Below, one piece after another: positions 1 to 64,000 of a DNA stretch of 64,000 nucleotides. Positions within the stretch are counted from its first letter, which is position 1; every line of letters begins with the position of its first letter. Where the stretch lies: NCBI GenBank assembly GCA_008534395.1, contig SHMQ01000002.1, forward strand, positions 65,557 through 129,556, given 5' to 3'. This DNA is from Candidatus Acidulodesulfobacterium acidiphilum (GTDB lineage: Bacteria > SZUA-79 > Acidulodesulfobacterales > Acidulodesulfobacteraceae). The notes beneath the pieces were generated by a model. That model was not told where the DNA came from. It ran no database searches and worked only from the letters and a program-made list of their open reading frames with translations. The position numbers and the translations under genes were made by a program.

Positions 1-770
1 TGTTTTCCGGCAAGCATTTTTATAAATTTATCCTGAATATAATTGGTATCCTGAAATTCGTCGACCATGATATATTTATAAAAATCCTTATAGAAATCCA
101 AAACAAAAGGCTTTTTTTCAAAGAGTAAAACAACGTTAAATAGTAAATCGTCGAAATCCATAGCGTTTAACTCTTTCAATTTTTCATTGTATTTTTTGTA
201 AATGCTTACAAGATTTTTTTGAACCAGACCGCTTTCGTCCGTTAATATCTCTTCGCTGTCAATATATTCGCTTTTATGCTTCGATATAAATTCTTTAGCC
301 TTACTTATCGTATAAACCTCTTCGTCTATATTCGAATCAACTATTGCGCCCTTTATAAGCTTTTCCGAATCGCCTTCGTCTAAAACTATAAAAGACTCTT
401 TATAACCGATTAAATGAGCGTGTAATCTTAAAATCTTAAGACAGAATGAATGAAACGTCGAAAACTCCGGCAAGCCGTTTTTATCCGTTCCAAGGGCTTT
501 TTTTATCCTTTCTCTCATTTCGCCCGCCGCTTTATTGGTAAACGTTACCCCTAAAATCCTGTTAGGTTCGGCGAGGCCTTTTTTAATTAAATGCAAAGCT
601 CTGTAGGTTATAACTCTCGTCTTGCCCGAACCGGCTCCGGCAAAAACAAGAACCTGACCTTCGGTTTGCAAAACGGACGAAAGCTGTTCGTTGTTTAAAC
701 TTTTTAAATAGGGATACTTGGACTCTATCCCTATTTTATATTTTTCGATTTGTTGTAATATAGTTTTCAT
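1..770 (-). CDS. UvrD/PcrA-family DNA helicase, N-terminal part
   Basis: Superfamily 1 ATP-dependent 3'-5' DNA helicase; about 256 N-terminal residues are visible and the rest lies off the left edge. Seen: Q-motif region, Walker A AGAGSGKT near residue 45, the motif GVTFTNKAAGEMRERI (motif Ia), STFHSFC, the family segment AMDFDDLL, and Walker B VDEFQDTN. The ATG at 770 follows a gap carrying the element's TAGCGAAGTT motif, and the next minus-strand gene upstream is 15 bp away. That suggests it belongs to element 1 rather than being the host housekeeping uvrD. Its role would be repair, replication or recombination with the nearby RecT and nuclease genes. Confidence 0.9.
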   Translation of the reverse strand, partial: MKTILQQIEKYKIGIESKYPYLKSLNNEQLSSVLQTEGQVLVFAGAGSGKTRVITYRALHLIKKGLAEPNRILGVTFTNKAAGEMRERIKKALGTDKNGLPEFSTFHSFCLKILRLHAHLIGYKESFIVLDEGDSEKLIKGAIVDSNIDEEVYTISKAKEFISKHKSEYIDSEEILTDESGLVQKNLVSIYKKYNEKLKELNAMDFDDLLFNVVLLFEKKPFVLDFYKDFYKYIMVDEFQDTNYIQDKFIKMLAGK

Positions 771-785
771 GCTTACATAGCGAAG

Positions 786-1025
786 TTAGTTTGTCCGATT
801 TACGTTTTCTTCTTTTCTGTTAATTTCTTCTATCCAAGTAAACATCTTTTCTCTCGGCGCCGGTTTTTCCGCATCGCCGAAATTGTCGTTTGCGCGGTGC
901 GTAGTCCATCTTTCCTTGTATGGCAATTTTCTACTCGCATCAATTTTCTTTCTGCTTTTCTCCAACAATTCAGCCCTGTGAGCTAAATAATATCTTTTGT
1001 TTTTGGTTTTATTTGAAACGGGCAT
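786..1025 (-). CDS. Small basic protein of unknown function
   Basis: About 79 residues from the ATG at 1025, which follows a run of seven G on the coding strand serving as Shine-Dalgarno. Lysine/arginine-rich, with no recognised domain. It ends RTN, sharing the stop region with the repeated intergenic motif. It lies between the RecB-like nuclease and the helicase, probably in the same transcript. Confidence 0.6.
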   Translation of the reverse strand: MPVSNKTKNKRYYLAHRAELLEKSRKKIDASRKLPYKERWTTHRANDNFGDAEKPAPREKMFTWIEEINRKEENVNRTN

Positions 1026-1042
1026 GTATCCCCCCCCTAAAA

Positions 1043-1621
1043 TCAAATAATAGTTTTATTTAGTCTATACCAGTAAACCCTTAACATCCCCTCGAAAAGC
1101 CCCCAATATTTTTCTATTGATTCGACTTTTATAGCTTTACATCCCACGGGCTTTAAATCCAAAATGTATATGCCGTCTATATCAATATCATTGTCATTAA
1201 GAAGTTTTTTATAGCCGGCCATTTGGACGTTATAGCTGTCTTGTTTTAGTCCCGTTTTTATGTCGAAGAGATACGTTTTACCTTTTACTTTCCCGACTAT
1301 ATCGACCGTGCCGGCAAAGCTGATATTTTTGTCCGCAAAGCGCTCTTCTAATATGACGGGTTCTATTTTTGCCTTTTCCTGAAACTTTATAAAGGAATCG
1401 AGATATGGCTTTACGGCTTCGTCTATAGTTTTAAAATCCAACACGCCTTTAAACCATAATTCTATAGCCTTGTGGACGTATGTTCCCCGTGTAGCATGAT
1501 AAATTGCATACTCTGGATATGTAATATTTAAAACTTCTTTTATAACCGTCGTTACGGACGGCAACTGCTTGCCGCCGTAACTGTATTCGTGTTTTTCTTC
1601 GTTAAAATCAGGTCTTATCAT
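1043..1621 (-). CDS. PD-(D/E)XK family exonuclease (RecB/Cas4-like)
   Basis: 192 residues. The pattern is that of phage and plasmid RecB-like nucleases: N-terminal LPSVTTVI, a helix with RGTYVHKAIE, then the active-site block FAGTVDIVG ... YLFDIKTG (D, then DxK) and a Gln/Tyr helix SYNVQMAGYKKLL. Such enzymes resect double-stranded DNA ends. The next gene upstream in the transcript is RecT, giving a classical exonuclease plus annealing-protein pair. The start ATG at 1621 follows nine consecutive G on the coding strand, an unusual Shine-Dalgarno. Confidence 0.85.
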   Translation of the reverse strand: MIRPDFNEEKHEYSYGGKQLPSVTTVIKEVLNITYPEYAIYHATRGTYVHKAIELWFKGVLDFKTIDEAVKPYLDSFIKFQEKAKIEPVILEERFADKNISFAGTVDIVGKVKGKTYLFDIKTGLKQDSYNVQMAGYKKLLNDNDIDIDGIYILDLKPVGCKAIKVESIEKYWGLFEGMLRVYWYRLNKTII

Positions 1622-1635
1622 ATACCCCCCCCCGT

Positions 1636-2853
1636 TTAAACCACGGACTTCAAGTAATCTATTAAAATCTTGGCTTGTTTTTTTGTGAGTTCTATTAAAT
1701 TTATAGGTTCTCCAAATACGCTTTCGGTAAACTCAGGCATCTGTTCTTCATAAATGCCTTTTTGCTTACATAACTGATTAACAAAAGCCAATTGCTTGTC
1801 TGTTATGTATTCAATATTGTTGTTGTCTTTTTTATTAGTTGCGGAATTTTGAGCAACTGCCGGCGCCGCTTTTGGTTCTGTTGTCTGCATTGCGGAAGTT
1901 TCTTCGTAATCCCACGGAATGTCGTCATAACCGTTGTCTTCGGACGTAAAAGTATCTGATTCCGATTCTTTTGGTAAGTCTGACGCTTCCTGCGTAGTCC
2001 CTTTGTTATCGACTTCGTTATTTGCAGTTTCTGTTTTATAATCTGATAATTGAGCTACTTTTTTATCGTTTGTTATTGCTTTCGGTTCCGTCATTCCAAG
2101 AGTTTTATTGCCGGTTTCCGAACTTATAAACATATCTTTGGTATTAATTCCGGATTCGCCGTATTCGTCAATAACAGTGGCCTTTGTTATTTCGGGAGAA
2201 AGAGATAAATATTTCATCATTCTCCTAATAACAGTCTTCTTCATCATCTCTTCTTCGTGAGTTGCCCACGGAGAAGTTTTACTGTCCCCCGCCTTAGAAG
2301 ATTTTTTAACCTCATCGAGTTCCTCTGCCCACAAAAAATCAAAAATCTTTGAGTTGTCATTCATTGTTGCTACCGCGTAAACGCCTTTTATATTAGAACC
2401 CCTTTTCGACGGCGGCAACGGCGTATGTTTAATGTCCTCCATCAGCCCGTATTCAATACTAAATGGTTCGTTTTCGTAAACCATTCTTGCGCTTATATTT
2501 CTCAGCTTGCCTGACCTGCGGGCAAGTTCTATAAGTCCGCGATAACCTATGATAAGTTGCACCTCTTTTCTTCTTGCTTTGTTATTAAAAAATGGGACTA
2601 AATAAGCAAGTCCCAAGTTATCATCAAGTTCAAAGCCTAACTGCGATGCCTGCATAACTGCTCCCAAAAAGCTGTTCGGGTCGCATTCTAACAAACCCGG
2701 ATTTTTCCTAAGAGTGGTCAAAGCGATCCTTGCGACTCTTTCGGGCGTTATGCTCTTTGGTAACGCTTTCGCGATTTCGTTTTTTGATTTTTCTAATAAA
2801 TCTCTTACGACCGCAAAAGTATCTTGTTTTTTTTCCATTAATTGGTTCTGCAT
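1636..2853 (-). CDS. recT: RecT-family single-strand annealing protein
   Basis: 405 residues. The first 230 match RecT: the segments LLECDPNSFLGAVMQASQLG, YLVPF, LIIGYRGLIELARRSG, SPWATHEEEMMKKTVIRR and LPLSPE-like LSLSPEI are all visible. RecT coats single-stranded DNA and anneals it to complementary strands. The C-terminal 170 residues are an acidic, low-complexity linker followed by a short helical segment beginning at YITDKQLAFVNQL, longer than a minimal RecT (about 270). A good GGAG ribosome site precedes the ATG. It works with the adjacent nuclease in homologous recombination of the element. Confidence 0.9.
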   Translation of the reverse strand: MQNQLMEKKQDTFAVVRDLLEKSKNEIAKALPKSITPERVARIALTTLRKNPGLLECDPNSFLGAVMQASQLGFELDDNLGLAYLVPFFNNKARRKEVQLIIGYRGLIELARRSGKLRNISARMVYENEPFSIEYGLMEDIKHTPLPPSKRGSNIKGVYAVATMNDNSKIFDFLWAEELDEVKKSSKAGDSKTSPWATHEEEMMKKTVIRRMMKYLSLSPEITKATVIDEYGESGINTKDMFISSETGNKTLGMTEPKAITNDKKVAQLSDYKTETANNEVDNKGTTQEASDLPKESESDTFTSEDNGYDDIPWDYEETSAMQTTEPKAAPAVAQNSATNKKDNNNIEYITDKQLAFVNQLCKQKGIYEEQMPEFTESVFGEPINLIELTKKQAKILIDYLKSVV

Positions 2854-2908
2854 AATTTTTCTCCTATTAAAAATTAATTTATTTTTTTTTAAATACGCGA
2901 ATATTTAT

Positions 2909-3154
2909 CTAAGCCGCTTTTTTAAATCCCTGTATTCCCGCCGGTTTTTTCCTGCCGTAAAACCCAAACAATTTGTCGTAAAAAAACTGCAATTTCTCCG
3001 TTGGGCTATCTTTTGTATCATTTAAAATAGCCTCTACATGAGTGTAAACATCAAGACTGCCGTCTTCGTTTAAATACTCGATGTTTTCTTTTAAACGATT
3101 CACCCGTTTGTTTAATAAGGCAATACATATTTTGTCTATATCTATTGCTTCCAT
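2909..3154 (-). CDS. Small protein of unknown function
   Basis: 81 residues with a strong AAGGAGG site before the ATG. Helical and charged N-terminus (IALLNKRVNRLKENIEYL) and a basic C-terminus. No family recognised. It is between the DnaQ-like gene and recT in the same transcription unit. Confidence 0.65.
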   Translation of the reverse strand: MEAIDIDKICIALLNKRVNRLKENIEYLNEDGSLDVYTHVEAILNDTKDSPTEKLQFFYDKLFGFYGRKKPAGIQGFKKAA

Positions 3155-3180
3155 TTTTCCTCCTTATCTATATAGCGAAG

Positions 3181-3855
3181 TTAATTTGTCCGCAAAGCGA
3201 TTTTAAGATATTTATCTATGTCAGACTGCTTTAAAAGCCAATCTTTATAATCTTCAGGCAAATCTTTAATCGCCGTTCCCTTGTATTTTCCAAAAGGCAT
3301 AATATCCGGAATCCTGGCTTCTTCCGAAAATATCCAGATATCGCCCCACGACTTTAACCCTGTTTTTTCTTTTAATATAAATCTCAATAATTCAAGGCAA
3401 AGTTCCACGTCCGTTAAAGCGCTATGCCTGCTGATTAATTTTTCTCTAATTTTAGGCCTTGCAAACTCATCGCACAGCGCATAACTCAAAGCTCCAAGAT
3501 TATGCGAATCGAAATCCGGCCACAGTTTTCTTGCCATAGGCAAAGTGTCTATCAATTTAACTTCCGGCTTGCCTATAACTTCCCAATCGAAATCTATATT
3601 ATGGCCGACGAGATATGCTGTATTTTCTGGAAGCCTAAACTCAGTCGCCGGCGGGCAGTTCTCTAAATCGCAATCCAATATATTATGAGTGGCCATAGCT
3701 CCAAACGAAATAGGCTTGCCCGGATTATAACGATTATTCAAGGTTTCCGTCTGTTTGTCAAAAGGACTGCCGTTAATAATAATACCGGCGGCTTCTATTA
3801 AAACCGGCTCGGTAATCCCCGTGGTTTCCGTATCAAATACTATGACTTTACTCAT
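3181..3855 (-). CDS. DnaQ-like 3'-5' exonuclease with DUF3820 tail
   Basis: Start chosen at the ATG at 3855 (MSKVIVFDTETTG), with GGGGTG seven bases upstream. Exo I motif FDTETTG, exo II GHNIDFD and exo III HSALTDVELCLELL define a DEDDh exonuclease of the DnaQ/epsilon type. The last 45 residues (MPFGKYKG, LPEDYKDWLL) match the small DUF3820 module often fused to such exonucleases. Probable role in replication or recombination of the element. It overlaps nothing and follows the P-loop gene by five bases. Confidence 0.85.
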   Translation of the reverse strand: MSKVIVFDTETTGITEPVLIEAAGIIINGSPFDKQTETLNNRYNPGKPISFGAMATHNILDCDLENCPPATEFRLPENTAYLVGHNIDFDWEVIGKPEVKLIDTLPMARKLWPDFDSHNLGALSYALCDEFARPKIREKLISRHSALTDVELCLELLRFILKEKTGLKSWGDIWIFSEEARIPDIMPFGKYKGTAIKDLPEDYKDWLLKQSDIDKYLKIALRTN

Positions 3856-3860
3856 AAATT

Positions 3861-4526
3861 TCACCCCTTAAATATATAGCGAAGTTTGTCCGACAAGCGG
3901 ACGGTTAAAGCAATATTATGAGAAATATAATCTTTTACTAATAAATTTCTTTCATCAAATCCTTCCTCATCCGGTTTTGCCACTACCGGAATGACTTTTA
4001 TGTTCCGAAAATAACTCGTAACTTCTATAAAAGCATTCCGAAATTCTATGATATGTTTAGCGTAATTATCTGTGTTAATGGTGGCTTTTCTTAAGGGATC
4101 TTCGAGTGATTTTTTTAATAACGAAGTTATGCCGCCGAGCAAATCTATATCGAAATAAAAAATATAATCGTAAGGTCTTATTGATTTATTTTTGTAGGCG
4201 TTAAGAAGTATTGTAAATTCTTTATGAAACTGGTTTTTATCCTGCAATAAAAGAAAAGCTAAATTATCAAAAACTCCCCTATCGCAAACTATAATGCCGT
4301 CGCCAACGAGATTTTCTGTAACGTTTTCTCTTTGTCTCTGAAACTCGCAAATTTTTTCCCTGAATCTACTAATATTTTCGGTAGGCATATCGGGATACAT
4401 CTCTGCAACCTTTCTCGACGACTCGCTTAAAACCGTTAAATTCTGTATTCTTTCCTCAAGGTAATTTTCTATGCAATGCGTTTTTCCGGCTGCCGCCGGA
4501 CCGCTTATACAAACTTTCTTAACCAT
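3861..4526 (-). CDS. P-loop NTPase of the AAA_28/NadR-like type
   Basis: 221 residues. Walker A GPAAAGKTH at residues 9-17 and a CDRGVFDNLAFLL segment near 105 resemble small P-loop kinases and ATPases of the AAA_28 group, which include nucleotide- and nicotinamide-riboside-kinase-like proteins of phages. Substrate unknown. The C-terminus KLRYIFKG is encoded by the repeated TAGCGAAGTT motif, so here the motif lies inside the reading frame. Confidence 0.7.
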   Translation of the reverse strand: MVKKVCISGPAAAGKTHCIENYLEERIQNLTVLSESSRKVAEMYPDMPTENISRFREKICEFQRQRENVTENLVGDGIIVCDRGVFDNLAFLLLQDKNQFHKEFTILLNAYKNKSIRPYDYIFYFDIDLLGGITSLLKKSLEDPLRKATINTDNYAKHIIEFRNAFIEVTSYFRNIKVIPVVAKPDEEGFDERNLLVKDYISHNIALTVRLSDKLRYIFKG

Positions 4527-4577
4527 TTTTTTTACCTCTTAACTTAAGAGCGAAGTTTATAACGTTTTAATAAATAT

Positions 4578-4598
4578 TTGTCAATACATTAATTGACA
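4578..4598. promoter_or_regulatory. Candidate palindromic operator TTGTCAAT...ATTGACA
   Basis: Inverted arms TTGTCAAT and ATTGACA with a six-base spacer, between the transglycosylase-like gene and the P-loop gene. A closely similar site lies at 24416-24440 before the DsbA-like gene, with matching flanks (TTTAATAAAT before it). Two copies at a distance suggest a shared DNA-binding regulator. Confidence 0.4.
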
Positions 4599-5260
4599 TT
4601 ATCATACGTTTTGAAGCTCATTGCAAGTATTTTTTTTCTTATTTTTTTTACCTTTAAATCCAGATAATTTCTATTGAGCCTGTTAAAATAAACTTTGCTA
4701 ATACAGGCTATATTGTGATATCCCGTCGCATAATCTAAAAGAGACGGATAATTATTGTTTTGCCAAGTTTCTATAAAATTATGCCAAAATATAGCCTCGC
4801 CGATTTTTATCGCTAAAACAGGCCTTGACAAGAGTTCACTATAAGAAGTTATTTTATATCCCATTTTTTGCATTTTTGAAAGCGTCCAGAACTTTATATT
4901 TATCTGAGGGTAGCCGTAATCGTATTTATTATAAATCCCCCTATTAAATTTAAAATTATCGGATTCGGTTAATAGAATAGCTATATAAAGTTTTTTAAAG
5001 TCTTTTTTAACCGATTTGCTTTCTAATAAAACTTTGCCCGGACCGCATAGATATTTATTGTATCTGCAAACCCTGCTGTTTATATCTTTAAGAGATTGAG
5101 ATTCAATAACCTCTTTTAAGTCCGCTTTGCGGACAGTGCGGACAACATTTCTTTTTTTAATAGTTTTTTTGGCTTGTCCGCTTTGCGCATAACCTGCGTA
5201 AAAACCTAAAAATAAAACTATTAAAGTAACAAATGTAAAGAAAAAAGCTTTTTTGACCAT
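4589..5260 (-). CDS. Exported lytic-transglycosylase-like protein
   Basis: 223 residues with an N-terminal signal or anchor (residues 5-25), then a domain resembling SLT lysozyme-like enzymes. A candidate catalytic Glu is in ILLTESDNF (about residue 99), followed by YDYGYPQINIKFW and the helix YATGYHNIACISKVYFNRL. Conjugative and phage elements use such enzymes to open peptidoglycan. GAGAGG precedes the start. The match is distant, so activity is uncertain. Confidence 0.65.
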   Translation of the reverse strand: MVKKAFFFTFVTLIVLFLGFYAGYAQSGQAKKTIKKRNVVRTVRKADLKEVIESQSLKDINSRVCRYNKYLCGPGKVLLESKSVKKDFKKLYIAILLTESDNFKFNRGIYNKYDYGYPQINIKFWTLSKMQKMGYKITSYSELLSRPVLAIKIGEAIFWHNFIETWQNNNYPSLLDYATGYHNIACISKVYFNRLNRNYLDLKVKKIRKKILAMSFKTYDNVN

Positions 5261-5296
5261 TGCATAACCTCTCTTTCGATTATTTATATAGCGAAG

Positions 5297-5518
5297 TTAT
5301 TTTAAAATTTCAGGATATACTGTTATTATTTCGTTTAATTCTTCTCTTATCCTCTCCGATATTGATTCCGCTATATAATCCCCAGCGTTGTTTATAAGAT
5401 AATCTTTAATTTTTTGAAACTGCTTATCTGTTAGCGTTTTATCCAATATATCCTCGAAGTTGCTCTTGTCGTACCACTGCGGCACAAATAAATCTTTATA
5501 TTCTTCGTTCAAGTCCAT
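5297..5518 (-). CDS. Small acidic protein, unknown
   Basis: 73 residues, ATG preceded by GAGG. Predominantly helical and acidic (LTDKQFQKIKDYLINN, ISERIREELNEII). No family recognised; part of the run of small element-1 genes separated by the TAGCGAAGTT motif. Confidence 0.65.
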   Translation of the reverse strand: MDLNEEYKDLFVPQWYDKSNFEDILDKTLTDKQFQKIKDYLINNAGDYIAESISERIREELNEIITVYPEILK

Positions 5519-5566
5519 TTTAAAATCCTCTTTTTTAATTTGTCCGGCAAACGGACAAGTTATTTT

Positions 5567-5812
5567 TTAAATTAAGTGCCCTTTTCTTAAAAATAAAATA
5601 GGTTCGGAGTATAAAAATTTCTTTATATCTAAAATTGCAAACCATTCCGAAGCGGGATAGTCTTTAGGAATCTCTTTGTAATAATGGCGACCATCTTCTT
5701 TTTTTAAATATATTGCTCCGTGATAACTTGAAGATAAAGGTTTATAATAAACATAAAACGAGTCATCTTTTATGTCGTTAATTAATTTTTCAATAAAATC
5801 TTTATTTGTCAT
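5567..5812 (-). CDS. Small protein, unknown
   Basis: 81 residues, GAGG site before ATG. Mixed alpha/beta composition rich in Tyr and Lys (SFYVYYKPLSSSYHGAIYL). No recognised domain. Confidence 0.6.
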   Translation of the reverse strand: MTNKDFIEKLINDIKDDSFYVYYKPLSSSYHGAIYLKKEDGRHYYKEIPKDYPASEWFAILDIKKFLYSEPILFLRKGHLI

Positions 5813-5841
5813 TTTACGCCTCGCTTAAATTTTACAAGTTA

Positions 5842-6045
5842 TTATATATAAGCCGCTTGTTTTTCGGCATTTACAAGCACGAAAAACGGCTTACCGAAAA
5901 TATCGTAAAACTCCCTCGTCTCGAAAGCTTTTGCTTCTCCGTTTTCGTATGCAAAATATACCTCATCGTCCTCGATGTTTTCAACCGCCCTGCCTAATAA
6001 AATAAAATTCCCGTTTTCGGCTTTTTGATATACTTGGTATCTCAT
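5842..6045 (-). CDS. Small protein, unknown
   Basis: 67 residues from the ATG at 6045 (MRYQVYQKAE), chosen over an ATG nine bases upstream because GGGGGTGA lies eight bases before it. Beta-rich pattern (YQVYQKAENGNFILLGRAV, VYFAYENGEAKAF). No family recognised. Confidence 0.6.
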   Translation of the reverse strand: MRYQVYQKAENGNFILLGRAVENIEDDEVYFAYENGEAKAFETREFYDIFGKPFFVLVNAEKQAAYI

Positions 6046-6076
6046 TTTGTTCACCCCCTTTATATCTATAGCGAAG

Positions 6077-6478
6077 TTATATCGTCCCGTATTTATTCTT
6101 ATCTAACCTTCCCAAAAAAACATTTAAATCGTCCGCCCGCCGTTCTGTTTCTCTTTTCTGGCTTTCAATATAACCTCTTATCTTATTCATGTAATCTTTA
6201 ATCGCGTCTGCGGCCTCGGCGTCGTTGAAATTATATCCGTCTATCTCGTCTAAGCATATACCGGCAAGTCCAAAACTATACGAATATAAAGGTTTGTCGT
6301 CATAGTCTATAAACTCGTCTTCTAAAACGGTTACTTTCGTTTTTATGGTTTCTCCAGTTTCGCCATCTTTTGCCGTAAATTCTTTTGATTCAAATTCCTC
6401 CGTAAATTCGTTTTCCCCGATTTTTACCGATTTGTTTAAATCTTCGATGAAATCGTAAAGTATTTCATTGGTTGTCAT
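6077..6478 (-). CDS. Acidic protein, unknown
   Basis: 133 residues, very acidic. Start overlaps the stop of the upstream gene (6475-6726) by four bases, so the two are translationally coupled. Beta-rich middle (KTKVTVLEDEFIDYDDKPLY) and a helical, charged C-terminus. No family recognised. Confidence 0.65.
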   Translation of the reverse strand: MTTNEILYDFIEDLNKSVKIGENEFTEEFESKEFTAKDGETGETIKTKVTVLEDEFIDYDDKPLYSYSFGLAGICLDEIDGYNFNDAEAADAIKDYMNKIRGYIESQKRETERRADDLNVFLGRLDKNKYGTI

Positions 6479-6726
6479 AATCCCTCCGCCGTTATTTTTG
6501 GTCTTGTTGTTTCCATTATTTCAAAGTCGTCTCTCGTCAATCTTGATTCGGGCAATATATAACCCTGTTTTATAGCATATTCCGTGTCCTCTATTTCTTC
6601 TTTTATCGCCTGTTCGGCTTCTTCCGCCGTATCGAAGTATTCAGGAATTTCGTTTCCGGATTCATCTTCCGTTGTCCATGTATTAGACCATCCGTCTGCC
6701 AAAGAATAGGTTAACACCTCAAACAT
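6475..6726 (-). CDS. Acidic protein, unknown
   Basis: 83 residues, CGGAG site. Strongly acidic with the helix DTAEEAEQAIKEEIEDTEYA, reminiscent of short phage-encoded proteins that carry one amphipathic helix, but with no definite family. Coupled to the downstream gene. Confidence 0.65.
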   Translation of the reverse strand: MFEVLTYSLADGWSNTWTTEDESGNEIPEYFDTAEEAEQAIKEEIEDTEYAIKQGYILPESRLTRDDFEIMETTRPKITAEGL

Positions 6727-6773
6727 AATAATCTCCGTTTTATTTGTTATTTTCTTTATTTATTTTAGCGAAG

Positions 6774-6953
6774 TTATTCGTTTTCCTTGAAAAACCGGCA
6801 TTCGCATTTGCAGTTTGCGATATCTTCGTAGTTGTAATTAAATACTCCGCCCGGCTCTAAATCGTTAATGGTTTCGTCGTTGCATTTAGCTAATTCATCG
6901 CCCTCCTCAAATAACTGGCATTTTTTGCATTTTTCGGTTTCTATTAATAACAT
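6774..6953 (-). CDS. Cys-rich small protein, probable zinc binder
   Basis: 59 residues starting MLLIETEKCKKCQLFEE. It has CxxC near residue 9, a lone Cys at about 24, and a CxCxC cluster near the C-terminus (ANCKCECRFF), suggesting one metal site. The stop codon lies inside the repeated motif at 6766. Preceded by an AAAGGAGATAAAAG-like ribosome site. Confidence 0.7.
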   Translation of the reverse strand: MLLIETEKCKKCQLFEEGDELAKCNDETINDLEPGGVFNYNYEDIANCKCECRFFKENE

Positions 6954-6972
6954 CTTTTATCTCCTTTCAGTT

Positions 6973-7113
6973 TTAATTTTGTTTTTCTTTAATCTCGCTG
7001 TTGCGCTCTTTTTCTTCTAATTTTTGGATTCTTATTTCTAACTTTTCTAATCTTTCATAAAAATAATCTAAGTCAATTATAATTTCTTCTATGGTTTTCA
7101 CTGGAATTTTCAT
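6973..7113 (-). CDS. Small coiled-coil protein
   Basis: 46 residues (MKIPVKTIEEIIIDL...). Heptad-like spacing of Leu/Ile (LDYFYERLEKLEIRIQKLEE) indicates a coiled coil. GAGATTC lies upstream of the ATG. Function unknown. Confidence 0.6.
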   Translation of the reverse strand: MKIPVKTIEEIIIDLDYFYERLEKLEIRIQKLEEKERNSEIKEKQN

Positions 7114-7149
7114 TTGAATCTCCTCGCCCCGAAGGGCCTTAAATGTTAT

Positions 7150-7204
7150 ATTAAAGAGCGGGGGGATTGCAAGAGGACTAATCCGTTTACCCCCGCTCTT
7201 TAAT
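7150..7204. other. Long hairpin, 15-bp perfect stem
   Basis: ATTAAAGAGCGGGGG at 7150-7164 is perfectly complementary to 7190-7204. The 25-nt loop contains an inner GGATT/AATCC pairing. It sits between two small minus-strand genes and abuts a TAGCGAAGTT copy. There is no T-tract, so attenuation, RNA stabilization or protein binding is as likely as termination. Confidence 0.6.
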
Positions 7205-7215
7205 ACATAGCGAAG

Positions 7216-7605
7216 TTATCCGTTTTTACAAAGGGAATTAATGTATTCCCTTACTTCATCTGCCATATACTCGGGAACATAGACACATTCAAGGTCTTCC
7301 GTTTTATCCGGGTAAACCCTTATCGCCTCTATACCCCCGTCTTCGCCTGTCCAAATCAAATCGGCGCTTCCTTTGACGATGTGTTTCGACAGCAACTCCG
7401 CAAAATCTTCGCTGTCGTAAAACTTTCCATAATAGTCGTCCATCTCTATTTCATAATATTCAGTTGAATCCTTACGAACTAAATTGAGAATCTTAGCTTC
7501 ACCCATGCCACTGTCCAGTTTTGCAATTTTTTCGTTTAACTCCTCGATGTCTTTAATTTTGACATCCAAACTAAAACTATAATCAAATGTGCTTTCGTAT
7601 CCCAT
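7216..7605 (-). CDS. Acidic protein, unknown
   Basis: 129 residues, GGGGGTA site upstream. Begins MGYESTFDYSFSLDVKIKDIEELNEKIAKL and contains alternating beta/alpha segments ending YMADEVREYINSL. The pattern resembles small phage proteins that pair a beta-sheet with a helix; no named family. Confidence 0.65.
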   Translation of the reverse strand: MGYESTFDYSFSLDVKIKDIEELNEKIAKLDSGMGEAKILNLVRKDSTEYYEIEMDDYYGKFYDSEDFAELLSKHIVKGSADLIWTGEDGGIEAIRVYPDKTEDLECVYVPEYMADEVREYINSLCKNG

Positions 7606-7667
7606 TTTGCGATACCCCCTTTTTAATTATTTATTTTATATATCTTTAGCGAAGTTGCCGCATACGT

Positions 7668-7913
7668 TCAATCTAAATCAATCATTGACACAATGTTTTT
7701 TATCTCTTCTTTTTCAAGAATAACATAAGAAAACGCCTCGTTAGAAAAAGCGTAATCATCCGTTCTATACTCGATGTATTCGTCTATATCCATGCCGTCA
7801 TAATCGCCGCCGCCCTCGTCGATAATTTTCCTTGAGTCCTTATTAAAAACTTCTACGCTTCTGAATTCATTATTTGCGATTATAACTATAATTGCCTTAT
7901 CGTCTTTTTTCAT
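7668..7913 (-). CDS. Acidic small protein, unknown
   Basis: 81 residues, GAGGGC site. Asp-rich central stretch (GGGDYDGMDIDEYIEYRTDD). No family recognised. Confidence 0.6.
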   Translation of the reverse strand: MKKDDKAIIVIIANNEFRSVEVFNKDSRKIIDEGGGDYDGMDIDEYIEYRTDDYAFSNEAFSYVILEKEEIKNIVSMIDLD

Positions 7914-7966
7914 AATCTGCCCTCTTGTTTTTAATTGTATTTATTTGCTTGTCCGCACGGCGGAAA

Positions 7967-8227
7967 TTATTTTTTTAATGTAATATTATATTTCTTGACT
8001 ATCTCTTTAAAATCCCTATTGCCGATTCTCTCATCGTCCGTATAAACCATGCGGTCGCCCGTATTATCCACGATATACTTGAAATATCCCCGTCTATCCC
8101 TGCCAATTACTAAAATCTTATTTTCTTCAAAATCGATTTGAATACCTGCGCCTTTTGAAAATGTGCTGAAATAAAATATAATTTTCCTTGAGCTTCGTTC
8201 TTTAAACGAATAATTAATAAATGGCAT
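7967..8227 (-). CDS. Small protein, unknown
   Basis: 86 residues, AAGGGG site. Beta-rich with basic patches (RKIIFYFSTFSKGAGIQIDF, ILVIGRDRRGYFKYIV). No family recognised. Confidence 0.6.
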   Translation of the reverse strand: MPFINYSFKERSSRKIIFYFSTFSKGAGIQIDFEENKILVIGRDRRGYFKYIVDNTGDRMVYTDDERIGNRDFKEIVKKYNITLKK

Positions 8228-8284
8228 GTTTTATCCCCTTTTTATCTTATCTATATAGCGAAGTTCCGCTATCGAGATTAATAA

Positions 8285-8629
8285 TTACCACTTATCGCAA
8301 TCATTCTTGTATTGCTTTAATATGCAGTATTCGGCATAATCGGACGGTTCGTTATTAAAGAAACCCTTAACGGCTTCGTCAAGAAATAAATACTGCTCTG
8401 TTAATTTATCGTTTCTAAAAAAATAAGTTGTTTCTTTACTTATATCGTTAACGCTTGGCAATGAAATATAATAAGAATTTTCTTTCACAAAATCTAAAAG
8501 TTTTGAATAAAAAAAATCGTTCAAAACGGAATCCTTATAATTTGGCGGAGTGATATAATCTTCCCTTATGATATCTCTATCGCAAAATATTCCGTCAAGA
8601 ACCGACTTATCTCTATTAAAAATTAGCAT
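8285..8629 (-). CDS. Hypothetical protein
   Basis: 114 residues with a weak TGGTGA ribosome site. Aromatic- and Asp-rich (SVLNDFFYSKLLDFVKENSYYI). No domain recognised. Confidence 0.6.
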   Translation of the reverse strand: MLIFNRDKSVLDGIFCDRDIIREDYITPPNYKDSVLNDFFYSKLLDFVKENSYYISLPSVNDISKETTYFFRNDKLTEQYLFLDEAVKGFFNNEPSDYAEYCILKQYKNDCDKW

Positions 8630-8653
8630 TTTTTCACCATTTTTTAAGTTATT

Positions 8654-8696
8654 TTGCTTTGCTGATAAAAAGAATTAATTTTTATCAGCAAAGCAA
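8654..8696. other. Perfect 18-bp hairpin between genes
   Basis: TTGCTTTGCTGATAAAAA at 8654-8671 pairs without mismatch to 8679-8696 across a 7-nt loop. It fills the gap between two minus-strand genes. The stem is AT-rich and flanked by T on the plus side and A on the left, so it could end transcription in either direction or be a binding site. Confidence 0.65.
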
Positions 8697-8708
8697 TTTT
8701 CGTTAAAA

Positions 8709-9092
8709 TTAAACATATTCTTCTTTGACATACGGACACAATGACTGTAAATTGTTTATAGTATAAAAAACCGTATCGTCGCTAAAATCCTTTTCCCTTA
8801 AAGCAAGTTCATCGTGTTCCCAATAATCGCTTGTATTTAGTTCTACTCTTATCATTGTTTCTTCGTTATCGGTTTTTATAAGAACCATTTCGGCTCTGTT
8901 CCAACATTCGTCTTCATACACAACAAAACAAATATCATTAATTTTTATCTTAAAATAATCTTCAAGTTCTTTTATTGCTTCAGGTTTGTTTTTCCTTAAA
9001 TAATCTACAAATTCTTTTCTTATATCTTCGCCTAAATTTTCTAATTCTTTTTCCATTTCTTTATATTTTTTTACTAAATCTTCGTATCCCAT
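8709..9092 (-). CDS. Acidic protein, unknown
   Basis: 127 residues. An N-terminal coiled coil (VKKYKEMEKELENLGEDIRK) is followed by a beta-rich half with LNTSDYWEHDELALREKDFSDD. The start follows seven consecutive G on the coding strand. No family recognised. Confidence 0.65.
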   Translation of the reverse strand: MGYEDLVKKYKEMEKELENLGEDIRKEFVDYLRKNKPEAIKELEDYFKIKINDICFVVYEDECWNRAEMVLIKTDNEETMIRVELNTSDYWEHDELALREKDFSDDTVFYTINNLQSLCPYVKEEYV

Positions 9093-9154
9093 TTATATCC
9101 ACCCCCCCTTTTTTTAAATTATTTATTTATATATAAATAGCGAAGTTAAAACCT

Positions 9155-9406
9155 TTAAAAACAGTAATAAGAAATATAATCGTCTCCCTGTTTTTTGGCA
9201 ATTTCCATATCTTCTTTTATTACTTTTTTTGTTTCTTCCCTGATATATTCATCTTTTAATGCTTTTTTTAATTTCTCTAAAGATATCTCGATTATACCGG
9301 CAGCATTAGAATTAAGCATATCTATATCGATATACCTTAACAGCTCCCCTATCGAAAAAGAATATTCGTATTCAAGCTTTATTATCCTGTGCGCTCCTAC
9401 CCCCAT
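9155..9406 (-). CDS. Small protein, unknown
   Basis: 83 residues, GAGGTG site before ATG. Leu/Ile-rich helices (IGELLRYIDIDMLNS, ISLEKLKKALKDEYI). The next minus-strand gene after the orphan retron-like RNA. Confidence 0.55.
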   Translation of the reverse strand: MGVGAHRIIKLEYEYSFSIGELLRYIDIDMLNSNAAGIIEISLEKLKKALKDEYIREETKKVIKEDMEIAKKQGDDYISYYCF

Positions 9407-9489
9407 TTTTACACCTCATCTTATTTATTTTTTTTATTTGATTTAAGTTTTTTTTATAAGGCGGTTTAGCTTTAAACTATCCCGCCCGC

Positions 9490-9627
9490 ATAGGCACTTA
9501 AGTTCCATAATAAGCTCCGCCTGCGGAGCTTTAGGAACGACATATCCGTATCTAACCTCATTGTCTCGCTATGCCGAATCAGCATAGCTATTAATTCTCT
9601 AAGTTGTTTTTTTATTTACTGCCTATA
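9490..9627 (-). ncRNA. Second msr-msd-like retron RNA, without its own RT
   Basis: Read on the minus strand, it has the same parts in the same order as the RNA beside the RT (12125-12328). Terminal complement ATAGGCA/TGCCTAT (9620-9626 with 9490-9496) corresponds to a1/a2. A shared block AACAACTTAG follows, then a stem-loop with GCTATGC/GCATAGC around TGATTCG, then a conserved AATGAGGTT. An msd-like hairpin (GTTCC..AGCTCCGC/GCGGAGCT..GGAAC, 9502-9538) closes it. The a1/a2 and msr stems differ from the first RNA by paired changes. It lies downstream of the RT, the 286-aa and the peptidase genes. Confidence 0.75.
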
Positions 9628-9675
9628 TTTTTATAGCGAAGTTATTCATTTTTCTTTTTTGTCCGCATTGCGTAT

Positions 9676-10428
9676 TTAATATTCTTCTTCATTAAATAAA
9701 TACTTCCTGTATTGTAATAAATCTTCCCTCGTCAATTCAGGAAAGTCGGCGGCAAAAGGAAAATCTAAATCGTCCGTTAAATATTCATTTATTTTTATAT
9801 CCGGAATTTGAAAATTTATAAGCCTTAAACATTTTTTTAAGGTAAAATGCATACTCGATAAACTCAAATACTCGTGGGCGGTATGCTCGTTATAGAACCC
9901 CGCCGAAAGATTAACGTTAAATCTTGAAAATCTTGACGAAAGCGTTAAAACGTCAGAATAACTGCCGATATTTTCTTTATATCCAAGCTTTTTGAAAATA
10001 CGGTTTATATCTTCGCTCCCATAACCGTAATTAACAAATTCCCTAAATCCCCGACGGTCAAGCCCGACAAAAAGCTTATGCTTTATGTCGTTAAAATCCA
10101 TACAAAAAGCATTTACTCCCGCCTTTGTGGTTTCCTCGAAGTCTGTTATTAATATAGAAGCCCCCGCTTTCGCGAGGCTATAGGCTATCCAGACGCCCGC
10201 CCTGTCGTCGGCTCCCAAAATACCGTTTCTGTTGTAAATAAAATCGCCATATCGCTTTATATTAAATTCATTATCTCTTTTAACCGTATCGACGTGCGCA
10301 TTGAAAAGAACGTCCGTATTACTTCCTTCTAAATAAAAATATGTTTTCTTATAAATCCCGTTTTTAAAAACCTTTTTAAAGTTATAAAATATTTCCTCTT
10401 TGCTTGCCGTTAGAAATTTTTTTATCAT
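9676..10428 (-). CDS. M20/M28/M42-like zinc peptidase homologue
   Basis: 250 residues. Metal-site motifs of the co-catalytic zinc peptidase clan are in order: AHVDT, GADDRAG, DFEETTKAG, VGLDRRG, SDVLTL and NLSAGFYNEHTAHEYLSL. It is shorter than cellular aminopeptidases (about 350-400) and has no signal peptide, so it would be cytoplasmic. The start overlaps the preceding gene's end (TAAAAGGAGCATATAAATG arrangement), so it is coupled to the 286-aa gene and both follow the RT. Whether it is a retron accessory protein or a passenger is unknown. Confidence 0.75.
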   Translation of the reverse strand: MIKKFLTASKEEIFYNFKKVFKNGIYKKTYFYLEGSNTDVLFNAHVDTVKRDNEFNIKRYGDFIYNRNGILGADDRAGVWIAYSLAKAGASILITDFEETTKAGVNAFCMDFNDIKHKLFVGLDRRGFREFVNYGYGSEDINRIFKKLGYKENIGSYSDVLTLSSRFSRFNVNLSAGFYNEHTAHEYLSLSSMHFTLKKCLRLINFQIPDIKINEYLTDDLDFPFAADFPELTREDLLQYRKYLFNEEEY

Positions 10429-11289
10429 TTATATGCTCCTTTTATAATCTGCTAAAGCCTCTTTAATAGAACCGCAGCAGGCTATCCTTGAATGTCTTTT
10501 ATGTTCAGCTTGTCCGCAAATCGGACAAATGTATTCCTGATTTTCTAATTCATTGTAAAAAACTTCTTTTATCATTAGGCTTTTAAAATCTTCTACCTCG
10601 CTGTCTTTAACCGCTATAAAAGGGTCTAAATAAGTGCCGTGCATAGCACCCGCCCCGTTATATTCTTTAATCTTGTATTTTTCTATACCTATTAATTTAG
10701 CTATTTCCTGCCTCATCGTTTCCCCGTCAAATTGAGAGCCGTAATTTTTAAACATTAAAAAACCTTTTTTGCCGTCTTTTTCATAGAAATATAGCCAAGC
10801 CCTGCTCGTCTTTCTGCCTTTTTCCTGCGAAAATAAAATCGCCGTTCCGGGCATTAATGCCCATTTAGGGACGCCGTGCGAATAACAACCGCCATCGGCA
10901 AAACAAGACTTAAATGTTGCGAAATCCGAAGGACTTAACATATCCGCAGGATTTGTAGATATAATAAAATCCGTTTTTCTGTCATAAGCTCCCGATGCAT
11001 ATAATTCAAAGTCGGCGGTATAGTCGTATCCCTTTTCTTTTGCTTTTTTGACTATAAACCTTGTAAACTTTCCGTCGTCGGTAAGCCTGTTTTTTATTAT
11101 CTCTTCGTCCGTTATCGTTTGACCTGTAAAGCTTCCGTAATATCTTTTTAAATTTTTTAAATCCCACCTGTCCAAACCGGCAGGTAAAAACATTTTCGTT
11201 CTGTAATTATTTTCTTTATTATGTTTTAGCAATATCCTTGTTTTTTCCTTTGCGGTATTTAACGTGTCTATAAAAAAATCGTTTAGCAT
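10429..11289 (-). CDS. Unknown protein with C-terminal zinc-finger-like motif
   Basis: 286 residues. The C-terminal part has CPICGQAEHKRHSRIACCG, a possible zinc site. The middle holds the Cys/Gly-rich block FKSCFADGGCYSHG and ISTNPADMLSPSDFATF. I recognise no named family, though such proteins occur in phages. Good GGGAG ribosome site. It is sandwiched between the retron RT (upstream in transcription) and the peptidase, and the three probably form one transcript. Confidence 0.7.
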   Translation of the reverse strand: MLNDFFIDTLNTAKEKTRILLKHNKENNYRTKMFLPAGLDRWDLKNLKRYYGSFTGQTITDEEIIKNRLTDDGKFTRFIVKKAKEKGYDYTADFELYASGAYDRKTDFIISTNPADMLSPSDFATFKSCFADGGCYSHGVPKWALMPGTAILFSQEKGRKTSRAWLYFYEKDGKKGFLMFKNYGSQFDGETMRQEIAKLIGIEKYKIKEYNGAGAMHGTYLDPFIAVKDSEVEDFKSLMIKEVFYNELENQEYICPICGQAEHKRHSRIACCGSIKEALADYKRSI

Positions 11290-11358
11290 TTTTAAAACTC
11301 CCTTTTATTTGTCCGCAATGCGAACTTTTTAACTTCCTATATATTTAGCGAAGTTAAA

Positions 11359-12078
11359 TTAACCAAAAATCCCCGCCTTACTTTTAACCATTTTCCCGTA
11401 ATTTTGCAAAAAAACAACCTTGCCTTGATGTTTTTCCGCCCTGATTTTCTTTTTCATTTCTTTTGTTAATCCGACTTTTTGATTAACGACAAGACCGCAA
11501 ACATATTGCCTTTTCCAAGACGGCATTTTCTTTACTTTTTCGTAATTTATTTCCATACCGTATTTATTTAACTGCTTAACTATAAAAGATAAGGCTTTTT
11601 CCATAAGGTCATAGTCGTTTCCCGAAAAAGTTAAATCGTCTGCATATCTCGTATATGCTATATTAAACCCAGCTAATTTTTTGGCGGTTTTATAATCGAA
11701 TTTTTTTAAATATAAATTTGCTATATAGGGGCTCGTCGGCGCTCCCTGCGGAAGTCTCTTGCCTTTTCCGTCTTTAAAATCATAAAAACAAAGACCCCAT
11801 TTAAGCTTTGCTTTTATAATCGATTTAGCTTTTTCAAGCGTAATAGAAGGAAAAAAATCTTTTATATCTATTGAATAAACGAATCTTTTATTTACGTGCG
11901 GTTTTGCGTTTGAAACTATGCTTTTGTTCGGCGTAAATCCGTGCGTATAAGGGCTGGCAGGATAGGCTTTATATAAGTATTTCAAATAATCTTCCTGCCT
12001 CTTTTTCGTTATGGGGTCTGGAGCTTCGATATGCCTCGTTCCTCCGTTTTTTTTCGGAATTTCAAAAACCCTATACAT
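11359..12078 (-). CDS. Retron-type reverse transcriptase
   Basis: 239 residues from the ATG at 12078, which has AAAGGAGG upstream; an in-frame ATG at 12123 has no ribosome site and touches the RNA gene. RT motifs: PKKNGGTRHIEAP, SIDIKDFFPSI (first Asp), LPQGAPTSPYIANL (motif 4 with SP, unlike diversity-generating RTs) and YTRYADDLTFSG (YADD). The retron signatures NAxxH (NAKPH) and a VTG-like VCG (YVCGLVVN) are both present. It copies the adjacent msd RNA into multicopy single-stranded DNA. Small for the family (about 300), with the thumb region short. Known retrons act in anti-phage defence with an effector; here the candidates are the two genes downstream. Confidence 0.9.
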   Translation of the reverse strand: MYRVFEIPKKNGGTRHIEAPDPITKKRQEDYLKYLYKAYPASPYTHGFTPNKSIVSNAKPHVNKRFVYSIDIKDFFPSITLEKAKSIIKAKLKWGLCFYDFKDGKGKRLPQGAPTSPYIANLYLKKFDYKTAKKLAGFNIAYTRYADDLTFSGNDYDLMEKALSFIVKQLNKYGMEINYEKVKKMPSWKRQYVCGLVVNQKVGLTKEMKKKIRAEKHQGKVVFLQNYGKMVKSKAGIFG

Positions 12079-12094
12079 TTTCAAATCCTCCTTT

Positions 12095-12116
12095 GGCGGG
12101 ATTTTAATATCCCGCC
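12095..12116. promoter_or_regulatory. Hairpin in the RT leader
   Basis: GGCGGGAT at 12095-12102 pairs with ATCCCGCC at 12109-12116, between the RNA and the RT ribosome site. It may separate RNA processing from translation or limit RT expression. Confidence 0.55.
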
Positions 12117-12124
12117 GTTGCATT

Positions 12125-12328
12125 AATAGACACTAAAAGTAAGCGGGGGCGGCGAAGAGTTCGCAGAGGTAAAGCGTATTCCCCACTATCTTTTTTTTCC
12201 TGTAGCTTTACCTTGCGAATCGTCGCCGCCAGAGCGGAAACCTGATAAAGCTAAACCTGATTAACTTGTTATGCCGAAACAGCATAACCGTTGCAAGAAC
12301 TAAGTTGTTTGTCTTTTTACTGTCTATT
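12125..12328 (-). ncRNA. Retron msr-msd RNA
   Basis: On the minus strand, immediately upstream of the RT. a1 (AATAGACAGTAAAA, ending at 12328) pairs with a2 (TTTTAGTGTCTATT, starting at 12125) over 13 of 14 positions. The msr part has a stem-loop with arms GTTATGC and GCATAAC around TGTTTCG. The msd part is a long hairpin, 12148-12230, pairing GGCGGCGA..GGTAAAGC with GCTTTACC..TCGCCGCC. This is the a1-msr-msd-a2-RT order of retrons. The branch-point guanosine is not assigned. Confidence 0.85.
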
Positions 12329-12352
12329 TTGATATCTTAATAACGAGTTATT

Positions 12353-12484
12353 TTAAGCATTGCATAAGCTAAATCCGCAGCAAAAGCAGGTTAAGCAACC
12401 CTCTGCGTGATAAAGTTTAGCTCCGCATTCTGGGCAATATTCAAAATTTAAATTCTGACTTTTTTCTTCTTTTATCTTTTCCAT
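12353..12484 (-). CDS. Small zinc-ribbon protein
   Basis: 43 residues (MEKIKEEKSQNLNFEYCPEC...). CPECGAKLYHAEGCLTCFCCG carries CxxC and CxxCxCC clusters, like the Zn-ribbon tails that bind one zinc. A GAGGATAC site precedes the ATG. It is the gene immediately upstream of the retron RNA. Confidence 0.7.
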   Translation of the reverse strand: MEKIKEEKSQNLNFEYCPECGAKLYHAEGCLTCFCCGFSLCNA

Positions 12485-12832
12485 TTTCGTATCCTCTTTA
12501 CTGTTCCTTATATATAAATAGCGAAGTTGCGAGGGTTTATTTCCCGACTACGATAAATCTTTTTATTTAACATTTTTTATATTTATCTTTTTCCTTAACA
12601 ACGTTTTTTATAATGCCTTTAAAAACGTCCTCATTTGACCGTAGAGGCGTTTTTAGCTTCGGGCGTAGGTTTTGTATTAATAAGTTTTTTTAAGAGGTTC
12701 TAAAAAGGTGCTTTTTATATAATTTTTTCTTTCGGAATTTAAAGTCCTTTAAAAACCGCGATGCTGAAATCCGAATAATTTTAAGGGCAGGGGATCGCCT
12801 TTATTATATTTAATAATCTTTTTTCAACTTTA
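12485..12832. other. Non-coding stretch with small hairpins
   Basis: Contains one TAGCGAAGTT copy (12519) and a hairpin near 12618-12658 with AAAAACG/CGTTTTT arms and an inner CCTC/GAGG. No credible reading frame. It leads into the first ornate RNA copy. Confidence 0.6.
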
Positions 12833-13160
12833 GCGGGGGATTAAAAGGGAGAAACGCCCCGAAACCTCAACTTAAAAACGCTTCGAAGGACAAACCGGAC
12901 AGAATCGTTTCGGGGCGTTTCGGAAACAGGCAAATCCCCCGCCCCGCCGTTATAAAAAATTTCAAGGGGAATTCGATAGAAAATTAAACCCGAAGGGCTT
13001 GCAGGCTTTAGCCTGTTTATATTTTCTGTCGCAATTCTCCGTCAGGCGGTTTAGGAAAATTCGATAACAGTTTTATCGTTGTCGAATTTTCCGTTAAAAA
13101 CCGCCTGTGAAATTTTTGCCTAATAAACCGCCGACGTGGAGCTTGCGGATATGTCGGCGC
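12833..13160. ncRNA. Ornate structured RNA, copy A
   Basis: A chain of nested stems. 12833-12842 pairs with 12933-12942 (GCGGGGGATT). 12852-12865 pairs with 12907-12920 (AAACGCCCCGAAAC). 12955-12964 pairs with 13108-13117 (AAAAATTTCA). A GGGGAATTC/AATTCTCC stem carries a variable module. CAGGCGGTTTA pairs near 13101, with the inner hairpin GGAAAATT..AATTTTCC. A CGCCGAC/GTCGGCG hairpin lies at 13129-13159. Copy B at 15989-16350 has the same layout with different paired sequences. Loops read UUCG on the minus strand (CCCTTCGGG), weakly favouring minus-strand transcription. Similarity in style to large phage RNAs (GOLLD, ROOL) is only an impression. Confidence 0.75.
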
Positions 13161-13500
13161 ACTATTTTGCCGTAGCGGTTTTCTTTTCCAAGAAAAAACA
13201 ATATAAAAACGGAATAGTTTCAGGCAGCTCTCCTGACCGGACGGACGGTTCCTGCGGGACGGCGAATCTGCGGCGCCCAGACAAACTTAAAAATGTGGAA
13301 TAACGATAAAGGGTATTTCTGTAATATAAAGGATTAACGGATTAAAATTGCCGCCGAAGGCGGCCGGCGCCGCCGGAGTTTTTTTATTTTATTTTCTAAA
13401 TTATTTTAAAATCGGAAAAAGTCAGGTTATCCGGTCTGTTAAACCGTCGGTCAGGGGAGCGACCCGCTGACGCTGCCGCCCTGACTTTCTCCTTATATAT
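13161..13500. other. Non-coding, GC-rich inverted repeats and possible terminator
   Basis: Holds further folded sequence after copy A and a strong hairpin at 13350-13364 (GCCGCC/GGCGGC). On the minus strand this hairpin has a UUCG loop followed by AATTTTAA. On the plus strand a second GGCGGC/GCCGCC pairing is followed by seven T. Either strand could terminate here. No gene seen. Confidence 0.5.
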
Positions 13501-13516
13501 TTATAGCGAAGTTAAA

Positions 13517-13792
13517 TCAAATTTCAATGTAAGTATTATGACCGCATAACCTTATATACTCTTTAACTTCATTTCTTCTTAAATATTCCTTGAGGGTTCT
13601 TTTTAATTCTAAATTTATAATCGCCGCTTGCTGTTCCCGTTTTGCATTTTTTATCTCTTCTTTTTTTATTGCGATAACTGCTTTTAATCTGTTGTTGTTT
13701 ATTTTTTTTAATAAAATGTTTAAAAAGTTATAAAATTCTTTACCCGACTTGCTAATTGCTATTTTTAAAACTTCCTTTTCTATCGTATCCAT
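13517..13792 (-). CDS. Small basic helical protein, unknown
   Basis: 91 residues, AAGGAGA site. Lys-rich helices (FLNILLKKINNNRLKAVIAI, EEIKNAKREQQAAIINLELK). No family recognised. The stop lies just beside a TAGCGAAGTT copy. Confidence 0.6.
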   Translation of the reverse strand: MDTIEKEVLKIAISKSGKEFYNFLNILLKKINNNRLKAVIAIKKEEIKNAKREQQAAIINLELKRTLKEYLRRNEVKEYIRLCGHNTYIEI

Positions 13793-13814
13793 GATAAATA
13801 TCTCCTTTTTAAAA

Positions 13815-13901
13815 TTAAATAAAAAATAATGCTGTTAATAAAATCATAAAGAACGTTATGCTTATGCCCTGCTCTATATATTCTTTCGTTATAGCTTTCA
13901 T
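13815..13901 (-). CDS. 28-residue membrane micropeptide
   Basis: Starts MKAITKEYIEQGI and continues with one hydrophobic helix ending LLTALFFI. A GGGGGC stretch seven bases before the ATG serves as ribosome site. A second 28-residue membrane micropeptide with good initiation signals lies at 15274-15360. Confidence 0.5.
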   Translation of the reverse strand: MKAITKEYIEQGISITFFMILLTALFFI

Positions 13902-13913
13902 AATTGCCCCCAT

Positions 13914-13934
13914 GGCGGGGTTGTTAGCCCCGCC
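13914..13934. terminator. GC hairpin, copy 1
   Basis: GGCGGGG TTGTTAG CCCCGCC, identical to the hairpin at 14970-14990. Both lie directly between minus-strand genes and directly upstream of the next gene's start region. No T-run, so a pause or mRNA end-protection element is possible. Confidence 0.5.
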
Positions 13935-13960
13935 CGTTATAGTTGTAAAGGTTGTTTATT

Positions 13961-14350
13961 TTATAAATCTATTTCCAAAGGGTCTTCTCCCAAAACAGGA
14001 CTGCAAGATATTTTTATCTTTTTTATTTCGCCCGTGTCAATATCGAAACCCCGCTGAACGTAAAAATCTTCTTCTTCCGCTCTGTTTATGATTTCTCCGT
14101 TATTGCCGCAATATTTATCCGATTCCGCAATGGCTTTTATTAATTTGCTTTCAATGGAAGGATACTTCTTAATTATTTTTTCTTTTGATAAAATTTCTTT
14201 AGCGTCATACAAGAACCCTTCTTTAAGGATTTTTTCAATCCTTTTTTGTGCGTCTTCGATAAATTCGACCGCTGTAGAAAATTCCTGACAGGCTAAAAAA
14301 TGTATTGCGTTTTTTAAATCCGTCTGCGTGTTATAAAAAAAATATTTCAT
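13961..14350 (-). CDS. Hypothetical protein
   Basis: 129 residues from the ATG at 14350 (MKYFFYNTQTDLKNAIHFLA), preceded by GGGGGTAATT; an ATG upstream at 14410 has no site. Helical N-terminal two-thirds, then a charged segment EEDFYVQRGFDIDTGEIKKI. Family not recognised. Confidence 0.6.
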   Translation of the reverse strand: MKYFFYNTQTDLKNAIHFLACQEFSTAVEFIEDAQKRIEKILKEGFLYDAKEILSKEKIIKKYPSIESKLIKAIAESDKYCGNNGEIINRAEEEDFYVQRGFDIDTGEIKKIKISCSPVLGEDPLEIDL

Positions 14351-14399
14351 AATTACCCCCTGCCCCTCTTTCGAGGGGCTTTTAAAATTAATGTTAAAA

Positions 14400-14948
14400 T
14401 TAAAATGCAAAAGCGGTTTGTAAGTTTTTCGTTGCCTGCTCCGGCTGTCTTTTTTGATATTTTGCTTTTATTTTTATTTCGTCTTCTTCGATTTCGTCCT
14501 CGTCGAACATTCCGGCGCTTTCATTGTAGGTTTCCCATTTTTTCGCTGGGATTAAATCTATAAGCTCTGTTGCTTTTCCGTCCTGAGATATTACGGTATT
14601 TAAAGAAGCAGTAAAACAATTTTTCAAATCAAGGTAGCTTATTATCGCTTTTTCAAGTTTTCTTTCTAATTTATTTTTTTTGCCGGGAATGTAAACTTTT
14701 GCGGCTCTTGTTAAGGTAAGAAACAGGCGGTATATTTCGCCTTTTAAATTTCTATTAAAGCGGTCGAAGTCTTTCTGGTCTTTAAATTCGATGTTTAAAA
14801 ATTGCGGATAGTTTGTTGCCTTCTGCATTATCTTTTCAATAAGATATGCTTTAATATGTCTATCCATAAGCAAATCTCTATTTATTACTTCTTCGTTCAT
14901 TTCTTCGATTGCCATATTAACAAATGTTTCAATTATTTCGCTTTTCAT
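14400..14948 (-). CDS. Hypothetical helical protein
   Basis: 182 residues, GAGGAG site. All-helical pattern with a basic stretch (PGKKNKLERKLEKAI) and an acidic C-terminal part (DEDEIEEDEIKIKAKYQKR). It has the same size, charge pattern and position next to a replication or RNA region as the 152-aa protein at 33803 in element 2, but I see no clear residue-level match. Confidence 0.6.
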   Translation of the reverse strand: MKSEIIETFVNMAIEEMNEEVINRDLLMDRHIKAYLIEKIMQKATNYPQFLNIEFKDQKDFDRFNRNLKGEIYRLFLTLTRAAKVYIPGKKNKLERKLEKAIISYLDLKNCFTASLNTVISQDGKATELIDLIPAKKWETYNESAGMFDEDEIEEDEIKIKAKYQKRQPEQATKNLQTAFAF

Positions 14949-14969
14949 TTTTTCTTCTCCTCTATTTAT

Positions 14970-14990
14970 GGCGGGGTTGTTAGCCCCGCC
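14970..14990. terminator. GC hairpin, copy 2
   Basis: The same GGCGGGG/CCCCGCC hairpin as at 13914, with the same TTGTTAG loop. Lies between the genes at 15003 and 14948. Confidence 0.5.
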
Positions 14991-15002
14991 GTTATTTAAA
15001 AT

Positions 15003-15230
15003 TTATTTATTGTGAAATATCCTTTTATATAACTTTACAGTGTGTTTTATCTCGTCTGGTAGATAATAGCCCCCAATGAAAGATTTACGATTGCCATATA
15101 TTAATTCAGCTTTTTTTCCTCCTTTTTTCACGTATAAATATAAGGAATGGTAGAACGTCAACGCCTCCCAATCCTTTACTTTGTATAAAATTTTTGTTGC
15201 AATTTTTAAGCTTTCCTCATTCATTCTCAT
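15003..15230 (-). CDS. Small basic protein, unknown
   Basis: 75 residues, AAGGAGA site. Central YLYVKKGGKKAELIYGNRKS and GGYYLPDEIKHTVKLYKRIF. No family recognised. A GCCTGC/GCAGGC hairpin lies just upstream at 15247. Confidence 0.6.
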   Translation of the reverse strand: MRMNEESLKIATKILYKVKDWEALTFYHSLYLYVKKGGKKAELIYGNRKSFIGGYYLPDEIKHTVKLYKRIFHNK

Positions 15231-15273
15231 TTTGTTTTCTCCTTTGCCTGCCTATGCAGGCTTTTAAAGTTAA

Positions 15274-15360
15274 TTAAATTAAATGTGCTAACTGATAAAG
15301 GTTAAAAACTACCAAACTAAAATCTAAAGCCATTAAACTTATTCCGATTAACCTATCCAT
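15274..15360 (-). CDS. 28-residue membrane micropeptide
   Basis: MDRLIGISLMALDFSLVVF... is one hydrophobic helix. CGGAGGTAGTGAAAATG is an excellent initiation region, which argues it is translated. It matches the length and style of the micropeptide at 13815-13901. It is the first gene after the large structured region, so it may be the first gene of the small-gene transcript. Confidence 0.55.
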   Translation of the reverse strand: MDRLIGISLMALDFSLVVFNLYQLAHLI

Positions 15361-15414
15361 TTTCACTACCTCCGATTTAAATTTTTTTTAACTTTTAATA
15401 ATTTTTTTTTAAAT

Positions 15415-15740
15415 TTTTTTTGCTTTTTTTATCGCCCTTTTACCGTCGGAGACATTTGCGGAGTAAAATTTACTTTTTGCTTTGCAAGGCGTGCCAAAAT
15501 TTGAAGAGATTAGAAAACAAAATATTTTAAATTTTTCTCTGCGTCGTTAGAGATAAAGTAATGTCAATCTATTGTTTGAATGCAAGATATAAAAACGAAC
15601 TGAAAAATTTAAAATATTTTTTTTCTACTCAAATAAAAAAATATTTTGGCACGACTTGCTTAAGCAAAAAGCGTAGCGAAGCGAAGTCCGCAGGATAAAT
15701 TTTACGTAGCAAATCTGGGGCGATAAAAAAAGCAAAAAAA
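15415..15740. ncRNA. Long nested hairpin RNA (about 325 nt)
   Basis: Five stems close one another. 15415-15437 pairs with 15718-15740 (23 bp, core CTTTTTTTATCGCCC). GTAAAATTT pairs with AAATTTTAC near 15700. TTTTTGCTTTGCAAGGCG pairs with the CTTGCTTAAGCAAAAAG region, imperfectly. 15490-15500 pairs with 15643-15653 (CGTGCCAAAAT). 15519-15537 pairs perfectly with 15602-15620 (19 bp). No open frame. Function unknown; the transcribed strand is not determined. Confidence 0.7.
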
Positions 15741-15988
15741 TCTAAAAAATAAAAGAAAAATATTCATACCACAAATACTACAAGTGCTTCTGTTTTAGTG
15801 AGGCAAGCAAAGCGAAGCCGAACTAAAACTCTTTTAAATCCTACAACATCGTTGTTTTTCCAAGTAAAAACTAATAAGTCTTATGCCGGTATTATGAACG
15901 CAGCGGGATCGTCGCTGTCTTAATGAAACGAAGTTTCGAAGAGAGTTCGCTTTTACTTTACTTAATAAGTAGTTATTCCTCGCTTGCG
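15741..15988. other. Non-coding, small hairpins
   Basis: Contains a hairpin with GTTTTAGT/ACTAAAAC arms (about 15801-15830) and a short palindrome CAACATCGTTG (near 15844) that recurs near 17024. No gene seen. Confidence 0.5.
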
Positions 15989-16350
15989 GGTTCGGGACAT
16001 AAGGGAGAAAACGGGCGCAAAATCACAATTAAAAACGCCCCAGAGGACAGCCCCATACAAAAAATTATTTTGCGTCCGTTTTCGGAATAGGTTTGTCCCG
16101 AACCGTCGCCGTCCGCAAAAAAATTTCAAGGAGAATTCGATAGGTTTGGTCACAGGACGGACGTTATGGGATAACTTATCCAAGTTAAAAAACTATCCGC
16201 CGAAGCCTGTGAGCAAACCTGTCGCAATTCTCCGTCAGGCGGTTTAGGAAAATTCGATAACAGTTTTATCGTTGTCGAATTTTCCGTTAAAAACCGACTG
16301 TAAAATTTTTGCCTAAGGGACGGGCGCAAGGAGCGAGCGACGCAGCGCCC
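15989..16350. ncRNA. Ornate structured RNA, copy B
   Basis: Same plan as copy A (12833-13160). 15989-15998 pairs with 16095-16104 (GGTTCGGGAC). 16008-16023 pairs with 16067-16082 (AAAACGGGCGCAAAAT). AAAAATTT pairs with the AAATTTTT region. The variable module is now GGTTTGGTCACAGG/CCTGTGAGCAAACC. The GGAAAATT..AATTTTCC hairpin and a final GGGCGC/GCGCCC hairpin (16322-16350) follow. Unpaired blocks conserved between copies include AAGGGAGAAA, TTAAAAACGC, GAGGACA or AAGGACA, and TTCGGAA. Paired changes between copies are direct evidence that the fold is selected. Confidence 0.75.
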
Positions 16351-16455
16351 CACTAAATCGATTTAAGAACGTTAATCTTAAAAGCCTGTCCAAAGAAAAA
16401 GCTGGATTAACTTAAATTAAGTCCGAAAAATGCGCTCAGGTTAAGTTACCGATAC

Positions 16456-16539
16456 TCTGCTATACGGCACGATATAAAAAAGAATCGGGCGCCCGTTGCG
16501 AAGCAATGGGCTAAAACTATAAAGATGCCGTATAGCAGA
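16456..16539. ncRNA. Stem-loop with 14-bp perfect stem
   Basis: TCTGCTATACGGCA at 16456-16469 pairs with 16526-16539. The interior has a CCCGTTGC/GCAATGGG hairpin. Probably continues the copy B RNA. Confidence 0.6.
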
Positions 16540-16633
16540 TAAGATAATATAAATACGTATAGCCGGATAAGCATACGGTATGCGTATAGATAGATAAACA
16601 GTCAGGTATTAGCAGTGAAGCACGTGCAGGGTT

Positions 16634-16736
16634 CAAGAAAGACAGGCGGGGTATTCCACTAAAGCATTATAAAGACGAAAAGACTTTTAAAATAAAAAAA
16701 GCTCAAACGAAGACGTCCACCCCGCCGTCTTTCTTG
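16634..16736. ncRNA. Stem-loop closing about 65 nt
   Basis: CAAGAAAGACAGGCGGGGT (16634-16652) pairs with ACCCCGCCGTCTTTCTTG (16719-16736) with one bulged A. The loop is A-rich. Same non-coding field. Confidence 0.6.
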
Positions 16737-16739
16737 TGT

Positions 16740-17136
16740 AAGAAAAATAAGCGGCGCAAGCCGTTACAATTTTGAAACGAAAAGGCGGTTAAGAATAAAA
16801 GTTAAAAGAAACTATCAAAGCGGGAATCGGAACGACGAAGATGTTCCGAGAGAGCCCCAAGGCGAACGAGGAACGAAGGGAAAGGAAAAAAATGGAAAGG
16901 AAAAGAAGGGAAAGGAAAAAGGGAAATAAAGGAAAAAGGAAACGAAAAAAAATTATCCGTTTATTCGGAGACGAAAAAGGAAAATTATTTATACCGTTCA
17001 CTACGAATTAGATTTCAAAAACACAACATCGTTGTTTGGTTCGCAAGTGGAAACGAAAGCAAAAAAACGATGTAAGAAATTCTTCTACGAAAAGCTGAAT
17101 AGGAGTGTAAGGCTTTCGCTGTGGAGTGGAACGGCA
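16740..17136. other. Polypurine tract and unstructured non-coding DNA
   Basis: From about 16866 to 16950 the plus strand is almost pure A/G (repeats of GGAAAGG, AAGGGAAAGG). Apparent minus-strand frames here are Phe/Ser/Leu-rich consequences of that bias, with no ribosome site. The palindrome CAACATCGTTG recurs near 17024. Confidence 0.55.
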
Positions 17137-17295
17137 GGATTGCCTTGTTGATAAAAAAATAAAAGTGCTAAATTGAATTACGTAAAAAAAGACGATAAAA
17201 TTCAAAAACAAAAAGGCAATCCGAAGTGAAACGGAACAGCATCAGTTTTTATTTTGCCCAAGACGAAGTCTTGCTTTAATGGCAAAATAAAAACT
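17137..17295. ncRNA. Two adjacent long stems
   Basis: GGATTGCCTT (17137-17146) pairs with 17213-17222. AGTTTTTATTTTGCC (17244-17258) pairs perfectly with 17281-17295 around an inner AAGAC/GTCTT hairpin. Confidence 0.6.
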
Positions 17296-17305
17296 CTCAA
17301 CTACT

Positions 17306-17500
17306 CCCCCTTGCGAATAGCGAGGGGGTGAGGGGGGTGTCTCACGTGTGGCTTCAGTGCGAGATATTGACTTTCCACTGTTGCAACTATAAAAACGATA
17401 AAAATAAAATAAGATAAATGCAAAAAATAAAAACGAAAGTCAATATCCGCACGGTGTAGCATTCGCGGCGATTTCTTTCAACTTAAATCGCCGCGAATGC
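17306..17500. ncRNA. Further stems of the RNA field
   Basis: CCCCCT/AGGGGG hairpin (17306-17328). ATATTGACTTTC (17364-17375) with 17435-17446. A 16-bp perfect GCATTCGCGGCGATTT hairpin (17459-17474 with 17485-17500, 10-nt loop). Confidence 0.65.
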
Positions 17501-17507
17501 GTGCAAA

Positions 17508-17618
17508 GAGGTTCGTAGCCGTATCGGCTTTTAAAATAAAACACGCTTTTTTGTTTTATTTTAAAAGCCGAAGGTTTCACCGCTTCACTTTAAGGTGAAA
17601 CCGGTAGGCACGAACCTC
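17508..17618. ncRNA. Three-way junction RNA
   Basis: Closing stem GAGGTTCGT (17508-17516) with ACGAACCTC (17610-17618). Inside it are a 19-bp perfect hairpin (17525-17543 with 17552-17570, CGGCTTTTAAAATAAAACA) and an 8-bp hairpin GTTTCACC/GGTGAAAC (17574-17601). A compact, complete junction fold. Confidence 0.7.
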
Positions 17619-17619
17619 G

Positions 17620-17774
17620 TATATTTTTTTTTATTTTTTATGTTTTTGCTGCGGCTCTCTTAGATGGTTTTACTCAACTTGAGTAAAAAATATTGCAGAA
17701 CACAACAAACTACAACTTAAATCTTCTGCAATATTTTTTATGAGCCGCAGCGATAAAAAATAAAAAAAAATATA
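17620..17774. ncRNA. Nested long hairpin
   Basis: Outer 22-bp A/T stem 17620-17641 with 17753-17774. Then GCTGCGGCTC (17648-17657) with 17742-17751. Then an internal TTTACTCAA/TTGAGTAAA hairpin (17669-17687) and AAATATTGCAGA (17688-17699) with 17725-17736. All are perfect or nearly so. Confidence 0.7.
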
Positions 17775-18300
17775 CAACACACTATACAACTTTGTCGGTG
17801 TTTTTCAAATTCAAAATTACTTAATAAAATTGAATACTTAACTATGGCAAATTACCGTATATATTTGAGTGGGGGGTAACTACGGGGGGTAGGTGCATTT
17901 TTTTATGTTTTTTTATGGTTAAAAATCGACCGTATTTTGCATTTAAAGGCGACGATTTTATCTCTGAATAATTTCTTATTAGATAAAAAAATACGACCTT
18001 AAAAACAGTTTTAAGAGCGTTATTTTTTTCATAAAAATGAATTGAAATTTTGTCATTTTAAAAACAAAGATTTGCAATTTTAAACTTAAAAATTAAAAAA
18101 AATTTAACGATAATCATTCTGCTTTTTTATAAAAAAAAATAAAAAACAATCTAAAATTTAAGTTAATTCCGTCAAAAAGTTTTTAACTTTTAGATGATTT
18201 TTGAATTAAAAAACGGCTTTCAAATTTTAATTTTAAGGCTTGTTTTTTTCGTTCAGGACGTTTACTATCAGGTTAAAAATAGGCGGGATTAAAATCGATT
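17775..18300. other. AT-rich non-coding DNA
   Basis: No credible frame or strong inverted repeat. Two G-runs (GGGGGGTAAC, GGGGGGTAGG) near 17870-17890 and long A/T tracts. The promoter of the RNA field, if read leftwards, could lie here. Confidence 0.4.
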
Positions 18301-18313
18301 TTACGCAAAAAAA

Positions 18314-18340
18314 ACGCCGGATAAAATTAATTTCCGGCGT
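18314..18340 (-). terminator. Rho-independent terminator of the transfer operon
   Basis: On the minus strand ACGCCGGA..TCCGGCGT is followed by eight T, 20 bases after the stop of the Replic_Relax gene. It ends the par/coupling-protein/relaxase transcript. Confidence 0.8.
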
Positions 18341-18360
18341 GAAAAATGATAAAAACAACC

Positions 18361-19191
18361 TTAATTCAGTCCAGTCCATAGTTTCAAAAAAGTTTCGGGA
18401 TTAGAAAAAAAATCGTCTAAAACTACGACTAAATTTTTATCTGCCGCATCCGAAAAAATCATTTTTTTGTCTAAAACCGAATCGTATTTAAACGACTCGC
18501 CGGCGTAATTCATAAATATTTTTATTAATCTTTCTTTATCTTTTTGACTTGGCACAAGCCATACCGTCTTATCGTATTCCTTAAGATATTGCGACCAAAA
18601 AAGACGCTTACCGTAATGCTTGTGGTCTGGTTTTATGTTAAGTTCTATTTCTATTAATAAGTTTAAATTTCGAATAAGAATATCGGGACGGATTTTATAT
18701 TTATTCTTTTTGTCTATGTAAATTCTTTCGTCGTTATAGTCGTCCAAAACCGATTCCGTTTCATAATTTAGGAGTTCGTTTTTGTTACCGTTTTCATCTA
18801 TCCTAAATCTTTCTACTATGGCGGCTACCCTTCGGATGTATAAATTATGTTTAAGATGTTCGCCCTGAACGCCTACTGTTTTTATTTTTTCTTTGCCGAA
18901 TAATTTACAACCTTGAGTATCAAGACTAAATGCCGTCAGTAGTTCAGGTTTTGCATTCCAATCAGGGGAATTTATCGTGATTCTTGTTTTACGAATATAA
19001 TTGTAAGAGATTAGTTTTTTAATTCTGTCCCAAAAAGCTCTGTCACTTTTTTTATTCAATAAAATTTTGGCGGTTACGTCGTCAATATATTTATTGTCTG
19101 CTATAAATCGCAATAAAAGTTTATCGTTATTTTGTAATTCTATTCTTTTTTTGCTTAATGAATCTTTAATTTTTGAAAAATCTATCGTCAT
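18361..19191 (-). CDS. Replication-relaxation (Replic_Relax) family protein
   Basis: 276 residues. N-terminal winged-helix-like part (DKLLLRFIADNKYIDDVTAKI ... WDRIKKLISYNYIRK), then LKHNLYIRRVAAIVERFRI and RPDILIRNLNLLIEIELNIK. These match plasmid and ICE proteins of the Replic_Relax family, thought to act in mobilization or replication initiation. The ribosome site is poor because the IscB element has been inserted between this gene and the upstream coupling-protein genes. An orphaned AAGGAGG site remains on the far side of the insertion. Confidence 0.7.
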   Translation of the reverse strand: MTIDFSKIKDSLSKKRIELQNNDKLLLRFIADNKYIDDVTAKILLNKKSDRAFWDRIKKLISYNYIRKTRITINSPDWNAKPELLTAFSLDTQGCKLFGKEKIKTVGVQGEHLKHNLYIRRVAAIVERFRIDENGNKNELLNYETESVLDDYNDERIYIDKKNKYKIRPDILIRNLNLLIEIELNIKPDHKHYGKRLFWSQYLKEYDKTVWLVPSQKDKERLIKIFMNYAGESFKYDSVLDKKMIFSDAADKNLVVVLDDFFSNPETFLKLWTGLN

Positions 19192-19390
19192 AATTTAGCT
19201 GTTTTTTTATAAAAAAAATAATTAAATATAATCTAAATTTTTACTCCAAAAGTCATTGCTCAGATTGCAGTTTGAAGCGGTGAAAATTTTTCAAAATTTT
19301 GAATATTGACAGGCTTATATTTAACTCCCCCGCCGAGAAGTCCCCGTCTGTTAGGGCGAGGATAACAGGCGGTAATAGTTTCTTTATCTT

Positions 19391-20680
19391 TTACGCCAGT
19401 ATTCTTTCCGTTATCCAATTGTTATTCCTCCTTATATGCTCTATTTTATCTGCGGCAACCTGCTTATAGGATTTGCCGTCCGCTTTTATATAGTCACCGT
19501 TAATATCCTGAACGTAGCAGGCGTTTCCGGTAAATCCCGAAATATATCCCTTTTTACCGCATACCTTAACTTTATCCCATAATGCAAACTTCCTGCCGTT
19601 TACGGTAATTTCTTTGGTATTTTTAGCGTTCCTGACCGAATGGACGTTAGGCTCTTTTCTGCCTTTCCTCGCCGTAGCTTCGTGCAGGGAACGTTTCTTT
19701 TTTCTTGCCTGCTTAATAACAGTTATAAGAATAACGTTATCTTTTACTTCCGTTATGCCTGTAATAGCTATGGCGTCGTTATAATGCTCTTTTTCTAATT
19801 CAAGACTGCGCCTGTTTATAGAAGTAAGATAGCCGTAGGTAAATGCAACCTTATCTCCATAAATAGCCTTAAATTCGTCCATAAGTTTATATCTTACGGC
19901 GTTATACATTGCGGCGGATATAAACTGCTTTGCTTTTTTGAGTTTTGATAAAGCTCCTGTCTTATGTCCTTTTATATGACAGCTTTTATGTAATAACGCA
20001 AGATTATCGGGTTTATTAGTCCCGCCGTCCGCTCTCGGTATTATATGGTGAATATGCCAGCCGTCATTTTCTTTGTAACCTTTATGACAAAGCTGGCATT
20101 TGCCGCTTTCTCTTACGAGTAAAAACTGCTTGGCGTTTTCATAGCCGTATAAAGAGCCCTGCTGATATTCAACGCCGGATATGTCGGGATTAATAAGTTT
20201 TTGCATATCGAATTTATTAATTTCTATTTTTAACGTATAATCGGGATAATAGCTTACGAGTTCGTTAATTTTATTAACTATATGCCTTGCTTTTTGTTCT
20301 ATGCTCGACGGTAACCGTCCTGCTTTTTTATTGCAGCGGTTTAAAAATCTTGCCTTGCGGTAACGGGTATTTCTGTTTCTTCTACTACGTCTCAATACTT
20401 TTCTTGCCGCAAGTAAAGATTTAACGTCGGTTCTTAACCTGATTTCGCCTTTTTCTACTATTTTACCGTTATCCAACGCTACTGCGTATCCGGTAGTATC
20501 GCCGGGGTCAACGCCTACGGTTGCGTGCTGGACAATTTCGGGAGTATCGAACAATAACCGGATAGTAAACGGCTTTTTCGATATTATTACCGCCTTGCCT
20601 TCTTTTAGCATACGCCTTACCTTGCCGTATCTTTTGGTCGGCATAAGCTGTTTTCCGTTCTTGCTAATTACTTTTACCAT
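19391..20680 (-). CDS. iscB: IscB RNA-guided nuclease
   Basis: 429 residues with the full IscB layout. N-terminal PLMP domain (LMPTKRYGKVRRMLKEGKAV). RuvC-I GVDPGDTTGYAV with catalytic Asp. The Arg-rich bridge helix (RKVLRRSRRNRNTRYRKARF). RuvC-II IEINKFD with Glu. HNH CQLCHKGY ... HIHHIIPRADGGTNKPDNL ... CH. RuvC-III HYNDAIAI with His/Asp. A C-terminal beta domain (LWDKVKVCGKKGYISGF) completes it. All catalytic residues are present, so it should be active. IscB is the ancestor-like relative of Cas9 and is guided by omega RNA, which lies just upstream. It probably favours element retention or homing. Confidence 0.93.
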   Translation of the reverse strand: MVKVISKNGKQLMPTKRYGKVRRMLKEGKAVIISKKPFTIRLLFDTPEIVQHATVGVDPGDTTGYAVALDNGKIVEKGEIRLRTDVKSLLAARKVLRRSRRNRNTRYRKARFLNRCNKKAGRLPSSIEQKARHIVNKINELVSYYPDYTLKIEINKFDMQKLINPDISGVEYQQGSLYGYENAKQFLLVRESGKCQLCHKGYKENDGWHIHHIIPRADGGTNKPDNLALLHKSCHIKGHKTGALSKLKKAKQFISAAMYNAVRYKLMDEFKAIYGDKVAFTYGYLTSINRRSLELEKEHYNDAIAITGITEVKDNVILITVIKQARKKKRSLHEATARKGRKEPNVHSVRNAKNTKEITVNGRKFALWDKVKVCGKKGYISGFTGNACYVQDINGDYIKADGKSYKQVAADKIEHIRRNNNWITERILA

Positions 20681-20689
20681 TTCTTACCT

Positions 20690-20952
20690 CTAAAAAGTTA
20701 CTGTAAGTCTTCCTTTTGGAAGTTATTGCCCATCGGCAATGTTATAAGCGCTTTGTTAAATGAGGTTGACTAAGAGTTTCCTCTTTGTTTACAGAGCCTC
20801 GATAGAGCTTGACGCTTGGGCATTACGTCAGGGTATCATCACGCAAATAACGTAGTATCGGTTATGTCTCCGATACTTAGCCTAGACAACCAATTACTCT
20901 TGAACCTTACGGTTCAAACCCCGTCCGAAAGGGCGGGGTGATTGACATTACT
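20690..20952 (-). ncRNA. Omega RNA (HEARO) for IscB
   Basis: About 260 nt of gene-free, highly paired sequence ends 10 bases before the IscB ATG. On the minus strand it starts with CCCCGCCCTTTCGGACGGGG and GAACCGTAAGGTTC hairpins. It continues with a GTATCGG/CCGATAC stem and a multi-stem body, ending near TTACAGTAAC. This is the expected place and look of a HEARO/omega RNA. The guide would be at its 5' end, reading into flanking DNA at about 20945-20965. Confidence 0.8.
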
Positions 20953-20957
20953 CCTCC

Positions 20958-21341
20958 TTATTCACCTAAACGTTTTTTGTCGTCTAAAACGTCGAGCGAA
21001 AACTTGTTTTTTTTATCGCTTTTTATGCAGTAATCTTTTATATTTTTTTCGTCCTCTTTTAAAAAAAATCTAATAAGAAGAATGGCAAGCGTAGATAGAA
21101 AAAGAAATAAAACTATATAGAAATAAATTCCGAGCAGAGCGCTTGAATGTTTAGTCGGAGATACATAAATATAGCCGTAATATCCGTATTTGACAAACGT
21201 AAAAACTTTTGAAAACATATCCCCGAACACAAACGTAAAATAGCGTCCGTAGAACAATTTAAGAAACAAAAAGGGAAGGAAAAAGCATAAAAAAATTATA
21301 AAAATAATCGACAGAGCTTTGACTACGTGGTCTTTATACAT
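20958..21341 (-). CDS. Membrane protein, probable coupling-protein partner
   Basis: 127 residues with three hydrophobic segments (SIIFIIFLCFFLPFLFLKLF, a weaker VFTFVKYGYYGYIYV, and FYIVLFLFLSTLAILLIRFF). Start overlaps the end of the coupling ATPase gene by eight bases. Together they look like a type IV coupling protein whose membrane anchor is a separate polypeptide. It is followed by an AAGGAGG ribosome site with no gene left behind it, because the IscB element begins there. Confidence 0.65.
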   Translation of the reverse strand: MYKDHVVKALSIIFIIFLCFFLPFLFLKLFYGRYFTFVFGDMFSKVFTFVKYGYYGYIYVSPTKHSSALLGIYFYIVLFLFLSTLAILLIRFFLKEDEKNIKDYCIKSDKKNKFSLDVLDDKKRLGE

Positions 21342-22551
21342 TCCTTAGCGCTTCCTCCATATTGATATGTTGAAACTTCATAATACACTTCGTTAAATCC
21401 TGCCTTATCAATATTTTTCCTATAGCGTTTCCCGGTTTCAAAGCCGATATCGCAGACGGCTGGACGAGCCAGTCTTTTACCTGCCCTGACGACACCATTG
21501 TAGTTCCGTGCGTCTCCATCGTGCGGGATTTAACCTCTTCGATTTTATAGCCGAAGAGTCTCGAAATATCTTCGTTCCTTAATCCGTCCTGCGCGAAGAT
21601 AATTTTATTTCTTGCGTTGTTTAGTATGATATCTAAAAGCGTCGGATCAAATCTATCGGCATCGGAAAATGACTGAGTAAGCAAAGCTATTTCGATTCCG
21701 AATCCTCTTATTTCTTTTATAATTTTACTGAAATAAGAAAACATTAAATCCGAAAATTCATCTATGGCAAACGTCATAAGAAAATCTCTCTGACGCGGTT
21801 TTACAAGTCTGATATACTCTATCGTCATTCTTCCGAAAGCGTTTTCAGTTTCGATATTTCTTAGCGAAAACCAGTTGTCGGCTTTAATATCTATATTTTC
21901 CGCATCTTCATAATTTAAATTCTTAGCAAGAGCGAACGGCTGAAGTTTATTTAAAAAATTAGATATCAAAGAGGCGTAATCTGAGTTATTGACTATACCC
22001 GATAAAATTAGTTCTTCAGGCTTCGATAAATAGCTTTTATAAGTATCGTACAGCCTTTTCATCTCGTCCCTAAATAACGATAAAAACAATTTTTCAAAGG
22101 TAATATTTTCGATATAATCTATCGCAAAAGACAGAGCCTGAACCGCAAAATTTTGATAAAACGTTTCTTCCGTAGATATAACTTTAGGATAGAGCGAATT
22201 CTTTAACATTTCGAGTATTTCATCTTTTTTAAGACCTTTAAGCAGATTTATTTTAGATTTCATATCGTAAAAATTAGCTTCCGGCTTATAAATCCTTGCG
22301 ACCATTTTTGCATTTTCATCGCCCTTGCCGTCTATTACCGTGATATTTTTTTTATTAATCCAAAGCGGCAATAAAACGCTTTCGGTTTTTCCGGAGCCGG
22401 TTATACCGAAAGCTATCATATGGGCATCGGGAAAAGGGATTTTTATAACAGGACTGTCATCTTCTTTGGTCATATCCTTGATTAAGGCAAAAACCGGCAA
22501 CGATTTTTTTTGCATATTATCAGACTGCTTTTTGTTATTTAGAATATCCAA
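21334..22551 (-). CDS. Type IV coupling protein ATPase (VirD4/TraG-like), soluble
   Basis: 405 residues. Walker A GITGSGKTE near residue 50, followed by TVIDGKGDENA, Walker B-like FLMTFAIDEFSDLM, and IALLTQSFSDAD (motif with Gln). It lacks the N-terminal transmembrane helices of VirD4. The probable start is TTG at 22551 behind CGGAGG. Coupling proteins hand the relaxase-DNA complex to the secretion channel, which fits the Replic_Relax gene downstream. Confidence 0.8.
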   Translation of the reverse strand: MDILNNKKQSDNMQKKSLPVFALIKDMTKEDDSPVIKIPFPDAHMIAFGITGSGKTESVLLPLWINKKNITVIDGKGDENAKMVARIYKPEANFYDMKSKINLLKGLKKDEILEMLKNSLYPKVISTEETFYQNFAVQALSFAIDYIENITFEKLFLSLFRDEMKRLYDTYKSYLSKPEELILSGIVNNSDYASLISNFLNKLQPFALAKNLNYEDAENIDIKADNWFSLRNIETENAFGRMTIEYIRLVKPRQRDFLMTFAIDEFSDLMFSYFSKIIKEIRGFGIEIALLTQSFSDADRFDPTLLDIILNNARNKIIFAQDGLRNEDISRLFGYKIEEVKSRTMETHGTTMVSSGQVKDWLVQPSAISALKPGNAIGKILIRQDLTKCIMKFQHINMEEALRNV

Positions 22552-22553
22552 AA

Positions 22554-22775
22554 TTATTTTTCCTCCGTTTTTTTAGATTTAGCGGCTTTATTTTTCCCGT
22601 TAAGGTCTTCTATTAATTTCTGTTTTGAACTTTCAATTAAAGTTTTAACTATTTCCGACTGTTCTACTTTGTATTTCTTGGAAACTTCCGTTATTAAATC
22701 GTAAATAGATTTTGAAATTTTAACGTTCTTTAACGAAACGGTTTCTTCTTTTACGAGTCTTTCAAAAATAGACAT
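22554..22775 (-). CDS. Ribbon-helix-helix-like DNA-binding protein
   Basis: 73 residues, AAGGAGG site. TVSLKNVKISKSIYDLITEV (beta strand then helix) and KYKVEQSEIVKTLIESS fit a CopG/MetJ-type ribbon-helix-helix. Between parB and the coupling protein it may act as partition or transfer accessory or autoregulator. Confidence 0.55.
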   Translation of the reverse strand: MSIFERLVKEETVSLKNVKISKSIYDLITEVSKKYKVEQSEIVKTLIESSKQKLIEDLNGKNKAAKSKKTEEK

Positions 22776-22778
22776 AAC

Positions 22779-23585
22779 TTAATCCTCCTTAATTTTAATT
22801 ATTTGTTTTAATATTTTTTCCGTCTTTAATCCCGATGGAATTTTTAAAGTTATACTGGTCATTTTTTTTAAAAATAAAACCGACATTTTAGATGAATGTT
22901 CTTCGTTAAACCGGTTTATTAAATAGGTGATATTATCATTATCCAACGAAGAATTTTTCTTATTTTGAATATCTTTAATATGCAGTTCATCAAAATCTTT
23001 TATTATCTCTTTTTTAACTTTAGCTTCGTCAATTCTCGAAACTTCTATCGCCTTTCTTACGTTTTTTTTGGTTATTTTGCCTTGCAAATCGTTTTCTACG
23101 CTTAAAAGGGAAATCATATCGCTTATATGACTTTTGCTTTTACCGACAAGACTTGCTATATCCCTTATAGTTTTGTTTTTGTCTAAAAGTTTTTTATATG
23201 CCTTTGCAAGCTCTATGGGTTCTAATTCTTTTCTTTGCAGATTTTCTATAATCTGAATTATAAAAATATCTTCTTCCTTTATATCGTTTCTTATATTGGC
23301 TTTGATAGTTTTTAAGCCTAACTGTCTAAACGCCGCAAGCCTTCTTTCGCCGCATATAAGATTATAGTTGCCGCCACCGTCTTCTTTTACTACTATAGGT
23401 TCTAATAATCCGTGGGTCTTAATAGAATTCATAAGTTCGTCAAACTCTCTACCGCCTATATTTTCTCTTGGCTGCGAATATATTATTTTGACTTTTTCAG
23501 TTTCTATTTCGGTTTTATCGGTTTTATTTTCTTCGGCTTTTCCTCCGAGCCAAGACAAGGGATCTTTTAGTTCAAATTTTGCCAT
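22779..23585 (-). CDS. parB: ParB partition protein
   Basis: 268 residues from the ATG at 23585 with GGGAGG upstream; it overlaps the end of parA by 14 bases. ParB N-domain: FDELMNSIKTHGLLEPIVV, LICGERRLAAFRQLG (CTPase box GERR), IIENLQRKELEPIELAKAY. The helix-turn-helix is TIRDIASLVGKSKSHISDM. Centromere binding for stable inheritance, so element 1 has at some time lived as a plasmid-like replicon. Confidence 0.9.
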   Translation of the reverse strand: MAKFELKDPLSWLGGKAEENKTDKTEIETEKVKIIYSQPRENIGGREFDELMNSIKTHGLLEPIVVKEDGGGNYNLICGERRLAAFRQLGLKTIKANIRNDIKEEDIFIIQIIENLQRKELEPIELAKAYKKLLDKNKTIRDIASLVGKSKSHISDMISLLSVENDLQGKITKKNVRKAIEVSRIDEAKVKKEIIKDFDELHIKDIQNKKNSSLDNDNITYLINRFNEEHSSKMSVLFLKKMTSITLKIPSGLKTEKILKQIIKIKED

Positions 23586-24339
23586 ATTTGCCTCCCGTAA
23601 TTTCTTTGGCAAGGTCGATGTAGTCCGCCGCGCATTTAGAATTATTTTTGTAAGTATAAACCGTTTTACACATTGCTTGAGCTTCTTTTAATTTAGTATC
23701 CGTTCTAATAACCGTTTTAAACATTTTATCTCCAAGCTGAGGTTTTAAAACAGATTCATAAATTTGTTTAGATACGGAAAGTCTTTTATTATAGCCCACG
23801 GCTAAGTATCCCATTATTTCGAGATTATTATTGATTTTTGATTTCACTCTGTCAAAAGTATTCAAAAAATCCGAAAGGCCGTCCACGGCAAACTTTTCAA
23901 GAAGTATAGGCACTATTATCCGGTCTGAAGCGGCAAGGGCGTTAAGTGATATTAAACCTAAAGAAGGCGGGCAGTCGATTAAAATATAATCGTATTTGTC
24001 TTTTACGTCCTTAAGAGCGTCCTTTAAAATATATTCCCTGCCTATTTTCATAAAAATTTCAAGCTCTACGCCCGATAAAGAAATATTCGAAGGCACTAAA
24101 TCAATGCCGTCAACGTTGATTACGACATCTTTTAATAACGCCTTTTCCATTAAAACCGCTGATATTGATTTTTCAGGTTCTACTCTTTCGGTTAAATGAA
24201 GCGTAGCGTTTGCCTGAGGATCTAAATCTACGAGCAGAACTTTTTTTGAAGCAAGAGGCAAAGTTAAAGATTTTGAAAGATTAACGGCCGTCGTAGTTTT
24301 ACCGACGCCGCCTTTCTGATTTACGATAGAAATAATCAT
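23572..24339 (-). CDS. parA: ParA partition ATPase
   Basis: 255 residues from the ATG at 24339 (GGGGGA upstream). Deviant Walker A KGGVGKTT, LLVDLDPQANAT, and DYILIDCPPSLGLIS. Lacks an N-terminal DNA-binding extension, so it is a short (type Ib/chromosomal-like) ParA. Works with ParB. Confidence 0.92.
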   Translation of the reverse strand: MIISIVNQKGGVGKTTTAVNLSKSLTLPLASKKVLLVDLDPQANATLHLTERVEPEKSISAVLMEKALLKDVVINVDGIDLVPSNISLSGVELEIFMKIGREYILKDALKDVKDKYDYILIDCPPSLGLISLNALAASDRIIVPILLEKFAVDGLSDFLNTFDRVKSKINNNLEIMGYLAVGYNKRLSVSKQIYESVLKPQLGDKMFKTVIRTDTKLKEAQAMCKTVYTYKNNSKCAADYIDLAKEITGGKYGKI

Positions 24340-24415
24340 AAAATCCCCCATTATAGCGAAGTTAAATAAAAGTCCGCAATGCGGATTAATAAAAAAATAT
24401 CACTTTAATAAATGT

Positions 24416-24471
24416 TTGTCAATACAAAATTTATTGACAATGTAATTTTAATATGATATTTTTTAAACATT
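24416..24471 (+). promoter_or_regulatory. Promoter and operator of the DsbA-like gene
   Basis: TTGTCAAT/ATTGACAA palindrome (24416-24440) overlaps a TTGACA box at 24435-24440, 17 bases before TATTTT. The gene starts soon after. The parA gene is divergent to the left. Confidence 0.55.
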
Positions 24472-25050
24472 ATGAAAAAAATATTAATTCTTATCTTTAT
24501 TTCAGCTTTATTTTTTACGGTAAGAAATACATTCGCTTATAATATAGGAAACCCTGACGCTAAAATAAAAATAATAGAATACTCCGATTACGAATGTCCA
24601 TATTGCAGAAAATTTGAACTAAAAGTATTTCCATATATTTATAAAAACTATATTAAAAGCGGCTATATCGATTGGGATTTTAGGGATTACCCGTTGGTAA
24701 ATATTCATGCTTTCGCTTATAAGGCGGCGGTTATAGCCGACTGCTCCGGAAATAATTATATGACGGTAAGGTATTACCTTTTTAAATATCAAAACGAATG
24801 GAAACAAACCGGAAATATATATAAAATATTAAAAAGATATATAAACATAAAGCCTGTGGAAACTTGCGTTAATACGAGATACTCTCAAAAGATAGTAGAT
24901 AACGATTTAAGGCAAGCGTATAAATTGGGATTAAGAGCTACGCCGAGTTTTGTTATTGATAAAAACGGCAAATATTTACAGACTATAAAAGGATACCATA
25001 ATAGCGGTTTTTGGTATTTGACTTTGAATTTTCTGTTATCCGACAAATAA
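24472..25050 (+). CDS. Secreted DsbA-like thioredoxin-fold protein
   Basis: 192 residues. Signal peptide (residues 1-22, ending FAYN). The DsbA-type active site YSDYECPYCRKFE, the cis-Pro region LRATPSFVIDKNG, and YLFKYQNEW between them. Periplasmic disulphide oxidoreductase; conjugative elements often carry one to fold pilus or channel proteins. Divergent from parA. Confidence 0.85.
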   Translation: MKKILILIFISALFFTVRNTFAYNIGNPDAKIKIIEYSDYECPYCRKFELKVFPYIYKNYIKSGYIDWDFRDYPLVNIHAFAYKAAVIADCSGNNYMTVRYYLFKYQNEWKQTGNIYKILKRYINIKPVETCVNTRYSQKIVDNDLRQAYKLGLRATPSFVIDKNGKYLQTIKGYHNSGFWYLTLNFLLSDK

Positions 25051-25091
25051 TTTCTTTAACTGCAATTGTCAACTTATTTTTTTAATTAATT

Positions 25092-25628
25092 ATGAATATA
25101 AAAGAAGTCAATAAAATCATTGGAAATAATATAAAAAAATATAGAAAAGGACAGGGAATCACGCAAGGTGATTTATCTAAATCTTTAAAAATAACGCAGC
25201 AAGCTATCGCTAATTACGAAAAAGGTTTAAACCGCATTGCTTATGATAAACTTGAGCATATAGCTGTTTTACTCGGTATTCCTTTGTTGTATTTTTTTTT
25301 AGATACTAATAATGAAACTTTAGTTAATAATATAAATTTCGATTATTTATTGAAGTTAGCTTCTGATTATTTCGATATAAAACTCAATGAATCGCTTAAA
25401 ATAGACCTTAAAGAATCATTGCAAAAAGTTTTTCAAAATAAGACGATTAGAAATCAATTTTTTGGAGAATATGGACAATTTCAAGGGGGATTTAGGGAAG
25501 TTAAAAAACTGATGGATATATATATATCAGGAAATGAAACATTAATAACTAATATAAATAATCAAATAAATTTAATACATTCAATGCTCAAAAAGACAAA
25601 CTTAGATAAATATCCCGAAGAAGAATGA
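25092..25628 (+). CDS. Cro/C1-type (XRE) transcriptional regulator
   Basis: 178 residues. N-terminal helix-turn-helix NIKKYRKGQGITQGDLSKSL..ITQQAIANYEKG; C-terminal helical part for oligomerization. No clear ribosome site. Probably the element's repressor, adjacent to the integrase end. Confidence 0.85.
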   Translation: MNIKEVNKIIGNNIKKYRKGQGITQGDLSKSLKITQQAIANYEKGLNRIAYDKLEHIAVLLGIPLLYFFLDTNNETLVNNINFDYLLKLASDYFDIKLNESLKIDLKESLQKVFQNKTIRNQFFGEYGQFQGGFREVKKLMDIYISGNETLITNINNQINLIHSMLKKTNLDKYPEEE

Positions 25629-25732
25629 AAATAGTAAAACAAATGCTTTTTCCTAAACTTGATTATCTTTCCGTATAGTGGTATATTTTATTATATAATG
25701 AGTTATAAAAAATTAAATAAGGGGTAAAAAAA

Positions 25733-25963
25733 ATGGATAAAAAACCAATAAATACTGAAGATGCAATGGATGTAGCAAAAGGAGTGGCCGAAAAGGCTGG
25801 TTTGCCTTTAATGTTTACAACTATAAACAGCATTAAAAAAGAAAATGAAGAATATATTATAATATTATCCAATACTTTAAATAAGAATAGTTATAAAGTT
25901 CGTATTAATGCTAAAACCGGGGATGTAATCGAATGGGAAGAGATGATACAACAGAAGCCATAG
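25733..25963 (+). CDS. Small PepSY-like protein
   Basis: 76 residues, AGGGGT site. The end YKVRINAKTGDVIEWEEM resembles the repeat unit of PepSY domains, but only one unit. No signal peptide. Overlaps the next gene by 31 bases. Confidence 0.5.
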   Translation: MDKKPINTEDAMDVAKGVAEKAGLPLMFTTINSIKKENEEYIIILSNTLNKNSYKVRINAKTGDVIEWEEMIQQKP

Positions 25964-26334
25964 AAAAAATTGGGAAATATAAGCATAGAGCCGAGAAACT
26001 TTTTGAAAATGCTAAGATATTCTTAGATAAAGGAGAATATGAAAAAACCGGAGAGTTTTTATGGGGTGCTCTTGCGGCATATATTAATGCCATTGTATTT
26101 CTCAGGACAGGCGAAGCAAAATATAGCCATAATAAGTTAGTTACGGCAGGAGAAAACATTGCTAAGGCTACAAAAGATGCGGATTTATTAAAGGCTATTC
26201 GTCAAACAGGACAGAAACTTCATGCGAATTACTATCATGGTTTTCTTATTCTTGAAGATTTTAAAGATATGTTTCCTGAAATCGAAAATGCAATAGAAAA
26301 ACTTGATAATATTCTCTTTAATGAATTAAAATAA
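25933..26334 (+). CDS. HEPN-like protein (PaREP1 family)
   Basis: 133 residues, all helical: YKHRAEKLFENAKIFLDKGEYEKTGEFLWGA, then a YSHNKLVTAGENIAKAT stretch and LHANYYHGFL. This matches the PaREP1/HEPN arrangement of small proteins common in archaea and bacteria. Some HEPN proteins are RNases in toxin-antitoxin pairs, so the overlapping 76-aa gene could be a partner; this is a guess. Confidence 0.6.
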   Translation: MGRDDTTEAIEKIGKYKHRAEKLFENAKIFLDKGEYEKTGEFLWGALAAYINAIVFLRTGEAKYSHNKLVTAGENIAKATKDADLLKAIRQTGQKLHANYYHGFLILEDFKDMFPEIENAIEKLDNILFNELK

Positions 26335-26393
26335 AAAAATCCTTTCAAATTTCCGTTTTAAGGCCTTTGACTTTTTATTTAGTTATAAAACCA

Positions 26394-27437
26394 TTAATCT
26401 TTTTTACTACTCTTATTCCACACGTCGTCAACGGCCTTGCGTAAAGTGCTTGGAACTAAATGCGAATACCTTTTCGTCATCTGCGTTGTTCTATGTCCCA
26501 GAAGTTCCCCTGTGATATAAAGCGACGTCCCGTCCATTACCATTTTACTTGCGAAGACGTGCCTTAAATCGTGAATGTGCATATCCTTAAATCCCGCATT
26601 TTTACAGGCGGTATTGAAAGACTTCTTAAAATCGCCTAATTTAGCCCCGTTTTTGTTAAATACGTATAAACAGTCCTGATGTTTTTCAATACCGCCTAAA
26701 AGCTCTTTTAAGGGCTTACTTATCGGAACATAGCGGTCATACTTAGTCTTAGTTCCCTTTATGGCTATTACGTCGTTCTGTAAGTCCACGTCGTCCCATT
26801 TGAGGTTAAGGGCTTCCCCTTTCCGGCAGCCTGAAAGGATTAAGAAAGTTATTAAGTCTTTAGTAAGTTTATTGGAAGCTCCATTAATCAATTTTAAGAT
26901 ATCTTTATCGGATAAAGTTTTTAACCTGGACAGCTCGTTAAGTTTTTTAACGCCGCCTGCCGGATTCTTTTCGATGAGTTCCTTTTCAATGCAGAAGTTA
27001 AAGAAGTGATGAAGGGTAGTTATTTCTAAATTTACCGATCTGAAACTTATTTCGGATTCTTTTTTGCCGATATTTTTCGGCATGGCCATAATTTCTATTT
27101 TTCTTTTCAACTGGTAGTCTTTGATATTAGACTGCGTAATATCGGAAATGCTTTTGTCTTTAAATATAGGTAGGAAATGTTTAGATAGGCTTATTTTATC
27201 TTTCGTAGTCTTGCTTGAATGGCTCTGGTTTTTTATATATTGCTCCCATGCCGTTAAAAAGGTATAATTATTTTTAACCGGCATGCTGAATTTTTTCCGG
27301 ACCAGATCGGCTTCTATTGTATTTGCTATTTGCTGAGCAAGTTTCTTATTGTCAGTTTTGGTAGAACCGCGGTATCTGAATCCGTTAAGACGTATTTGAT
27401 ACCAGTATGTATCGTTTCTTTTATAAATGCTTGCCAT
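26394..27437 (-). CDS. int: Tyrosine recombinase (integrase) of element 1
   Basis: 347 residues from the ATG at 27437 (MASIYKRNDTYWYQIRLNG); a longer start is possible. Arm-type N-terminal domain, SAM-like core-binding (YIKNQSHSSKTTKDKISL), catalytic Arg in LSGCRKGEALNLKWDD, H-x-x-R in MHIHDLRHVFAS, and LLGHRTTQMTKRYSHL with the nucleophile Tyr. Adjacent to the tRNA-Lys fragment at 27601, as expected for an integrase next to its att site. Confidence 0.93.
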   Translation of the reverse strand: MASIYKRNDTYWYQIRLNGFRYRGSTKTDNKKLAQQIANTIEADLVRKKFSMPVKNNYTFLTAWEQYIKNQSHSSKTTKDKISLSKHFLPIFKDKSISDITQSNIKDYQLKRKIEIMAMPKNIGKKESEISFRSVNLEITTLHHFFNFCIEKELIEKNPAGGVKKLNELSRLKTLSDKDILKLINGASNKLTKDLITFLILSGCRKGEALNLKWDDVDLQNDVIAIKGTKTKYDRYVPISKPLKELLGGIEKHQDCLYVFNKNGAKLGDFKKSFNTACKNAGFKDMHIHDLRHVFASKMVMDGTSLYITGELLGHRTTQMTKRYSHLVPSTLRKAVDDVWNKSSKKD

Positions 27438-27600
27438 ATTTAGCCGTAAAATAATGTGGTCGTTTTTGTGTCTAAAATAAAAATACGATACGGTAAAATA
27501 TAGCATTTTACGGACTAAAAAAGCAAGAAAAATTTTAAATATAAAAACCGCAAAGCATTAAAAATATTGATTTAGCAAGGCATTAATGATAATAAAAGCT

Positions 27601-27650
27601 TATGACTCTTAATCAGTAGGTCGTCGGTTCGATCCCGACACAGCCCACCA
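27601..27650 (+). other. Truncated tRNA-Lys(CTT) 3' half, att site
   Basis: The sequence from the anticodon arm (GACTCTTAATC) through the T-arm GTCGGTTCGATCCCGAC to ...CCCACCA. The 5' half is absent. This is the duplicate left when an element integrates into a tRNA 3' end, so the other junction with intact tRNA-Lys lies left of the window. Confidence 0.8.
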
Positions 27651-27668
27651 GTAAAATAAAGACTGTAA

Positions 27669-27878
27669 TCATTTTCTTATTAAATACATAATAATAGTCA
27701 ATATTATGCTTGCAATTATACTTAATCCCAATGGAAAATAAAAAGTAAAATTGCCTTTTTTAATTATTATATCTCCCGGAAACTTGCCTATAGGCAGTTT
27801 ATGAAAAACAATAAATAATAAACCTAAAATTATCAATACTATTCCGGTTAATATAAGGAATCTGCCTAACCCATACAT
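27669..27878 (-). CDS. DUF2905 membrane protein
   Basis: 69 residues with two transmembrane helices and the hallmark GKLPIGKFPGDI-like HKLPIGKFPGDIIIKKGNFT. Function of the family is unknown. Chromosomal. Confidence 0.85.
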   Translation of the reverse strand: MYGLGRFLILTGIVLIILGLLFIVFHKLPIGKFPGDIIIKKGNFTFYFPLGLSIIASIILTIIMYLIRK

Positions 27879-27918
27879 ATATTTAACCTCTGAGCTTTTG
27901 AAATTAATTTGTTAAAAT

Positions 27919-29154
27919 TTATACTTTTATATCCATAAGCGGCATAGAAAATCTAATTTTATGTCCTGCGTTTAAAGAAGGAATGCTTGAAGCAAGATGA
28001 ACGGAATTTCTTCCTAATTTTTTATTTATACCGTCTATAGAATCGTATATGCGTTTTATTTTATCAATTTTAACAATATCGTCAAAAAGCGAATACTGGA
28101 CGTTTTCCGTAAGGTACAAAACTATTTCCGTCTGCCTGTATAGATATATTTTTTCATATATATACTTAAAACCTTCTTTTAAAGCATTCATAAGAAGAGG
28201 CGGGAAGGCGGAAGGCGTAGTAAGTTTTATCTGAACGCCGGTTGTTTTAAAATCCTGCGTTTTTAAAAAAATAGAAATTTTTGCGGCGGCTAAGTCAAAT
28301 CTTCTGGCTTTAGCGCAGGCATTTTCTAAATTTTTAGTAAGTTCCGAAAAAAGAAACATCTCGTCGCTTGAGGGCGGATAAAAACTCTTAGCCTTGCTTA
28401 TAGTTTTATAAGTCGATTTAGCGGATGCGTTAATTCCTAAAACTGCATTTCCTCTAAGTTCAAGCCATGTTTCTTTATAAGGTTTAGATAAATACCTACC
28501 TATAAAATTTTCGTCTTTGAGAGCAAAATCTAAAGCGGAATTTATGCCGAATTTTTTCAAAAGATACGCCGTATTATTTCCTATGCCCCAGACGTCTTCA
28601 ATCTTGATATTGCATAAAATATTTTGTATATCCCTGCCTTCTATTACGGCAAGCCCTTTAGGCTTTTTAAGTTTAGAAGCTATTTTAGCAAGCGTTTTCG
28701 TTATGCTTACGCCTATCGAAACGGTTATAGACAACTCTTTTTCTACCGCAATCTGCATTTTTTTAGCAATTTCTTCGTAGGAACAGGAAAACACCCTTCG
28801 TAATCCGCTTAAATCGACGAACGCCTCGTCTATCGAATACTCTTCTACCTGCGGCGAAAAGTTTTTTATTATATTAAACATACGTAAAGAAAAAAGGGAG
28901 TATGCTTCGTAATCGGATTCTATAACTATAAGCCCGGGACATATTTTTTTAGCTTCGAAAGACCTCATGCCGCGCTTTACTCCTTTTGCTTTAGCTTCAT
29001 AGCTTAAAGCCGTTATAATGCCCCGCTCTTTTCCTACCGCGACGCATTTTCCGTTTAAAGACGGATTTAACGCACGCTCGCATGCTACGAAAAAAGCGTC
29101 GGCATCTATGTGGGCGATAGCCTTCGGCCATGAATGTACGCAAAAATTGGTCAT
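27919..29154 (-). CDS. dinB: Y-family DNA polymerase (DinB/Pol IV-like)
   Basis: 411 residues. HIDADAFFVACER, YEAKAKGVKRGMRS, EEYSIDEAFVDLSG (catalytic Asp/Glu), SIGVSITKTLAKIASKLKKP, and DVWGIGNNTAYLL (HhH). Error-prone translesion synthesis. It follows lexA by 32 bases in one operon, so it should be SOS-inducible. The C-terminal end lacks a clear clamp-binding peptide, though QYSLFD is a candidate. Confidence 0.9.
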   Translation of the reverse strand: MTNFCVHSWPKAIAHIDADAFFVACERALNPSLNGKCVAVGKERGIITALSYEAKAKGVKRGMRSFEAKKICPGLIVIESDYEAYSLFSLRMFNIIKNFSPQVEEYSIDEAFVDLSGLRRVFSCSYEEIAKKMQIAVEKELSITVSIGVSITKTLAKIASKLKKPKGLAVIEGRDIQNILCNIKIEDVWGIGNNTAYLLKKFGINSALDFALKDENFIGRYLSKPYKETWLELRGNAVLGINASAKSTYKTISKAKSFYPPSSDEMFLFSELTKNLENACAKARRFDLAAAKISIFLKTQDFKTTGVQIKLTTPSAFPPLLMNALKEGFKYIYEKIYLYRQTEIVLYLTENVQYSLFDDIVKIDKIKRIYDSIDGINKKLGRNSVHLASSIPSLNAGHKIRFSMPLMDIKV

Positions 29155-29186
29155 AAAATTTTTGTTATACGATTATAATTTAACCG

Positions 29187-29834
29187 CTATTTATATTTTC
29201 TTATAGTGCCTACTACGACTCCAGCAACCGTTAATTCCTGTTTAGGCGTTATAATCCCATATTTAGGGTTTGCAGCTTCAAGTATATATTTGCCGTTATC
29301 TTTTCTGAGATATTTTATCGTCCAGTCGCCGTCTACGCGCGCTATTACTATGTCCCCTTCTTTTGGCGTCAGCGATTTATCTACTACTACAAAATCTTTA
29401 GGCATTATGCCGGCGTTAATCATAGAATCTCCTGAAACTTCAAGCATAAAAGAAGAATTTGGATTTTTTATCAAAAGCTTATCGATAGAAACGCTGTCTA
29501 AAAGCTCTTCTTCCGCAGGACTGGGAAAACCGGCTTCAACGCTTCCAAGAAGCTTAATAAGACCGCCGCCTGCGCCTGCCGCCGCAAAAATAGCGGATGC
29601 ATTAGTCATCAGCATAGCCGCCGTATCCGCATAAATACCGGAAACCGGCAGTAAATACCCCTTTGAATCTTTTTTTAAAAAACCTTTTTCTATAAGCTTG
29701 CCGACTATTTTAAAAACCGCATTTTTTGATTTCACCCCGAATAAATCCGTCATTTCGGAATAAGTCGGCATCCTTCCGCTTTTTATATAAAAACCTTTTA
29801 TAGAATCAAGTCTGCCCTTAAGTTTTATATCCAT
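29187..29834 (-). CDS. lexA: LexA-type repressor
   Basis: 215 residues. Winged helix SGRMPTYSEMTDLFGVKSKNA (PTYSEM typical). Cleavage region VEAGFPSPAEE (Ala-Gly). Catalytic Ser in VSGDSMINAGI and Lys in VDGDWTIKYLRK. A linker of about 30 residues is Ala/Gly rich. Controls the SOS response; upstream of dinB and next to a palindromic candidate operator. Confidence 0.9.
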   Translation of the reverse strand: MDIKLKGRLDSIKGFYIKSGRMPTYSEMTDLFGVKSKNAVFKIVGKLIEKGFLKKDSKGYLLPVSGIYADTAAMLMTNASAIFAAAGAGGGLIKLLGSVEAGFPSPAEEELLDSVSIDKLLIKNPNSSFMLEVSGDSMINAGIMPKDFVVVDKSLTPKEGDIVIARVDGDWTIKYLRKDNGKYILEAANPKYGIITPKQELTVAGVVVGTIRKYK

Positions 29835-29984
29835 ATTTATAATTTATAGCGGAACAATATGAAAAAATTAAATTAATTAAATTAAATAATGATGAAATTT
29901 AAATTTTGAATTATTGAATTATTTGAAATATTCTATATTTATTTACGGCATATATATCGCGATATATAATATATATATTATAAT

Positions 29985-30006
29985 ACAGTAAACAATCGTT
30001 CACTGT
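29985..30006. promoter_or_regulatory. Candidate LexA operator
   Basis: 22-bp near-perfect palindrome with arms ACAGTAAAC and GTTCACTGT around AATC. The core AAAC-N4-GTTC resembles LexA boxes of the GAAC-N4-GTTC kind. It lies between lexA and the divergent DUF445 gene. Confidence 0.6.
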
Positions 30007-30080
30007 CAAGCAAAAAATAAGCAGTAAAAAAAGCAAAAAAAATTATATCAATACTATAAAATAATGATAAAATTAAAAAT

Positions 30081-31640
30081 ATGGATTTAAAAGCCAAAAA
30101 TAAAATTATCGCAAATCTCTTTCTTTTATTTGCTTTTTTAATTTTTTTAGCATCTTACCTTATACACGTCGATAATATCTGGATATTTATACTGCAAAGG
30201 GCTTCGGCGGCGGCGCTTATAGGCGGTATCGCCGACTGGTTTGCCGTAACGGCTTTATTTAAATATCCGCTCGGACTTCATATTCCGCACACAAATACCA
30301 TTAAAAACAATAAAGAAAAAATTATTAATTCGATAAGCAATACCGTCAACGATATATGGCTCGGCAAAAATTATCTTGCAAAAGAAATAAACGACATAAA
30401 TTTTTCCTATATCCTGCTAAACATTATAAAAAAAGATAAAAACAAAAATAAATTAATGCTGTCTTTAAGAAAATTAATTTTAAAATCAGTTAATTATGCC
30501 AAAACGGATAAATTTAAAAATTTTTTACATAAAAATATCGATAAAGCATTGGACAAAACATTGTCCGACGACAATATATCCAAAAATATAATAAGCAAAT
30601 TTGCCGTATTTTTGGAGTCCGAAGATTCGAATTATATTTACGATAATTTAATTAATTATATAAACGATTATATTAAAACGTATAATGCGGACGTCCTGTC
30701 AAAAAAAATCACGGACGCGTATTCGGATGAAATTATAAAATCTATAAAATTTGCGGGAAATAAAATAATAGATGAAAATTTCGCCTACATTATATCCGAT
30801 TTAAGCGGCTTCGCAATACGGAACATAGAAGAAAACAGGCCGTATTTAAAACAACAGATAGCCGATATAATCGAAAAATATAAAAGCAGTTCCGCCTTAA
30901 AGAACGTACTGATGTTCGTAGCGGAAAAAACGAATATTATCGACATAGACCGTCTTTCTAACGAAATTATAACAAAAATTATAGATTTTATTAAAGATAT
31001 AAAAAACAACGAAAATAACGAGGTCAGATTAAATATAAAAGATTATATTTTAAGCGCATTAAACGATATAGACAAAACTTCAAGGATTCAAATTTTAAAT
31101 GCAGTAGAAAATATTATCGACGAAAATACCGATAAAATAAAAGATTACATAATAAACTATTTAAATAACGACGAACTGAAAAAAACGGTTAAAAACAAAC
31201 TTTCAAATTTTATTAATTCGGAGGGCTTAAATATTATAGTTCGTTTTAAAGACCGGTTAAAAAGCATTATGCGCGACGCAATAATAAATTTTATCGGTTC
31301 AATACTTAAAAACAACAAAGAATATATCGTTAATAAAAAATTGTTTAAAGAAAAATTTAATTATCTTTTTATTTTCATAGAAAACGAAATATCTAAAAAC
31401 GCCGATAAAATTGATGTTTTTTTAAAAAACAACATTATATACGTTATGAAAATCAATCATTCGGCTATAGGAAAACTTATAAGAAAAAATTTAGAAAATC
31501 TCGACGAAGATAAATTAGTCGGCCAAATCGAAGATAAAATCGGCAACGACTTGCAATATATAAGAATAAACGGCGCTATAACCGGTTCTTTTATCGGAAT
31601 CATTATAGCCGTATTGAGTCTTATTTTAAAAAAAATATAA
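30081..31640 (+). CDS. DUF445 family inner-membrane protein
   Basis: 519 residues. N-terminal helix pair with RASAAALIGGIADWFAVTALF and PLGLHIPHTNTI, the signature of the DUF445 (YjiN) family. Long helical repeats occupy the middle, with a C-terminal membrane helix (GSFIGIIIAVLSLILKK). Function not established; it may span from the membrane into the periplasm. Confidence 0.85.
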   Translation: MDLKAKNKIIANLFLLFAFLIFLASYLIHVDNIWIFILQRASAAALIGGIADWFAVTALFKYPLGLHIPHTNTIKNNKEKIINSISNTVNDIWLGKNYLAKEINDINFSYILLNIIKKDKNKNKLMLSLRKLILKSVNYAKTDKFKNFLHKNIDKALDKTLSDDNISKNIISKFAVFLESEDSNYIYDNLINYINDYIKTYNADVLSKKITDAYSDEIIKSIKFAGNKIIDENFAYIISDLSGFAIRNIEENRPYLKQQIADIIEKYKSSSALKNVLMFVAEKTNIIDIDRLSNEIITKIIDFIKDIKNNENNEVRLNIKDYILSALNDIDKTSRIQILNAVENIIDENTDKIKDYIINYLNNDELKKTVKNKLSNFINSEGLNIIVRFKDRLKSIMRDAIINFIGSILKNNKEYIVNKKLFKEKFNYLFIFIENEISKNADKIDVFLKNNIIYVMKINHSAIGKLIRKNLENLDEDKLVGQIEDKIGNDLQYIRINGAITGSFIGIIIAVLSLILKKI

Positions 31641-31730
31641 ATAATATAAACAATACTTCCGCATAATCTGCAGAGAAAAAATTTTATGAAATGAAATTGC
31701 CTTAAAAGTGCTTATTTACTGCGGTTTTGA

Positions 31731-31778
31731 ATGGAGCCGGCGATAGGAATCGAACCTACGACCCGCTGATTACGAATC
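31731..31778. repeat. Left attachment repeat of element 2 (tRNA-Thr 3' part)
   Basis: 48 bp identical to 59159-59206. It contains the 3' half of tRNA-Thr(CGT) from the anticodon arm to the CCA end, on the minus strand. Confidence 0.93.
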
Positions 31779-31894
31779 TAACGCCCCCTATTTTTTAAAA
31801 TCCTTATATTTACCTCAACATTTAGTATTTAAGCTATTTTACGGTTTCTATATTTTATGTTATTTTCTATATTTTTATGCTTTTTAGTAGATTT

Positions 31895-31918
31895 TTTTAG
31901 CACTGTTTTAGCACTGTT
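31895..31918. promoter_or_regulatory. Candidate integrase arm sites, left end
   Basis: Two overlapping copies of TTTTAGCACTGTT. One copy recurs at 59091-59103 by the right end, with a variant TTTTTAGCACAC just after it, and an inverted TAGCACTGTT at 32339-32348. Repeats shared by both ends near the att sites fit recombinase arm-binding sites. Confidence 0.5.
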
Positions 31919-31932
31919 AAAAATAAAAAAAA

Positions 31933-31953
31933 TGGGAGATTATTAATCTCCCA
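31933..31953 (-). terminator. Terminator downstream of the excisionase-like gene
   Basis: TGGGAGATT..AATCTCCCA; on the minus strand it is followed by a run of eight T. Confidence 0.65.
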
Positions 31954-32085
31954 AATAATAAGCTTCTGTTTAGAATATTCCAAATAAACTATAAGGAATA
32001 ATTGTTTAATAATTTTGCCGATAACAGCAAAACCGACGCAATATAGCATCTTAACTCAAGCTTATTAAATTATATTATATTACTT

Positions 32086-32247
32086 TTAAGATTTTAACAA
32101 TACCAAAATATCGTTTTCCTGAAACCTTATCGAACCGCATATTTTTGTAGATTTTAATTTTTTACGGTAAACCCAATCATAAATTGTTACCGGCGATACT
32201 TTAAAAAATTCTGCAACCTCCTTGACCGTATAAAGTTTTTCTTTCAT
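32086..32247 (-). CDS. Excisionase-like helix-turn-helix protein
   Basis: 53 residues beginning MKEKLYTVKEVAEFFKVS. MerR-like/HTH_17 pattern VKEVAEFFKVSPVTIYDWV ... KLKSTKICGSIRF. Ribosome site GGAGG upstream. Small proteins of this type beside an att site serve as recombination directionality factors or helix-turn-helix regulators. Confidence 0.75.
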   Translation of the reverse strand: MKEKLYTVKEVAEFFKVSPVTIYDWVYRKKLKSTKICGSIRFQENDILVLLKS

Positions 32248-32407
32248 TCATAAAACCTCCGCGTTCCAAAACGCAAAAATAAATTGACCGACTGATAATA
32301 TTATACATTATATTATATATAATGTCAAGCTTTTTAAAAACAGTGCTATTTGACTTAATTTTTTTTGTGTTTTAATATTTCATTAAAAAATAAACGGAGG
32401 TGGAAAA

Positions 32408-33316
32408 ATGGAAAAATCAAAAGAAATTTTATTAGAGCATTTTAAAAAAATATTTTTAAAGAAAGACGATACCGTCGCTTTCGTCTTATTAAAAAAAGAT
32501 AACAAACCTTTTCAGATTTTTAAAAAAATAGGCGATATCGACGATTCATTTATCGAATTTTTAGAAAAAAACAATAATAACGGTTATAGTATTCACGGCT
32601 CAGTAAATCCGCTTTTACCAAACCCGACAAAAAGAACTAAAGATTTTTACAGCGAAAATCAGCGGAGACTATGGCTTGATTTAGATAATAAAAAAAATAA
32701 TTATATATTATTAAAATTTAAACAATTTTTAATAGATTTTAATTTACCCAAGCCAAACCAGATAACCCAAAGCTCAGAAGGAAATTATCATATATATTGG
32801 GTTTTAGACAAAGAATATAATTTTGAAATATTGTCTAAGATGATGTTGAGAATGAATATTTTTTTAAAACTTGATCATACGCAAGATATAACAAGGCTTT
32901 TAAGACTGCCAGGATTTTATAGTAAAAAACCAGGCAAAAACGATTTTGTATGTTGTCCGTTTAAAAGTCTTAACAAATTACCGGTAAATATAAATTCTTT
33001 TGCTAAAATTGACAATATAAAAATACAAGCACCTAATAATGAAAATATAAAATCTAATATCATGGCTTTCTCAGACGAAAAAGGAGAGTTGTGGAATTTT
33101 AAAGTAAACTCAAAGCAGACAACCAGAGATATCTACAATATATCGACAAAAAGGTTAAAAAGCAAATCTTTATCGGAAATAGATTTATCTTTTGCCAAAA
33201 TTTTAGATATAAATAATGTGTCTATGGAAATCATAAAAACATTATTGATATCTTTAGCAACCGGCAGAAAACCTAACCCCGAATATTACGCACAAAAAAC
33301 GATAGAAAAACTTTAA
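32408..33316 (+). CDS. RepB-like primase domain protein
   Basis: 302 residues, CGGAGGTGG site. The central part matches the RepB-like primase family: RRLWLDLDNKKNNY (Asp pair of the active site), PNQITQSSEGNYHIYWVLD, and DITRLLRLPGFYSKKPG. It lacks a helicase domain, which is in the next genes. Probably initiates DNA synthesis of the element. Confidence 0.8.
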   Translation: MEKSKEILLEHFKKIFLKKDDTVAFVLLKKDNKPFQIFKKIGDIDDSFIEFLEKNNNNGYSIHGSVNPLLPNPTKRTKDFYSENQRRLWLDLDNKKNNYILLKFKQFLIDFNLPKPNQITQSSEGNYHIYWVLDKEYNFEILSKMMLRMNIFLKLDHTQDITRLLRLPGFYSKKPGKNDFVCCPFKSLNKLPVNINSFAKIDNIKIQAPNNENIKSNIMAFSDEKGELWNFKVNSKQTTRDIYNISTKRLKSKSLSEIDLSFAKILDINNVSMEIIKTLLISLATGRKPNPEYYAQKTIEKL

Positions 33317-33339
33317 ACTCAATTTTTAAAAAAAATAAC

Positions 33340-33510
33340 CGTTAATCCCAGCTTATTATTAACAAGTCAACGATTTTTCGCAAAATAATAAAAAACGCTA
33401 TATATATTTTTTTAACGCCGCAACACCTTGATATTACTAAGTTTACCGGTATTGAGTTTGACTATTTTATTTTTTATAACTATATTTTCATTAATTAATA
33501 ATAATTATTA
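33340..33510 (+). repeat. Leader direct repeat, copy 1
   Basis: About 170 bp strongly similar to 56161-56335, including AACAAGTCAACGATTTTTCG (here) and the AAAAACGCTATATATATTT tract. Each copy directly precedes a small plus-strand gene, so it is likely a shared promoter/leader. Confidence 0.75.
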
Positions 33511-33541
33511 TTAATAATTTTAAAAAAAAGGGGTGAATAAA

Positions 33542-33667
33542 ATGATTACGATAATTTTAGTAGTAATAGCAATAGTTGCTGATATAGTTTTTAACGATTC
33601 AATCTTAACGATGAGAGTTTTATCGGTTTTAGCAAATATAGCAAACGAAATATTTAAAAATATTTAA
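33542..33667 (+). CDS. 41-residue membrane peptide
   Basis: Starts MITIILVVIAIVADIVFN; single hydrophobic helix and a short helical tail. AAAGGGGTG site. Preceded by the leader repeat. Confidence 0.55.
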   Translation: MITIILVVIAIVADIVFNDSILTMRVLSVLANIANEIFKNI

Positions 33668-33674
33668 GTATTTA

Positions 33675-33714
33675 GCGAGCGCAAGATACAGCGCCCGCCG
33701 GCTTGCTGGCGCTT
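33675..33714. repeat. GC-rich palindromic repeat, copy 1
   Basis: GCGAGCGCAAG..GGCTTGCTGGCGC, inverted relative to similar copies at 49730-49780 and 57860-57907. Strikingly GC-rich within AT-rich DNA; may fold as a hairpin. Confidence 0.6.
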
Positions 33715-33802
33715 AAAACAAAAAAATTAATTTAGGAGGTATAAGGTTTATGGTTTTATAGTTTTACTATGTTTTCATTCCACGCCGTCCTCGCAGTAAA
33801 AA

Positions 33803-34261
33803 ATGAATACAAAAGATTTAGAAAGTTTAATCAGAGAGGCATATTTACCGTTTTTAGCCGAAGAATATCCTAATAGTTATAATATAAACGAAATTTTGAG
33901 CGACAAATATATTTCTGATTATATCATAAAAAAAGCCGCGCAAGGGAAAAATAAAAATTGTAATAATTGTGATGATTTTCAAGAATTAGACAAATTTTTA
34001 AAAATGGAAGTGCATTTTTTATATAAAAATTTGCTATATCGCTTAGAAAAATACAATTTTAACGATAAAAAAATAAGAAAGAGCCGTTCAGAGAATATTC
34101 TAAAAAAGGCAATGTTGTCATTATTATGGTTTCAAAAATATTTTCATAAAGTCAGTTTTGACGATTTTATAAGCAATAATAATGGGGAAGGCTTAAGATA
34201 TGCAGACATTATCGACGACGATGACAAAAGTATTTTTGCATTAAAAGATATTATCTTATAA
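33803..34261 (+). CDS. Hypothetical helical protein, replication-region
   Basis: 152 residues between the primase and helicase genes. Helices such as ISDYIIKKAAQGK and RSENILKKAMLSLLWFQKYF. No clear ribosome site at the ATG; a strong AGGAGG lies 60 bases upstream in front of a four-codon frame. No family recognised. Confidence 0.6.
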   Translation: MNTKDLESLIREAYLPFLAEEYPNSYNINEILSDKYISDYIIKKAAQGKNKNCNNCDDFQELDKFLKMEVHFLYKNLLYRLEKYNFNDKKIRKSRSENILKKAMLSLLWFQKYFHKVSFDDFISNNNGEGLRYADIIDDDDKSIFALKDIIL

Positions 34262-34272
34262 GGGTGGAGAAA

Positions 34273-35703
34273 ATGGAAGAATTAAACGAAGAACTAAAAA
34301 AACAATTTCAAGAATTTATTAACAAAAATAAAGCTAAGAGTTTAAATGAAATAGCTATTATCGGAGATGATAAGGAGAGAAAGGCCGAATTTGAAAATTG
34401 GTTAAAAGATTATCAATTCGAAACCGACGACCGCTATTTTTTCGCAAAAGAACTTGAGACCGAGAAATTTATAGTTTATGACAAAAATAAAAAGACCGTT
34501 TCGAGATTCGAAAATGTGGATATGATTTTATCGGTTTTAGAAAATAAATATAATCTATCACTAAAAACTGTTTTGAAATCAAAATTTGTTATATGCCGCA
34601 TAATTTTTGACCCGAAACAAGAGGCTTTAATTTTCTGCAAAGAAGACGAGATAGAAAAATTTATAATTAATACATATTTTATCTCAGAAATTGAAGACGA
34701 GGCACAAGCTAAAAAAAATGTTAACGGCTTAGAACTTGAAACAGCTATTGATTATTTAGACAAAACCTGCCCGAATATTTCAGTTATTATTAACAATTTG
34801 TTTCAAAAGCCCGAAGAAAAAAAATATGTTATCAACTGGCTGGCATATATCGCGCAAACTAAAAATAAGACAAGAAATTCTATTGTCATTAAAGGCGTCC
34901 AGGGCTCAGGCAAAAACGTTTTTTTTGAAAAAATAATAACGCCGTTTTTTTCGAAAAGTCATTGCGTTGTTGTGAGCAATGAAATTTTCAACCGTTTCAA
35001 TTCGCTCTTAGAAAATAAAACTTTTATAGCTTTCAATGAAATAAAACCGGACTTTAAAGAAGGCTCAAAAGTTTACGAAATTCTAAAAGAAGTTATAGCC
35101 GACGATACGTTGACAATTGAGACGAAATTTCAAAACTCAAGAAAAATTAAAAATGTTTCCAATTGTATTTTCTTTTCAAATCATTCAATACCGATTGTTA
35201 TCGATATGAGCGACAGACGATATTCAATAATAAATTGTATGAACTCATTAACAGAAAAGTATAGTTTTGAAGATTTAACAAAAATTATTGAAACCGGTAT
35301 CCCAAACGAAATTGTCAATTTTTGGACAACTATTTTATCTATAAAATTTAATGGGGCTTTAGCGCTTTCCGTTTTGCAAAACGAACAAAAAGAAATCATA
35401 CAAAAATCGACTACCGAAATTGTAGATGTTTTTGCTCATTACATTTATAAAAAAGATTTCGATAATTTTTTTGAATTTTTAGAAAACGAAACAAACTCAT
35501 TCTTCGATATTGAAATATATATAAATAGTTTAAAAACTCAAATTTCTAAAAATTTCATAAACTCTGCAACATTGTTTTCAATATATAAAGTTTTTAAAAC
35601 AGACGCAACACTTATCAAATTTACAAGAAGGCTTTCGGCAATTCTAGGACAGCCATTTAAGAAAGAAATCGAGGGCATTCGCTATTACGGATGGTCAATT
35701 TAA
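34273..35703 (+). CDS. Primase-associated helicase (D5/DUF5906-like)
   Basis: 476 residues from the ATG at 34273. Superfamily 3-like ATPase core: Walker A VIKGVQGSGKNVFFEKI near residue 210, NKTFIAFNEI (Walker B), and CIFFSNHSIPIVIDMSDRRY (sensor and Arg finger). This is the arrangement of the P4/D5/DUF5906 helicases of phages and plasmids. With the separate RepB-like primase it forms a split primase-helicase. Confidence 0.82.
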   Translation: MEELNEELKKQFQEFINKNKAKSLNEIAIIGDDKERKAEFENWLKDYQFETDDRYFFAKELETEKFIVYDKNKKTVSRFENVDMILSVLENKYNLSLKTVLKSKFVICRIIFDPKQEALIFCKEDEIEKFIINTYFISEIEDEAQAKKNVNGLELETAIDYLDKTCPNISVIINNLFQKPEEKKYVINWLAYIAQTKNKTRNSIVIKGVQGSGKNVFFEKIITPFFSKSHCVVVSNEIFNRFNSLLENKTFIAFNEIKPDFKEGSKVYEILKEVIADDTLTIETKFQNSRKIKNVSNCIFFSNHSIPIVIDMSDRRYSIINCMNSLTEKYSFEDLTKIIETGIPNEIVNFWTTILSIKFNGALALSVLQNEQKEIIQKSTTEIVDVFAHYIYKKDFDNFFEFLENETNSFFDIEIYINSLKTQISKNFINSATLFSIYKVFKTDATLIKFTRRLSAILGQPFKKEIEGIRYYGWSI

Positions 35704-35722
35704 TTTAAGAGGTAAAAATATT

Positions 35723-35959
35723 ATGGAAAACAAAACAAATATTATAGATTTTTTAAAAAGATTTTTTAGTTTCAAAAACGTTAAATTTTTAATTATAGCT
35801 TATATCTTATTTCATTTTTTGTGTTTATTATTTGTTAACGGTGAAACGATAACAATTAAATTTTCAGTTAAGAAAATATTTATGTCTAAAAAACAAATAC
35901 CTGTTTTGTATATTAAAAAAGACAAAGCTAAGCAACACTATAAGCCAAAACTTAAATAA
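35723..35959 (+). CDS. Small membrane protein
   Basis: 78 residues, GAGGT site. Single transmembrane segment VKFLIIAYILFHFLCLLFV and a basic C-terminus (KKDKAKQHYKPKLK). Confidence 0.55.
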   Translation: MENKTNIIDFLKRFFSFKNVKFLIIAYILFHFLCLLFVNGETITIKFSVKKIFMSKKQIPVLYIKKDKAKQHYKPKLK

Positions 35960-36240
35960 TATATATATTATATATATTATATATATTAAGAATTATAAAA
36001 CATTATTTATATTATAGAATGTAAAACATTTAAGAAATATAAGACATTATAGAAATATAAAACATTAAAAGTTAAATAAAATATTTTAAATATTAAAAAT
36101 ACATTTAAGAATTATAAAACATTATTTATAAATTATAAAACATTTATAGGATATAAAAACATTATAGAATTATAAAACATTTATAGAATGTAAAACATTT
36201 TATTTATTATTTTACAAAATATTTTAACGAAATTAAAACG
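35960..36240. repeat. Degenerate AT-rich tandem repeats
   Basis: About ten copies of an ATTATAAAACATT-like unit, some as AATGTAAAACATT, spaced irregularly. Could be an AT-rich unwinding region or an operator array directly before the transfer-operon promoter. Confidence 0.6.
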
Positions 36241-36267
36241 AAAAATGAATACAAAATATAACTAATT

Positions 36268-36546
36268 TAAGGCTTACGCCTATTGATTTAGCACACACTA
36301 CGCACTAAAGTGTCATTATCTTTATCATAGCCTTTTTTTCTATCATTTCCGGCAAAACATTAAAAAAAACTACCTCAAACGCAAATGATTGCGCTATGAT
36401 AGGCCTAATTTACACCCCTCAAACCCGCGTAATTCCGTTTAAAATTTCTAAAAAACCCGCAACATTAAATGATAAAAGGGGTCGCAGGCTTTTTAATTGT
36501 ATACTATATATAGAAACAAAACAAAAAATTGATTAAAAGGTGAACA
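36268..36546 (+). repeat. 279-bp inverted repeat, left copy: promoter/leader
   Basis: Almost identical (about three mismatches, no gaps) to the reverse complement of 48171-48449. It ends TTGATTAAAAGGTGAACA, providing the ribosome site of the first gene of each operon. An oriT or a regulatory protein target may lie inside (short palindromes such as GGCCTAATTTACACCCC). Confidence 0.9.
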
Positions 36547-36550
36547 TAAA

Positions 36551-36748
36551 ATGGCAAAAAAAATAGACACGATTAAGACGAAAAAATGTGCTGAAAGTTA
36601 TCTCGATTTTTTACAAAATAAAAACTTAGAAAGCTATTTTTTGTATCAAAAAGATTACAACAAATTGAACGCAGATGAGAAATTTTTAGTAATTTTAGAT
36701 ATCACGGTTTTGAAAGAAATAATCAAAGACGAATCAAAAGGTGAATAA
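36551..36748 (+). CDS. Small protein at the head of the transfer operon
   Basis: 65 residues. Lys/Tyr/Asp rich, helical (CAESYLDFLQNKNLESYFLY). AAGGTGAAC ribosome site within the 279-bp repeat. Followed directly by the relaxase. No family recognised; could be a transfer accessory. Confidence 0.6.
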   Translation: MAKKIDTIKTKKCAESYLDFLQNKNLESYFLYQKDYNKLNADEKFLVILDITVLKEIIKDESKGE

Positions 36749-36749
36749 A

Positions 36750-39700
36750 ATGTTGAGCGCAGGAAAACAATATCAAAACTACGAATATTACGCTAAAGAT
36801 CCTATTTTTAGTGTCGAAGAAGGACATTTTATAGGAGGTCTTGCGGCTGAACTTGGATTCAAAGAAATGAACAAGGAAACATTCGAAAAATTACAAGCCG
36901 GACAAAACGCAAAAGGTGAACAAATCATCGAAATGGCGCAAGGGAAACACGACCCAGGAAAAGATTTTACATTTTCTTTAGACAAAGATTTGTCAATTTT
37001 TATGTTATCATCTGAACAAAATAAAGTCGCAATGCAAAACGCTCTTAATGCAGCAGTTGACAAAATAATTGATACGGCCATAAGCGAAGGTTTTTTATCG
37101 TGGAGGGAACATAAAGGAGACCAAATAATAGACCATAAAATAACCGATAAAAATCAAATTGCGGCTTATGGTTTTACTCAATCATTATCAAGAGACAACG
37201 ATCCAAACGTTCACGCTCACATCGCTTTTTTTAATCAAACTAAAACAGAAAATGGAGATTTTAGGGCTATATCTTTTGACGGTCTTTTCACAAAAGGAGC
37301 GCGCGAATATTTAGATAATGTCGGTAAAAATACATTTTTAGATACGCTTCAAAAAGGAATTAATAAAGATATTTCAAGCGAACTTGAAACGAACAAAAAA
37401 ACAGGAGCAATTAACTTGAAAAGCTATAGCCAGGAAGACAGAGATTATTTTTCTAAAAGAAGTCAAGAAATAGAAAAAGCGAAAATAGAATTACAAAAAG
37501 AATATCCAAATGCTAGTAAGGGCGAGATATCACAAATGGCAAATAAATTGACCAGAAATGATAAAGATTTTGATTTTAAAAAAGAAGATTTAGACAAAGA
37601 ATTAGAAAAAGTCAAGGGAAAAACTAACGCTATAGAAGCTAATATCGAGCTATCAATGTCTTACAATAAAGAGAATAACTTAAGCTTTTATAAAACAAAA
37701 CTTGTCTCAAGTTTGGATAATTATATGAAGGCTTTAACTCAAAAAGAAATCTATAGCAGCAAAAATTCTTTATTCACGGAAGTATTAAAAGAAAACCGTT
37801 ATGCTACAATCGAAAATGTCAAACAAGTTTATGACGAATATCTTAAAAACGGTAAAATTGAAGAACGAGATTTAACTACAAAAAACGGTCAAACTATCAA
37901 AACTTTTGCTTTAACCGAAGATTTAAAAGCAGCAGAAGAAATTTACAAAATGGCGGCAAACGGAAGAGGTAATTCTTTTACCGTAGGAACTAAAGAAGAA
38001 AATGATAAAATAATTGCACAATTCGAAAAAGAAAAAGGTTTTATTTTATCTCCGCAACAAAGAGAAGCAGTTGAAAAATTTATGAACCAAAAAGACCAGT
38101 TTAATTTTACGCAAGGATTCGCCGGAGCAGGAAAAACTACAGCTTTTGAATTAACAAAAAGATTAGCTGAAAATTCTAATTTTTCTATTGTAGGTTTCGC
38201 AAATAACGGCAGCCAAGCTCAAAATTTAATGAATGAGAGCGGTATTAAAAGTCAGACTATGGCTAGTTTTATAGCCTCTGAAACAAAAAACAGACAAGGA
38301 GAAAAAGCCCTTGTAATAATTGACGAAGCGTCAATGACTGGTTTAAAAACTTACTCAGAATTTTACAAAAAATTAAATGATACTTTCGGAGCTAATAATT
38401 GGAAAACTTCTTTAACTGGCGACACAAATCAACTACAATCAATTGGCAAGGGAAGAGTTTTTAACGATAATATAGAAAATTCTGAAAATAAAACGGTTAT
38501 TTCTGATATAAGAAGACAAAAAAACGAAACTTTAAAAAGTCATATATACGAATATTATGAACAATTTGAAAAAAACAAAATAGACGGCCAAGAAATGGTA
38601 AAAAGTTTCAAAGATTATATAAAAGTAGTAAAAAAAGAAGATGATATTTTAAAAGAAGCGGTTAAAACTTATATGTCTTTTAATAAAAAAGAAAGTACCG
38701 TAATTTTGGTTAGAACTAACGAAGAAAAAAATATATTAAACGCCGAAATTAGAAAAGAACTTTCGCAACAAGGAATTCTAAAAGGTAAAGATAATTTTGT
38801 CGGAACTTTAACTAAAAAAAATATTGAAGAAACCAATAAATTAAAGTCTGAAAGCTACGAAAAAGGCGATATTATAAGTTTCAGGAAAAGTGAATATAAA
38901 GAAATAAGCCGCACAGACGATAAAAACAATCTTATTTATTATAAATCTTTTGTGTATAAAAATGTTGATAAAAATGTAAAAATCGACGAAGAAAAAAATA
39001 AAGTTTTTATTAAAGATAAAAAAAGCGGTTTAATTCAATCTTATGATTTAAGAAATTATGATAAAGAATCAAAAAACGTTTCTTATTTTATCGGTAAAAA
39101 TGAATCAAGACTAAATTTATCCGAAAATAGCGAAAAAACTTTAAAAATTCAAAAATATGAAGAAAACAAAATATCTCTTAAAAAAAACGATAAAGTCATA
39201 TTTACAGAAAATATCAATTTAATAAATAACACAGAAAAAACTGTTAAGTATATTAAAGCTAGCGACCAAAGCTTGTTAACACAAAAAATTCTAAAAGCCG
39301 ATAAAAATTTTAACAGAATTTTAGACGAAAAAAAGTTTAATAAAGAAATTGCTAAAGCGGAAAAATTAGGCGCAATAATTAACAGAGTCGAGCTTAAAAA
39401 CAAAGACGGCAAATTAATAGGCGAATCGGCGAAAATAGTATATGAAGAGAAAAAAGAATTAAAAAACGGTCAATTTGCTACTTTTGTAGAAAAAAAAGGG
39501 AATATTTATAATTTTAAAGTCGGCGAAAATATTTTATCTTTAGATAAAAACAATAAAAGTAACGCCGCAGCTTTACAAAAAATAGAACATGCTTATGCCG
39601 TCACGACCGATAAGGCTCAAGGGTTAGCCTTTCTAAATGTCGTTTCCGTCGGAGCTGTAAAAAAGACGGCACAAAAAATTTTGGTTGATATTACAAGAGC

Positions 39701-39956
39701 TATAAAAAACCTTGTGCTTATCGTTTCTGAAAAGTCAATGGAAAAAAAAGAATTAGAAAATGGTAAACTCGGGAAAAGCGATTTAGAAAAGGCTTTTGAA
39801 AATAAACAAGAAAAAACGACTCTTAGAGAAGAAACTAAAAAGGAAATATTCGGAAATTCAAAAAATATAGATAAAACCGAAGAAAAAAAAGAAAAATTTG
39901 AAAATTCAAAAACTAAAGGTGAAGAAAATGAAAACGTTAGGGTTTATGGCAGATGA
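36750..39956 (+). CDS. MobF (TrwC/TraI) conjugative relaxase-helicase
   Basis: 1068 residues from the ATG at 36750 (AAAGGTGAATAAA upstream). Relaxase: tyrosines in GKQYQNYEYYAKD, the histidine triad block DNDPNVHAHIAFFN, and DGLFTKGAREYLD. C-terminal helicase: Walker A FAGAGKTTAFELTK near residue 465, VIIDEASMTG (Walker B), SLTGDTNQLQSIGKG, AYAVTTDKAQGLAFLNVV. It nicks oriT and unwinds DNA for transfer. The relaxase lacks the usual large C-terminal extension of F TraI. Confidence 0.92.
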   Translation: MLSAGKQYQNYEYYAKDPIFSVEEGHFIGGLAAELGFKEMNKETFEKLQAGQNAKGEQIIEMAQGKHDPGKDFTFSLDKDLSIFMLSSEQNKVAMQNALNAAVDKIIDTAISEGFLSWREHKGDQIIDHKITDKNQIAAYGFTQSLSRDNDPNVHAHIAFFNQTKTENGDFRAISFDGLFTKGAREYLDNVGKNTFLDTLQKGINKDISSELETNKKTGAINLKSYSQEDRDYFSKRSQEIEKAKIELQKEYPNASKGEISQMANKLTRNDKDFDFKKEDLDKELEKVKGKTNAIEANIELSMSYNKENNLSFYKTKLVSSLDNYMKALTQKEIYSSKNSLFTEVLKENRYATIENVKQVYDEYLKNGKIEERDLTTKNGQTIKTFALTEDLKAAEEIYKMAANGRGNSFTVGTKEENDKIIAQFEKEKGFILSPQQREAVEKFMNQKDQFNFTQGFAGAGKTTAFELTKRLAENSNFSIVGFANNGSQAQNLMNESGIKSQTMASFIASETKNRQGEKALVIIDEASMTGLKTYSEFYKKLNDTFGANNWKTSLTGDTNQLQSIGKGRVFNDNIENSENKTVISDIRRQKNETLKSHIYEYYEQFEKNKIDGQEMVKSFKDYIKVVKKEDDILKEAVKTYMSFNKKESTVILVRTNEEKNILNAEIRKELSQQGILKGKDNFVGTLTKKNIEETNKLKSESYEKGDIISFRKSEYKEISRTDDKNNLIYYKSFVYKNVDKNVKIDEEKNKVFIKDKKSGLIQSYDLRNYDKESKNVSYFIGKNESRLNLSENSEKTLKIQKYEENKISLKKNDKVIFTENINLINNTEKTVKYIKASDQSLLTQKILKADKNFNRILDEKKFNKEIAKAEKLGAIINRVELKNKDGKLIGESAKIVYEEKKELKNGQFATFVEKKGNIYNFKVGENILSLDKNNKSNAAALQKIEHAYAVTTDKAQGLAFLNVVSVGAVKKTAQKILVDITRAIKNLVLIVSEKSMEKKELENGKLGKSDLEKAFENKQEKTTLREETKKEIFGNSKNIDKTEEKKEKFENSKTKGEENENVRVYGR

Positions 39957-40206
39957 TGAGCTGCACGAGAAAATAGAGGAATATTGCGGAAAAAACGATA
40001 TAACAAAAGCAGACTTTTTAAAATCGGCAATATTAGAAAAATTAGGTAAAGACAAACCGGCAATAAATGATGTTTTAAGTCGTGTCTATATTATGGTTTA
40101 TGCTTTAACTAAAAATTCAAATATACAAAATTTTGATAAACTTAAAGAAGAAGCAGCTAAAACTTTAAGCGCGATAGCAACAAGTTTAAGCGAGGTGGCA
40201 AAATGA
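39928..40206 (+). CDS. Ribbon-helix-helix accessory DNA-binding protein
   Basis: 92 residues from ATG at 39928 (GGTGAAGAAA site), overlapping the relaxase stop. MKTLGFMADDELHEKIEEY and NDITKADFLKSAILEKLG resemble mobilization accessory/CopG-like proteins. Likely assists the relaxase at oriT. Confidence 0.6.
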   Translation: MKTLGFMADDELHEKIEEYCGKNDITKADFLKSAILEKLGKDKPAINDVLSRVYIMVYALTKNSNIQNFDKLKEEAAKTLSAIATSLSEVAK

Positions 40207-40421
40207 AAAAAATACTTTATGAAAATTACGAACTTTTAATTTTATACTTTGTTCTAAGCATATTAATTACGTTATCAATTTATTTTGACAAAATAAAAGA
40301 CGCAATAATAGACCTAAAATTAAGAATTATAATGTATTACGGTTATTTTTCTTTATCAATTTTTTTTGTGTTTATATTTTTAACGATTTATTTTTATTTT
40401 TTAAGAAAAAAGGTGAGATAA
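40203..40421 (+). CDS. Small membrane protein
   Basis: 72 residues; two transmembrane segments (LILYFVLSILITLSIYF and FSLSIFFVFIFLTIYFYFL). GAGGTG site; start overlaps the previous stop by four bases. Confidence 0.6.
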   Translation: MKKILYENYELLILYFVLSILITLSIYFDKIKDAIIDLKLRIIMYYGYFSLSIFFVFIFLTIYFYFLRKKVR

Positions 40422-40422
40422 A

Positions 40423-40854
40423 ATGCAGGAACCATCAAGACAATTAGGCTATTTCACATATATCAACAACTTTTTAACGCAAATTTACTTGAAAACGAGA
40501 GCTCTATTTTTGATAGCGCTGTCAAGTTTTTTAGGAGCTTTTGCTATCACAATTATAATTTTTATAAAGCTTTATATAAAAGTGTATAAAGGATTTTATC
40601 TTGTTTTTCATACTTTTAAATATAAAATATTTACGGGGCAAGGTTTACACTATTTAGGCGTAGTTTTTAGTATGTTTTTGCACGTTTTACTAGAAACCGG
40701 AATTGTGATTATTTTTATATCTGTTATATTTTTTTATTTTTCATATACTTTTTTGAAAAGTAAATCAGCAAAACTTTACAAAAAGAAATATGTCCGCGGC
40801 GTTGAAATAATTGAAATGAAAGAACTGATTAAAAAATTAAATAAAGAAGAATAG
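40423..40854 (+). CDS. TraD N-terminal-like membrane anchor protein
   Basis: 143 residues with two transmembrane regions (near 25-50 and 90-115), then YVRGVEIIEMKELIKKLNKE. This matches the cytoplasmic junction just before the ATPase domain of TraD-type coupling proteins. The ATPase is the next gene, eight bases away. So a coupling protein is split into anchor plus motor. Confidence 0.75.
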   Translation: MQEPSRQLGYFTYINNFLTQIYLKTRALFLIALSSFLGAFAITIIIFIKLYIKVYKGFYLVFHTFKYKIFTGQGLHYLGVVFSMFLHVLLETGIVIIFISVIFFYFSYTFLKSKSAKLYKKKYVRGVEIIEMKELIKKLNKEE

Positions 40855-40862
40855 GGTGAATT

Positions 40863-42197
40863 ATGAAATCTAGAATAGAAATCAAAACGGTTGACGGTAT
40901 TATGAGCCTGCCGCCAAACACAGAAACTAAACATACTTTAGCGGTCGGAGCGACAGGCGCAGGAAAAACGCAATTAATCGAACAATACGTCGATAATTTA
41001 ATTCAAAGAGGCGATAAAGGCGTTATACTTGACCTAAAGGGAGAATTTACCGCTAAATTTTATCGGCCTGGCGTTGATTTTATATTAAATCCTTTAGACC
41101 AGCGAAGCGTTAAATGGACAATTTCAAATGACATTAATTTTAACTTATTAAAGGCAGACGCTGAAGTTATAAGCAATTCTTTAATAAACGATTTGTCGGC
41201 TCAATCCGAAAATGAGAAATTCTTTTTACAATCGGCAAAAAATGTTTTAAGAGCGCTTATTTATTTTACTTATGCGTCTGGTTTTAAATTAAATAGCGAT
41301 TTAAACAAAAAGATTTTTAGCGGATATGAAGATATTAAGTCGATGTTAGAAGCTGTTAAAGCTACAGATTCTTTGTCTGCTTTAGGCGATAAACCGAGTC
41401 CTCAATCTGACGGCGTTTTAGCGACAGCTCACGTTTGGAGCAGAGCAATAGATTTATTAAGTAATATGGACGGTGATTTTTCGATAGAAAATTGGATAAA
41501 AAACGGCGAAGGTCTTATTTTTTTAAACGCCTCACAAAAATATCAAAACATCGTAAGTCCGGTTGCCAGGTTTTTTATTGACTTTTTATTAAATATACTG
41601 TTAGGATTAGGACAAGATTTAGAAAGAAGAATTTTTATAATACTCGACGAATTTCAAAATTTATCAGCTATTCCGTCTTTGTTAACCATTTTGACTTTGG
41701 GTAGGTCTGCCGGAGCAAGCGTAATTGCCGGAACGCAAGATTTCGGTTTAATAGACCAAAAATATTCACAAAACGCTAAAACGACTTTACTTAACGCGAT
41801 GAATACTTTATTTTTATTAAGAATTATCGAACCTAACACTGCGGAATATTTGTCAAAAGCTATGGGCGAAAGTGAGGTTGAGGATTATACGACCTCGTCA
41901 AGTTTATCAATGGATGAAAATTGGGACAGAATAAACATTCAATCGAATCGGAGAAATGAAAGACTTGTTATGCCTATTGATTTGTCAAGTTTAGGAGATT
42001 TAGAGTTTTATTTTAAAAATAAAAAATATATGGCGAAATCAAAACTTAAATTAACTATAAGGAAAAACAAACAACCTGCGTTTTTACCTATTTCTCAAGA
42101 AATAAGCGTAAATAAAGAGCAAGAAACAATACCGGCCGACTCATCTGAACAAAAAACAGAACAAAAAACACAAGAAAATGAAAAAACTTTATTTTAA
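40863..42197 (+). CDS. traD: TraD/TrwB-like coupling ATPase, soluble part
   Basis: 444 residues. Walker A AVGATGAGKTQLIEQYV, GVILDLKGEFTAKFY, ILNPLDQRSVKW, FIILDEFQNL (Walker B), and SVIAGTQDFGLID. This is the TraD order, but without the N-terminal transmembrane helices, which are in the preceding gene. Acidic, Gln/Glu-rich tail. Last gene of the relaxase operon. Confidence 0.9.
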   Translation: MKSRIEIKTVDGIMSLPPNTETKHTLAVGATGAGKTQLIEQYVDNLIQRGDKGVILDLKGEFTAKFYRPGVDFILNPLDQRSVKWTISNDINFNLLKADAEVISNSLINDLSAQSENEKFFLQSAKNVLRALIYFTYASGFKLNSDLNKKIFSGYEDIKSMLEAVKATDSLSALGDKPSPQSDGVLATAHVWSRAIDLLSNMDGDFSIENWIKNGEGLIFLNASQKYQNIVSPVARFFIDFLLNILLGLGQDLERRIFIILDEFQNLSAIPSLLTILTLGRSAGASVIAGTQDFGLIDQKYSQNAKTTLLNAMNTLFLLRIIEPNTAEYLSKAMGESEVEDYTTSSSLSMDENWDRINIQSNRRNERLVMPIDLSSLGDLEFYFKNKKYMAKSKLKLTIRKNKQPAFLPISQEISVNKEQETIPADSSEQKTEQKTQENEKTLF

Positions 42198-42228
42198 TTT
42201 ATTTTAATGTTAGTTTAAAGCAGATATT

Positions 42229-42254
42229 AAAAAAGCCGCTATAAGCGGCTTTTT
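42229..42254. terminator. Bidirectional terminator between convergent operons
   Basis: AAAAAGCCGCT ATA AGCGGCTTTTT, serving the TraD gene on one strand and the 42256-42834 gene on the other. Confidence 0.9.
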
Positions 42255-42255
42255 G

Positions 42256-42834
42256 TTATTTTAATTTTTTTATTTTACTTACCCTGGGCATAGCAAGACC
42301 AATTGTTTTACCTTTTTTGTTAGATATTGCAGCGAAAGTATCATCAGTGGCTAAAGCCAACACATAAGTTTTATAAGGGGAAAATAACATTTTTTCGTGT
42401 ATTATAATCATTTTTTTGGATGAATAATGAATATAAAACTTAATTTCTGCTTTATTATTACAATAACCAATCATTTTTATATTATACATTACGCCTCCAG
42501 ATAACATAGGTAATAAAGTACTTGTTACACTAAAAGAACTTTTATAACCGTTTAATTCTTTACCTTTAAAAATAATTTGAATGGGTGTATTATTTTGTGA
42601 ATAACACCACGCAGCAGGTAATAAAAAATCTTTTGTTACTGCAAAATCAATTTTTATTTTTGGAACTGTAAAAAATAATTGATTTATGACATAATTTTCT
42701 AGATGGATTTGTTTATTGATAGTGGAATACGTCCCTTGATAATATATTGATGTATAATGTTTTGCTGCAAATGCCGTTTTGTAAATATTAAATACTAAAA
42801 ATATTGCGATAAAACTTAATATAATTTTTTTCAT
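42256..42834 (-). CDS. Secreted protein, unknown
   Basis: 192 residues. Signal peptide (IILSFIAIFLVFNIYKTAFA), then Tyr/Thr/Asn-rich beta-like sequence with LLPAAWCYSQNN. Ribosome site GGTGA as in all genes of this operon. No family recognised. Last gene of the minus-strand secretion operon. Confidence 0.65.
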   Translation of the reverse strand: MKKIILSFIAIFLVFNIYKTAFAAKHYTSIYYQGTYSTINKQIHLENYVINQLFFTVPKIKIDFAVTKDFLLPAAWCYSQNNTPIQIIFKGKELNGYKSSFSVTSTLLPMLSGGVMYNIKMIGYCNNKAEIKFYIHYSSKKMIIIHEKMLFSPYKTYVLALATDDTFAAISNKKGKTIGLAMPRVSKIKKLK

Positions 42835-42849
42835 GATTATTCACCTTAT

Positions 42850-43671
42850 TTATTTATTGATTTTTATAAAATGTTTAACGAATAAGCTGACTAATTCGTT
42901 AAAATCCTTTAAATTTCCTGACGAAACCATATCGGTTAAACCCTTAATTGTTGGGAATACTTTTTTACCTGGCGGCGTAATATATGAAATAAACGACGGT
43001 GTTAAATTCATTGTAGATATATTTGAATAACCGTTTTGTTTTAACATAAACACAAGCTGATTTTGTAGTTGTGTCGAAAACAGAGATTGGGTGACCATAA
43101 AACTGTCGCCACTTATCGGATTGCCAGCCACTATGAAAGAGCCACAGGCATAAGTTGCATAATTGTTTTCTATATGATAATCACAATGGTATTCAAAATC
43201 ATTATGGTTTAAGCAATAATTATTTAAAATTTTAAGGGCTTTAAACTTATTTTTACTAACATTTTCTCTAGCTAAAATTAGCGATTTAAGATATAAAGCA
43301 GATTTTAAAGCCTCTTTATATCTTTGTAAATTTTGTGTTTGATGTGTATCAATATAATAATTAATTTTTTTTATTTCTGTGTTTACGTAGTTTAAAGCTA
43401 TAGATATCATAAAAGCTCTATAATTTATCCAAGCAAGTAATTGATAAGTTTTATATCGTAAGGCTCTGTTTCCACCGGTTATAATATACTTTTTAAATGC
43501 AGGTAAAAGATTAGTTTTAAGACCTACACTTTTTACAAAATAATGATTGGTGGAGAAAAAAGTAACGTGTGGATAAGGTCTATTACTAGTTTTAATACTA
43601 TATTGAAACGCTTGAGCAGCCATCGGTATTAATAATACCGCTAAAATTAAACTTAAAATTAATTTTTTCAT
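42850..43671 (-). CDS. Secreted variable-head/constant-tail protein 1
   Basis: 273 residues with signal peptide. The C-terminal 80 residues (QSLFSTQLQNQLVFMLKQNG, then STMNLTPSFISYITPPG and GLTDMVSSGNLKDFNELVSL) are nearly the same as in the two paralogues at 44512 and 45538. The N-terminal part shares the YRAFMISIALNYVNTEIKKI region with the third. No known family. Likely periplasmic or surface. Confidence 0.7.
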   Translation of the reverse strand: MKKLILSLILAVLLIPMAAQAFQYSIKTSNRPYPHVTFFSTNHYFVKSVGLKTNLLPAFKKYIITGGNRALRYKTYQLLAWINYRAFMISIALNYVNTEIKKINYYIDTHQTQNLQRYKEALKSALYLKSLILARENVSKNKFKALKILNNYCLNHNDFEYHCDYHIENNYATYACGSFIVAGNPISGDSFMVTQSLFSTQLQNQLVFMLKQNGYSNISTMNLTPSFISYITPPGKKVFPTIKGLTDMVSSGNLKDFNELVSLFVKHFIKINK

Positions 43672-43687
43672 GATTGCACCTTTTTAT

Positions 43688-44500
43688 TTATTTATCTTTT
43701 TCTAATATATTTAGCAATTCTCTTTGATATTTTGTATTCTTTCGTTTAAGAATACTACCTAAATATGAAAAAACACCAAAAATTTGTTGGCGTAAAACTT
43801 GCAAAGCTGTTGGCGAAGAAGTTTGTTTTGTTCCAGAAAGATATTTTGTTCCATCACCTTCAGTAAAAGTTTTGTATTTAAAACGAACTGGATATCTCGA
43901 TAAACAAGTTATGTTTGGATTTATATTTTTATCAGTTAGCAAAACTAAAGCAGTTCTATATTCTGTTTTAACTACAGCCGTATACAAAGCCGTTTCATAA
44001 TGTTGCCCTTGACTATTTATATTATTATATATATTATTTAACGTTAATAATCTTTTGACAAAATTGGCGAGAGCTCTTCCATGATAGACCATAGACACTG
44101 GAATAAAATTATCTATTGGACCACTATAAAATCCTTGATATCTATAAAAATAAATTTTACATATCGGCTGTTCTGTTTTTTGTTTTACTATTTTATTATT
44201 TTTAAACAAATATTGATAATATATACATCCTTCACCTGGTTTTTGGTATTTTCCGCCTTTTACAAAATTCATTTGTCTGATTAAAAACATAATAGAAGGA
44301 CTGCCCCTATAATTTCTTAAAAGTTCTCTTAAATCGTGCATTGAAAAATGTTTATGCTTTGTAAATACTAGATAAGATAAAACTTTTAATTCTCCAGATA
44401 AAACAGGTTTTGAGACTATTTTGTTAACGGAGACCGCATTGGCTGAAACCGTAAAACCTAAAATTAAAATTAATGCTACAAAAATACTTATTTTTTTCAT
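43688..44500 (-). CDS. Secreted protein, unknown
   Basis: 270 residues. Signal peptide like its neighbours (MKKISIFVALILILGF). No constant tail. Helical C-terminus (LQVLRQQIFGVFSYLGSILK) and a Cys-containing middle. Same operon. Confidence 0.6.
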   Translation of the reverse strand: MKKISIFVALILILGFTVSANAVSVNKIVSKPVLSGELKVLSYLVFTKHKHFSMHDLRELLRNYRGSPSIMFLIRQMNFVKGGKYQKPGEGCIYYQYLFKNNKIVKQKTEQPICKIYFYRYQGFYSGPIDNFIPVSMVYHGRALANFVKRLLTLNNIYNNINSQGQHYETALYTAVVKTEYRTALVLLTDKNINPNITCLSRYPVRFKYKTFTEGDGTKYLSGTKQTSSPTALQVLRQQIFGVFSYLGSILKRKNTKYQRELLNILEKDK

Positions 44501-44511
44501 GATTATTCACC

Positions 44512-45525
44512 TTATTTATTGATTTTTATAAAATGTTTAACGAACAAATTAACCAATTCGTTAAAATCTTTTAAATTTCCTGTTGCAACCATATTGGTTA
44601 GTCCCTGGATTGTATTTAATACATATCTATCGAATGGTTTTTCATTTTCTATTATATTAGAAAACTTTGGTTTATATGGTTCTGTAATATATGATACAAA
44701 CGCAGTTGTGAGATTCATTGTTGAAGCATTTGAAAAACCGTTTTGTTTTAACATAAACACAAGCTGGTTTTGCAATTGTGTTGAAAATAGAGTTTTGGTA
44801 ATTATAAAATCATCAGGAGCATTGAAAGGAACAGTCAGCATAAAAGAACCGCTCGTATAAATGGTATATCCCATACCATTATTAGTATAGGTTGTATCAT
44901 TATAACCAACTGAACAGTTATTATGTCTTAAACAATAATTATTCATAATATTAATTGCCTTATATCTATTGTTGCCTAATAATTCTTTTTCTTTTGCTAT
45001 TGCTAATAACACTTTCCCCCTTTTTGCCGCTAATATTTTTTGTTCATCTAATTTTGCTAATGAAAATAATGGCGAATATTTAACATAATAATTGTGAAAT
45101 TTTTTATTATCTTTTATAAGTTTCATAAAATAAGAGAACATATTTAGAGTATAAGACAATCCATAAGAAGTTGCTTTATTTGTTATTTTTAAATTGGGAA
45201 CAACATTTTCAAAAAAGTTTTGTATTTCGGCTTTTTTTACCCAAAAAAAGGAACCATTAGGATAAAAATAATTATACATATACGAAGCCAAAATTTCCTC
45301 ATATTTTATTGGATATTCTCTGTTTGGATGTTCCAACATTTTTTTTGCCATACTATAAGAAAGTTTATGTTTTACTGACAAACAACCCCCTGTGTAATAC
45401 TTAGTCGTGTAATGATGTTTACTAAGTATCGGAAATTGTATAGGTTTATAATGATAAGAAGCAAAAGATTGACTTGCAAAACCTAAAATTAAAATTAATG
45501 CTATTAAAATACTTATTTTTTTCAT
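44512..45525 (-). CDS. Secreted variable-head/constant-tail protein 2
   Basis: 337 residues, signal peptide. Tail shared with 42850 and 45538. The head is unrelated in detail to the others except NRYKAINIMNNYCLRHNNC. Inserted segment KPKFSNIIENEKPFDRYVLN within the tail. Confidence 0.7.
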   Translation of the reverse strand: MKKISILIALILILGFASQSFASYHYKPIQFPILSKHHYTTKYYTGGCLSVKHKLSYSMAKKMLEHPNREYPIKYEEILASYMYNYFYPNGSFFWVKKAEIQNFFENVVPNLKITNKATSYGLSYTLNMFSYFMKLIKDNKKFHNYYVKYSPLFSLAKLDEQKILAAKRGKVLLAIAKEKELLGNNRYKAINIMNNYCLRHNNCSVGYNDTTYTNNGMGYTIYTSGSFMLTVPFNAPDDFIITKTLFSTQLQNQLVFMLKQNGFSNASTMNLTTAFVSYITEPYKPKFSNIIENEKPFDRYVLNTIQGLTNMVATGNLKDFNELVNLFVKHFIKINK

Positions 45526-45537
45526 GATTATTCACCT

Positions 45538-46527
45538 TTATTTATTTATTTTTATAAAATGTTTAACGAATAAGCTGACTAATTCGTTAAAATCCTTTAA
45601 ATTACCTGACGAAACCATATCGGTCAAACCCTGAATTCTAGATAATACTTCTTTGCCTGGCGGCGTAATATATGATACAAATGAAGTTGTAAGGTTCATT
45701 GTTGATGCGTTTGAATAACCGTTTTGTTTTAACATAAACACAAGCTGGTTTTGCAATTGTGTTGAAAATAGAGATTGTGTAATCATAAAATTGTTGCCAC
45801 TTGTCGGATCACCAGAGACCACAAAAGACCCATAATAATAAGTATAATATCCATTTTGATCGTGTTTATAGCCCTTAACTTCACAACCATTATGTCTTGA
45901 ACAATAATTATTTATAATAGCAATTGCTTTATATCTATTATTACCTAATTTCGCTTTAAATTTTTGTTCATCTAATTTATTTTTTCTTATTAAATATTCA
46001 ATAGTTTTTTCTACTTTAATAACTGGTAAATGTTTTATTATTGAAGGTTGTAAAGCAACAGATTCTTTAATATATTTTAAACCTTGTCTATATTTTTTTT
46101 CGCGTGCTAATTTTATACCTTTAAAATAAATAGAAATAGCTTTTTGTCTCGCTAAAATTTTTGATTTAAGATATAAAGCTTTTTTTAAAAAATATTTTGC
46201 TTTTGCCGAATTATTTATTTTTTTAATATCTGTATTAATATAATATAAAGCAGCTTTTGTCATATAAGATTTATAATTTATAAAAGCAAGCATTTGTAAA
46301 GCTTTATATTGTAAAATTTTGTTATTACTATTTCTAGCGTCTGCTTTTATAATAGGTAAAATGTTAATATTAATGCCTGCTCCCTTGACCATATAACCAT
46401 TTGTAGAGAAAAACACAACATGAGGATAAGGTTTATTGTTAATCTTAGCCTTATATTGAAACGCTTGAGCAGTTATCGGTATCAATAATACCGATAAAAC
46501 TAATAAACTTAAAATTATTTTTTTCAT
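45538..46527 (-). CDS. Secreted variable-head/constant-tail protein 3
   Basis: 329 residues, signal peptide ending AQAFQ. Head has the N-terminal block SKTSNRP/INNKPYPHV(T/V)FFSTN also seen in protein 1, plus an extra TPR-like stretch (GIKLAREKKYRQGLKYIKES). Same constant tail, ending VKHFIKINK. Confidence 0.7.
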   Translation of the reverse strand: MKKIILSLLVLSVLLIPITAQAFQYKAKINNKPYPHVVFFSTNGYMVKGAGININILPIIKADARNSNNKILQYKALQMLAFINYKSYMTKAALYYINTDIKKINNSAKAKYFLKKALYLKSKILARQKAISIYFKGIKLAREKKYRQGLKYIKESVALQPSIIKHLPVIKVEKTIEYLIRKNKLDEQKFKAKLGNNRYKAIAIINNYCSRHNGCEVKGYKHDQNGYYTYYYGSFVVSGDPTSGNNFMITQSLFSTQLQNQLVFMLKQNGYSNASTMNLTTSFVSYITPPGKEVLSRIQGLTDMVSSGNLKDFNELVSLFVKHFIKINK

Positions 46528-46572
46528 TTTTAATTACCTCTAATTTTAGCAAGGTTAGCTTGCTATAATATA

Positions 46573-46851
46573 CTAAAATTTTGAAAGCTGAGCAAGTTTT
46601 TTATTAATATTTTGCGTTGAAATTTTCTTTTGTATTTGCTCATTTAATTGCTTTTGTCTTTTTTCGGCTCTTTTCTTATATACTTTTTTACCGGTAAATT
46701 GATAATTAAACTCATTCCAATCCCTAGAAAAAGCAATACTTTGCTTTTTGACAATAGCGTGTTGTTTATGTTGTTGATTTTCTATATAAAAAAATATCAA
46801 GATTAAAACCGGAATAAACAATAATAATATTTTGAACCATGAACTTTTCAT
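46573..46851 (-). CDS. Small inner-membrane protein, FxRDWNxFN type
   Basis: 92 residues; N-terminal transmembrane segment (ILLLFIPVLILIFFYI), then FSRDWNEFNYQF and a charged coiled-coil tail. Homologous to the protein at 52444 (FNRDWNNFNANF), each next to a large secreted protein gene. Confidence 0.65.
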   Translation of the reverse strand: MKSSWFKILLLFIPVLILIFFYIENQQHKQHAIVKKQSIAFSRDWNEFNYQFTGKKVYKKRAEKRQKQLNEQIQKKISTQNINKKLAQLSKF

Positions 46852-46868
46852 AATTTGCCACCTCTATT

Positions 46869-47747
46869 CTATAATAGACCGCTTGTTAACATATCCGAGG
46901 CAATATCGTTTTTAATGCCATCGACCCAATTAACGGCTCTATCCCTTGTAGTATTTGAACTATAATCGCTATTTTTTCCGTATCCGATAGTAATTATATC
47001 GTTTTGACCGGCAAAATCAGCCTGAGGATTAAACCAGTCTAAACCGCCCCATGATAATTTAGGTGACCCCTCAAGCGATAAGAAAACGCCGCCGCATTTA
47101 ATATTTTTGCCGTATAAAACGCAGCTATGACTTTTTATTTCTCTTTTAATTTCTTTAAAAGAACTTTTTAACCTTTTATTTTGGTGCATAATTGCGGCTA
47201 GCAAAGAGGCTTCCGTATAAGCATAAAAAGCGTTTACCGATATATTATCGACGGAACCGCCAATATTGTTATTTAAATCGTCAAAAGTTTGAGCTATAAT
47301 TAATCCATAAGTTGCGGCACATATCATATAGTTTTTAACTTTTCTTTGATTTAATATTTTTGTTTTCATTCCTAGTTCCTGCGAATTATTCATATATTGT
47401 AAAGCGTAGGTATCTATTACCTGAACACCTGAATAATCTTTTCTGACTCCAGTCACAAAAGAGCTTAAAGTTTTAGGATTTGTAACTAAACCGCATTTTT
47501 CAAAAAAAGGAACTGTTTGCTCTAATCTTGACAAATAAGGTAAATAAAGAGAATATATAGCTAAAGTTTTTGTAAATTCTGCTTTATTTGTCATAGCCCT
47601 TTTTTGGTCTAAAGCTTGTTTTTCGGCAACTGATAAATCGGAATTTGCGGAAACCCCTACCGACATCGCAAACGCTCTGCTATCTATTATTGCTAACAAA
47701 AATAAAACAACAAAACTTGATATAATTAATATTTTTTTTATCATCAT
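46869..47747 (-). CDS. Secreted protein, unknown
   Basis: 292 residues from the ATG at 47747 (AGGTAAAA upstream). Signal peptide ending SRAFA. Two Cys in SHSCVLYGKNIKCGG and GSPKLSWGGLDWFNP; a faint parallel to the start of the protein at 51343. Ala/Leu-rich helices suggest a filament or assembly component, which is speculation. Confidence 0.6.
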   Translation of the reverse strand: MMIKKILIISSFVVLFLLAIIDSRAFAMSVGVSANSDLSVAEKQALDQKRAMTNKAEFTKTLAIYSLYLPYLSRLEQTVPFFEKCGLVTNPKTLSSFVTGVRKDYSGVQVIDTYALQYMNNSQELGMKTKILNQRKVKNYMICAATYGLIIAQTFDDLNNNIGGSVDNISVNAFYAYTEASLLAAIMHQNKRLKSSFKEIKREIKSHSCVLYGKNIKCGGVFLSLEGSPKLSWGGLDWFNPQADFAGQNDIITIGYGKNSDYSSNTTRDRAVNWVDGIKNDIASDMLTSGLL

Positions 47748-47846
47748 TTTTTTACCTATTATATTATTAATGCTAAAATAATCAAAAATGCTGACGAAGC
47801 CATAATTACCCAACCATCACACGATATTGAAAATCTTGAATAATTA

Positions 47847-47924
47847 GAATAATTATAAGGTGCAATCAATGAATTAAATATATGTGAATAATTATAAGGC
47901 GTAATCAATGAATTAAATATATGC
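47847..47924. repeat. 39-bp tandem repeat, two copies
   Basis: Two units of 39 bp (47847-47885 and 47886-47924) starting GAATAATTATAAGG, differing at three positions. They lie in the gap and the end of the 84-aa gene; the repeat supplies its stop codon. Confidence 0.7.
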
Positions 47925-48167
47925 ATTATCATTATTTACCTCTTGACGATTGCCAGCCTTTAATTTTTTAACAAAATCAATGTAAGATTTTTTACTTATT
48001 TTTTTATCTTTAATTGACTTTTGTAAGATTTCTATTTGTTTTTTTATAGATATTTTTTTGTCAATCATTAACTTTATTTCGTCTTGAAAAGATTCCAGAA
48101 AATTTTCATTTGACGTTAAAATATCTATCTCTTTTTTAATCTTTTCTTTTACTTTTTTGATATTCAT
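47913..48167 (-). CDS. Small basic coiled-coil protein
   Basis: 84 residues. First gene of the minus-strand operon, with ribosome site from the right 279-bp repeat. Heptad-like VKEKIKKEIDILTSNENF and KKISIKKQIEILQKSIKDKK. No family recognised; may parallel the 65-aa first gene of the opposite operon. Confidence 0.6.
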   Translation of the reverse strand: MNIKKVKEKIKKEIDILTSNENFLESFQDEIKLMIDKKISIKKQIEILQKSIKDKKISKKSYIDFVKKLKAGNRQEVNNDNAYI

Positions 48168-48170
48168 TAT

Positions 48171-48449
48171 TGTTCACCTTTTAATCAATTTTTTGTTTTG
48201 TTTCTATATATAGTATACAATTAAAAAGCCTGCGACCCCTTTTATCATTTAATGTTGCGGGTTTTTTAGAAATTTTAAACGGAATTACGCGGGTTTGAGG
48301 GGTGTAAATTAGGCCTATCATAGCGCAATCATTTGCGTTTGAGGTAGTTTTTTTTAATGTTTTGCCGGAAATGATAGAAAAAAAGGCTATGATAAAGATA
48401 ATGACACTTTAGTGCGTAGTGTGTGCAAATTCAATAGGCGTAAGCCTTA
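48171..48449 (-). repeat. 279-bp inverted repeat, right copy: promoter/leader
   Basis: Mirror image of 36268-36546, the same length with only about three differences. Drives the minus-strand operon starting at 48167. Confidence 0.9.
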
Positions 48450-48452
48450 TTT

Positions 48453-48956
48453 TTAATAAACAGCGCTTAAACTTTTTAAAAAATCTTTATAATCAACTTT
48501 TCTATCATCTAATAAATTTAGTATTTCGATTTTGTTAACAATTTTTGCCATATTAAATATTCTAGTCTCAATTTCTTGAAAAATATTTTGTTCTAAATCG
48601 GCTCTTAAGATTTCGTAAAAACCTCCAAGAATGTTATAACAATCAAGCTGAAATACTAAATCTTTATTGTCAAAATTATATGTTATAAAGCTGTTATCCA
48701 AAGTCTGTAAAATTTTAACAGGTTCTGTTTTAAGCAGTCTAAAATTTATTATTGATTCTTCTACTTTTTCTAAAATATTTTTAAATAAATATTCAGATTC
48801 AATTGTAAAACCTTGAGCAACCTTTTTTTCTTGTTGTTCCGATAAAAATTTCATAAAAATTAATGTTAATAAACAATTTTTTTCGCAGGGCTCGTCAAAA
48901 TTAATTTCGCTTTTTACTTCTTTTAAAATTTTTAAAATAGCTTTTTTATTTTTCAT
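48453..48956 (-). CDS. Hypothetical protein
   Basis: 167 residues from the ATG at 48956 (GAGGTG site). Helical, acidic, Cys near the start (EPCEKNCLLTLIFMKFLSEQ). It lies just upstream of the right repeat. Function unknown. Confidence 0.6.
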   Translation of the reverse strand: MKNKKAILKILKEVKSEINFDEPCEKNCLLTLIFMKFLSEQQEKKVAQGFTIESEYLFKNILEKVEESIINFRLLKTEPVKILQTLDNSFITYNFDNKDLVFQLDCYNILGGFYEILRADLEQNIFQEIETRIFNMAKIVNKIEILNLLDDRKVDYKDFLKSLSAVY

Positions 48957-49043
48957 TTTTTCCACCTCAATATAAAGTTTTTTAATGAAATATTAATACA
49001 CAAAAAAAATAAGTCAAATTAAAAACCTATAAACTCAACAATA

Positions 49044-49628
49044 TCAAAGGATTGCTGTTTTATATCTTTCACTAAACTTTAAAACTTTTAAAACGTAATG
49101 GTGGACATTATCCGTAGGATTTGTGGATGTCGGCAGATGTTTTGTTTTCAAAAAATAAAGGGCGGCGTTATAACCGGCGTTATAACCGGCTATAGCATAA
49201 GCAATTTGAGAAAAATTTTTTAAAAGAAAGCTTAAATATTCAATACCTATTCTAATATTTAATTTTTTATTGTTAATCAATTCTTCACATGAAAAGTTTT
49301 TATGCGTAATAAATAAAGCCGTTGCCGGTTCTATTTGCATTATACCGCAAGCCCCTGCCGGAGATTTTAAATATCTGCCGTTATTGCTCTCTTCCTTTAT
49401 GATTCCTTTCACTAAGGCAGGGCTTACTTTATAAATTTTAGAGTAATATTTAATATAGTTATTAACGTTATTTTTACAAGCCTTTAATAAAACATTTTTA
49501 TATTGATTTAAAGAAATAATTTTTAATGTAAATATAGTTTTTATAGGCTTTTGTTTATTATTGCTTTTAAAAAATAAACCGTTAAATAATAATATTGCCG
49601 TTATTGTAATGATTATGTATTTTGTCAT
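49044..49628 (-). CDS. Lytic transglycosylase (SLT domain)
   Basis: 194 residues from the ATG at 49628. N-terminal membrane anchor (YIIITITAILLFNGLFF). SLT motif ALVKGIIKEESNNGR with catalytic Glu, SPAGACGIMQIEPATALF, and AIAGYNAGYNAALYFL. Locally cuts peptidoglycan for assembly of a transfer apparatus. Confidence 0.88.
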   Translation of the reverse strand: MTKYIIITITAILLFNGLFFKSNNKQKPIKTIFTLKIISLNQYKNVLLKACKNNVNNYIKYYSKIYKVSPALVKGIIKEESNNGRYLKSPAGACGIMQIEPATALFITHKNFSCEELINNKKLNIRIGIEYLSFLLKNFSQIAYAIAGYNAGYNAALYFLKTKHLPTSTNPTDNVHHYVLKVLKFSERYKTAIL

Positions 49629-49633
49629 GATAA

Positions 49634-49664
49634 TAAAAAAGCCCAATAAATATCATTGGGCTTT
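49634..49664 (-). terminator. Terminator before the transglycosylase gene
   Basis: AAAGCCCAAT/ATTGGGCTTT with six T on the minus strand, directly before the SLT gene, so that gene must have a promoter close by or read-through. Confidence 0.8.
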
Positions 49665-49729
49665 AAATAATAGTTTTTGTTATTCTAGATTTTAAAAACC
49701 TGTCGTAAGTGCTGAAAGCGCGCTAGCGT

Positions 49730-49780
49730 AAGTGCTAACGAGCCGGCGGGCGCCGTCTCTAGCGCTCGCCAAGGCTTAAA
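49730..49780. repeat. GC-rich palindromic repeat, copy 2
   Basis: Contains CGAGCCGGCGGGCGCCGTCT and GCGCTCGCC, the same unit as 57860-57907 and, inverted, 33675-33714. Sits in a gap of about 200 bases with no gene. Confidence 0.6.
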
Positions 49781-49864
49781 TGAGCAAAACAATCTGACTT
49801 TTTATAGGTTCAGCAGGAAATTTTATGGGAGATAATGGAAATCCAAATAGTATATAAATCTTTT

Positions 49865-50098
49865 TTACTTAAATCCAATACCGAAATCGTTAAAATCTGA
49901 ACCGGAAGGATTACCATAGGTATCTATCCCATTTATAGTAGGTAAACCATTAGCGGGATTTACTCCGTGTTCAGTATTATCATTATCTTCAAAAGTGCTA
50001 TTATTTTCGGTAGATTTTGAGCTATTTTTTATACTCAAAATTCCTATTATTACCAACACCAATATGGGAATCGTAATAAATAATATTGAACCTATCAT
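49865..50098 (-). CDS. Small membrane protein with acidic tail
   Basis: 77 residues, AAGGAGG site. N-terminal transmembrane helix (ILFITIPILVLVIIGILSI) and an Asn/Asp/Gly-rich C-terminus. Confidence 0.6.
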   Translation of the reverse strand: MIGSILFITIPILVLVIIGILSIKNSSKSTENNSTFEDNDNTEHGVNPANGLPTINGIDTYGNPSGSDFNDFGIGFK

Positions 50099-50181
50099 TT
50101 TTTTATCCTCCTTAATTTTATATTTTATTAATTTAATTGTAAATCAGTTTTTAATATAACTTGATATTTATAATTAATTTA

Positions 50182-50397
50182 TTAAATTAAATACACTAAA
50201 ATTAAAACTAACACACTAAAACCATTAAACATTAAATTAACATCAAAATCATTATTTTTTATCTTACTTAATCTTATTTTAACCCAACCTTTATTTTTAG
50301 CTAAACCCCAATTTTTTATCGGTTTATAAACTATTCCTGCCGGAGTCCAAATATCCAACATTAAATGGGTTATTCCAACTATTAACCCCTGTATCAA
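50182..50397 (-). pseudogene. Fragment of a YdjM-type (DUF457) membrane hydrolase
   Basis: 71 codons matching only the C-terminal part of that family: ITHLMLDIWTPAGIVY (usual HLLLDxxTPxG) and a last membrane helix FNGFSVLVLILVYLI. No good start codon or ribosome site; TTG at 50397 is the only candidate. Probably a remnant, though a short functional form cannot be excluded. Confidence 0.55.
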
Positions 50398-50480
50398 AAT
50401 ATATAATAAAAATTTATGTGAAGTTTAAAGCTTGTGTTTATGGATTTAGCACACATGCCAGGCAATAGTTAAGATAATGT

Positions 50481-50720
50481 TTAGTCATCATCGTGATTCA
50501 TTGAAATAGGACAACCAATTGACATTGAGACTGGATCTGTAGTTCCCATTAGCTTATTCTTTTTTTTATCATCATCATAACCTGTAATTTTAATATTACC
50601 TTCAAGGATTTCTATTAATAGTATTAAAAACACTATTAATACAATAGCGCCAATAGATAAAAGTATCCATAAAGGCAATGTTAAAATATTATTTAAAAAA
50701 CCGTGATCATATATTGACAT
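50481..50720 (-). CDS. Small membrane protein
   Basis: 79 residues, AGGAGG site. One strong transmembrane segment (ILLSIGAIVLIVFLILLIEI) and an acidic tail ending NHDDD. Confidence 0.6.
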   Translation of the reverse strand: MSIYDHGFLNNILTLPLWILLSIGAIVLIVFLILLIEILEGNIKITGYDDDKKKNKLMGTTDPVSMSIGCPISMNHDDD

Positions 50721-50756
50721 TTTATTAACACCTCCTAAATTAAATATATTAAAAAG

Positions 50757-50890
50757 TTAGCATTGAAATTGTTCTAATCACAGTTAAATTTTGTAGTCTA
50801 TATATTTATAGTTTTATTAAAGTTTGACTACTAACCGACTATATAAATAAAAACTACGAGCATGGACAGATATTAAAATAGATATTTAAA
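50757..50890 (-). pseudogene. Decayed copy of the FxRDWNxFN membrane-protein gene
   Basis: About 130 bp are closely similar to the 5' half of the gene at 52444-52734. In frame, it keeps MLVVFIYIVG..SNFNKTINI..TTKFN, but both codons of the QQ pair, another Gln and the conserved Trp have become stops, mostly by C-to-T type changes. Not translated. Confidence 0.8.
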
Positions 50891-51140
50891 TATAATCATC
50901 TGAAGATATTTCTGTACTATCCCTACTAACATAAGAATAATCATAGTTATAACTATTAAACGGATGATCGTCGTCGTCTTCACTATAATCTACATTAAAA
51001 GGACTTTTATTATAATCTACTTTGCTATTATAATAATGTAGCATTTCTCCATTTTTTTTAGCAAAATAATTTTTTATTCTACCAATAAGTCCGAGTCCTA
51101 TCATAATTATACCTAATATTATAATTATTGTATTTACCAT
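50886..51140 (-). CDS. Small membrane protein with acidic tail
   Basis: 84 residues, GAGGT site. N-terminal membrane helix (TIIIILGIIMIGLGLIGRI), Asp/Ser/Tyr-rich cytoplasmic or periplasmic tail. Third of a set of short one-helix proteins in this stretch (49865, 50481, here). Confidence 0.6.
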   Translation of the reverse strand: MVNTIIIILGIIMIGLGLIGRIKNYFAKKNGEMLHYYNSKVDYNKSPFNVDYSEDDDDHPFNSYNYDYSYVSRDSTEISSDDYI

Positions 51141-51342
51141 TTTATTTACCTCTTAAAACTTCAGTTATAATACATAATTAAAATAAACACGCCAAAAAAC
51201 ATTAAATTATAGGCTTGGGTTACGAAAATTAAAAGCGCCGTTGCTAATTATCTAGTCGTCGCTTTTTTCCTAGTCACTCATTAACCTAATTTCTTTATAC
51301 AACCAAAAATTACAAAAGTCAAGTTATACATAATTTTTTAAC
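51141..51342. other. Non-coding gap
   Basis: About 200 bp; no gene or strong repeat recognised apart from a short AAAAGCGC..GCGCTTTT-type partial pairing near 51230-51265. Confidence 0.3.
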
Positions 51343-52437
51343 TTATTTTTTCGCTTTCTTTATTGTATATACGATAAACCCAATTCCGCCAGCTAAAATT
51401 ATAACAACAATTATTATTATAAAAAAAGAAGATTTATTATGGCTTGGGACTAAAACAAAATCTTTATATTTTTTAAAATCTGTTTTACTTATTGTAAAAA
51501 CAATATGATTACCTGTAAAAAAATAAGTATTATTTTTTGATTTCCTAAGACCGTAATAATAATAAATAAAGTTTTTAGCATATGATTTATACGGTTTTTT
51601 GTATTTAATTGCCAAATATTCAATAATAGCGACTGATTTATTTTTTTTAGTAAGCTGCCCTATTGACTGATTTTTTACAAGTGTCATAAATAAATTTTTT
51701 TGAATTTTTCTTACTTCATTCACGTGTGTGATAAAAGGGTCATAAATAAAATTTCTGGATTTGGATATTAAACCCATATATAGAACTGACATTAAATAAT
51801 TATCAGAACTTGTAATCGGTGTAAATATGTTTAATTTATCGACTACTTTTTTATTATTGTGAAAAATAAACATCTGCAATAATTCATCTATTCGGTCATA
51901 ATTTCCGGCACGATACAACGACAATATTTTTTTTGCGCCCTCTACGACTTGCCAAATTGCTGGAGCGGCTGGATAGTAGTTTTTACCTATATAATAGGCA
52001 AAGTCAAGATTATAATTTATATTTATAGAGTTAGAATTACTAAGGTTTTGAGACATATTTTTTGATATATCATAAGCATTCTCTTTTTTCACCGATTTAT
52101 CACTGCCGACGTTTATACCGGTTATTTCCGGTATGGAAATACCGGTCTTATTATCTATTTCGTTAATTAATTTATTAGAAACCGTTTTTGATGAATTTAT
52201 TGAGTTTATAATTTGTTTATAATTTGAGATTGTAACAGGCAGACCGTCTAAACCTGTAATATCTGCAAAAGTTGCGCTGTTAAGACCTATGCCTCCGGTT
52301 GGCGATTCCCAATAAATTTTTAAAGCTCCGTCAGAGCCAACACAAGACCCGTTTGTGCAGCTAATATTCATAGCGTATGATTTTACGCTTAAAAATACGG
52401 TTAAAACTAAACTAAAAATTACTAAAATTTTTTTCAT
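51343..52437 (-). CDS. Secreted protein with C-terminal membrane anchor
   Basis: 364 residues. Signal peptide (residues 1-22), a Cys pair ISCTNGSCVGSDG, Asn/Ser-rich middle, then a C-terminal transmembrane helix (SSFFIIIIVVIILAGGIGFIVYTI) before a basic tail. A type-I membrane-anchored surface or periplasmic protein. Pairs with the small protein at 52444 as 46869 does with 46573. Confidence 0.6.
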   Translation of the reverse strand: MKKILVIFSLVLTVFLSVKSYAMNISCTNGSCVGSDGALKIYWESPTGGIGLNSATFADITGLDGLPVTISNYKQIINSINSSKTVSNKLINEIDNKTGISIPEITGINVGSDKSVKKENAYDISKNMSQNLSNSNSININYNLDFAYYIGKNYYPAAPAIWQVVEGAKKILSLYRAGNYDRIDELLQMFIFHNNKKVVDKLNIFTPITSSDNYLMSVLYMGLISKSRNFIYDPFITHVNEVRKIQKNLFMTLVKNQSIGQLTKKNKSVAIIEYLAIKYKKPYKSYAKNFIYYYYGLRKSKNNTYFFTGNHIVFTISKTDFKKYKDFVLVPSHNKSSFFIIIIVVIILAGGIGFIVYTIKKAKK

Positions 52438-52443
52438 GATAAT

Positions 52444-52734
52444 TTATCTTATATTATTTAATTTTTTTTTGAGCTCTTTTTGTTGCTCTTTTTTCTTTTT
52501 TTCTTCTTTCTTTATATCATTTAATTTTTTTTGATAATTATCGGCTCTTTTTTGATAATCGTTTCCAGTCATAGCCTTTTTCGAGCCGTAAAAGTTAGCA
52601 TTGAAATTGTTCCAATCACGGTTAAATTTTGTAGTCTGTATATTCATAGTTTTATTAAAGTTCGACTGCTGACCAACTATATAAAGAAAAACTACGAGCA
52701 TGACGGGTATTAAAAAAAATAGATATTTAAACAT
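52444..52734 (-). CDS. Small inner-membrane protein, FxRDWNxFN type
   Basis: 96 residues; membrane helix (LFFLIPVMLVVFLYIVG), FNRDWNNFNANFYG and a Lys-rich coiled coil (QKKLNDIKKEEKKKKEQQ). Paralogue of 46573 and parent of the decayed copy at 50757. Confidence 0.7.
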   Translation of the reverse strand: MFKYLFFLIPVMLVVFLYIVGQQSNFNKTMNIQTTKFNRDWNNFNANFYGSKKAMTGNDYQKRADNYQKKLNDIKKEEKKKKEQQKELKKKLNNIR

Positions 52735-52786
52735 AATATTATTACCTTAATTTTATTTTTGTTACTTTTTAATCTGCCTATCTAAG

Positions 52787-53239
52787 TTAATTGTTGGCAC
52801 TTTTTGCAATATCTAATTTTGCGTTGTTATTATCTTTGTTTACGTTGTTGTCGTTTTTTTTAATAGTTTTTGTATTCACATTATTTTTTTTACCGTAAAT
52901 CTTTACAGAAACTATTGAAACCTTATTGCCTCTAAATTTAAAAATTACACATCTACTTTTTACGTTTTTAGTGTGAAAAAATGTTAAATAAGTTGTGTTT
53001 GTGGTATATTTTCCGCAATATGACCAATTTCTATAGCCGTTTGAATTATATTTTCTTGATGGAACTCCATATTTCGCTAAAATATAATTTTTACTTACGC
53101 CTTTTATAGATTTAACATTTTTTGATTTTATAAATCCGGCGCTTGACTGTCCTTTAACGTTATAAAACCCGCAACCGCTTAAACTTAAACCTAAAATTGC
53201 TAATATCGAAATTCCTAATAATAATTTTGTTTTTTTCAT
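52787..53239 (-). CDS. BamE/SmpA-like outer-membrane lipoprotein
   Basis: 150 residues. Lipobox LSLSGCG. IKGVSKNYILAKYGVPSRKY ... GYRNWSYCG resembles the BamE repeat (KGmt..qV...lG.P). Tail Asn-rich. Gram-negative envelope protein, perhaps a lipoprotein of the transfer channel. Confidence 0.7.
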   Translation of the reverse strand: MKKTKLLLGISILAILGLSLSGCGFYNVKGQSSAGFIKSKNVKSIKGVSKNYILAKYGVPSRKYNSNGYRNWSYCGKYTTNTTYLTFFHTKNVKSRCVIFKFRGNKVSIVSVKIYGKKNNVNTKTIKKNDNNVNKDNNNAKLDIAKSANN

Positions 53240-53241
53240 GA

Positions 53242-54042
53242 TTACACCTCTTTTTTTCTGATAATTAATCTTTTAAATAATTTTTTATTGCCAATTATAG
53301 GGCTAATTGCGTCTACTATTTCATACTTTTCTTTGTTATAACATTTTAAAAAAGTAACAGGAACGCCGATTAAACCATTATAATTATTTGGTATATCTTT
53401 AATCTTATCTACATTAATTGCATTATAATTGTCGTATATATAATATGAACAATATTCTTTTCTAACATTCGTTTTATCTACTTTTTTAATATTGTTTAGC
53501 CATGCAGTCAAAACTTTAACTTTTGTTAAATCAGGCGTTAAAAAAGTGTTTGGATAATTATTACCGAGCCATATTTTGTCATTTTTTATTAAATTAAATA
53601 TATTTTTATTTGTATAGGACAAAAAAGGAAATATTATTAAAAATTTCTTATTATATTTAACCAATAAATCAATATATTCTATAAGTAAAGAAAATGGCGG
53701 ATTAGTACAAATTATATCAGCCTTATTTAATAAAGCTATACAATCAGGGCTTCTAAAATCTCCATTTTGCGATAATTTAGATTTAACAATTCCTTTTTTT
53801 GTTAATTCTATTTTATAATTTCCGTGTTTATGTGTTATTATTAATTTTTTAAGTTTTAAATTATTAAAATTTTCTTTAAAATATAACCAAAAATTAGAAA
53901 ATTCTGAATCGCAATTACAATATACTACTTTATTTTCAAATTGTTCTTTATAATAAGGCAGTTCTTTTTCTATGTCGCTTATTTGCGTATAAAATTCATC
54001 GTTTTTAACTTTTTTTGCTTTATTTAAATGTTTAGTGTTCAT
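53242..54042 (-). CDS. EcoRI-type adenine-specific DNA methyltransferase
   Basis: 266 residues. KAKKVKNDEFYTQISDIEKE and VVYCNCDSEFSNFWLYF are diagnostic of the EcoRI methylase family; the catalytic motif is ADIICTNPPFSL (NPPF). No restriction enzyme gene is nearby, so it is an orphan, which could protect transferred DNA. It overlaps the next gene by four bases. Confidence 0.9.
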   Translation of the reverse strand: MNTKHLNKAKKVKNDEFYTQISDIEKELPYYKEQFENKVVYCNCDSEFSNFWLYFKENFNNLKLKKLIITHKHGNYKIELTKKGIVKSKLSQNGDFRSPDCIALLNKADIICTNPPFSLLIEYIDLLVKYNKKFLIIFPFLSYTNKNIFNLIKNDKIWLGNNYPNTFLTPDLTKVKVLTAWLNNIKKVDKTNVRKEYCSYYIYDNYNAINVDKIKDIPNNYNGLIGVPVTFLKCYNKEKYEIVDAISPIIGNKKLFKRLIIRKKEV

Positions 54043-54224
54043 TTCTCCTTATCTTTAAATTTAAAATAACTGCATTTTTCAAAATCTTGATATGATATAG
54101 CTTTTTCGCCATACTTGACTTTTTTAAGATAAGCTAAAGCTAAATCAGTTATCAAAGTATTTTTACATTTCAAACCTACTTTAAGCGTTTCTAAATCACA
54201 GCCGCATTTTGGACATTTATTCAT
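54039..54224 (-). CDS. Small Cys-containing protein
   Basis: 61 residues with CPKCGCDLE and later CKN and CSYF, so a possible zinc site. Upstream of and coupled to the methylase gene. Confidence 0.6.
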   Translation of the reverse strand: MNKCPKCGCDLETLKVGLKCKNTLITDLALAYLKKVKYGEKAISYQDFEKCSYFKFKDKEK

Positions 54225-54251
54225 AATTAAACCTGTGTTTAAGCAGAGCGC

Positions 54252-54647
54252 TTAAAATTTATAACTGAAAAGCGTAACAAATATTGCCATAGCACTTAAA
54301 CTACCTAAAATAGTGACTGTTGGGCTTATTCCAGAACCGCTGCCTGAAGAAACATTACCATTTGCAGGAACTACGCCTGGTAATCCGACAGGGCTACCGG
54401 AGTTTGTATTAACTTTAGAACCATAATTTTGAGGCGGTAAACCCACTACAAAGCCAGGATTTGAAACATTAGTAGGTGCCCCGTAATTTTGTGCAGGTAA
54501 ACTGACAGGCAATCCGACAGACGAATTTTGAGCAGGCGCCCCGTAATTTTGAGCAGGCAAACCTACAGGATTAGCGGCAAAAGCCGATGTGCTTAAAAAA
54601 GTCGATAAAGCTAAAGACATTACTAAAAATATAATATTTTTTTTCAT
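54252..54647 (-). CDS. Secreted Gly/Pro/Asn repeat protein
   Basis: 131 residues. Signal peptide, then three or four imperfect repeats of GLPAQNYGAP, a Gly/Ser linker and a C-terminal hydrophobic helix (VTILGSLSAMAIFVTLF). Resembles low-complexity surface proteins anchored in the membrane; no family recognised. Confidence 0.65.
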   Translation of the reverse strand: MKKNIIFLVMSLALSTFLSTSAFAANPVGLPAQNYGAPAQNSSVGLPVSLPAQNYGAPTNVSNPGFVVGLPPQNYGSKVNTNSGSPVGLPGVVPANGNVSSGSGSGISPTVTILGSLSAMAIFVTLFSYKF

Positions 54648-54758
54648 TTTAATTTACCTATAAAACAAGGATTTTAAAGGATCCTTAACCCGATTTTAAA
54701 AAAAATAAAAAGGATTTTAAAAAAACGGATAATCCTTAAACCGTATCACCTTATCACC

Positions 54759-54938
54759 TTATTTATCATCTAAATTTAGACTTAGAACTGATTCCAAGAC
54801 TTTTTTAATATTTTGATAATCCTTTTCCGTTGTTATCAAAAAATGTATCACTATATTTTTTGTAATATGAATTTCAAAGAAATTAACCGGAGCGGGATAC
54901 TTACAAACTTTAATATCAATATCATCTATTTTTTTCAT
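54759..54938 (-). CDS. Small protein, unknown
   Basis: 59 residues from the ATG at 54938 (MKKIDDIDIKVCKY), which overlaps the stop of the zinc-ribbon gene by four bases. No family recognised. Confidence 0.55.
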   Translation of the reverse strand: MKKIDDIDIKVCKYPAPVNFFEIHITKNIVIHFLITTEKDYQNIKKVLESVLSLNLDDK

Positions 54939-55213
54939 ATTTTTTCTATTTTTCCGCCACAGAAAGGGCATTCGTCATATTTTTCTTTAAATATTTCATA
55001 ACAATCTTGACAAAAATAAGCGTTTTGTATATGTATATAATTATTTAATTGTTGTATGTTTATTTTGTATAATCTCACAGGTATTTTATTTATATTTAAT
55101 AAAAAATTTTTTAACGGAATTAACGAATTGCCGGAACCGCAATTATCACATCTGTTTTTATCGGTCAAAATCCCGCAATGCCAACATATTTTTACATTTT
55201 CAGTTATTTTCAT
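54935..55213 (-). CDS. Double zinc-ribbon protein
   Basis: 92 residues. Four Cys pairs: CWHCGILT, CDNCGSG, CQDCYEIF, CPFCGG. Two rubredoxin- or ribbon-like sites. First gene of this minus-strand group. Confidence 0.7.
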   Translation of the reverse strand: MKITENVKICWHCGILTDKNRCDNCGSGNSLIPLKNFLLNINKIPVRLYKINIQQLNNYIHIQNAYFCQDCYEIFKEKYDECPFCGGKIEKI

Positions 55214-55980
55214 AATATTAAGGGGGTGCCGCCCCTGGAATAGGGACGGCTGGAGAGAAATTGACCTTTCGAAGGTTTTTATAAATTTGTAATAGCAACT
55301 ATTACCTATATATAGTAAGCAACTTTTTATAAAAATTTTTAGCTTAAAAGCCTTATAAAATAAGCGTTTAAAAGGTATTAAACTTGACTTTAAAAGCGAA
55401 ATTTCGCGTTTTTTTAAAACAAAAAAACAAAAAAAAGTAATAATTTATAATTGCTAGATATTTATTATTTATTGAATAAGGGGGGTCGCTTTTGCTCTCA
55501 AAAGCCCCCCCTCACCCCCAGCAAAAAGAGGATGGCATATGAATGCCTATAACAATTTGTCCTTCTATTGATAATCTATTTTTAGATGTTATACTATTTT
55601 TGCTAGCTAAAAAAGGGGGAGTGCTTAACGGGCTTTTAGTAGGGGCTTCACCTTTAAAGGTTATTGAAAAATTCTTCCTAGCCCAGACACAAGAAAAAAG
55701 AGAGTTTTTTTTGTTGTTAATCGGTTTTTATTAATAAAAAATGTTATAATTGACGTTTTACAACAAAAAAACGCCCCAAAATAAAAAAAATGCTTAATTA
55801 AATATTTATGAAACTCTGCGTTAGTTTTTAATACGGCGTTTTTTTAGAGCGCTAGCGATTATTCCGATTTAAAAAAAATAGCAAGCTATTTTTTTTTAAT
55901 CTACAGTCGCCCCCTTTGAAAAACCAGCAAGCTGCTTTTTCAAAGGGTCTTTTTTTTCAATGGATTAAATTCCTTGATTT
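55214..55980. other. Non-coding region with a GC hairpin
   Basis: Includes GGGGGGTCGCTTTTGCTC..AAAGCCCCCC (about 55480-55512) and GGCATATGAATGCC. A 22-bp element beginning AGCCCAGACACAAG (55680-55701) is repeated inverted at 57667-57688. A 63-codon frame at 55543 has no ribosome site and is not counted. Confidence 0.5.
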
Positions 55981-56140
55981 TTTTATTTTAGCGGAGCTCT
56001 TGACTTTATAAGGTTTATGCGTAATATAACATTATATAACGAATAATTTAGTGGAGTTCTTGACTTTATAGGTTTTATGCGTAATATAACATTAAACAAC
56101 GCAGAAATTAGCGGAACTCTTGACTTTATAGGTTTTTAGC
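55981..56140. repeat. 60-bp tandem repeats with core TCTTGACTTTATA
   Basis: Nearly three units (55981, 56041, 56101) in exact 60-bp phase, sharing TAGYGGARYTCTTGACTTTA (15-20 conserved bases) and GCGTAATATAACATT. The core TTCTTGACTTTA also forms the inverted iterons to the right. Confidence 0.85.
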
Positions 56141-56160
56141 GGAAAATCAAAAAAAATAGC

Positions 56161-56335
56161 CGTCAATCCTTACGTATTATTGACAAGTCAACGATTTTTC
56201 GCAAAATAATAAAAAACGCTATATATATTTTTTTTAACGCCGCAATCCCTTGATATTGTTGAGTTTGCCGGTGTTTAGGTTGACTATTTTTTTTTGTATA
56301 TTATAATTACATTATTAATTAAATATAATTATTAA
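56161..56335. repeat. Leader direct repeat, copy 2
   Basis: Second copy of 33340-33510, here followed by the 49-aa gene at 56378. Confidence 0.75.
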
Positions 56336-56377
56336 GTTTACTGAATACATTGAGAGACTTGATAAAAAGGTAATAAA

Positions 56378-56527
56378 ATGAAAAAAAATAAAGGAAAAGT
56401 AATAGAAATAAAAAAAAGTGATATGGAAGCCGTTTGGAAAGATTTGACAAAATATTATGAAAAACATAAAAAAGATATAATAGAAACAAAAAAAAGTGAA
56501 CCACGTTTGAAAATAAGACTAATTTAG
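56378..56527 (+). CDS. Small basic protein, possible Rep-control factor
   Basis: 49 residues (MKKNKGKVIEIKKSDMEAVW...). AAAAAGG site nearby; terminator follows at once. Ends RLKIRLI. It lies between the two iteron groups, so a copy-control or DNA-binding role is conceivable but unproven. Confidence 0.55.
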   Translation: MKKNKGKVIEIKKSDMEAVWKDLTKYYEKHKKDIIETKKSEPRLKIRLI

Positions 56528-56546
56528 AGACAAAGTATAATTCTTT

Positions 56547-56573
56547 AAAACCCGATAATATCGGGTTTTTTTA
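56547..56573 (+). terminator. Terminator of the 49-aa gene
   Basis: AAAACCCGATA/TATCGGGTTTT with T-run. Confidence 0.8.
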
Positions 56574-56587
56574 TACCTTTAAAGATT

Positions 56588-57480
56588 ACTTAAAGTCAAG
56601 TCAGTTTATAAAATATTATATTATGCGTAAAATTTATTAATTACGCTTAAAAATCTTTAACAAATGTTAAAAAGTGCTTAAAATATAAAAAGTCAAGACG
56701 CCCGCCGTGTTATTACGTTTTGTATAGCAATATAATTAATTATAACGCTTTAAAATTTAAGCGCTTTTCGCGCTAGCGCAATCTTAAAAATTAATTTTAT
56801 TTAATTTTTCTGTTTAAAGTTAAAAATTGGTGCTATGGATTAATTACTTAAAGTCAAGAAAAAGGGTGCCATGGATTAATTACTTAAAGTCAAGATTTTT
56901 TACTTAAAGTCAAGAAAATAATTACTTAAAGTCAAGAATAATTACTTAAAGTCAAGAAAAAAAAACAGGGCTTAAACTTAGTGCTGGCGTGAGGTTGCGG
57001 GAAATGGCAAAAATTGACTTTATAGTAAAATTAGGGCTCCCCAGGGTGCCATGGATTTTCGTTTTTTTTACTTAAAGTCAAGAAAAAAAAAATCCAGCTG
57101 CCCTAGTGCAGGCGTGAGGTTGCGGGAACAGCTAAAATTGACTTTTTAGTAAAATCAGGGCTCCCCAGGGTGCCATGGATTTTTTGCGACCGCAACGCTT
57201 AGATACTATTAACGGAAATGGCAATTTACAAATTACCCAAAAAAATCTATGGCACCCATTCAAACCCTTATATAATAAGACATAGAAAGAAAAACGACAC
57301 GGATTTGAGAAAAAACACAACTCGTTGGAAAAAATTTTTTTTTTGGAGAACTTTTTTTATTTTTTCGAAAATCTGTGGCACCCCCCTAAGTTTCCTTATT
57401 TTTCAAGGGGTTGAGTGGGTGCCATGGATTTAAAAATCCATGGCACCCCAAAAATCTATGGCACCCCTTAATTTTCAAAG
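56588..57480. repeat. Iteron field, candidate replication origin
   Basis: At least seven ACTTAAAGTCAAGAA units (56588, 56846, 56882, 56902, 56924, 56944, 57070). About nine GGGTGCCATGGATT-like units occur in both orientations (56828, 56866, 57044, 57164, 57240, 57370, 57417-57470). An 80-bp direct repeat lies at 56979-57060 and 57104-57185. No gene. This is the arrangement of an iteron-controlled oriV. Confidence 0.75.
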
Positions 57481-57501
57481 GGTTTAGCGTAAAATCGATT
57501 T

Positions 57502-57571
57502 TAAGCCCCCTAATAAGCGTTTTAAGGCGTTTTGGTTTTAGGTATATGGTTTACTACTAAAAATTAATTTA
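57502..57571. repeat. 70-bp direct repeat (second copy 57754-57823)
   Basis: Shared TAAGCCCCCTAATA and GTATATGGTTTACTACTAAA. Part of the non-coding right end of element 2. Confidence 0.7.
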
Positions 57572-57859
57572 AAGGGCTTTAAAAGGCTATTACGGCGTTT
57601 TTTTTAATAACCGTTATAATAATATAATTTTAGTGCTTTGCTTATCGGAACCTTAAAAAAAGCGTTTCTTTTTTCTTGTGTCTGGGCTTATCGCTCCGTT
57701 CGTATAATCAAAAAAGTAAAGCCCATAACGATAGCTTTGCTTAATAGCCTTTTTAAGCCCCCTAATAGCCCTTTAGAGGCGTTTTGGTTTTAGGTATATG
57801 GTTTACTACTAAAAATTAATTTAAGCGCTTTTCGCGCTAGCGCAAGCTTAAAGGGCTTT

Positions 57860-57907
57860 AAGCGCTAGCGAGCCGGCGGGCGCCGTCTCTTGCGCTCGCC
57901 ACGGCTT
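57860..57907. repeat. GC-rich palindromic repeat, copy 3
   Basis: AAGCGCTAGCGAGCC..GGCGCCGTCTCTTGCGCTCG, like copies 1 and 2. A second shorter GCGCTTTTCGCGCTAGCGC palindrome lies at 57825 and 56760. Confidence 0.6.
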
Positions 57908-58026
57908 AAAGGGCAATTACGAGCGTTTTTTAAAAAATATAACACACTGAATAAAAACGCTTGACGTTATATATATTTTTGTGATAAAATTAATCAGTAG
58001 GTCAATTATTGAGGAGGATTTTTAAA

Positions 58027-59085
58027 ATGAAAATTTACAAAAGAAACACCGGAGTTTATTATGTGAATACCGGAACGCGCAGAGTTTCATTAAAAACTAA
58101 AAACAAAAAAACAGCAGAAGCTATTTTTGAAAAAATGCTGGCGACAGGCGCAGATATAAACACAAAAAAAAATAATAATTTTGGTTTTGAAGATTTAATA
58201 AATCGATATATGGAATCGGCAAAAACTTTAAAATCTTTTTATAGGTTAAAAAGTTTTATCAAAACTTTAATGAACTTTTACGGCAAAAATAAAAAAGTCG
58301 ATTCATTCACGGCTGGAGATATAGAACATTTAAAAAAACATATTCTGACAGAGAAAGGATTATCTAAAACTTATTTTAATAGACTTTTTGTGATTTTAAA
58401 AATTATTATTAAAAAAGGGGAAGATTGGGAACTTGTCGATAAAAACGTTTTGCCAAAATTAAAAAAAGTCAAGTTGGAAAAAGAAACGGCAAGGATTCGC
58501 TTTTTAAGCGAAGACGAAATAATAAAGATTTCAAAAGCTAAAAGTTATAAGGGACAACACAAAAACATTATTTTATTGGCACTTTTTACGGGAATGCGTA
58601 AAAACGAAATATTATCTTTAAAATGGGGAGATATTGATTTTGAAAATAAAATGATTAATATCAGAGCCGAAAATTCGAAAAATGGAATTAACAGATATAT
58701 ACCAATACCGGAACCGATACAAAATATTTTATTAAAAATAAAAGAAACGTCAAAAAGCGAATATGTTTTTTATAACAAAAAGACTTTAAACCGTCTTTAC
58801 GATTTTAAAAAACCTTTTAACTATATATTAAGTCAAGCCGATATTAAAGATTTACATTTTCACGATTTGAGACACACTTTTGCGTCTTATCTTGTCATGT
58901 CGGGGGTTGGAATTGCTGAAGTACAACAATTATTAGGCCATAAAGACATAAAAATGACGATGCGTTATTCAAACTTATCACATAAACACTTGAGAAATTC
59001 TATAAGTATATTTGATAATAAAGAATTTCAAAGCGAAAAGGAAAAAGTAGAAAAGATAAAAGAAATATTTATGACGTTATTATAA
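58027..59085 (+). CDS. int: Tyrosine integrase of element 2
   Basis: 352 residues from the ATG at 58027, with AGGAGG 10 bases before; an in-frame TTG at 58009 would overlap that site. LFTGMRKNEILSLKWGD (Arg), LHFHDLRHTFASYL (HxxR), LLGHKDIKMTMRYSNL (Tyr). It ends 74 bases before tRNA-Thr, its integration target. Confidence 0.94.
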   Translation: MKIYKRNTGVYYVNTGTRRVSLKTKNKKTAEAIFEKMLATGADINTKKNNNFGFEDLINRYMESAKTLKSFYRLKSFIKTLMNFYGKNKKVDSFTAGDIEHLKKHILTEKGLSKTYFNRLFVILKIIIKKGEDWELVDKNVLPKLKKVKLEKETARIRFLSEDEIIKISKAKSYKGQHKNIILLALFTGMRKNEILSLKWGDIDFENKMINIRAENSKNGINRYIPIPEPIQNILLKIKETSKSEYVFYNKKTLNRLYDFKKPFNYILSQADIKDLHFHDLRHTFASYLVMSGVGIAEVQQLLGHKDIKMTMRYSNLSHKHLRNSISIFDNKEFQSEKEKVEKIKEIFMTLL

Positions 59086-59159
59086 AAAATTTTTAGCACT
59101 GTTTTTAGCACACTTTAAAAATTTTAAAAAATTAATAACCTTGAAACCCTTATAAAATA

Positions 59160-59234
59160 TGGAGCCGGCGATAGGAATCGAACCTACGACCCGCTGATTA
59201 CGAATCAGCTGCTCTACCCCTGAGCCACGCCGGC
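59160..59234 (-). tRNA. tRNA-Thr(CGT), target of element 2
   Basis: Cloverleaf: acceptor GCCGGCG/CGCCGGC, anticodon loop TTCGTAA (anticodon CGT), T loop TTCGATT, encoded CCA. Its 3' 48 bp are the att core. Confidence 0.95.
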
Positions 59235-59265
59235 ATTTTGAAGATTTAGATATTGTTTTACGAAT

Positions 59266-59988
59266 TTATAATATTTTGTTAGCGGCAGTAATAAAATTAA
59301 GCCTTTCTTTCTTGTTTTCTATTTCTTGTGCTAAATTTTTTATTAAATTTTCAATATTGTCTGCATGAAAATTATTTGCGTTTTCGTTTAAATCCTTAAG
59401 CTTTTCGTCGAAAATAATAGAAGATATCGGGCCTAAATTTTCCGAAAAAAGATCTTTCAGCGCTTCCATTTTATCTTTTTGAATTATTTCTCCGGAATTT
59501 ATTCCGTCTCCTGCCATTCCGTTATCATTTAAAATGGAATTAAATACAGCCTCGTTTTGAGCAAAAGAGCCGGCACCGCTTTCATCGCTTATAATATCGC
59601 TTGCTTTTTTTGAGTTATCGGCGGTTATCGATTGGTTTACTATTTTAATGAACTCGCTTTCAAGATAAGCAGTCTCCATCTTAAGAAGATTAACGTTAGA
59701 ATTTCTCCTGCTAAGGATAAAAATAAACCCGCTTCCAAATCCGTTGACTATTATATTTCTGTCGTCAAAATTCAAGTAAAGAGAAGAAATTTCTATCGAC
59801 GAAATAGAATATGATGCAAATAATTTGCTTATTTCTCTTGATACCCTGCTTATTTGTTCGGACTGTATTTCGGGATCGTTAGCCTCGAATTGTAAAACTT
59901 CGCCGTCTAAAGACGATATTGCGCAAGCATCTACACCGGCAATTTTGAGAATTTTATATATAATGCTTTTATCGTCGGTTGCGTTCAT
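59266..59988 (-). CDS. Roadblock/LC7-like domain protein
   Basis: 240 residues. The first 120 fit a roadblock fold (VDACAISSLDGEVLQFEAN ... SIEISSLYLNFDDRNIIVNGF ... FIFILSRRNSNVNLLKMETAY). A helical C-terminal half follows. Such proteins often work with small Ras-like GTPases in motility or polarity. Confidence 0.65.
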   Translation of the reverse strand: MNATDDKSIIYKILKIAGVDACAISSLDGEVLQFEANDPEIQSEQISRVSREISKLFASYSISSIEISSLYLNFDDRNIIVNGFGSGFIFILSRRNSNVNLLKMETAYLESEFIKIVNQSITADNSKKASDIISDESGAGSFAQNEAVFNSILNDNGMAGDGINSGEIIQKDKMEALKDLFSENLGPISSIIFDEKLKDLNENANNFHADNIENLIKNLAQEIENKKERLNFITAANKIL

Positions 59989-60027
59989 AAATTTATATTG
60001 CTAAATAACTGTATATGTAATTATATT

Positions 60028-60720
60028 TTAATTTTCCTTAAGTAATTTTATAGCTTCCATCTGCGTTTTTAACGCAGGGACTTCAGACGAAACTTTAAGG
60101 CTGTATAAAACATTTTTATTATTAATAATTATTTTTTTATAATTATTGGCTTCGCATATCGCGCTTTTTAATTTATTAAAATTTAATATATCGCCTAATT
60201 CTTTTGATTGATTAAAAAGAAATAAAGCGTCGGCGGATTCGAAATCTGTATCGTCGATGCCTTTAGAATATAATACTTCGCCGTCCTCTTTAACCGCAAG
60301 AATAGATTCTACGCCGTTTATTACGGATAAAGTTTCTGCAATTTTAACTACTAAAGCAGGACTTGATTCAGTATAGTTTTTTACAATTTCAGTATCGGAA
60401 CTTTTTGCGTTATTAGGTTTTTGATTGCTATCCGATCCCTTGCCGTCTTCGTTAATTATTTGTATAATTTCGTCTAAATATTTATCAAGGGTAATTTCAG
60501 GAGAAGATTCTCCAATGCTAACCTGTATATTTATCGGCGCATCTAAGCCGTTTAATTCTTTAAATACGTCTATGTCCTGTTTTGTTCCTAAAAAGGCGTG
60601 CAATATTTTTCCGCCGGAAAAATATATAACGCCCTGCTTATCTAAAATTTCAAACGATAATTTTATATTTTCGAAACTATAAAATTGATCAAGCTGATAT
60701 TTTATATCTTCTAGTACCAT
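60028..60720 (-). CDS. DUF4388-like plus roadblock-like protein
   Basis: 230 residues. N-terminal QGVIYFSGGKILHAFLGT resembles DUF4388/PATAN, and the C-terminal part (LSVINGVESILAVKEDGEVLYS..) a second roadblock-like domain. Neighbour of the other roadblock protein. Confidence 0.6.
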   Translation of the reverse strand: MVLEDIKYQLDQFYSFENIKLSFEILDKQGVIYFSGGKILHAFLGTKQDIDVFKELNGLDAPINIQVSIGESSPEITLDKYLDEIIQIINEDGKGSDSNQKPNNAKSSDTEIVKNYTESSPALVVKIAETLSVINGVESILAVKEDGEVLYSKGIDDTDFESADALFLFNQSKELGDILNFNKLKSAICEANNYKKIIINNKNVLYSLKVSSEVPALKTQMEAIKLLKEN

Positions 60721-60900
60721 TTGGTATTATATTAAAAATATTATTACTTCATTAAATACGCAATCATATTTTATACTATCAAAAAAAACAACAATATGCA
60801 ATGAAAAATAAATTCTTCTTAAATGCCTTTATGTAAAGGCGGGTATAAAAGAATAAAATAAATATTATAAATTTACCGTTAAAAAAGAAATACTGGAAAG

Positions 60901-60977
60901 TGGCGTCCCCAACGGGATTCGAACCCGTGTTGCCGCCGTGAAAGGGCGATGTCCTGGGCCGGCTAGACGATGGGGAC
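60901..60977 (-). tRNA. tRNA-Glu(TTC)
   Basis: Acceptor GTCCCCA/TGGGGAC, anticodon loop CTTTCAC, T loop TTCGAAT, encoded CCA. Confidence 0.95.
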
Positions 60978-61059
60978 AATGTTTTTTAAATGCAGAAAGA
61001 ATATTATGTCATATTTATATAAGAAAAGCAAGAAAAAAATCTATAGGAAATCTATAGAT

Positions 61060-61626
61060 TTAAAATCCTAGTTCCCCTAAAATTGAATTTACGCCGTTTT
61101 GAGCCATTTTTTGATTATCGGACACCATATCTTTTAATTTTCCGTATATTTCGGCTTTTTTTTCAGCCGGTATTTCTTTGGCTTCTACTTCGGAATCGAC
61201 CAGTACTTTTATAAGTTTTGCCTTAGTTTCATTAAGCGTATTCTGTATTTTATAAAGTTTCTGTCCCGTTAAGTCCTGGAAGGAAAGAAGAGAAAGAACG
61301 CCTAATATTTTGTCTATATTTTTATTATTAAGATCTTTAAGATTAATAAGACTCTCTCTTATCTTCTTAGTAGGATTTAAATTAATAAGATCGACGAGCT
61401 GTTTATTTATATCGTTTGAATTTTCGTTTATCTCGTCCAGCAAATTCATTATGTTATTCGCCGCTTTTTCAGTTTCTTTGATGATATCGGAAATACCTTC
61501 CTGCGCAAGCGGTATGTTATCCGAGCTTTCTTTGACAGGCACCTTTAAATCTCCTATTTTTTTAGTAGCCTCGTCCACAACCTTTGCAATGTCTTTCAGC
61601 TCTCTCATCATGTCGTCTATAGCCAT
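61060..61626 (-). CDS. cheZ: CheZ-type phosphatase
   Basis: 188 residues, long helical hairpin. SFQDLTGQKLYKI carries the catalytic DLTGQ, and the C-terminal GVNSILGELGF is the CheY-binding peptide type. Dephosphorylates CheY-P. Confidence 0.85.
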   Translation of the reverse strand: MAIDDMMRELKDIAKVVDEATKKIGDLKVPVKESSDNIPLAQEGISDIIKETEKAANNIMNLLDEINENSNDINKQLVDLINLNPTKKIRESLINLKDLNNKNIDKILGVLSLLSFQDLTGQKLYKIQNTLNETKAKLIKVLVDSEVEAKEIPAEKKAEIYGKLKDMVSDNQKMAQNGVNSILGELGF

Positions 61627-61754
61627 AATATCGTCCTATTTTTTTAAATATTAAAATAATTTATTATTTAGATTTTAAAACGTCGAAAATTTTTAGATAA
61701 TTAATTTTATACACTAAATACGATTAAAAAACAATATAATTTTTATTCATGCTT

Positions 61755-62294
61755 TTAATTTTTATTTAAAAGCTTGTTTGTAATTTCGTAAAGTGCTCCT
61801 TTTGTTATCTCGCCTACCCAGTGAAACATAATACGTCCGTTTTTGGATATAAAAAATGTCTGCGGTATCTCGTTTATGCCGCCGTAATTGCTTATAACGC
61901 GGGAAGTTGCATATACTACCGGATACGTAATACCGCCGTCAAATTTTTTAAGAAAAGACCTCACGCCCCCAAGATTGTTATTGACGTTTATGCCTAACAC
62001 GACAACACCGTTAGAACGTTCAGCGTTATAAAATTTTTTAATCATGGGTATTTCCGCTCTGCATGGCGGACACCATGTTGCCCAAAAATTAACGACTACT
62101 ACGTGACCCCTAAAATTTTTTAGCGAAAAATTGTCGTATCCCGATAAAGTCGGATTAAGAACTTTTAAATTAAAATTATAAGCTTTTTTTGTACTTGCCT
62201 GCGCATGTTTAATGCCGGTTAAAAAAATAAACGCGAAAATAAACGCTATTATTAAAAACGTAAATATAAAACTGCGTTTGCGGCAACCGTTCAT
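61755..62294 (-). CDS. TlpA/ResA-like thioredoxin
   Basis: 179 residues. N-terminal membrane anchor, FWATWCPPCRAEIPMI (CPPC) and GINEIPQTFFISKNGRI (cis-Pro). Reductive periplasmic thiol chemistry, e.g. cytochrome c maturation. Confidence 0.9.
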   Translation of the reverse strand: MNGCRKRSFIFTFLIIAFIFAFIFLTGIKHAQASTKKAYNFNLKVLNPTLSGYDNFSLKNFRGHVVVVNFWATWCPPCRAEIPMIKKFYNAERSNGVVVLGINVNNNLGGVRSFLKKFDGGITYPVVYATSRVISNYGGINEIPQTFFISKNGRIMFHWVGEITKGALYEITNKLLNKN

Positions 62295-62372
62295 TAAGAT
62301 AGACCTCCATATTTTATTAAATTTTTATTTAACGTATATTATAATATAATAATTAAAATAAATAAATTTATT

Positions 62373-62855
62373 TTAACGATTTAACGATCTGCTCTTAATA
62401 GCTCTTTCTACCTCTCTTTTATTTTCTTTTTCCTTAATAGAAGCTCTTTTGTCGTAATTCTTTTTTCCTTTTACCAATGCTATTTCTACTTTTGCCCTGC
62501 CTGATTTTAGATAGATTTTTAGAGGAACTACCGTTAAGTTTTTTTCTTTTATTTTGCCTAACAGTTTTAAAATTTCATGCTTATGTAAAAGCAAAACTCT
62601 CGTTCTGAGGGGGTCTTTATTTTCTCTGTTGGCCTTTTCGTAAGGGCTTATATGCACGTTCAACAAAAGTGCTTCTCCGTCTTTTATGACAACGTAACCG
62701 TCGGAAATATTTGCTTTGCCGGCTTTTATAGATTTTATTTCGGGACCGTAAAGCGATATTCCTGCTTCATACTTTTCGATAATTTCATAAAGAAAAGAAG
62801 CTTTTCTGTTATCTGCTACTATTTTTATTTTTTGTCCGGCAAGCGGATTTGACAT
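62373..62855 (-). CDS. smpB: SmpB, tmRNA-binding protein
   Basis: 160 residues. KIVADNRKASFLYEIIEKYEAGI, GPEIKSIKAGKANISDGYV, HISPYEKANRENKDPLRTRV, and GRAKVEIALVKGKKNYDKR. Trans-translation with the adjacent ssrA. Confidence 0.95.
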   Translation of the reverse strand: MSNPLAGQKIKIVADNRKASFLYEIIEKYEAGISLYGPEIKSIKAGKANISDGYVVIKDGEALLLNVHISPYEKANRENKDPLRTRVLLLHKHEILKLLGKIKEKNLTVVPLKIYLKSGRAKVEIALVKGKKNYDKRASIKEKENKREVERAIKSRSLNR

Positions 62856-62920
62856 ATATTAATTTGCGGTATTGCCGGACTTAAATCCGGCGTCGCTATT
62901 ACGTTTGTTAAAAAAAATCA

Positions 62921-63273
62921 TGGTGGAGGCGGCGGGAGTCGAACCCGCGTCCGAAGATTTAAAACTAAAGCTTCTACATGCTTAGTTTATTCTTTAAATA
63001 CGGCTTATGAAAGCAAAGAATAAACAAAACCTTTCTTCGTCGTCCTTTTAAAGATTCGGATTTGACGAAAAGGAAACGTCAAACCTATACCCTGCAGTTG
63101 TCGCCTTTGAATTTTGCAGGTAGAAATTTCAAAGACGTTAGCCGATTAAGCGGCTAATGCGTAATCGTAGTTATCTGCGATTATGTTTTGCTTTGAATGA
63201 TTAACGAGCCTACAAAGCATCCTCGGCATGCAGCTTATAGCACTAATATCACCGTCGAAACCGTTGCGCCCCC
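62921..63273 (-). ncRNA. ssrA: tmRNA
   Basis: 5' GGGGGCGCAACGGTTTCGAC and 3' GGGTTCGACTCCCGCC..TCCACCA form the tRNA-like part. The tag reading frame ends ADNYDYALAA then a stop. Pseudoknot stems follow. Next to smpB. Confidence 0.95.
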
Positions 63274-63385
63274 AATTAAAGAAATTAAATAGAGCAATTT
63301 ATAATATTTTTATCTTCACTGCTAATATAAATATATAAAAATGTATTAATATTATACCACATTTATAAAAAATATTTTTATTTAT

Positions 63386-64000
63386 TTAACTTTTTAAAAA
63401 TAGCATGGAATTTAACAGGTATCTGTCAAGAGGTTTTGAATACTGACTCCATAAAGCGTTGCCGCCGTTTTCTATAAAATCTGCTATCTGATTAACCTTA
63501 GAGTCCATGTTATCTATGTAATGGAGAAGAAATGCTTCCGTTGTTTTAGGTCTTTTGGGCGAACCGTATTCCATTTCTCCGTGATGCGATATTATGCTGT
63601 GGATTAAAATCAGTTTCAAATTTTCAGGAAATCCGTTTATTTCCGATATTTTTTTATCAACTGCAGACGAACCCAATACTATATGGCCTAAAAGCCTACC
63701 TTCGTCGGAATATTCCGTTATGTTGTTCTTGATTTTAAGTTCTTCTATTTTGCCGGAATCGTGAAGAAATATTGCCGCCAGAAGAACGTCTTTTATAACG
63801 TATTTTTTATAATGCTCGGCAAGAAAAGTTCCTATTTTAAGCATGCTTAACGTATGTTCAAGAAGCCCGCCTATATATGCATGATGTATAGATTTTGCCG
63901 CCGGAAGCGTTTTTAAAAGCTTTACGTAATTTTCGTCTTCCAAAAATTTATTGACGAGCCGTATAATATATTCATCGGTTAAATTTTCCTTTAAAACGGT
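63386..64000 (-). CDS. HD-domain 3'-5' exoribonuclease (YhaM-like), 5' end off window
   Basis: At least 205 residues; the frame stays open to the right edge. HD motifs HHAYIGGLLEHTLSM, FLHDSGK, HIVLGSS, SIISHHGEMEYGSPKRPKT, and ending YSKPLDRYLL. The N-terminal part is missing. Confidence 0.85.
   Translation of the reverse strand, partial: TVLKENLTDEYIIRLVNKFLEDENYVKLLKTLPAAKSIHHAYIGGLLEHTLSMLKIGTFLAEHYKKYVIKDVLLAAIFLHDSGKIEELKIKNNITEYSDEGRLLGHIVLGSSAVDKKISEINGFPENLKLILIHSIISHHGEMEYGSPKRPKTTEAFLLHYIDNMDSKVNQIADFIENGGNALWSQYSKPLDRYLLNSMLFLKS

Follow-up and report, generated by a model that had tools for sequence, protein, structure and literature searches.

What keeps a fold in place while the letters of its stems change, and what reads it? 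The question is raised by two non-coding units, u1 and u2, which lie 3.2 kb apart in the window, the whole 64,000-nucleotide stretch of Candidatus Acidulodesulfobacterium acidiphilum DNA analysed here. The first-pass annotation had described them as a two-copy family of ornate RNAs with a selected fold, inexplicable by any protein and situated beside a retron. We agree that no protein explains them; the copy number, the retron and the RNA identity fared less well.

Architecture and setting of the two units

The window is largely an ICE carrying a MobF relaxase, T4CPs, ParA/ParB, RecT and two integrases, one of them beside tRNA-Thr, and each unit precedes a run of minus-strand genes that take the folded strand as their template. 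On the plus strand, both units contain in the same order a P0 hairpin, an unpaired CCGCC, a three-way junction formed by the closing stem P1 and the arms P2 and P3, a GCC, and a P4 hairpin. The unit edges (~12809-13164 and ~15962-16355) were set by where the match of two further copies on contig C5 of the same genome, c5a and c5b, ends, on the left at TTAATAAG and on the right at CGCCCCACTA.

Unit u1 (12809..13164, plus strand), delimited by alignment with u2, c5a and c5b, begins with TTTAATAA and ends with GGCGCACTA. In its P0 hairpin (12833..12942), placed by folding and by comparison with u2, GCGGGGGATT pairs with AATCCCCCGC, followed by AAACGCCCCGAAAC with GTTTCGGGGCGTTT. The three-way junction (12955..13120) matches R2, a covariance model of which u1 is a training member, at 135 bits, and consists of P1 (12955-12964 with 13108-13117), P2 (12966-13040) and P3 (13043-13107), the last containing an internal loop (13053..13097) in which A13053 lies opposite GTTAA (13093-13097). 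The aligned P4 hairpin (13129..13159) has the stem GCCGAC..GTCGGC and the loop motif GGAGCNTGC. Unit u2, likewise on the plus strand and delimited by alignment (15962..16355), folds into a P0 hairpin (15989..16104) pairing GGTTCGGGACA with TGTCCCGAACC and then AAAACGGGCGCAAAAT with ATTTTGCGTCCGTTTT, a junction (16119..16313) matching R2 at 129 bits, u2 being a training member too, and an aligned P4 hairpin (16322..16350; GGGCGC..GCGCCC). Its junction stems are P1 (16119-16128 with 16301-16310), P2 (16130-16233), which has a long variable tip, and P3 (16236-16300).

The fold energies of u1 and u2 were 7.1 and 8.6 standard deviations below those of dinucleotide shuffles (z −7.1 and −8.6), with 0/100 shuffles equally stable, bearing out the earlier claim that the same series of stems recurs in both. 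Over the final 98 nt of the junction the units have 98% identity, and the divergent parts are P0, the P2 tip and P4. By hand alignment, 10/24 aligned pairs of P0 were changed on both sides, none on a single side and none broken, confirming that stems of different sequence remain fully paired. The proposal that unpaired blocks are conserved held only in part: AAGGGAGAAA, TTAAAAACGC and TTCGGAA are common to u1 and u2, but TTAAAAACGC reads TTAAAAGAAGC in both copies of the second ICE, on C5, and TTCGGAA and part of AAGGGAGAAA fall within the inner stem.

Unit u2 lies within a gene-free block (15395-17765) in which long imperfect hairpins, at least eight of them and several forked (for example 17500-17630 and 17640-17765), follow one another; the lowest z, −13.9, falls at 17401-17700, and the second ICE (L009) has an 88% identical counterpart of the first ~1.6 kb of this block, around u2. 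Other features of the window were recorded alongside. A minus-strand retron-type reverse transcriptase gene (11359-12340), whose best PADLOC matches are RT types XIII, III-A and X, is preceded by a stably folding hairpin region (z −5.6), and the second ICE carries a related reverse transcriptase in the same place. An IscB gene (19391-20946) is immediately preceded by a HEARO (omega) RNA (110 bits); lying 4 kb away and with its own RNA, it showed no relation to the units. A palindromic array of GGTGCCATGGATTTTT-like repeats (57100-57500, z −8.9) is located near the right-hand integrase.

Range of the family and selection on its fold

The same-genome search that found c5a and c5b, 3.5 kb apart, brought the genome's total to four copies. 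C5 represents a second, related ICE, which has in common with the window the gene order of retron-type reverse transcriptase, unit, small genes and unit; at the P3 tip of c5a a longer hairpin stands in place of the usual one, with pairing kept. BLAST against relatives, together with a scan of 84,980 species genomes for the pattern (8 stretches), added dispersed, shorter members, and isolate names suggest that the MAGs behind the 8 stretches come from acid mines; by habitat and taxonomic depth, the organism probably falls within Candidatus Acidulodesulfobacterales (GTDB SZUA-79). A covariance model built from eight dispersed copies only, R1, recovered u1, which was outside its training set, at E = 3.6e-13, and R2, built from ICE-type copies only, recovered dispersed copies at E values down to ~1e-14. 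Together the two models located ~28 loci in 14/30 genomes of the phylum, whose 30 genomes are handled as a single family in the genome set used, so that a family of two copies was an undercount. Each genome has 1-5 matches, usually at 1-2 sites per locus, and the element is ~330-440 nt long with a core of ~150-200 nt. Among 192 genomes from other phyla the covariance-model search found no member, and neither the plasmid and phage collections nor two IMG/VR pattern scans gave a family match.

No known family matched, as the first-pass annotation required. Under strict settings, no Rfam 15 covariance model reached its gathering cut-off over u1 or u2, and the lenient mode returned only two chance microRNA matches (E 0.18 and 0.35). 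The suggested comparison with GOLLD, ROOL and OLE thus found no support in Rfam; the elements resemble GOLLD, ROOL, OLE, raiA and HEARO in being large and ornate, with some on mobile DNA, but differ in matching none of their covariance models, in being smaller and in being dispersed.

To this fold the alignment lends strong support, with ~25 further members covarying. In a 27-member alignment fitted to R1, eight members of which had trained that model and the remainder had not, 92.4% of 1510 cells were paired, and 54/62 pairs were double-changed, in 335 cells, compared with 105 cells in shuffles and 39-89 after slides of 1-3 columns. GT cells outnumbered AC cells by 130 to 34 (p = 2e-14, 27 members), and the model scored 175 bits on the folded strand against 28 bits on the opposite one; the excess of wobbles over mismatches and the gap in score both indicate that one strand is the functional one. 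The P3 internal loop UUUAG/CGUUAA is kept (TTAG in 25/27, GTTAA in 24/27), as is one U-G pair per arm (P2 22/24, P3 18/25), and these features persist while the stem sequences turn over, which argues that the fold is selected on one strand. The comparison thus shows a strand-specific fold that, as judged from covariation, is under selection and conserved through stem replacement. Because the sequence changes but not the branched hairpin shape, the single strand must be read, in its folded form, by some machinery.

Dispersal on mobile DNA

The ~28 loci have unrelated neighbours, including T4SS genes, ParA, HicAB, a Cas12a array, cytochrome genes and sugar genes, and copies were found on ICEs, in an IS256 end, and near integrases and defence genes. 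Most of the other copies have no adjacent retron, so the relevance assigned to the retron in the window was not supported. One ICE carries the element at a site that is empty in a close relative. In L113 a unit separates a T4CP gene from the gene that follows, and in L112 the corresponding gap is only ~40 nt; the flanks are 94% and 86% identical, and the insert of ~355 nt, its boundary read by eye, begins directly after a start codon. The right end is sharp, falling at the same base in five copies (...TTTTTACAAT). Judged as a MITE, the family has a sharp right end, and the L113/L112 site, the one clean site, has no clear target-site duplication. This dispersal points to a mobile repeat more than to a locus-bound RNA gene.

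Several individual placements were recorded. Three genomes (L126:8258, L128:8086, L130:7675) have an identical IS256-family end, GGGAGCGTTAGATATTTCGTGTCAG, with the element at a similar distance within it; the transposase at that end is still present only in L128. One element adjoins a Cas12a gene and its CRISPR array (L115:8513-12724). At a cargo hot spot (L103:6247-7776, L131:6607-7839), either an AbiP2-type reverse transcriptase or a SIR2 gene accompanies an element, and L135 has neither.

ERIC, BOX, REP and MITE sequences are short non-coding dispersed repeats that form imperfect hairpins and occur both between genes and inside mobile DNA. Compared with them from general knowledge, the present family is also short, non-coding, dispersed and hairpin-forming, but it is low-copy and highly diverged and has retained a three-way junction, along with wobbles specific to one strand and asymmetric loops that are fixed. 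It is a previously unnamed family of low-copy mobile non-coding repeats in one phylum of acid-mine bacteria, of the structured-repeat kind and with a putative function.

Candidate readers of the folded strand

We tentatively favour, at somewhat less than an even chance, a mobile repeat that works as single-stranded DNA through its folded strand. Selection keeps a forked hairpin on one strand, comprising P0, the linker CGCCG, the three-way junction with its asymmetric loops and U-G wobbles, and the 3′ hairpin; on this reading the fold would act at times when the DNA has only one strand, as in conjugative transfer, and would be recognised by its shape and by short boxes. In its likeliest version the element may be a site of the ssi, A-site or Frpo type, for single-strand initiation or early expression, serving newly entered mobile DNA. 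The F plasmid has two such sites, Frpo1 and Frpo2, with 92% identity and ~5 kb between them (PMC9849209). Like the Frpo and ssi sites (PMC9849209, PMC11541004), the units form near-identical folding pairs a few kilobases apart, upstream of gene strings of a conjugative element and with the folded strand as template; unlike them, the family lacks a −35/−10 pair in the stem, has a three-way junction and also occurs outside ICEs. Sigma70-like sequences occurred inside 20/32 elements against 22 expected, not above shuffles, and none matched within u1 or u2; at such chance levels a Frpo-type −35/−10 in the stem is not supported.

Placement bears on the same reading. By gene direction, with oriT not located, u1, u2, c5a, c5b and the L098 element lie upstream of leading-region-type genes with the folded strand as template. 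In the five contigs that carry both the T4CP gene and an element, 8/8 elements are on the strand opposite the T4CP gene, a placement confounded with operon direction. With homologous loci collapsed, orientation relative to the 5′ neighbour was 12 versus 8, with no clear bias.

In the A-site, which belongs to the ABC primosome, a single-stranded hairpin holds a DnaA box (PMC6127211), and about half of the family members similarly carry DnaA-box-like 9-mers in their hairpin arms; in these, the folded hairpin might serve DnaA as a binding site from which the helicase is loaded. The DnaA-box-like motif TTATMMACA occurs at 3.24/kb in elements and 0.10/kb in flanks, a 32-fold enrichment, and the background in 1.6 Mb of a relative's genome, a portion that does not include dnaA, is 0.088/kb. 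It was found in 15/32 elements against 0.6 expected, in the arms, with the arm differing between members; because the members are homologous, these occurrences are not independent. Among the loci scanned in a first look, only L127, L128 and L130 have clusters of four boxes in 350 bp; a later scan of more of the relative's genome used a looser three-box rule. The elements at these three loci contain 3-6 DnaA-box-like 9-mers each. Unlike the A-site, the window copies are without boxes, u1 and u2 having no good DnaA box, so the DnaA reading, its DnaA dependence putative by analogy, cannot be the whole story.

The main rival to a single-stranded DNA site, possible though on the doubtful side, is a structured non-coding RNA carried on mobile elements, whose plus-strand transcript would fold into P0, the three-way junction and P4 and bind a protein or RNA. 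The drift towards G-U over A-C and the conserved U-G pairs are typical of RNA, the conserved unpaired P0 motifs suit RNA equally well, as does the CGUUAA loop, the fold is unusually stable, and a covarying fold on one strand, the mark of structured non-coding RNAs, is what the family has. However, there is no plus-strand sigma70-like promoter within ~300 nt upstream of u1 or u2, such promoters number 5 per 4.2 kb in the region against 12.9 expected, below chance, the ICE copies have no terminal U-run, the copies have no shared promoter, and no Rfam family covers them. Dispersed copies, moreover, are frequently found in antisense orientation, flanked by two genes that run in one direction and separated from each by ~100 nt (L112b, L113). 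With neither promoter nor terminator found, the RNA identity first proposed was not supported.

A folded single-stranded recombination or transposition site served by a recombinase in trans, comparable to integron attC, CTX attP(+) or IS200/IS605 ends, appears unlikely. CTX attP(+) is a forked hairpin of ~150 bases (PMC2727003, PMC3089051), and the family likewise has a one-strand forked hairpin of ~150 nt; as in integron attC and CTX attP(+) (PMC2727003, PMC3089051), a folded single strand with variable tips would be read by its shape. Dispersal with sharp right ends and variable arm tips beside conserved boxes fit such a site. In L103, L123 and L124 an element lies 0.6-0.9 kb upstream of an Integrase_1-type gene, the L123 integrase has just two close homologues in the phylum, each with an element next to it, defence cargo and element are swapped at one integrase-side site in L103 and L131 and absent from L135, and an integrase is present in 10/14 genomes with elements versus 5/16 without (p 0.07). 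Yet the family shows no cassette array, having only 1-5 matches per genome, and no demonstrated cognate integrase: the L103-type integrase mostly occurs without an adjacent element, most element loci have no integrase, and the one clean site, as noted, lacks a clear duplication. The dif half-site (TTATGTTAAAT, up to 2 mismatches) was found in 0/32 elements and attC R boxes (GTTRRRY) in 7/32 against 10.9 in shuffles. A cassette array was accordingly rejected on copy number, and Xer/dif, the attC R box and sso CS-6 because none rose above shuffles. A separate feature was seen at L103 and L131-L143, where a conserved, hairpin-rich 5′ leader of ~700 nt lies ~750 nt upstream of the Integrase_1-type start in many genomes; it had no Rfam match in the loci scanned and may be a separate structured RNA or an att region.

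Still less probable is a new class of folded single-strand site, built on a three-way junction, that would serve tyrosine recombinases or replication and priming proteins and through which defence cargo would be moved or established on mobile elements of this phylum. Least probable of all is a functionless MITE-like palindromic repeat whose arms are kept complementary by template-switch correction during replication, for although arms are replaced in whole modules, long palindromes abound in the region and such correction needs no selection on the fold, it would erase the A/GTTAA loop (24/27) and the U-G wobbles (P2 22/24, P3 18/25), and the persistence of that asymmetric loop and those wobbles makes neutral upkeep unlikely.

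The retention of fold, loop and wobbles under sequence turnover is nearly the strongest comparative signal of single-strand function that sequence alone gives, and no catalogued family covers it. Whichever reader applies, whether an RNA-binding protein, a recombinase or a replication initiator, the ~28 loci supply natural variants for testing. If the element is read as single-stranded DNA, the family would represent a lineage-specific solution to the first need of newly arrived conjugative DNA.

Follow-up and report, generated by a model that had tools for sequence, protein, structure and literature searches.

Why would an integrated element carry the same intergenic segment twice, in opposite orientations, ahead of two operons that face one another? 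The question arises in a 64,000-nt stretch of the Candidatus Acidulodesulfobacterium acidiphilum genome (contig SHMQ01000002.1, positions 65,557 to 129,556; hereafter the window), where a 279-nt segment at 36268-36546 (+ strand) recurs at 48171-48449 (- strand). The two copies align as an inverted pair without gaps, with 277 identical positions and a spacer of 11,624 nt. A preliminary description of this DNA was right about the coordinates, the equal length and the near identity of the copies, though the differences number two rather than about three. Both mismatches lie at the 5' end, at repeat positions 20 and 23, and the gene-proximal 256 nt, from nt 24 to the ribosome binding site, are free of differences. 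Each copy terminates in a ribosome site, AAAAGGTGAACA, 3-4 nt ahead of an ATG. The gap to the start codon is 4 nt for copy 1, which leads into orf65 (36551-36748, +), and 3 nt for copy 2, which leads into orf84 (47913-48167, -). On the other side of copy 2, orf170 (48453-48965, -) has its stop codon 3 nt before the copy begins, so that copy 2 makes up practically the entire intergenic interval, its bounds being those of the orf170 stop and the orf84 start.

Between positions 30000 and 55000 of the window there is no other inverted pair longer than 44 nt, and the repeat occupies no places beyond these two in the whole genome (2.09 Mb, 70 contigs), which together exclude a chance origin for the pair. 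A search for similar plasmid DNA found none. Weak matches to parts of the repeat at L004-L007 sit within or beside ordinary genes and were dismissed as chance. We likewise rejected the hexamer TATCAT as a fourfold operator: its count greatly exceeds the mean in shuffles, yet it was chosen post hoc, and shuffles often contain some equally frequent 6-mer.

The pair belongs to a 27.4-kb integrated element that has a 48-bp att direct repeat at its ends. A repeat and tRNA search places attR (59159-59206) within a tRNA-Thr(CGT) gene (59160-59234, -), while attL (31731-31778) is a copy of the 3' part of that gene, identical to attR at 48 of 48 positions; Rfam returned nothing above cut-off except tRNA. 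A tyrosine integrase gene (58009-59085, +; Phage_integrase, E=2e-36) is present, and adjoining attL is a gene for a small HTH_17 protein (32089-32247, -; E=5e-13), a candidate excisionase or RDF. From left to right, the element encodes a replication module recognised with Pfam (32408-35703, +) that includes a RepB-type primase (32408-33316, +) and a DUF5906/VapE-like helicase (34264-35703, +), followed by an iteron-like array, copy 1, orf65, a MobF relaxase, a small protein and a coupling protein. The array (35994-36223, +; TRF and pattern counts) has about 10 units with the core TATAAAACATT and a period of about 18-20 nt, and is found ahead of copy 1 only; with the helicase gene on one side and copy 1 on the other, it is a possible replication origin.

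Among the element proteins scanned, Pfam gave no match to T4SS genes; exported proteins of no known family, described below, could be novel T4SS parts. Two matches to TraC_F_IV (F-type TraC, VirB4-like) lie in the genome outside the element, at G000:C2:16535-17617 and G000:C5:62433-63512, and represent a possible helper T4SS. With no T4SS recognised within it and TraC genes elsewhere, the element reads as a mobilizable one that may use a helper. An integrase, att direct repeats in a tRNA gene, a relaxase and no recognised T4SS make it a probable integrative mobilizable element, like known members of that class with a relaxase and a coupling protein, from which it differs in adding an exported-protein family without known relatives. 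A 2017 review describes no canonical integrative mobilizable element with a MobF relaxase (PMC5704250), so the element is itself somewhat unusual.

The operon behind copy 1 begins with orf65, which belongs to no known family, and continues with the MobF relaxase-helicase (36741-39956, +), recognised by its likeness to TrwC and to the TrwC and TraI structures in the PDB and by passing the NCBIfam MobF cut-off (131 vs 100 bits). In the three-His metal site its protein has Q at the first position, where TrwC and the sister relaxases keep His, and a query of our collection with this relaxase gave no matches. The next gene (39898-40206, +) encodes a small protein that is possibly of the ribbon-helix-helix type and a TrwA-like accessory protein or autoregulator (RHH_1, E=0.15, below cut-off; structure model of low confidence). 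The last is a TraD/TrwB-type coupling protein (40863-42197, +), with E=4e-74 to TrwB_AAD_bind and E=1e-56, under that model's cut-off, to TraD_Ftype. Behind copy 2 and orf84 lies a predicted exported or membrane protein operon (42256-47813, -), delimited from open reading frames, intergenic DNA repeats and homologues in sister elements. It comprises five partly paralogous genes together with those at 46573-46851 and 46869-47813, none of a known family; the partly paralogous genes stand in a row at 42256-46527, and their start regions are repeated. The two operons converge on one terminator-like hairpin with an 11-bp stem (42230-42254), which is symmetrical and therefore usable from both sides.

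We think it probable, at roughly 0.6, that the 279-nt pair is a control cassette present in duplicate, one copy for each of two transfer operons. Each copy would provide operator, promoter, leader and ribosome binding site to one of the convergent operons, copy 1 to the relaxase and coupling protein and copy 2 to the exported proteins, with transcription starting inside the cassette. A single factor, coded by the element or by the host, would bind the identical DNA and switch both operons together, and the ribbon-helix-helix-like protein at 39898-40206 and the orf170 product are candidates for that regulator. The copies would be kept alike by gene conversion, or would owe their likeness to recent duplication. 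If this is right, a duplicated and homogenised cassette ties DNA processing to exported-protein expression in a MobF mobilizable element, and the exported proteins are likely transfer factors.

The repeat contains a conserved -10-like TATACT (TATACTATATATA) and no consensus -35. When sigma-70 hexamers were sought at a spacing of 16-18 nt, the best pair in the segment scored 9/12 and was sited elsewhere than the -10-like sequence. In the absence of a strong sigma-70 promoter from the repeat, we infer shared control, and the promoter itself, rather than observe them. The earlier proposal of facing operons under one shared control does agree with the anatomy, namely the exact intergenic tract, the ribosome sites, the convergence on one terminator and the parallels in sister elements. 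A different promoter, TTGACT-N16/17-TAATAT-like, is common to the primase, orf170 and 33458 operons of the element, has a similar counterpart at 56.2 kb and is absent from the 279-nt repeat. The cassette therefore marks a separate class, and this supports a picture in which the element family places classes of operons under common control, the two transfer operons forming a class of their own here.

Elsewhere the 279-nt tract is found only in G015, the remnant of an element at the same tRNA gene, whose single copy lies between orf170 and the start of orf84, with an identical -10-like TTGTATACTATATATA. Identity between the window and G015 is 83.5% in the tract, 93% in orf170 (91% at third positions) and 100% in the first 84 nt of orf84. 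The tract is thus more diverged than its flanks and gives no sign of purifying selection across its whole length; the excess is modest against third positions (p 0.02) and strong against all flanking coding DNA (p 2e-6). These data bear on the main rival to a duplicated control cassette, a chance recent duplication that placed a second version of the copy 2 intergenic segment before the relaxase operon, with no selected role beyond that of any working promoter. Such an event is possible but rather unlikely. It accords with two differences per 279 nt between the copies as against 16.5% to G015, and with other duplicated intergenic segments in the element (32348-32450 and 48918-49019; 33328-33522 and 56149-56340). 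However, copy boundaries within 3-4 nt of gene ends are hardly to be expected at random, and the excess divergence from G015 is limited to the repeat. From the sequences compared, a jump of this kind hints at ectopic gene conversion between copies, for which it is the expected trace, and replacement by a diverged copy would thus imply an older pair. Rapid drift of intergenic DNA in the G015 remnant is a possible alternative cause of the divergence.

Two further readings take the repeat as a substrate for recombination or transfer. That the pair serves a reversible inversion of the 11.6-kb segment seems highly improbable, despite the resemblance to DNA inversion sites in having a long inverted pair flank a segment. 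Perfect inverted identity over 256 nt is enough for RecA-dependent recombination, and the inversion suggested in the preliminary description is physically possible. A short-read assembly could also conceal both orientations: with the two mismatches at the outer end, the assembled orientation depends on read pairs that span 256 identical bases. However, G015 keeps the order orf170-copy-orf84 seen in the window, and the relaxase is integrase-distal and the exported-protein operon integrase-proximal in G000, G005 and G006 alike, and hence no inverted form is seen in the sister elements. No recombinase gene is recognised within the segment, and no invertase gene, in contrast to known inversion sites. 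The copies being identical from nt 24 up to the ribosome site, either orientation has the same promoter content and inversion is predicted to leave the control of both operons unchanged, and so could not act as a switch. Improbable too, if less so, is that the repeat is an oriT present twice in opposite orientation, from either of which the MobF relaxase could start transfer or recombine. Copy 1 lies directly upstream of the relaxase operon, is AT-rich and adjoins the iteron-like array, a position expected of an oriT (PMC4853378), and the repeat includes a hairpin-like GCACTAAAGTGT followed by TATCATAGCC. Yet when compared with the nic region of R388, as given in PMC4814116, the repeat scores 19 at best, a value reached by 517 of 1000 dinucleotide shuffles, and higher scores occur elsewhere in the element; no R388-type MobF nic site (GTGCGTATTGTCT/ATAGCC-like) stands beside a hairpin in the repeat. 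As a single strand the 279 nt fold no better than shuffles do (z -0.53), and both copies include a full leader and ribosome site, needless for an oriT. The earlier suggestion of a duplicated oriT thus fares no better than shuffled sequence, in a comparison that covers the R388 type of nic. An oriT of another type is possible, and equally good candidate sites for it are the array of iteron-like units ahead of copy 1 and the stretch at 55.2-58.0 kb with its many repeats.

The duplicated control cassette has a broader setting in related elements. The gene at 46869-47813 marks a five-element family confined to one genus among the genomes searched: in the collection its matches fall only in four sister elements, and neither viral contigs nor plasmid DNA yielded a relative. 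A structure prediction for its protein was too poor for use (pLDDT 44). In G003 the coupling-protein, relaxase and 46869-homologue genes succeed one another on one strand, with the relaxase gene (9317-12298) and the homologue (12336-13217) codirectional and 37 nt apart. G005 and G006 have convergent relaxase and exported-protein operons like the element in the window. Ahead of both operons, G005 carries a 93-nt inverted pair (90% identity) unrelated to the 279-nt repeat; this motif is also found near integrase genes in other elements, and may therefore have another function. The two operons of G006 have just about 21 nt in common, in a different orientation at one of them. In G003, G005 and G006 a box, GTTAGCTATATTAATA, is common to many operons, and shared control is therefore a habit of the family. 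We would venture, as a doubtful proposal, that elements of this genus keep their relaxase genes and a new exported-protein family under one control. Where the single operon was divided into two that face each other, a control segment would have been duplicated, after which gene conversion would have kept the copies the same; this would have happened independently in different elements, each time with a sequence unrelated to the other (279 nt in the window, 93 nt in G005). Were joint control and gene conversion the true reading, the exported proteins would belong to the transfer machinery as a component so far unrecognised.

Among known systems, the copy 1 operon is most readily set beside trwABC, the Dtr region of R388 with its autoregulation by TrwA. 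Both have a MobF relaxase, a TrwB-type coupling protein, a small and here possibly ribbon-helix-helix protein within the same operon, and an upstream intergenic control region. The element differs in its gene order, with the relaxase first, in yielding no R388-like nic, and in a control region that recurs before a second operon.

Several other repeats mark this DNA. The stretch at 55200-58000 is non-coding and filled with repeats (60-bp units, TTACTTAAAGTCAAG units and GGGTGCCATGGATTTT repeats), and is a possible origin region. GC-rich palindromic AGCGAGCCGGCGGGCGCC units are scattered through the AT-rich element, at 33672-33715, 49729-49772 and 57850-57905. A genus-wide motif of about 60 nt, GCGTTTTAAGGC-N20-AGGTATAAAACCATTAAC, recurs in several integrative elements, where it lies close to integrase genes and ahead of MobF genes, frequently as an inverted pair, and is possibly an oriT, an origin or an integrase site. 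Its sites are at 57517, 57736 and 26382 in the window, and at L040 945/11993, L043 4655/7570, L061 1385, L073 7262, L074 6315/9464 and L075 6423/4372. One of them marks the 3' end of a second tyrosine recombinase gene, at 26394-27506, outside the element.
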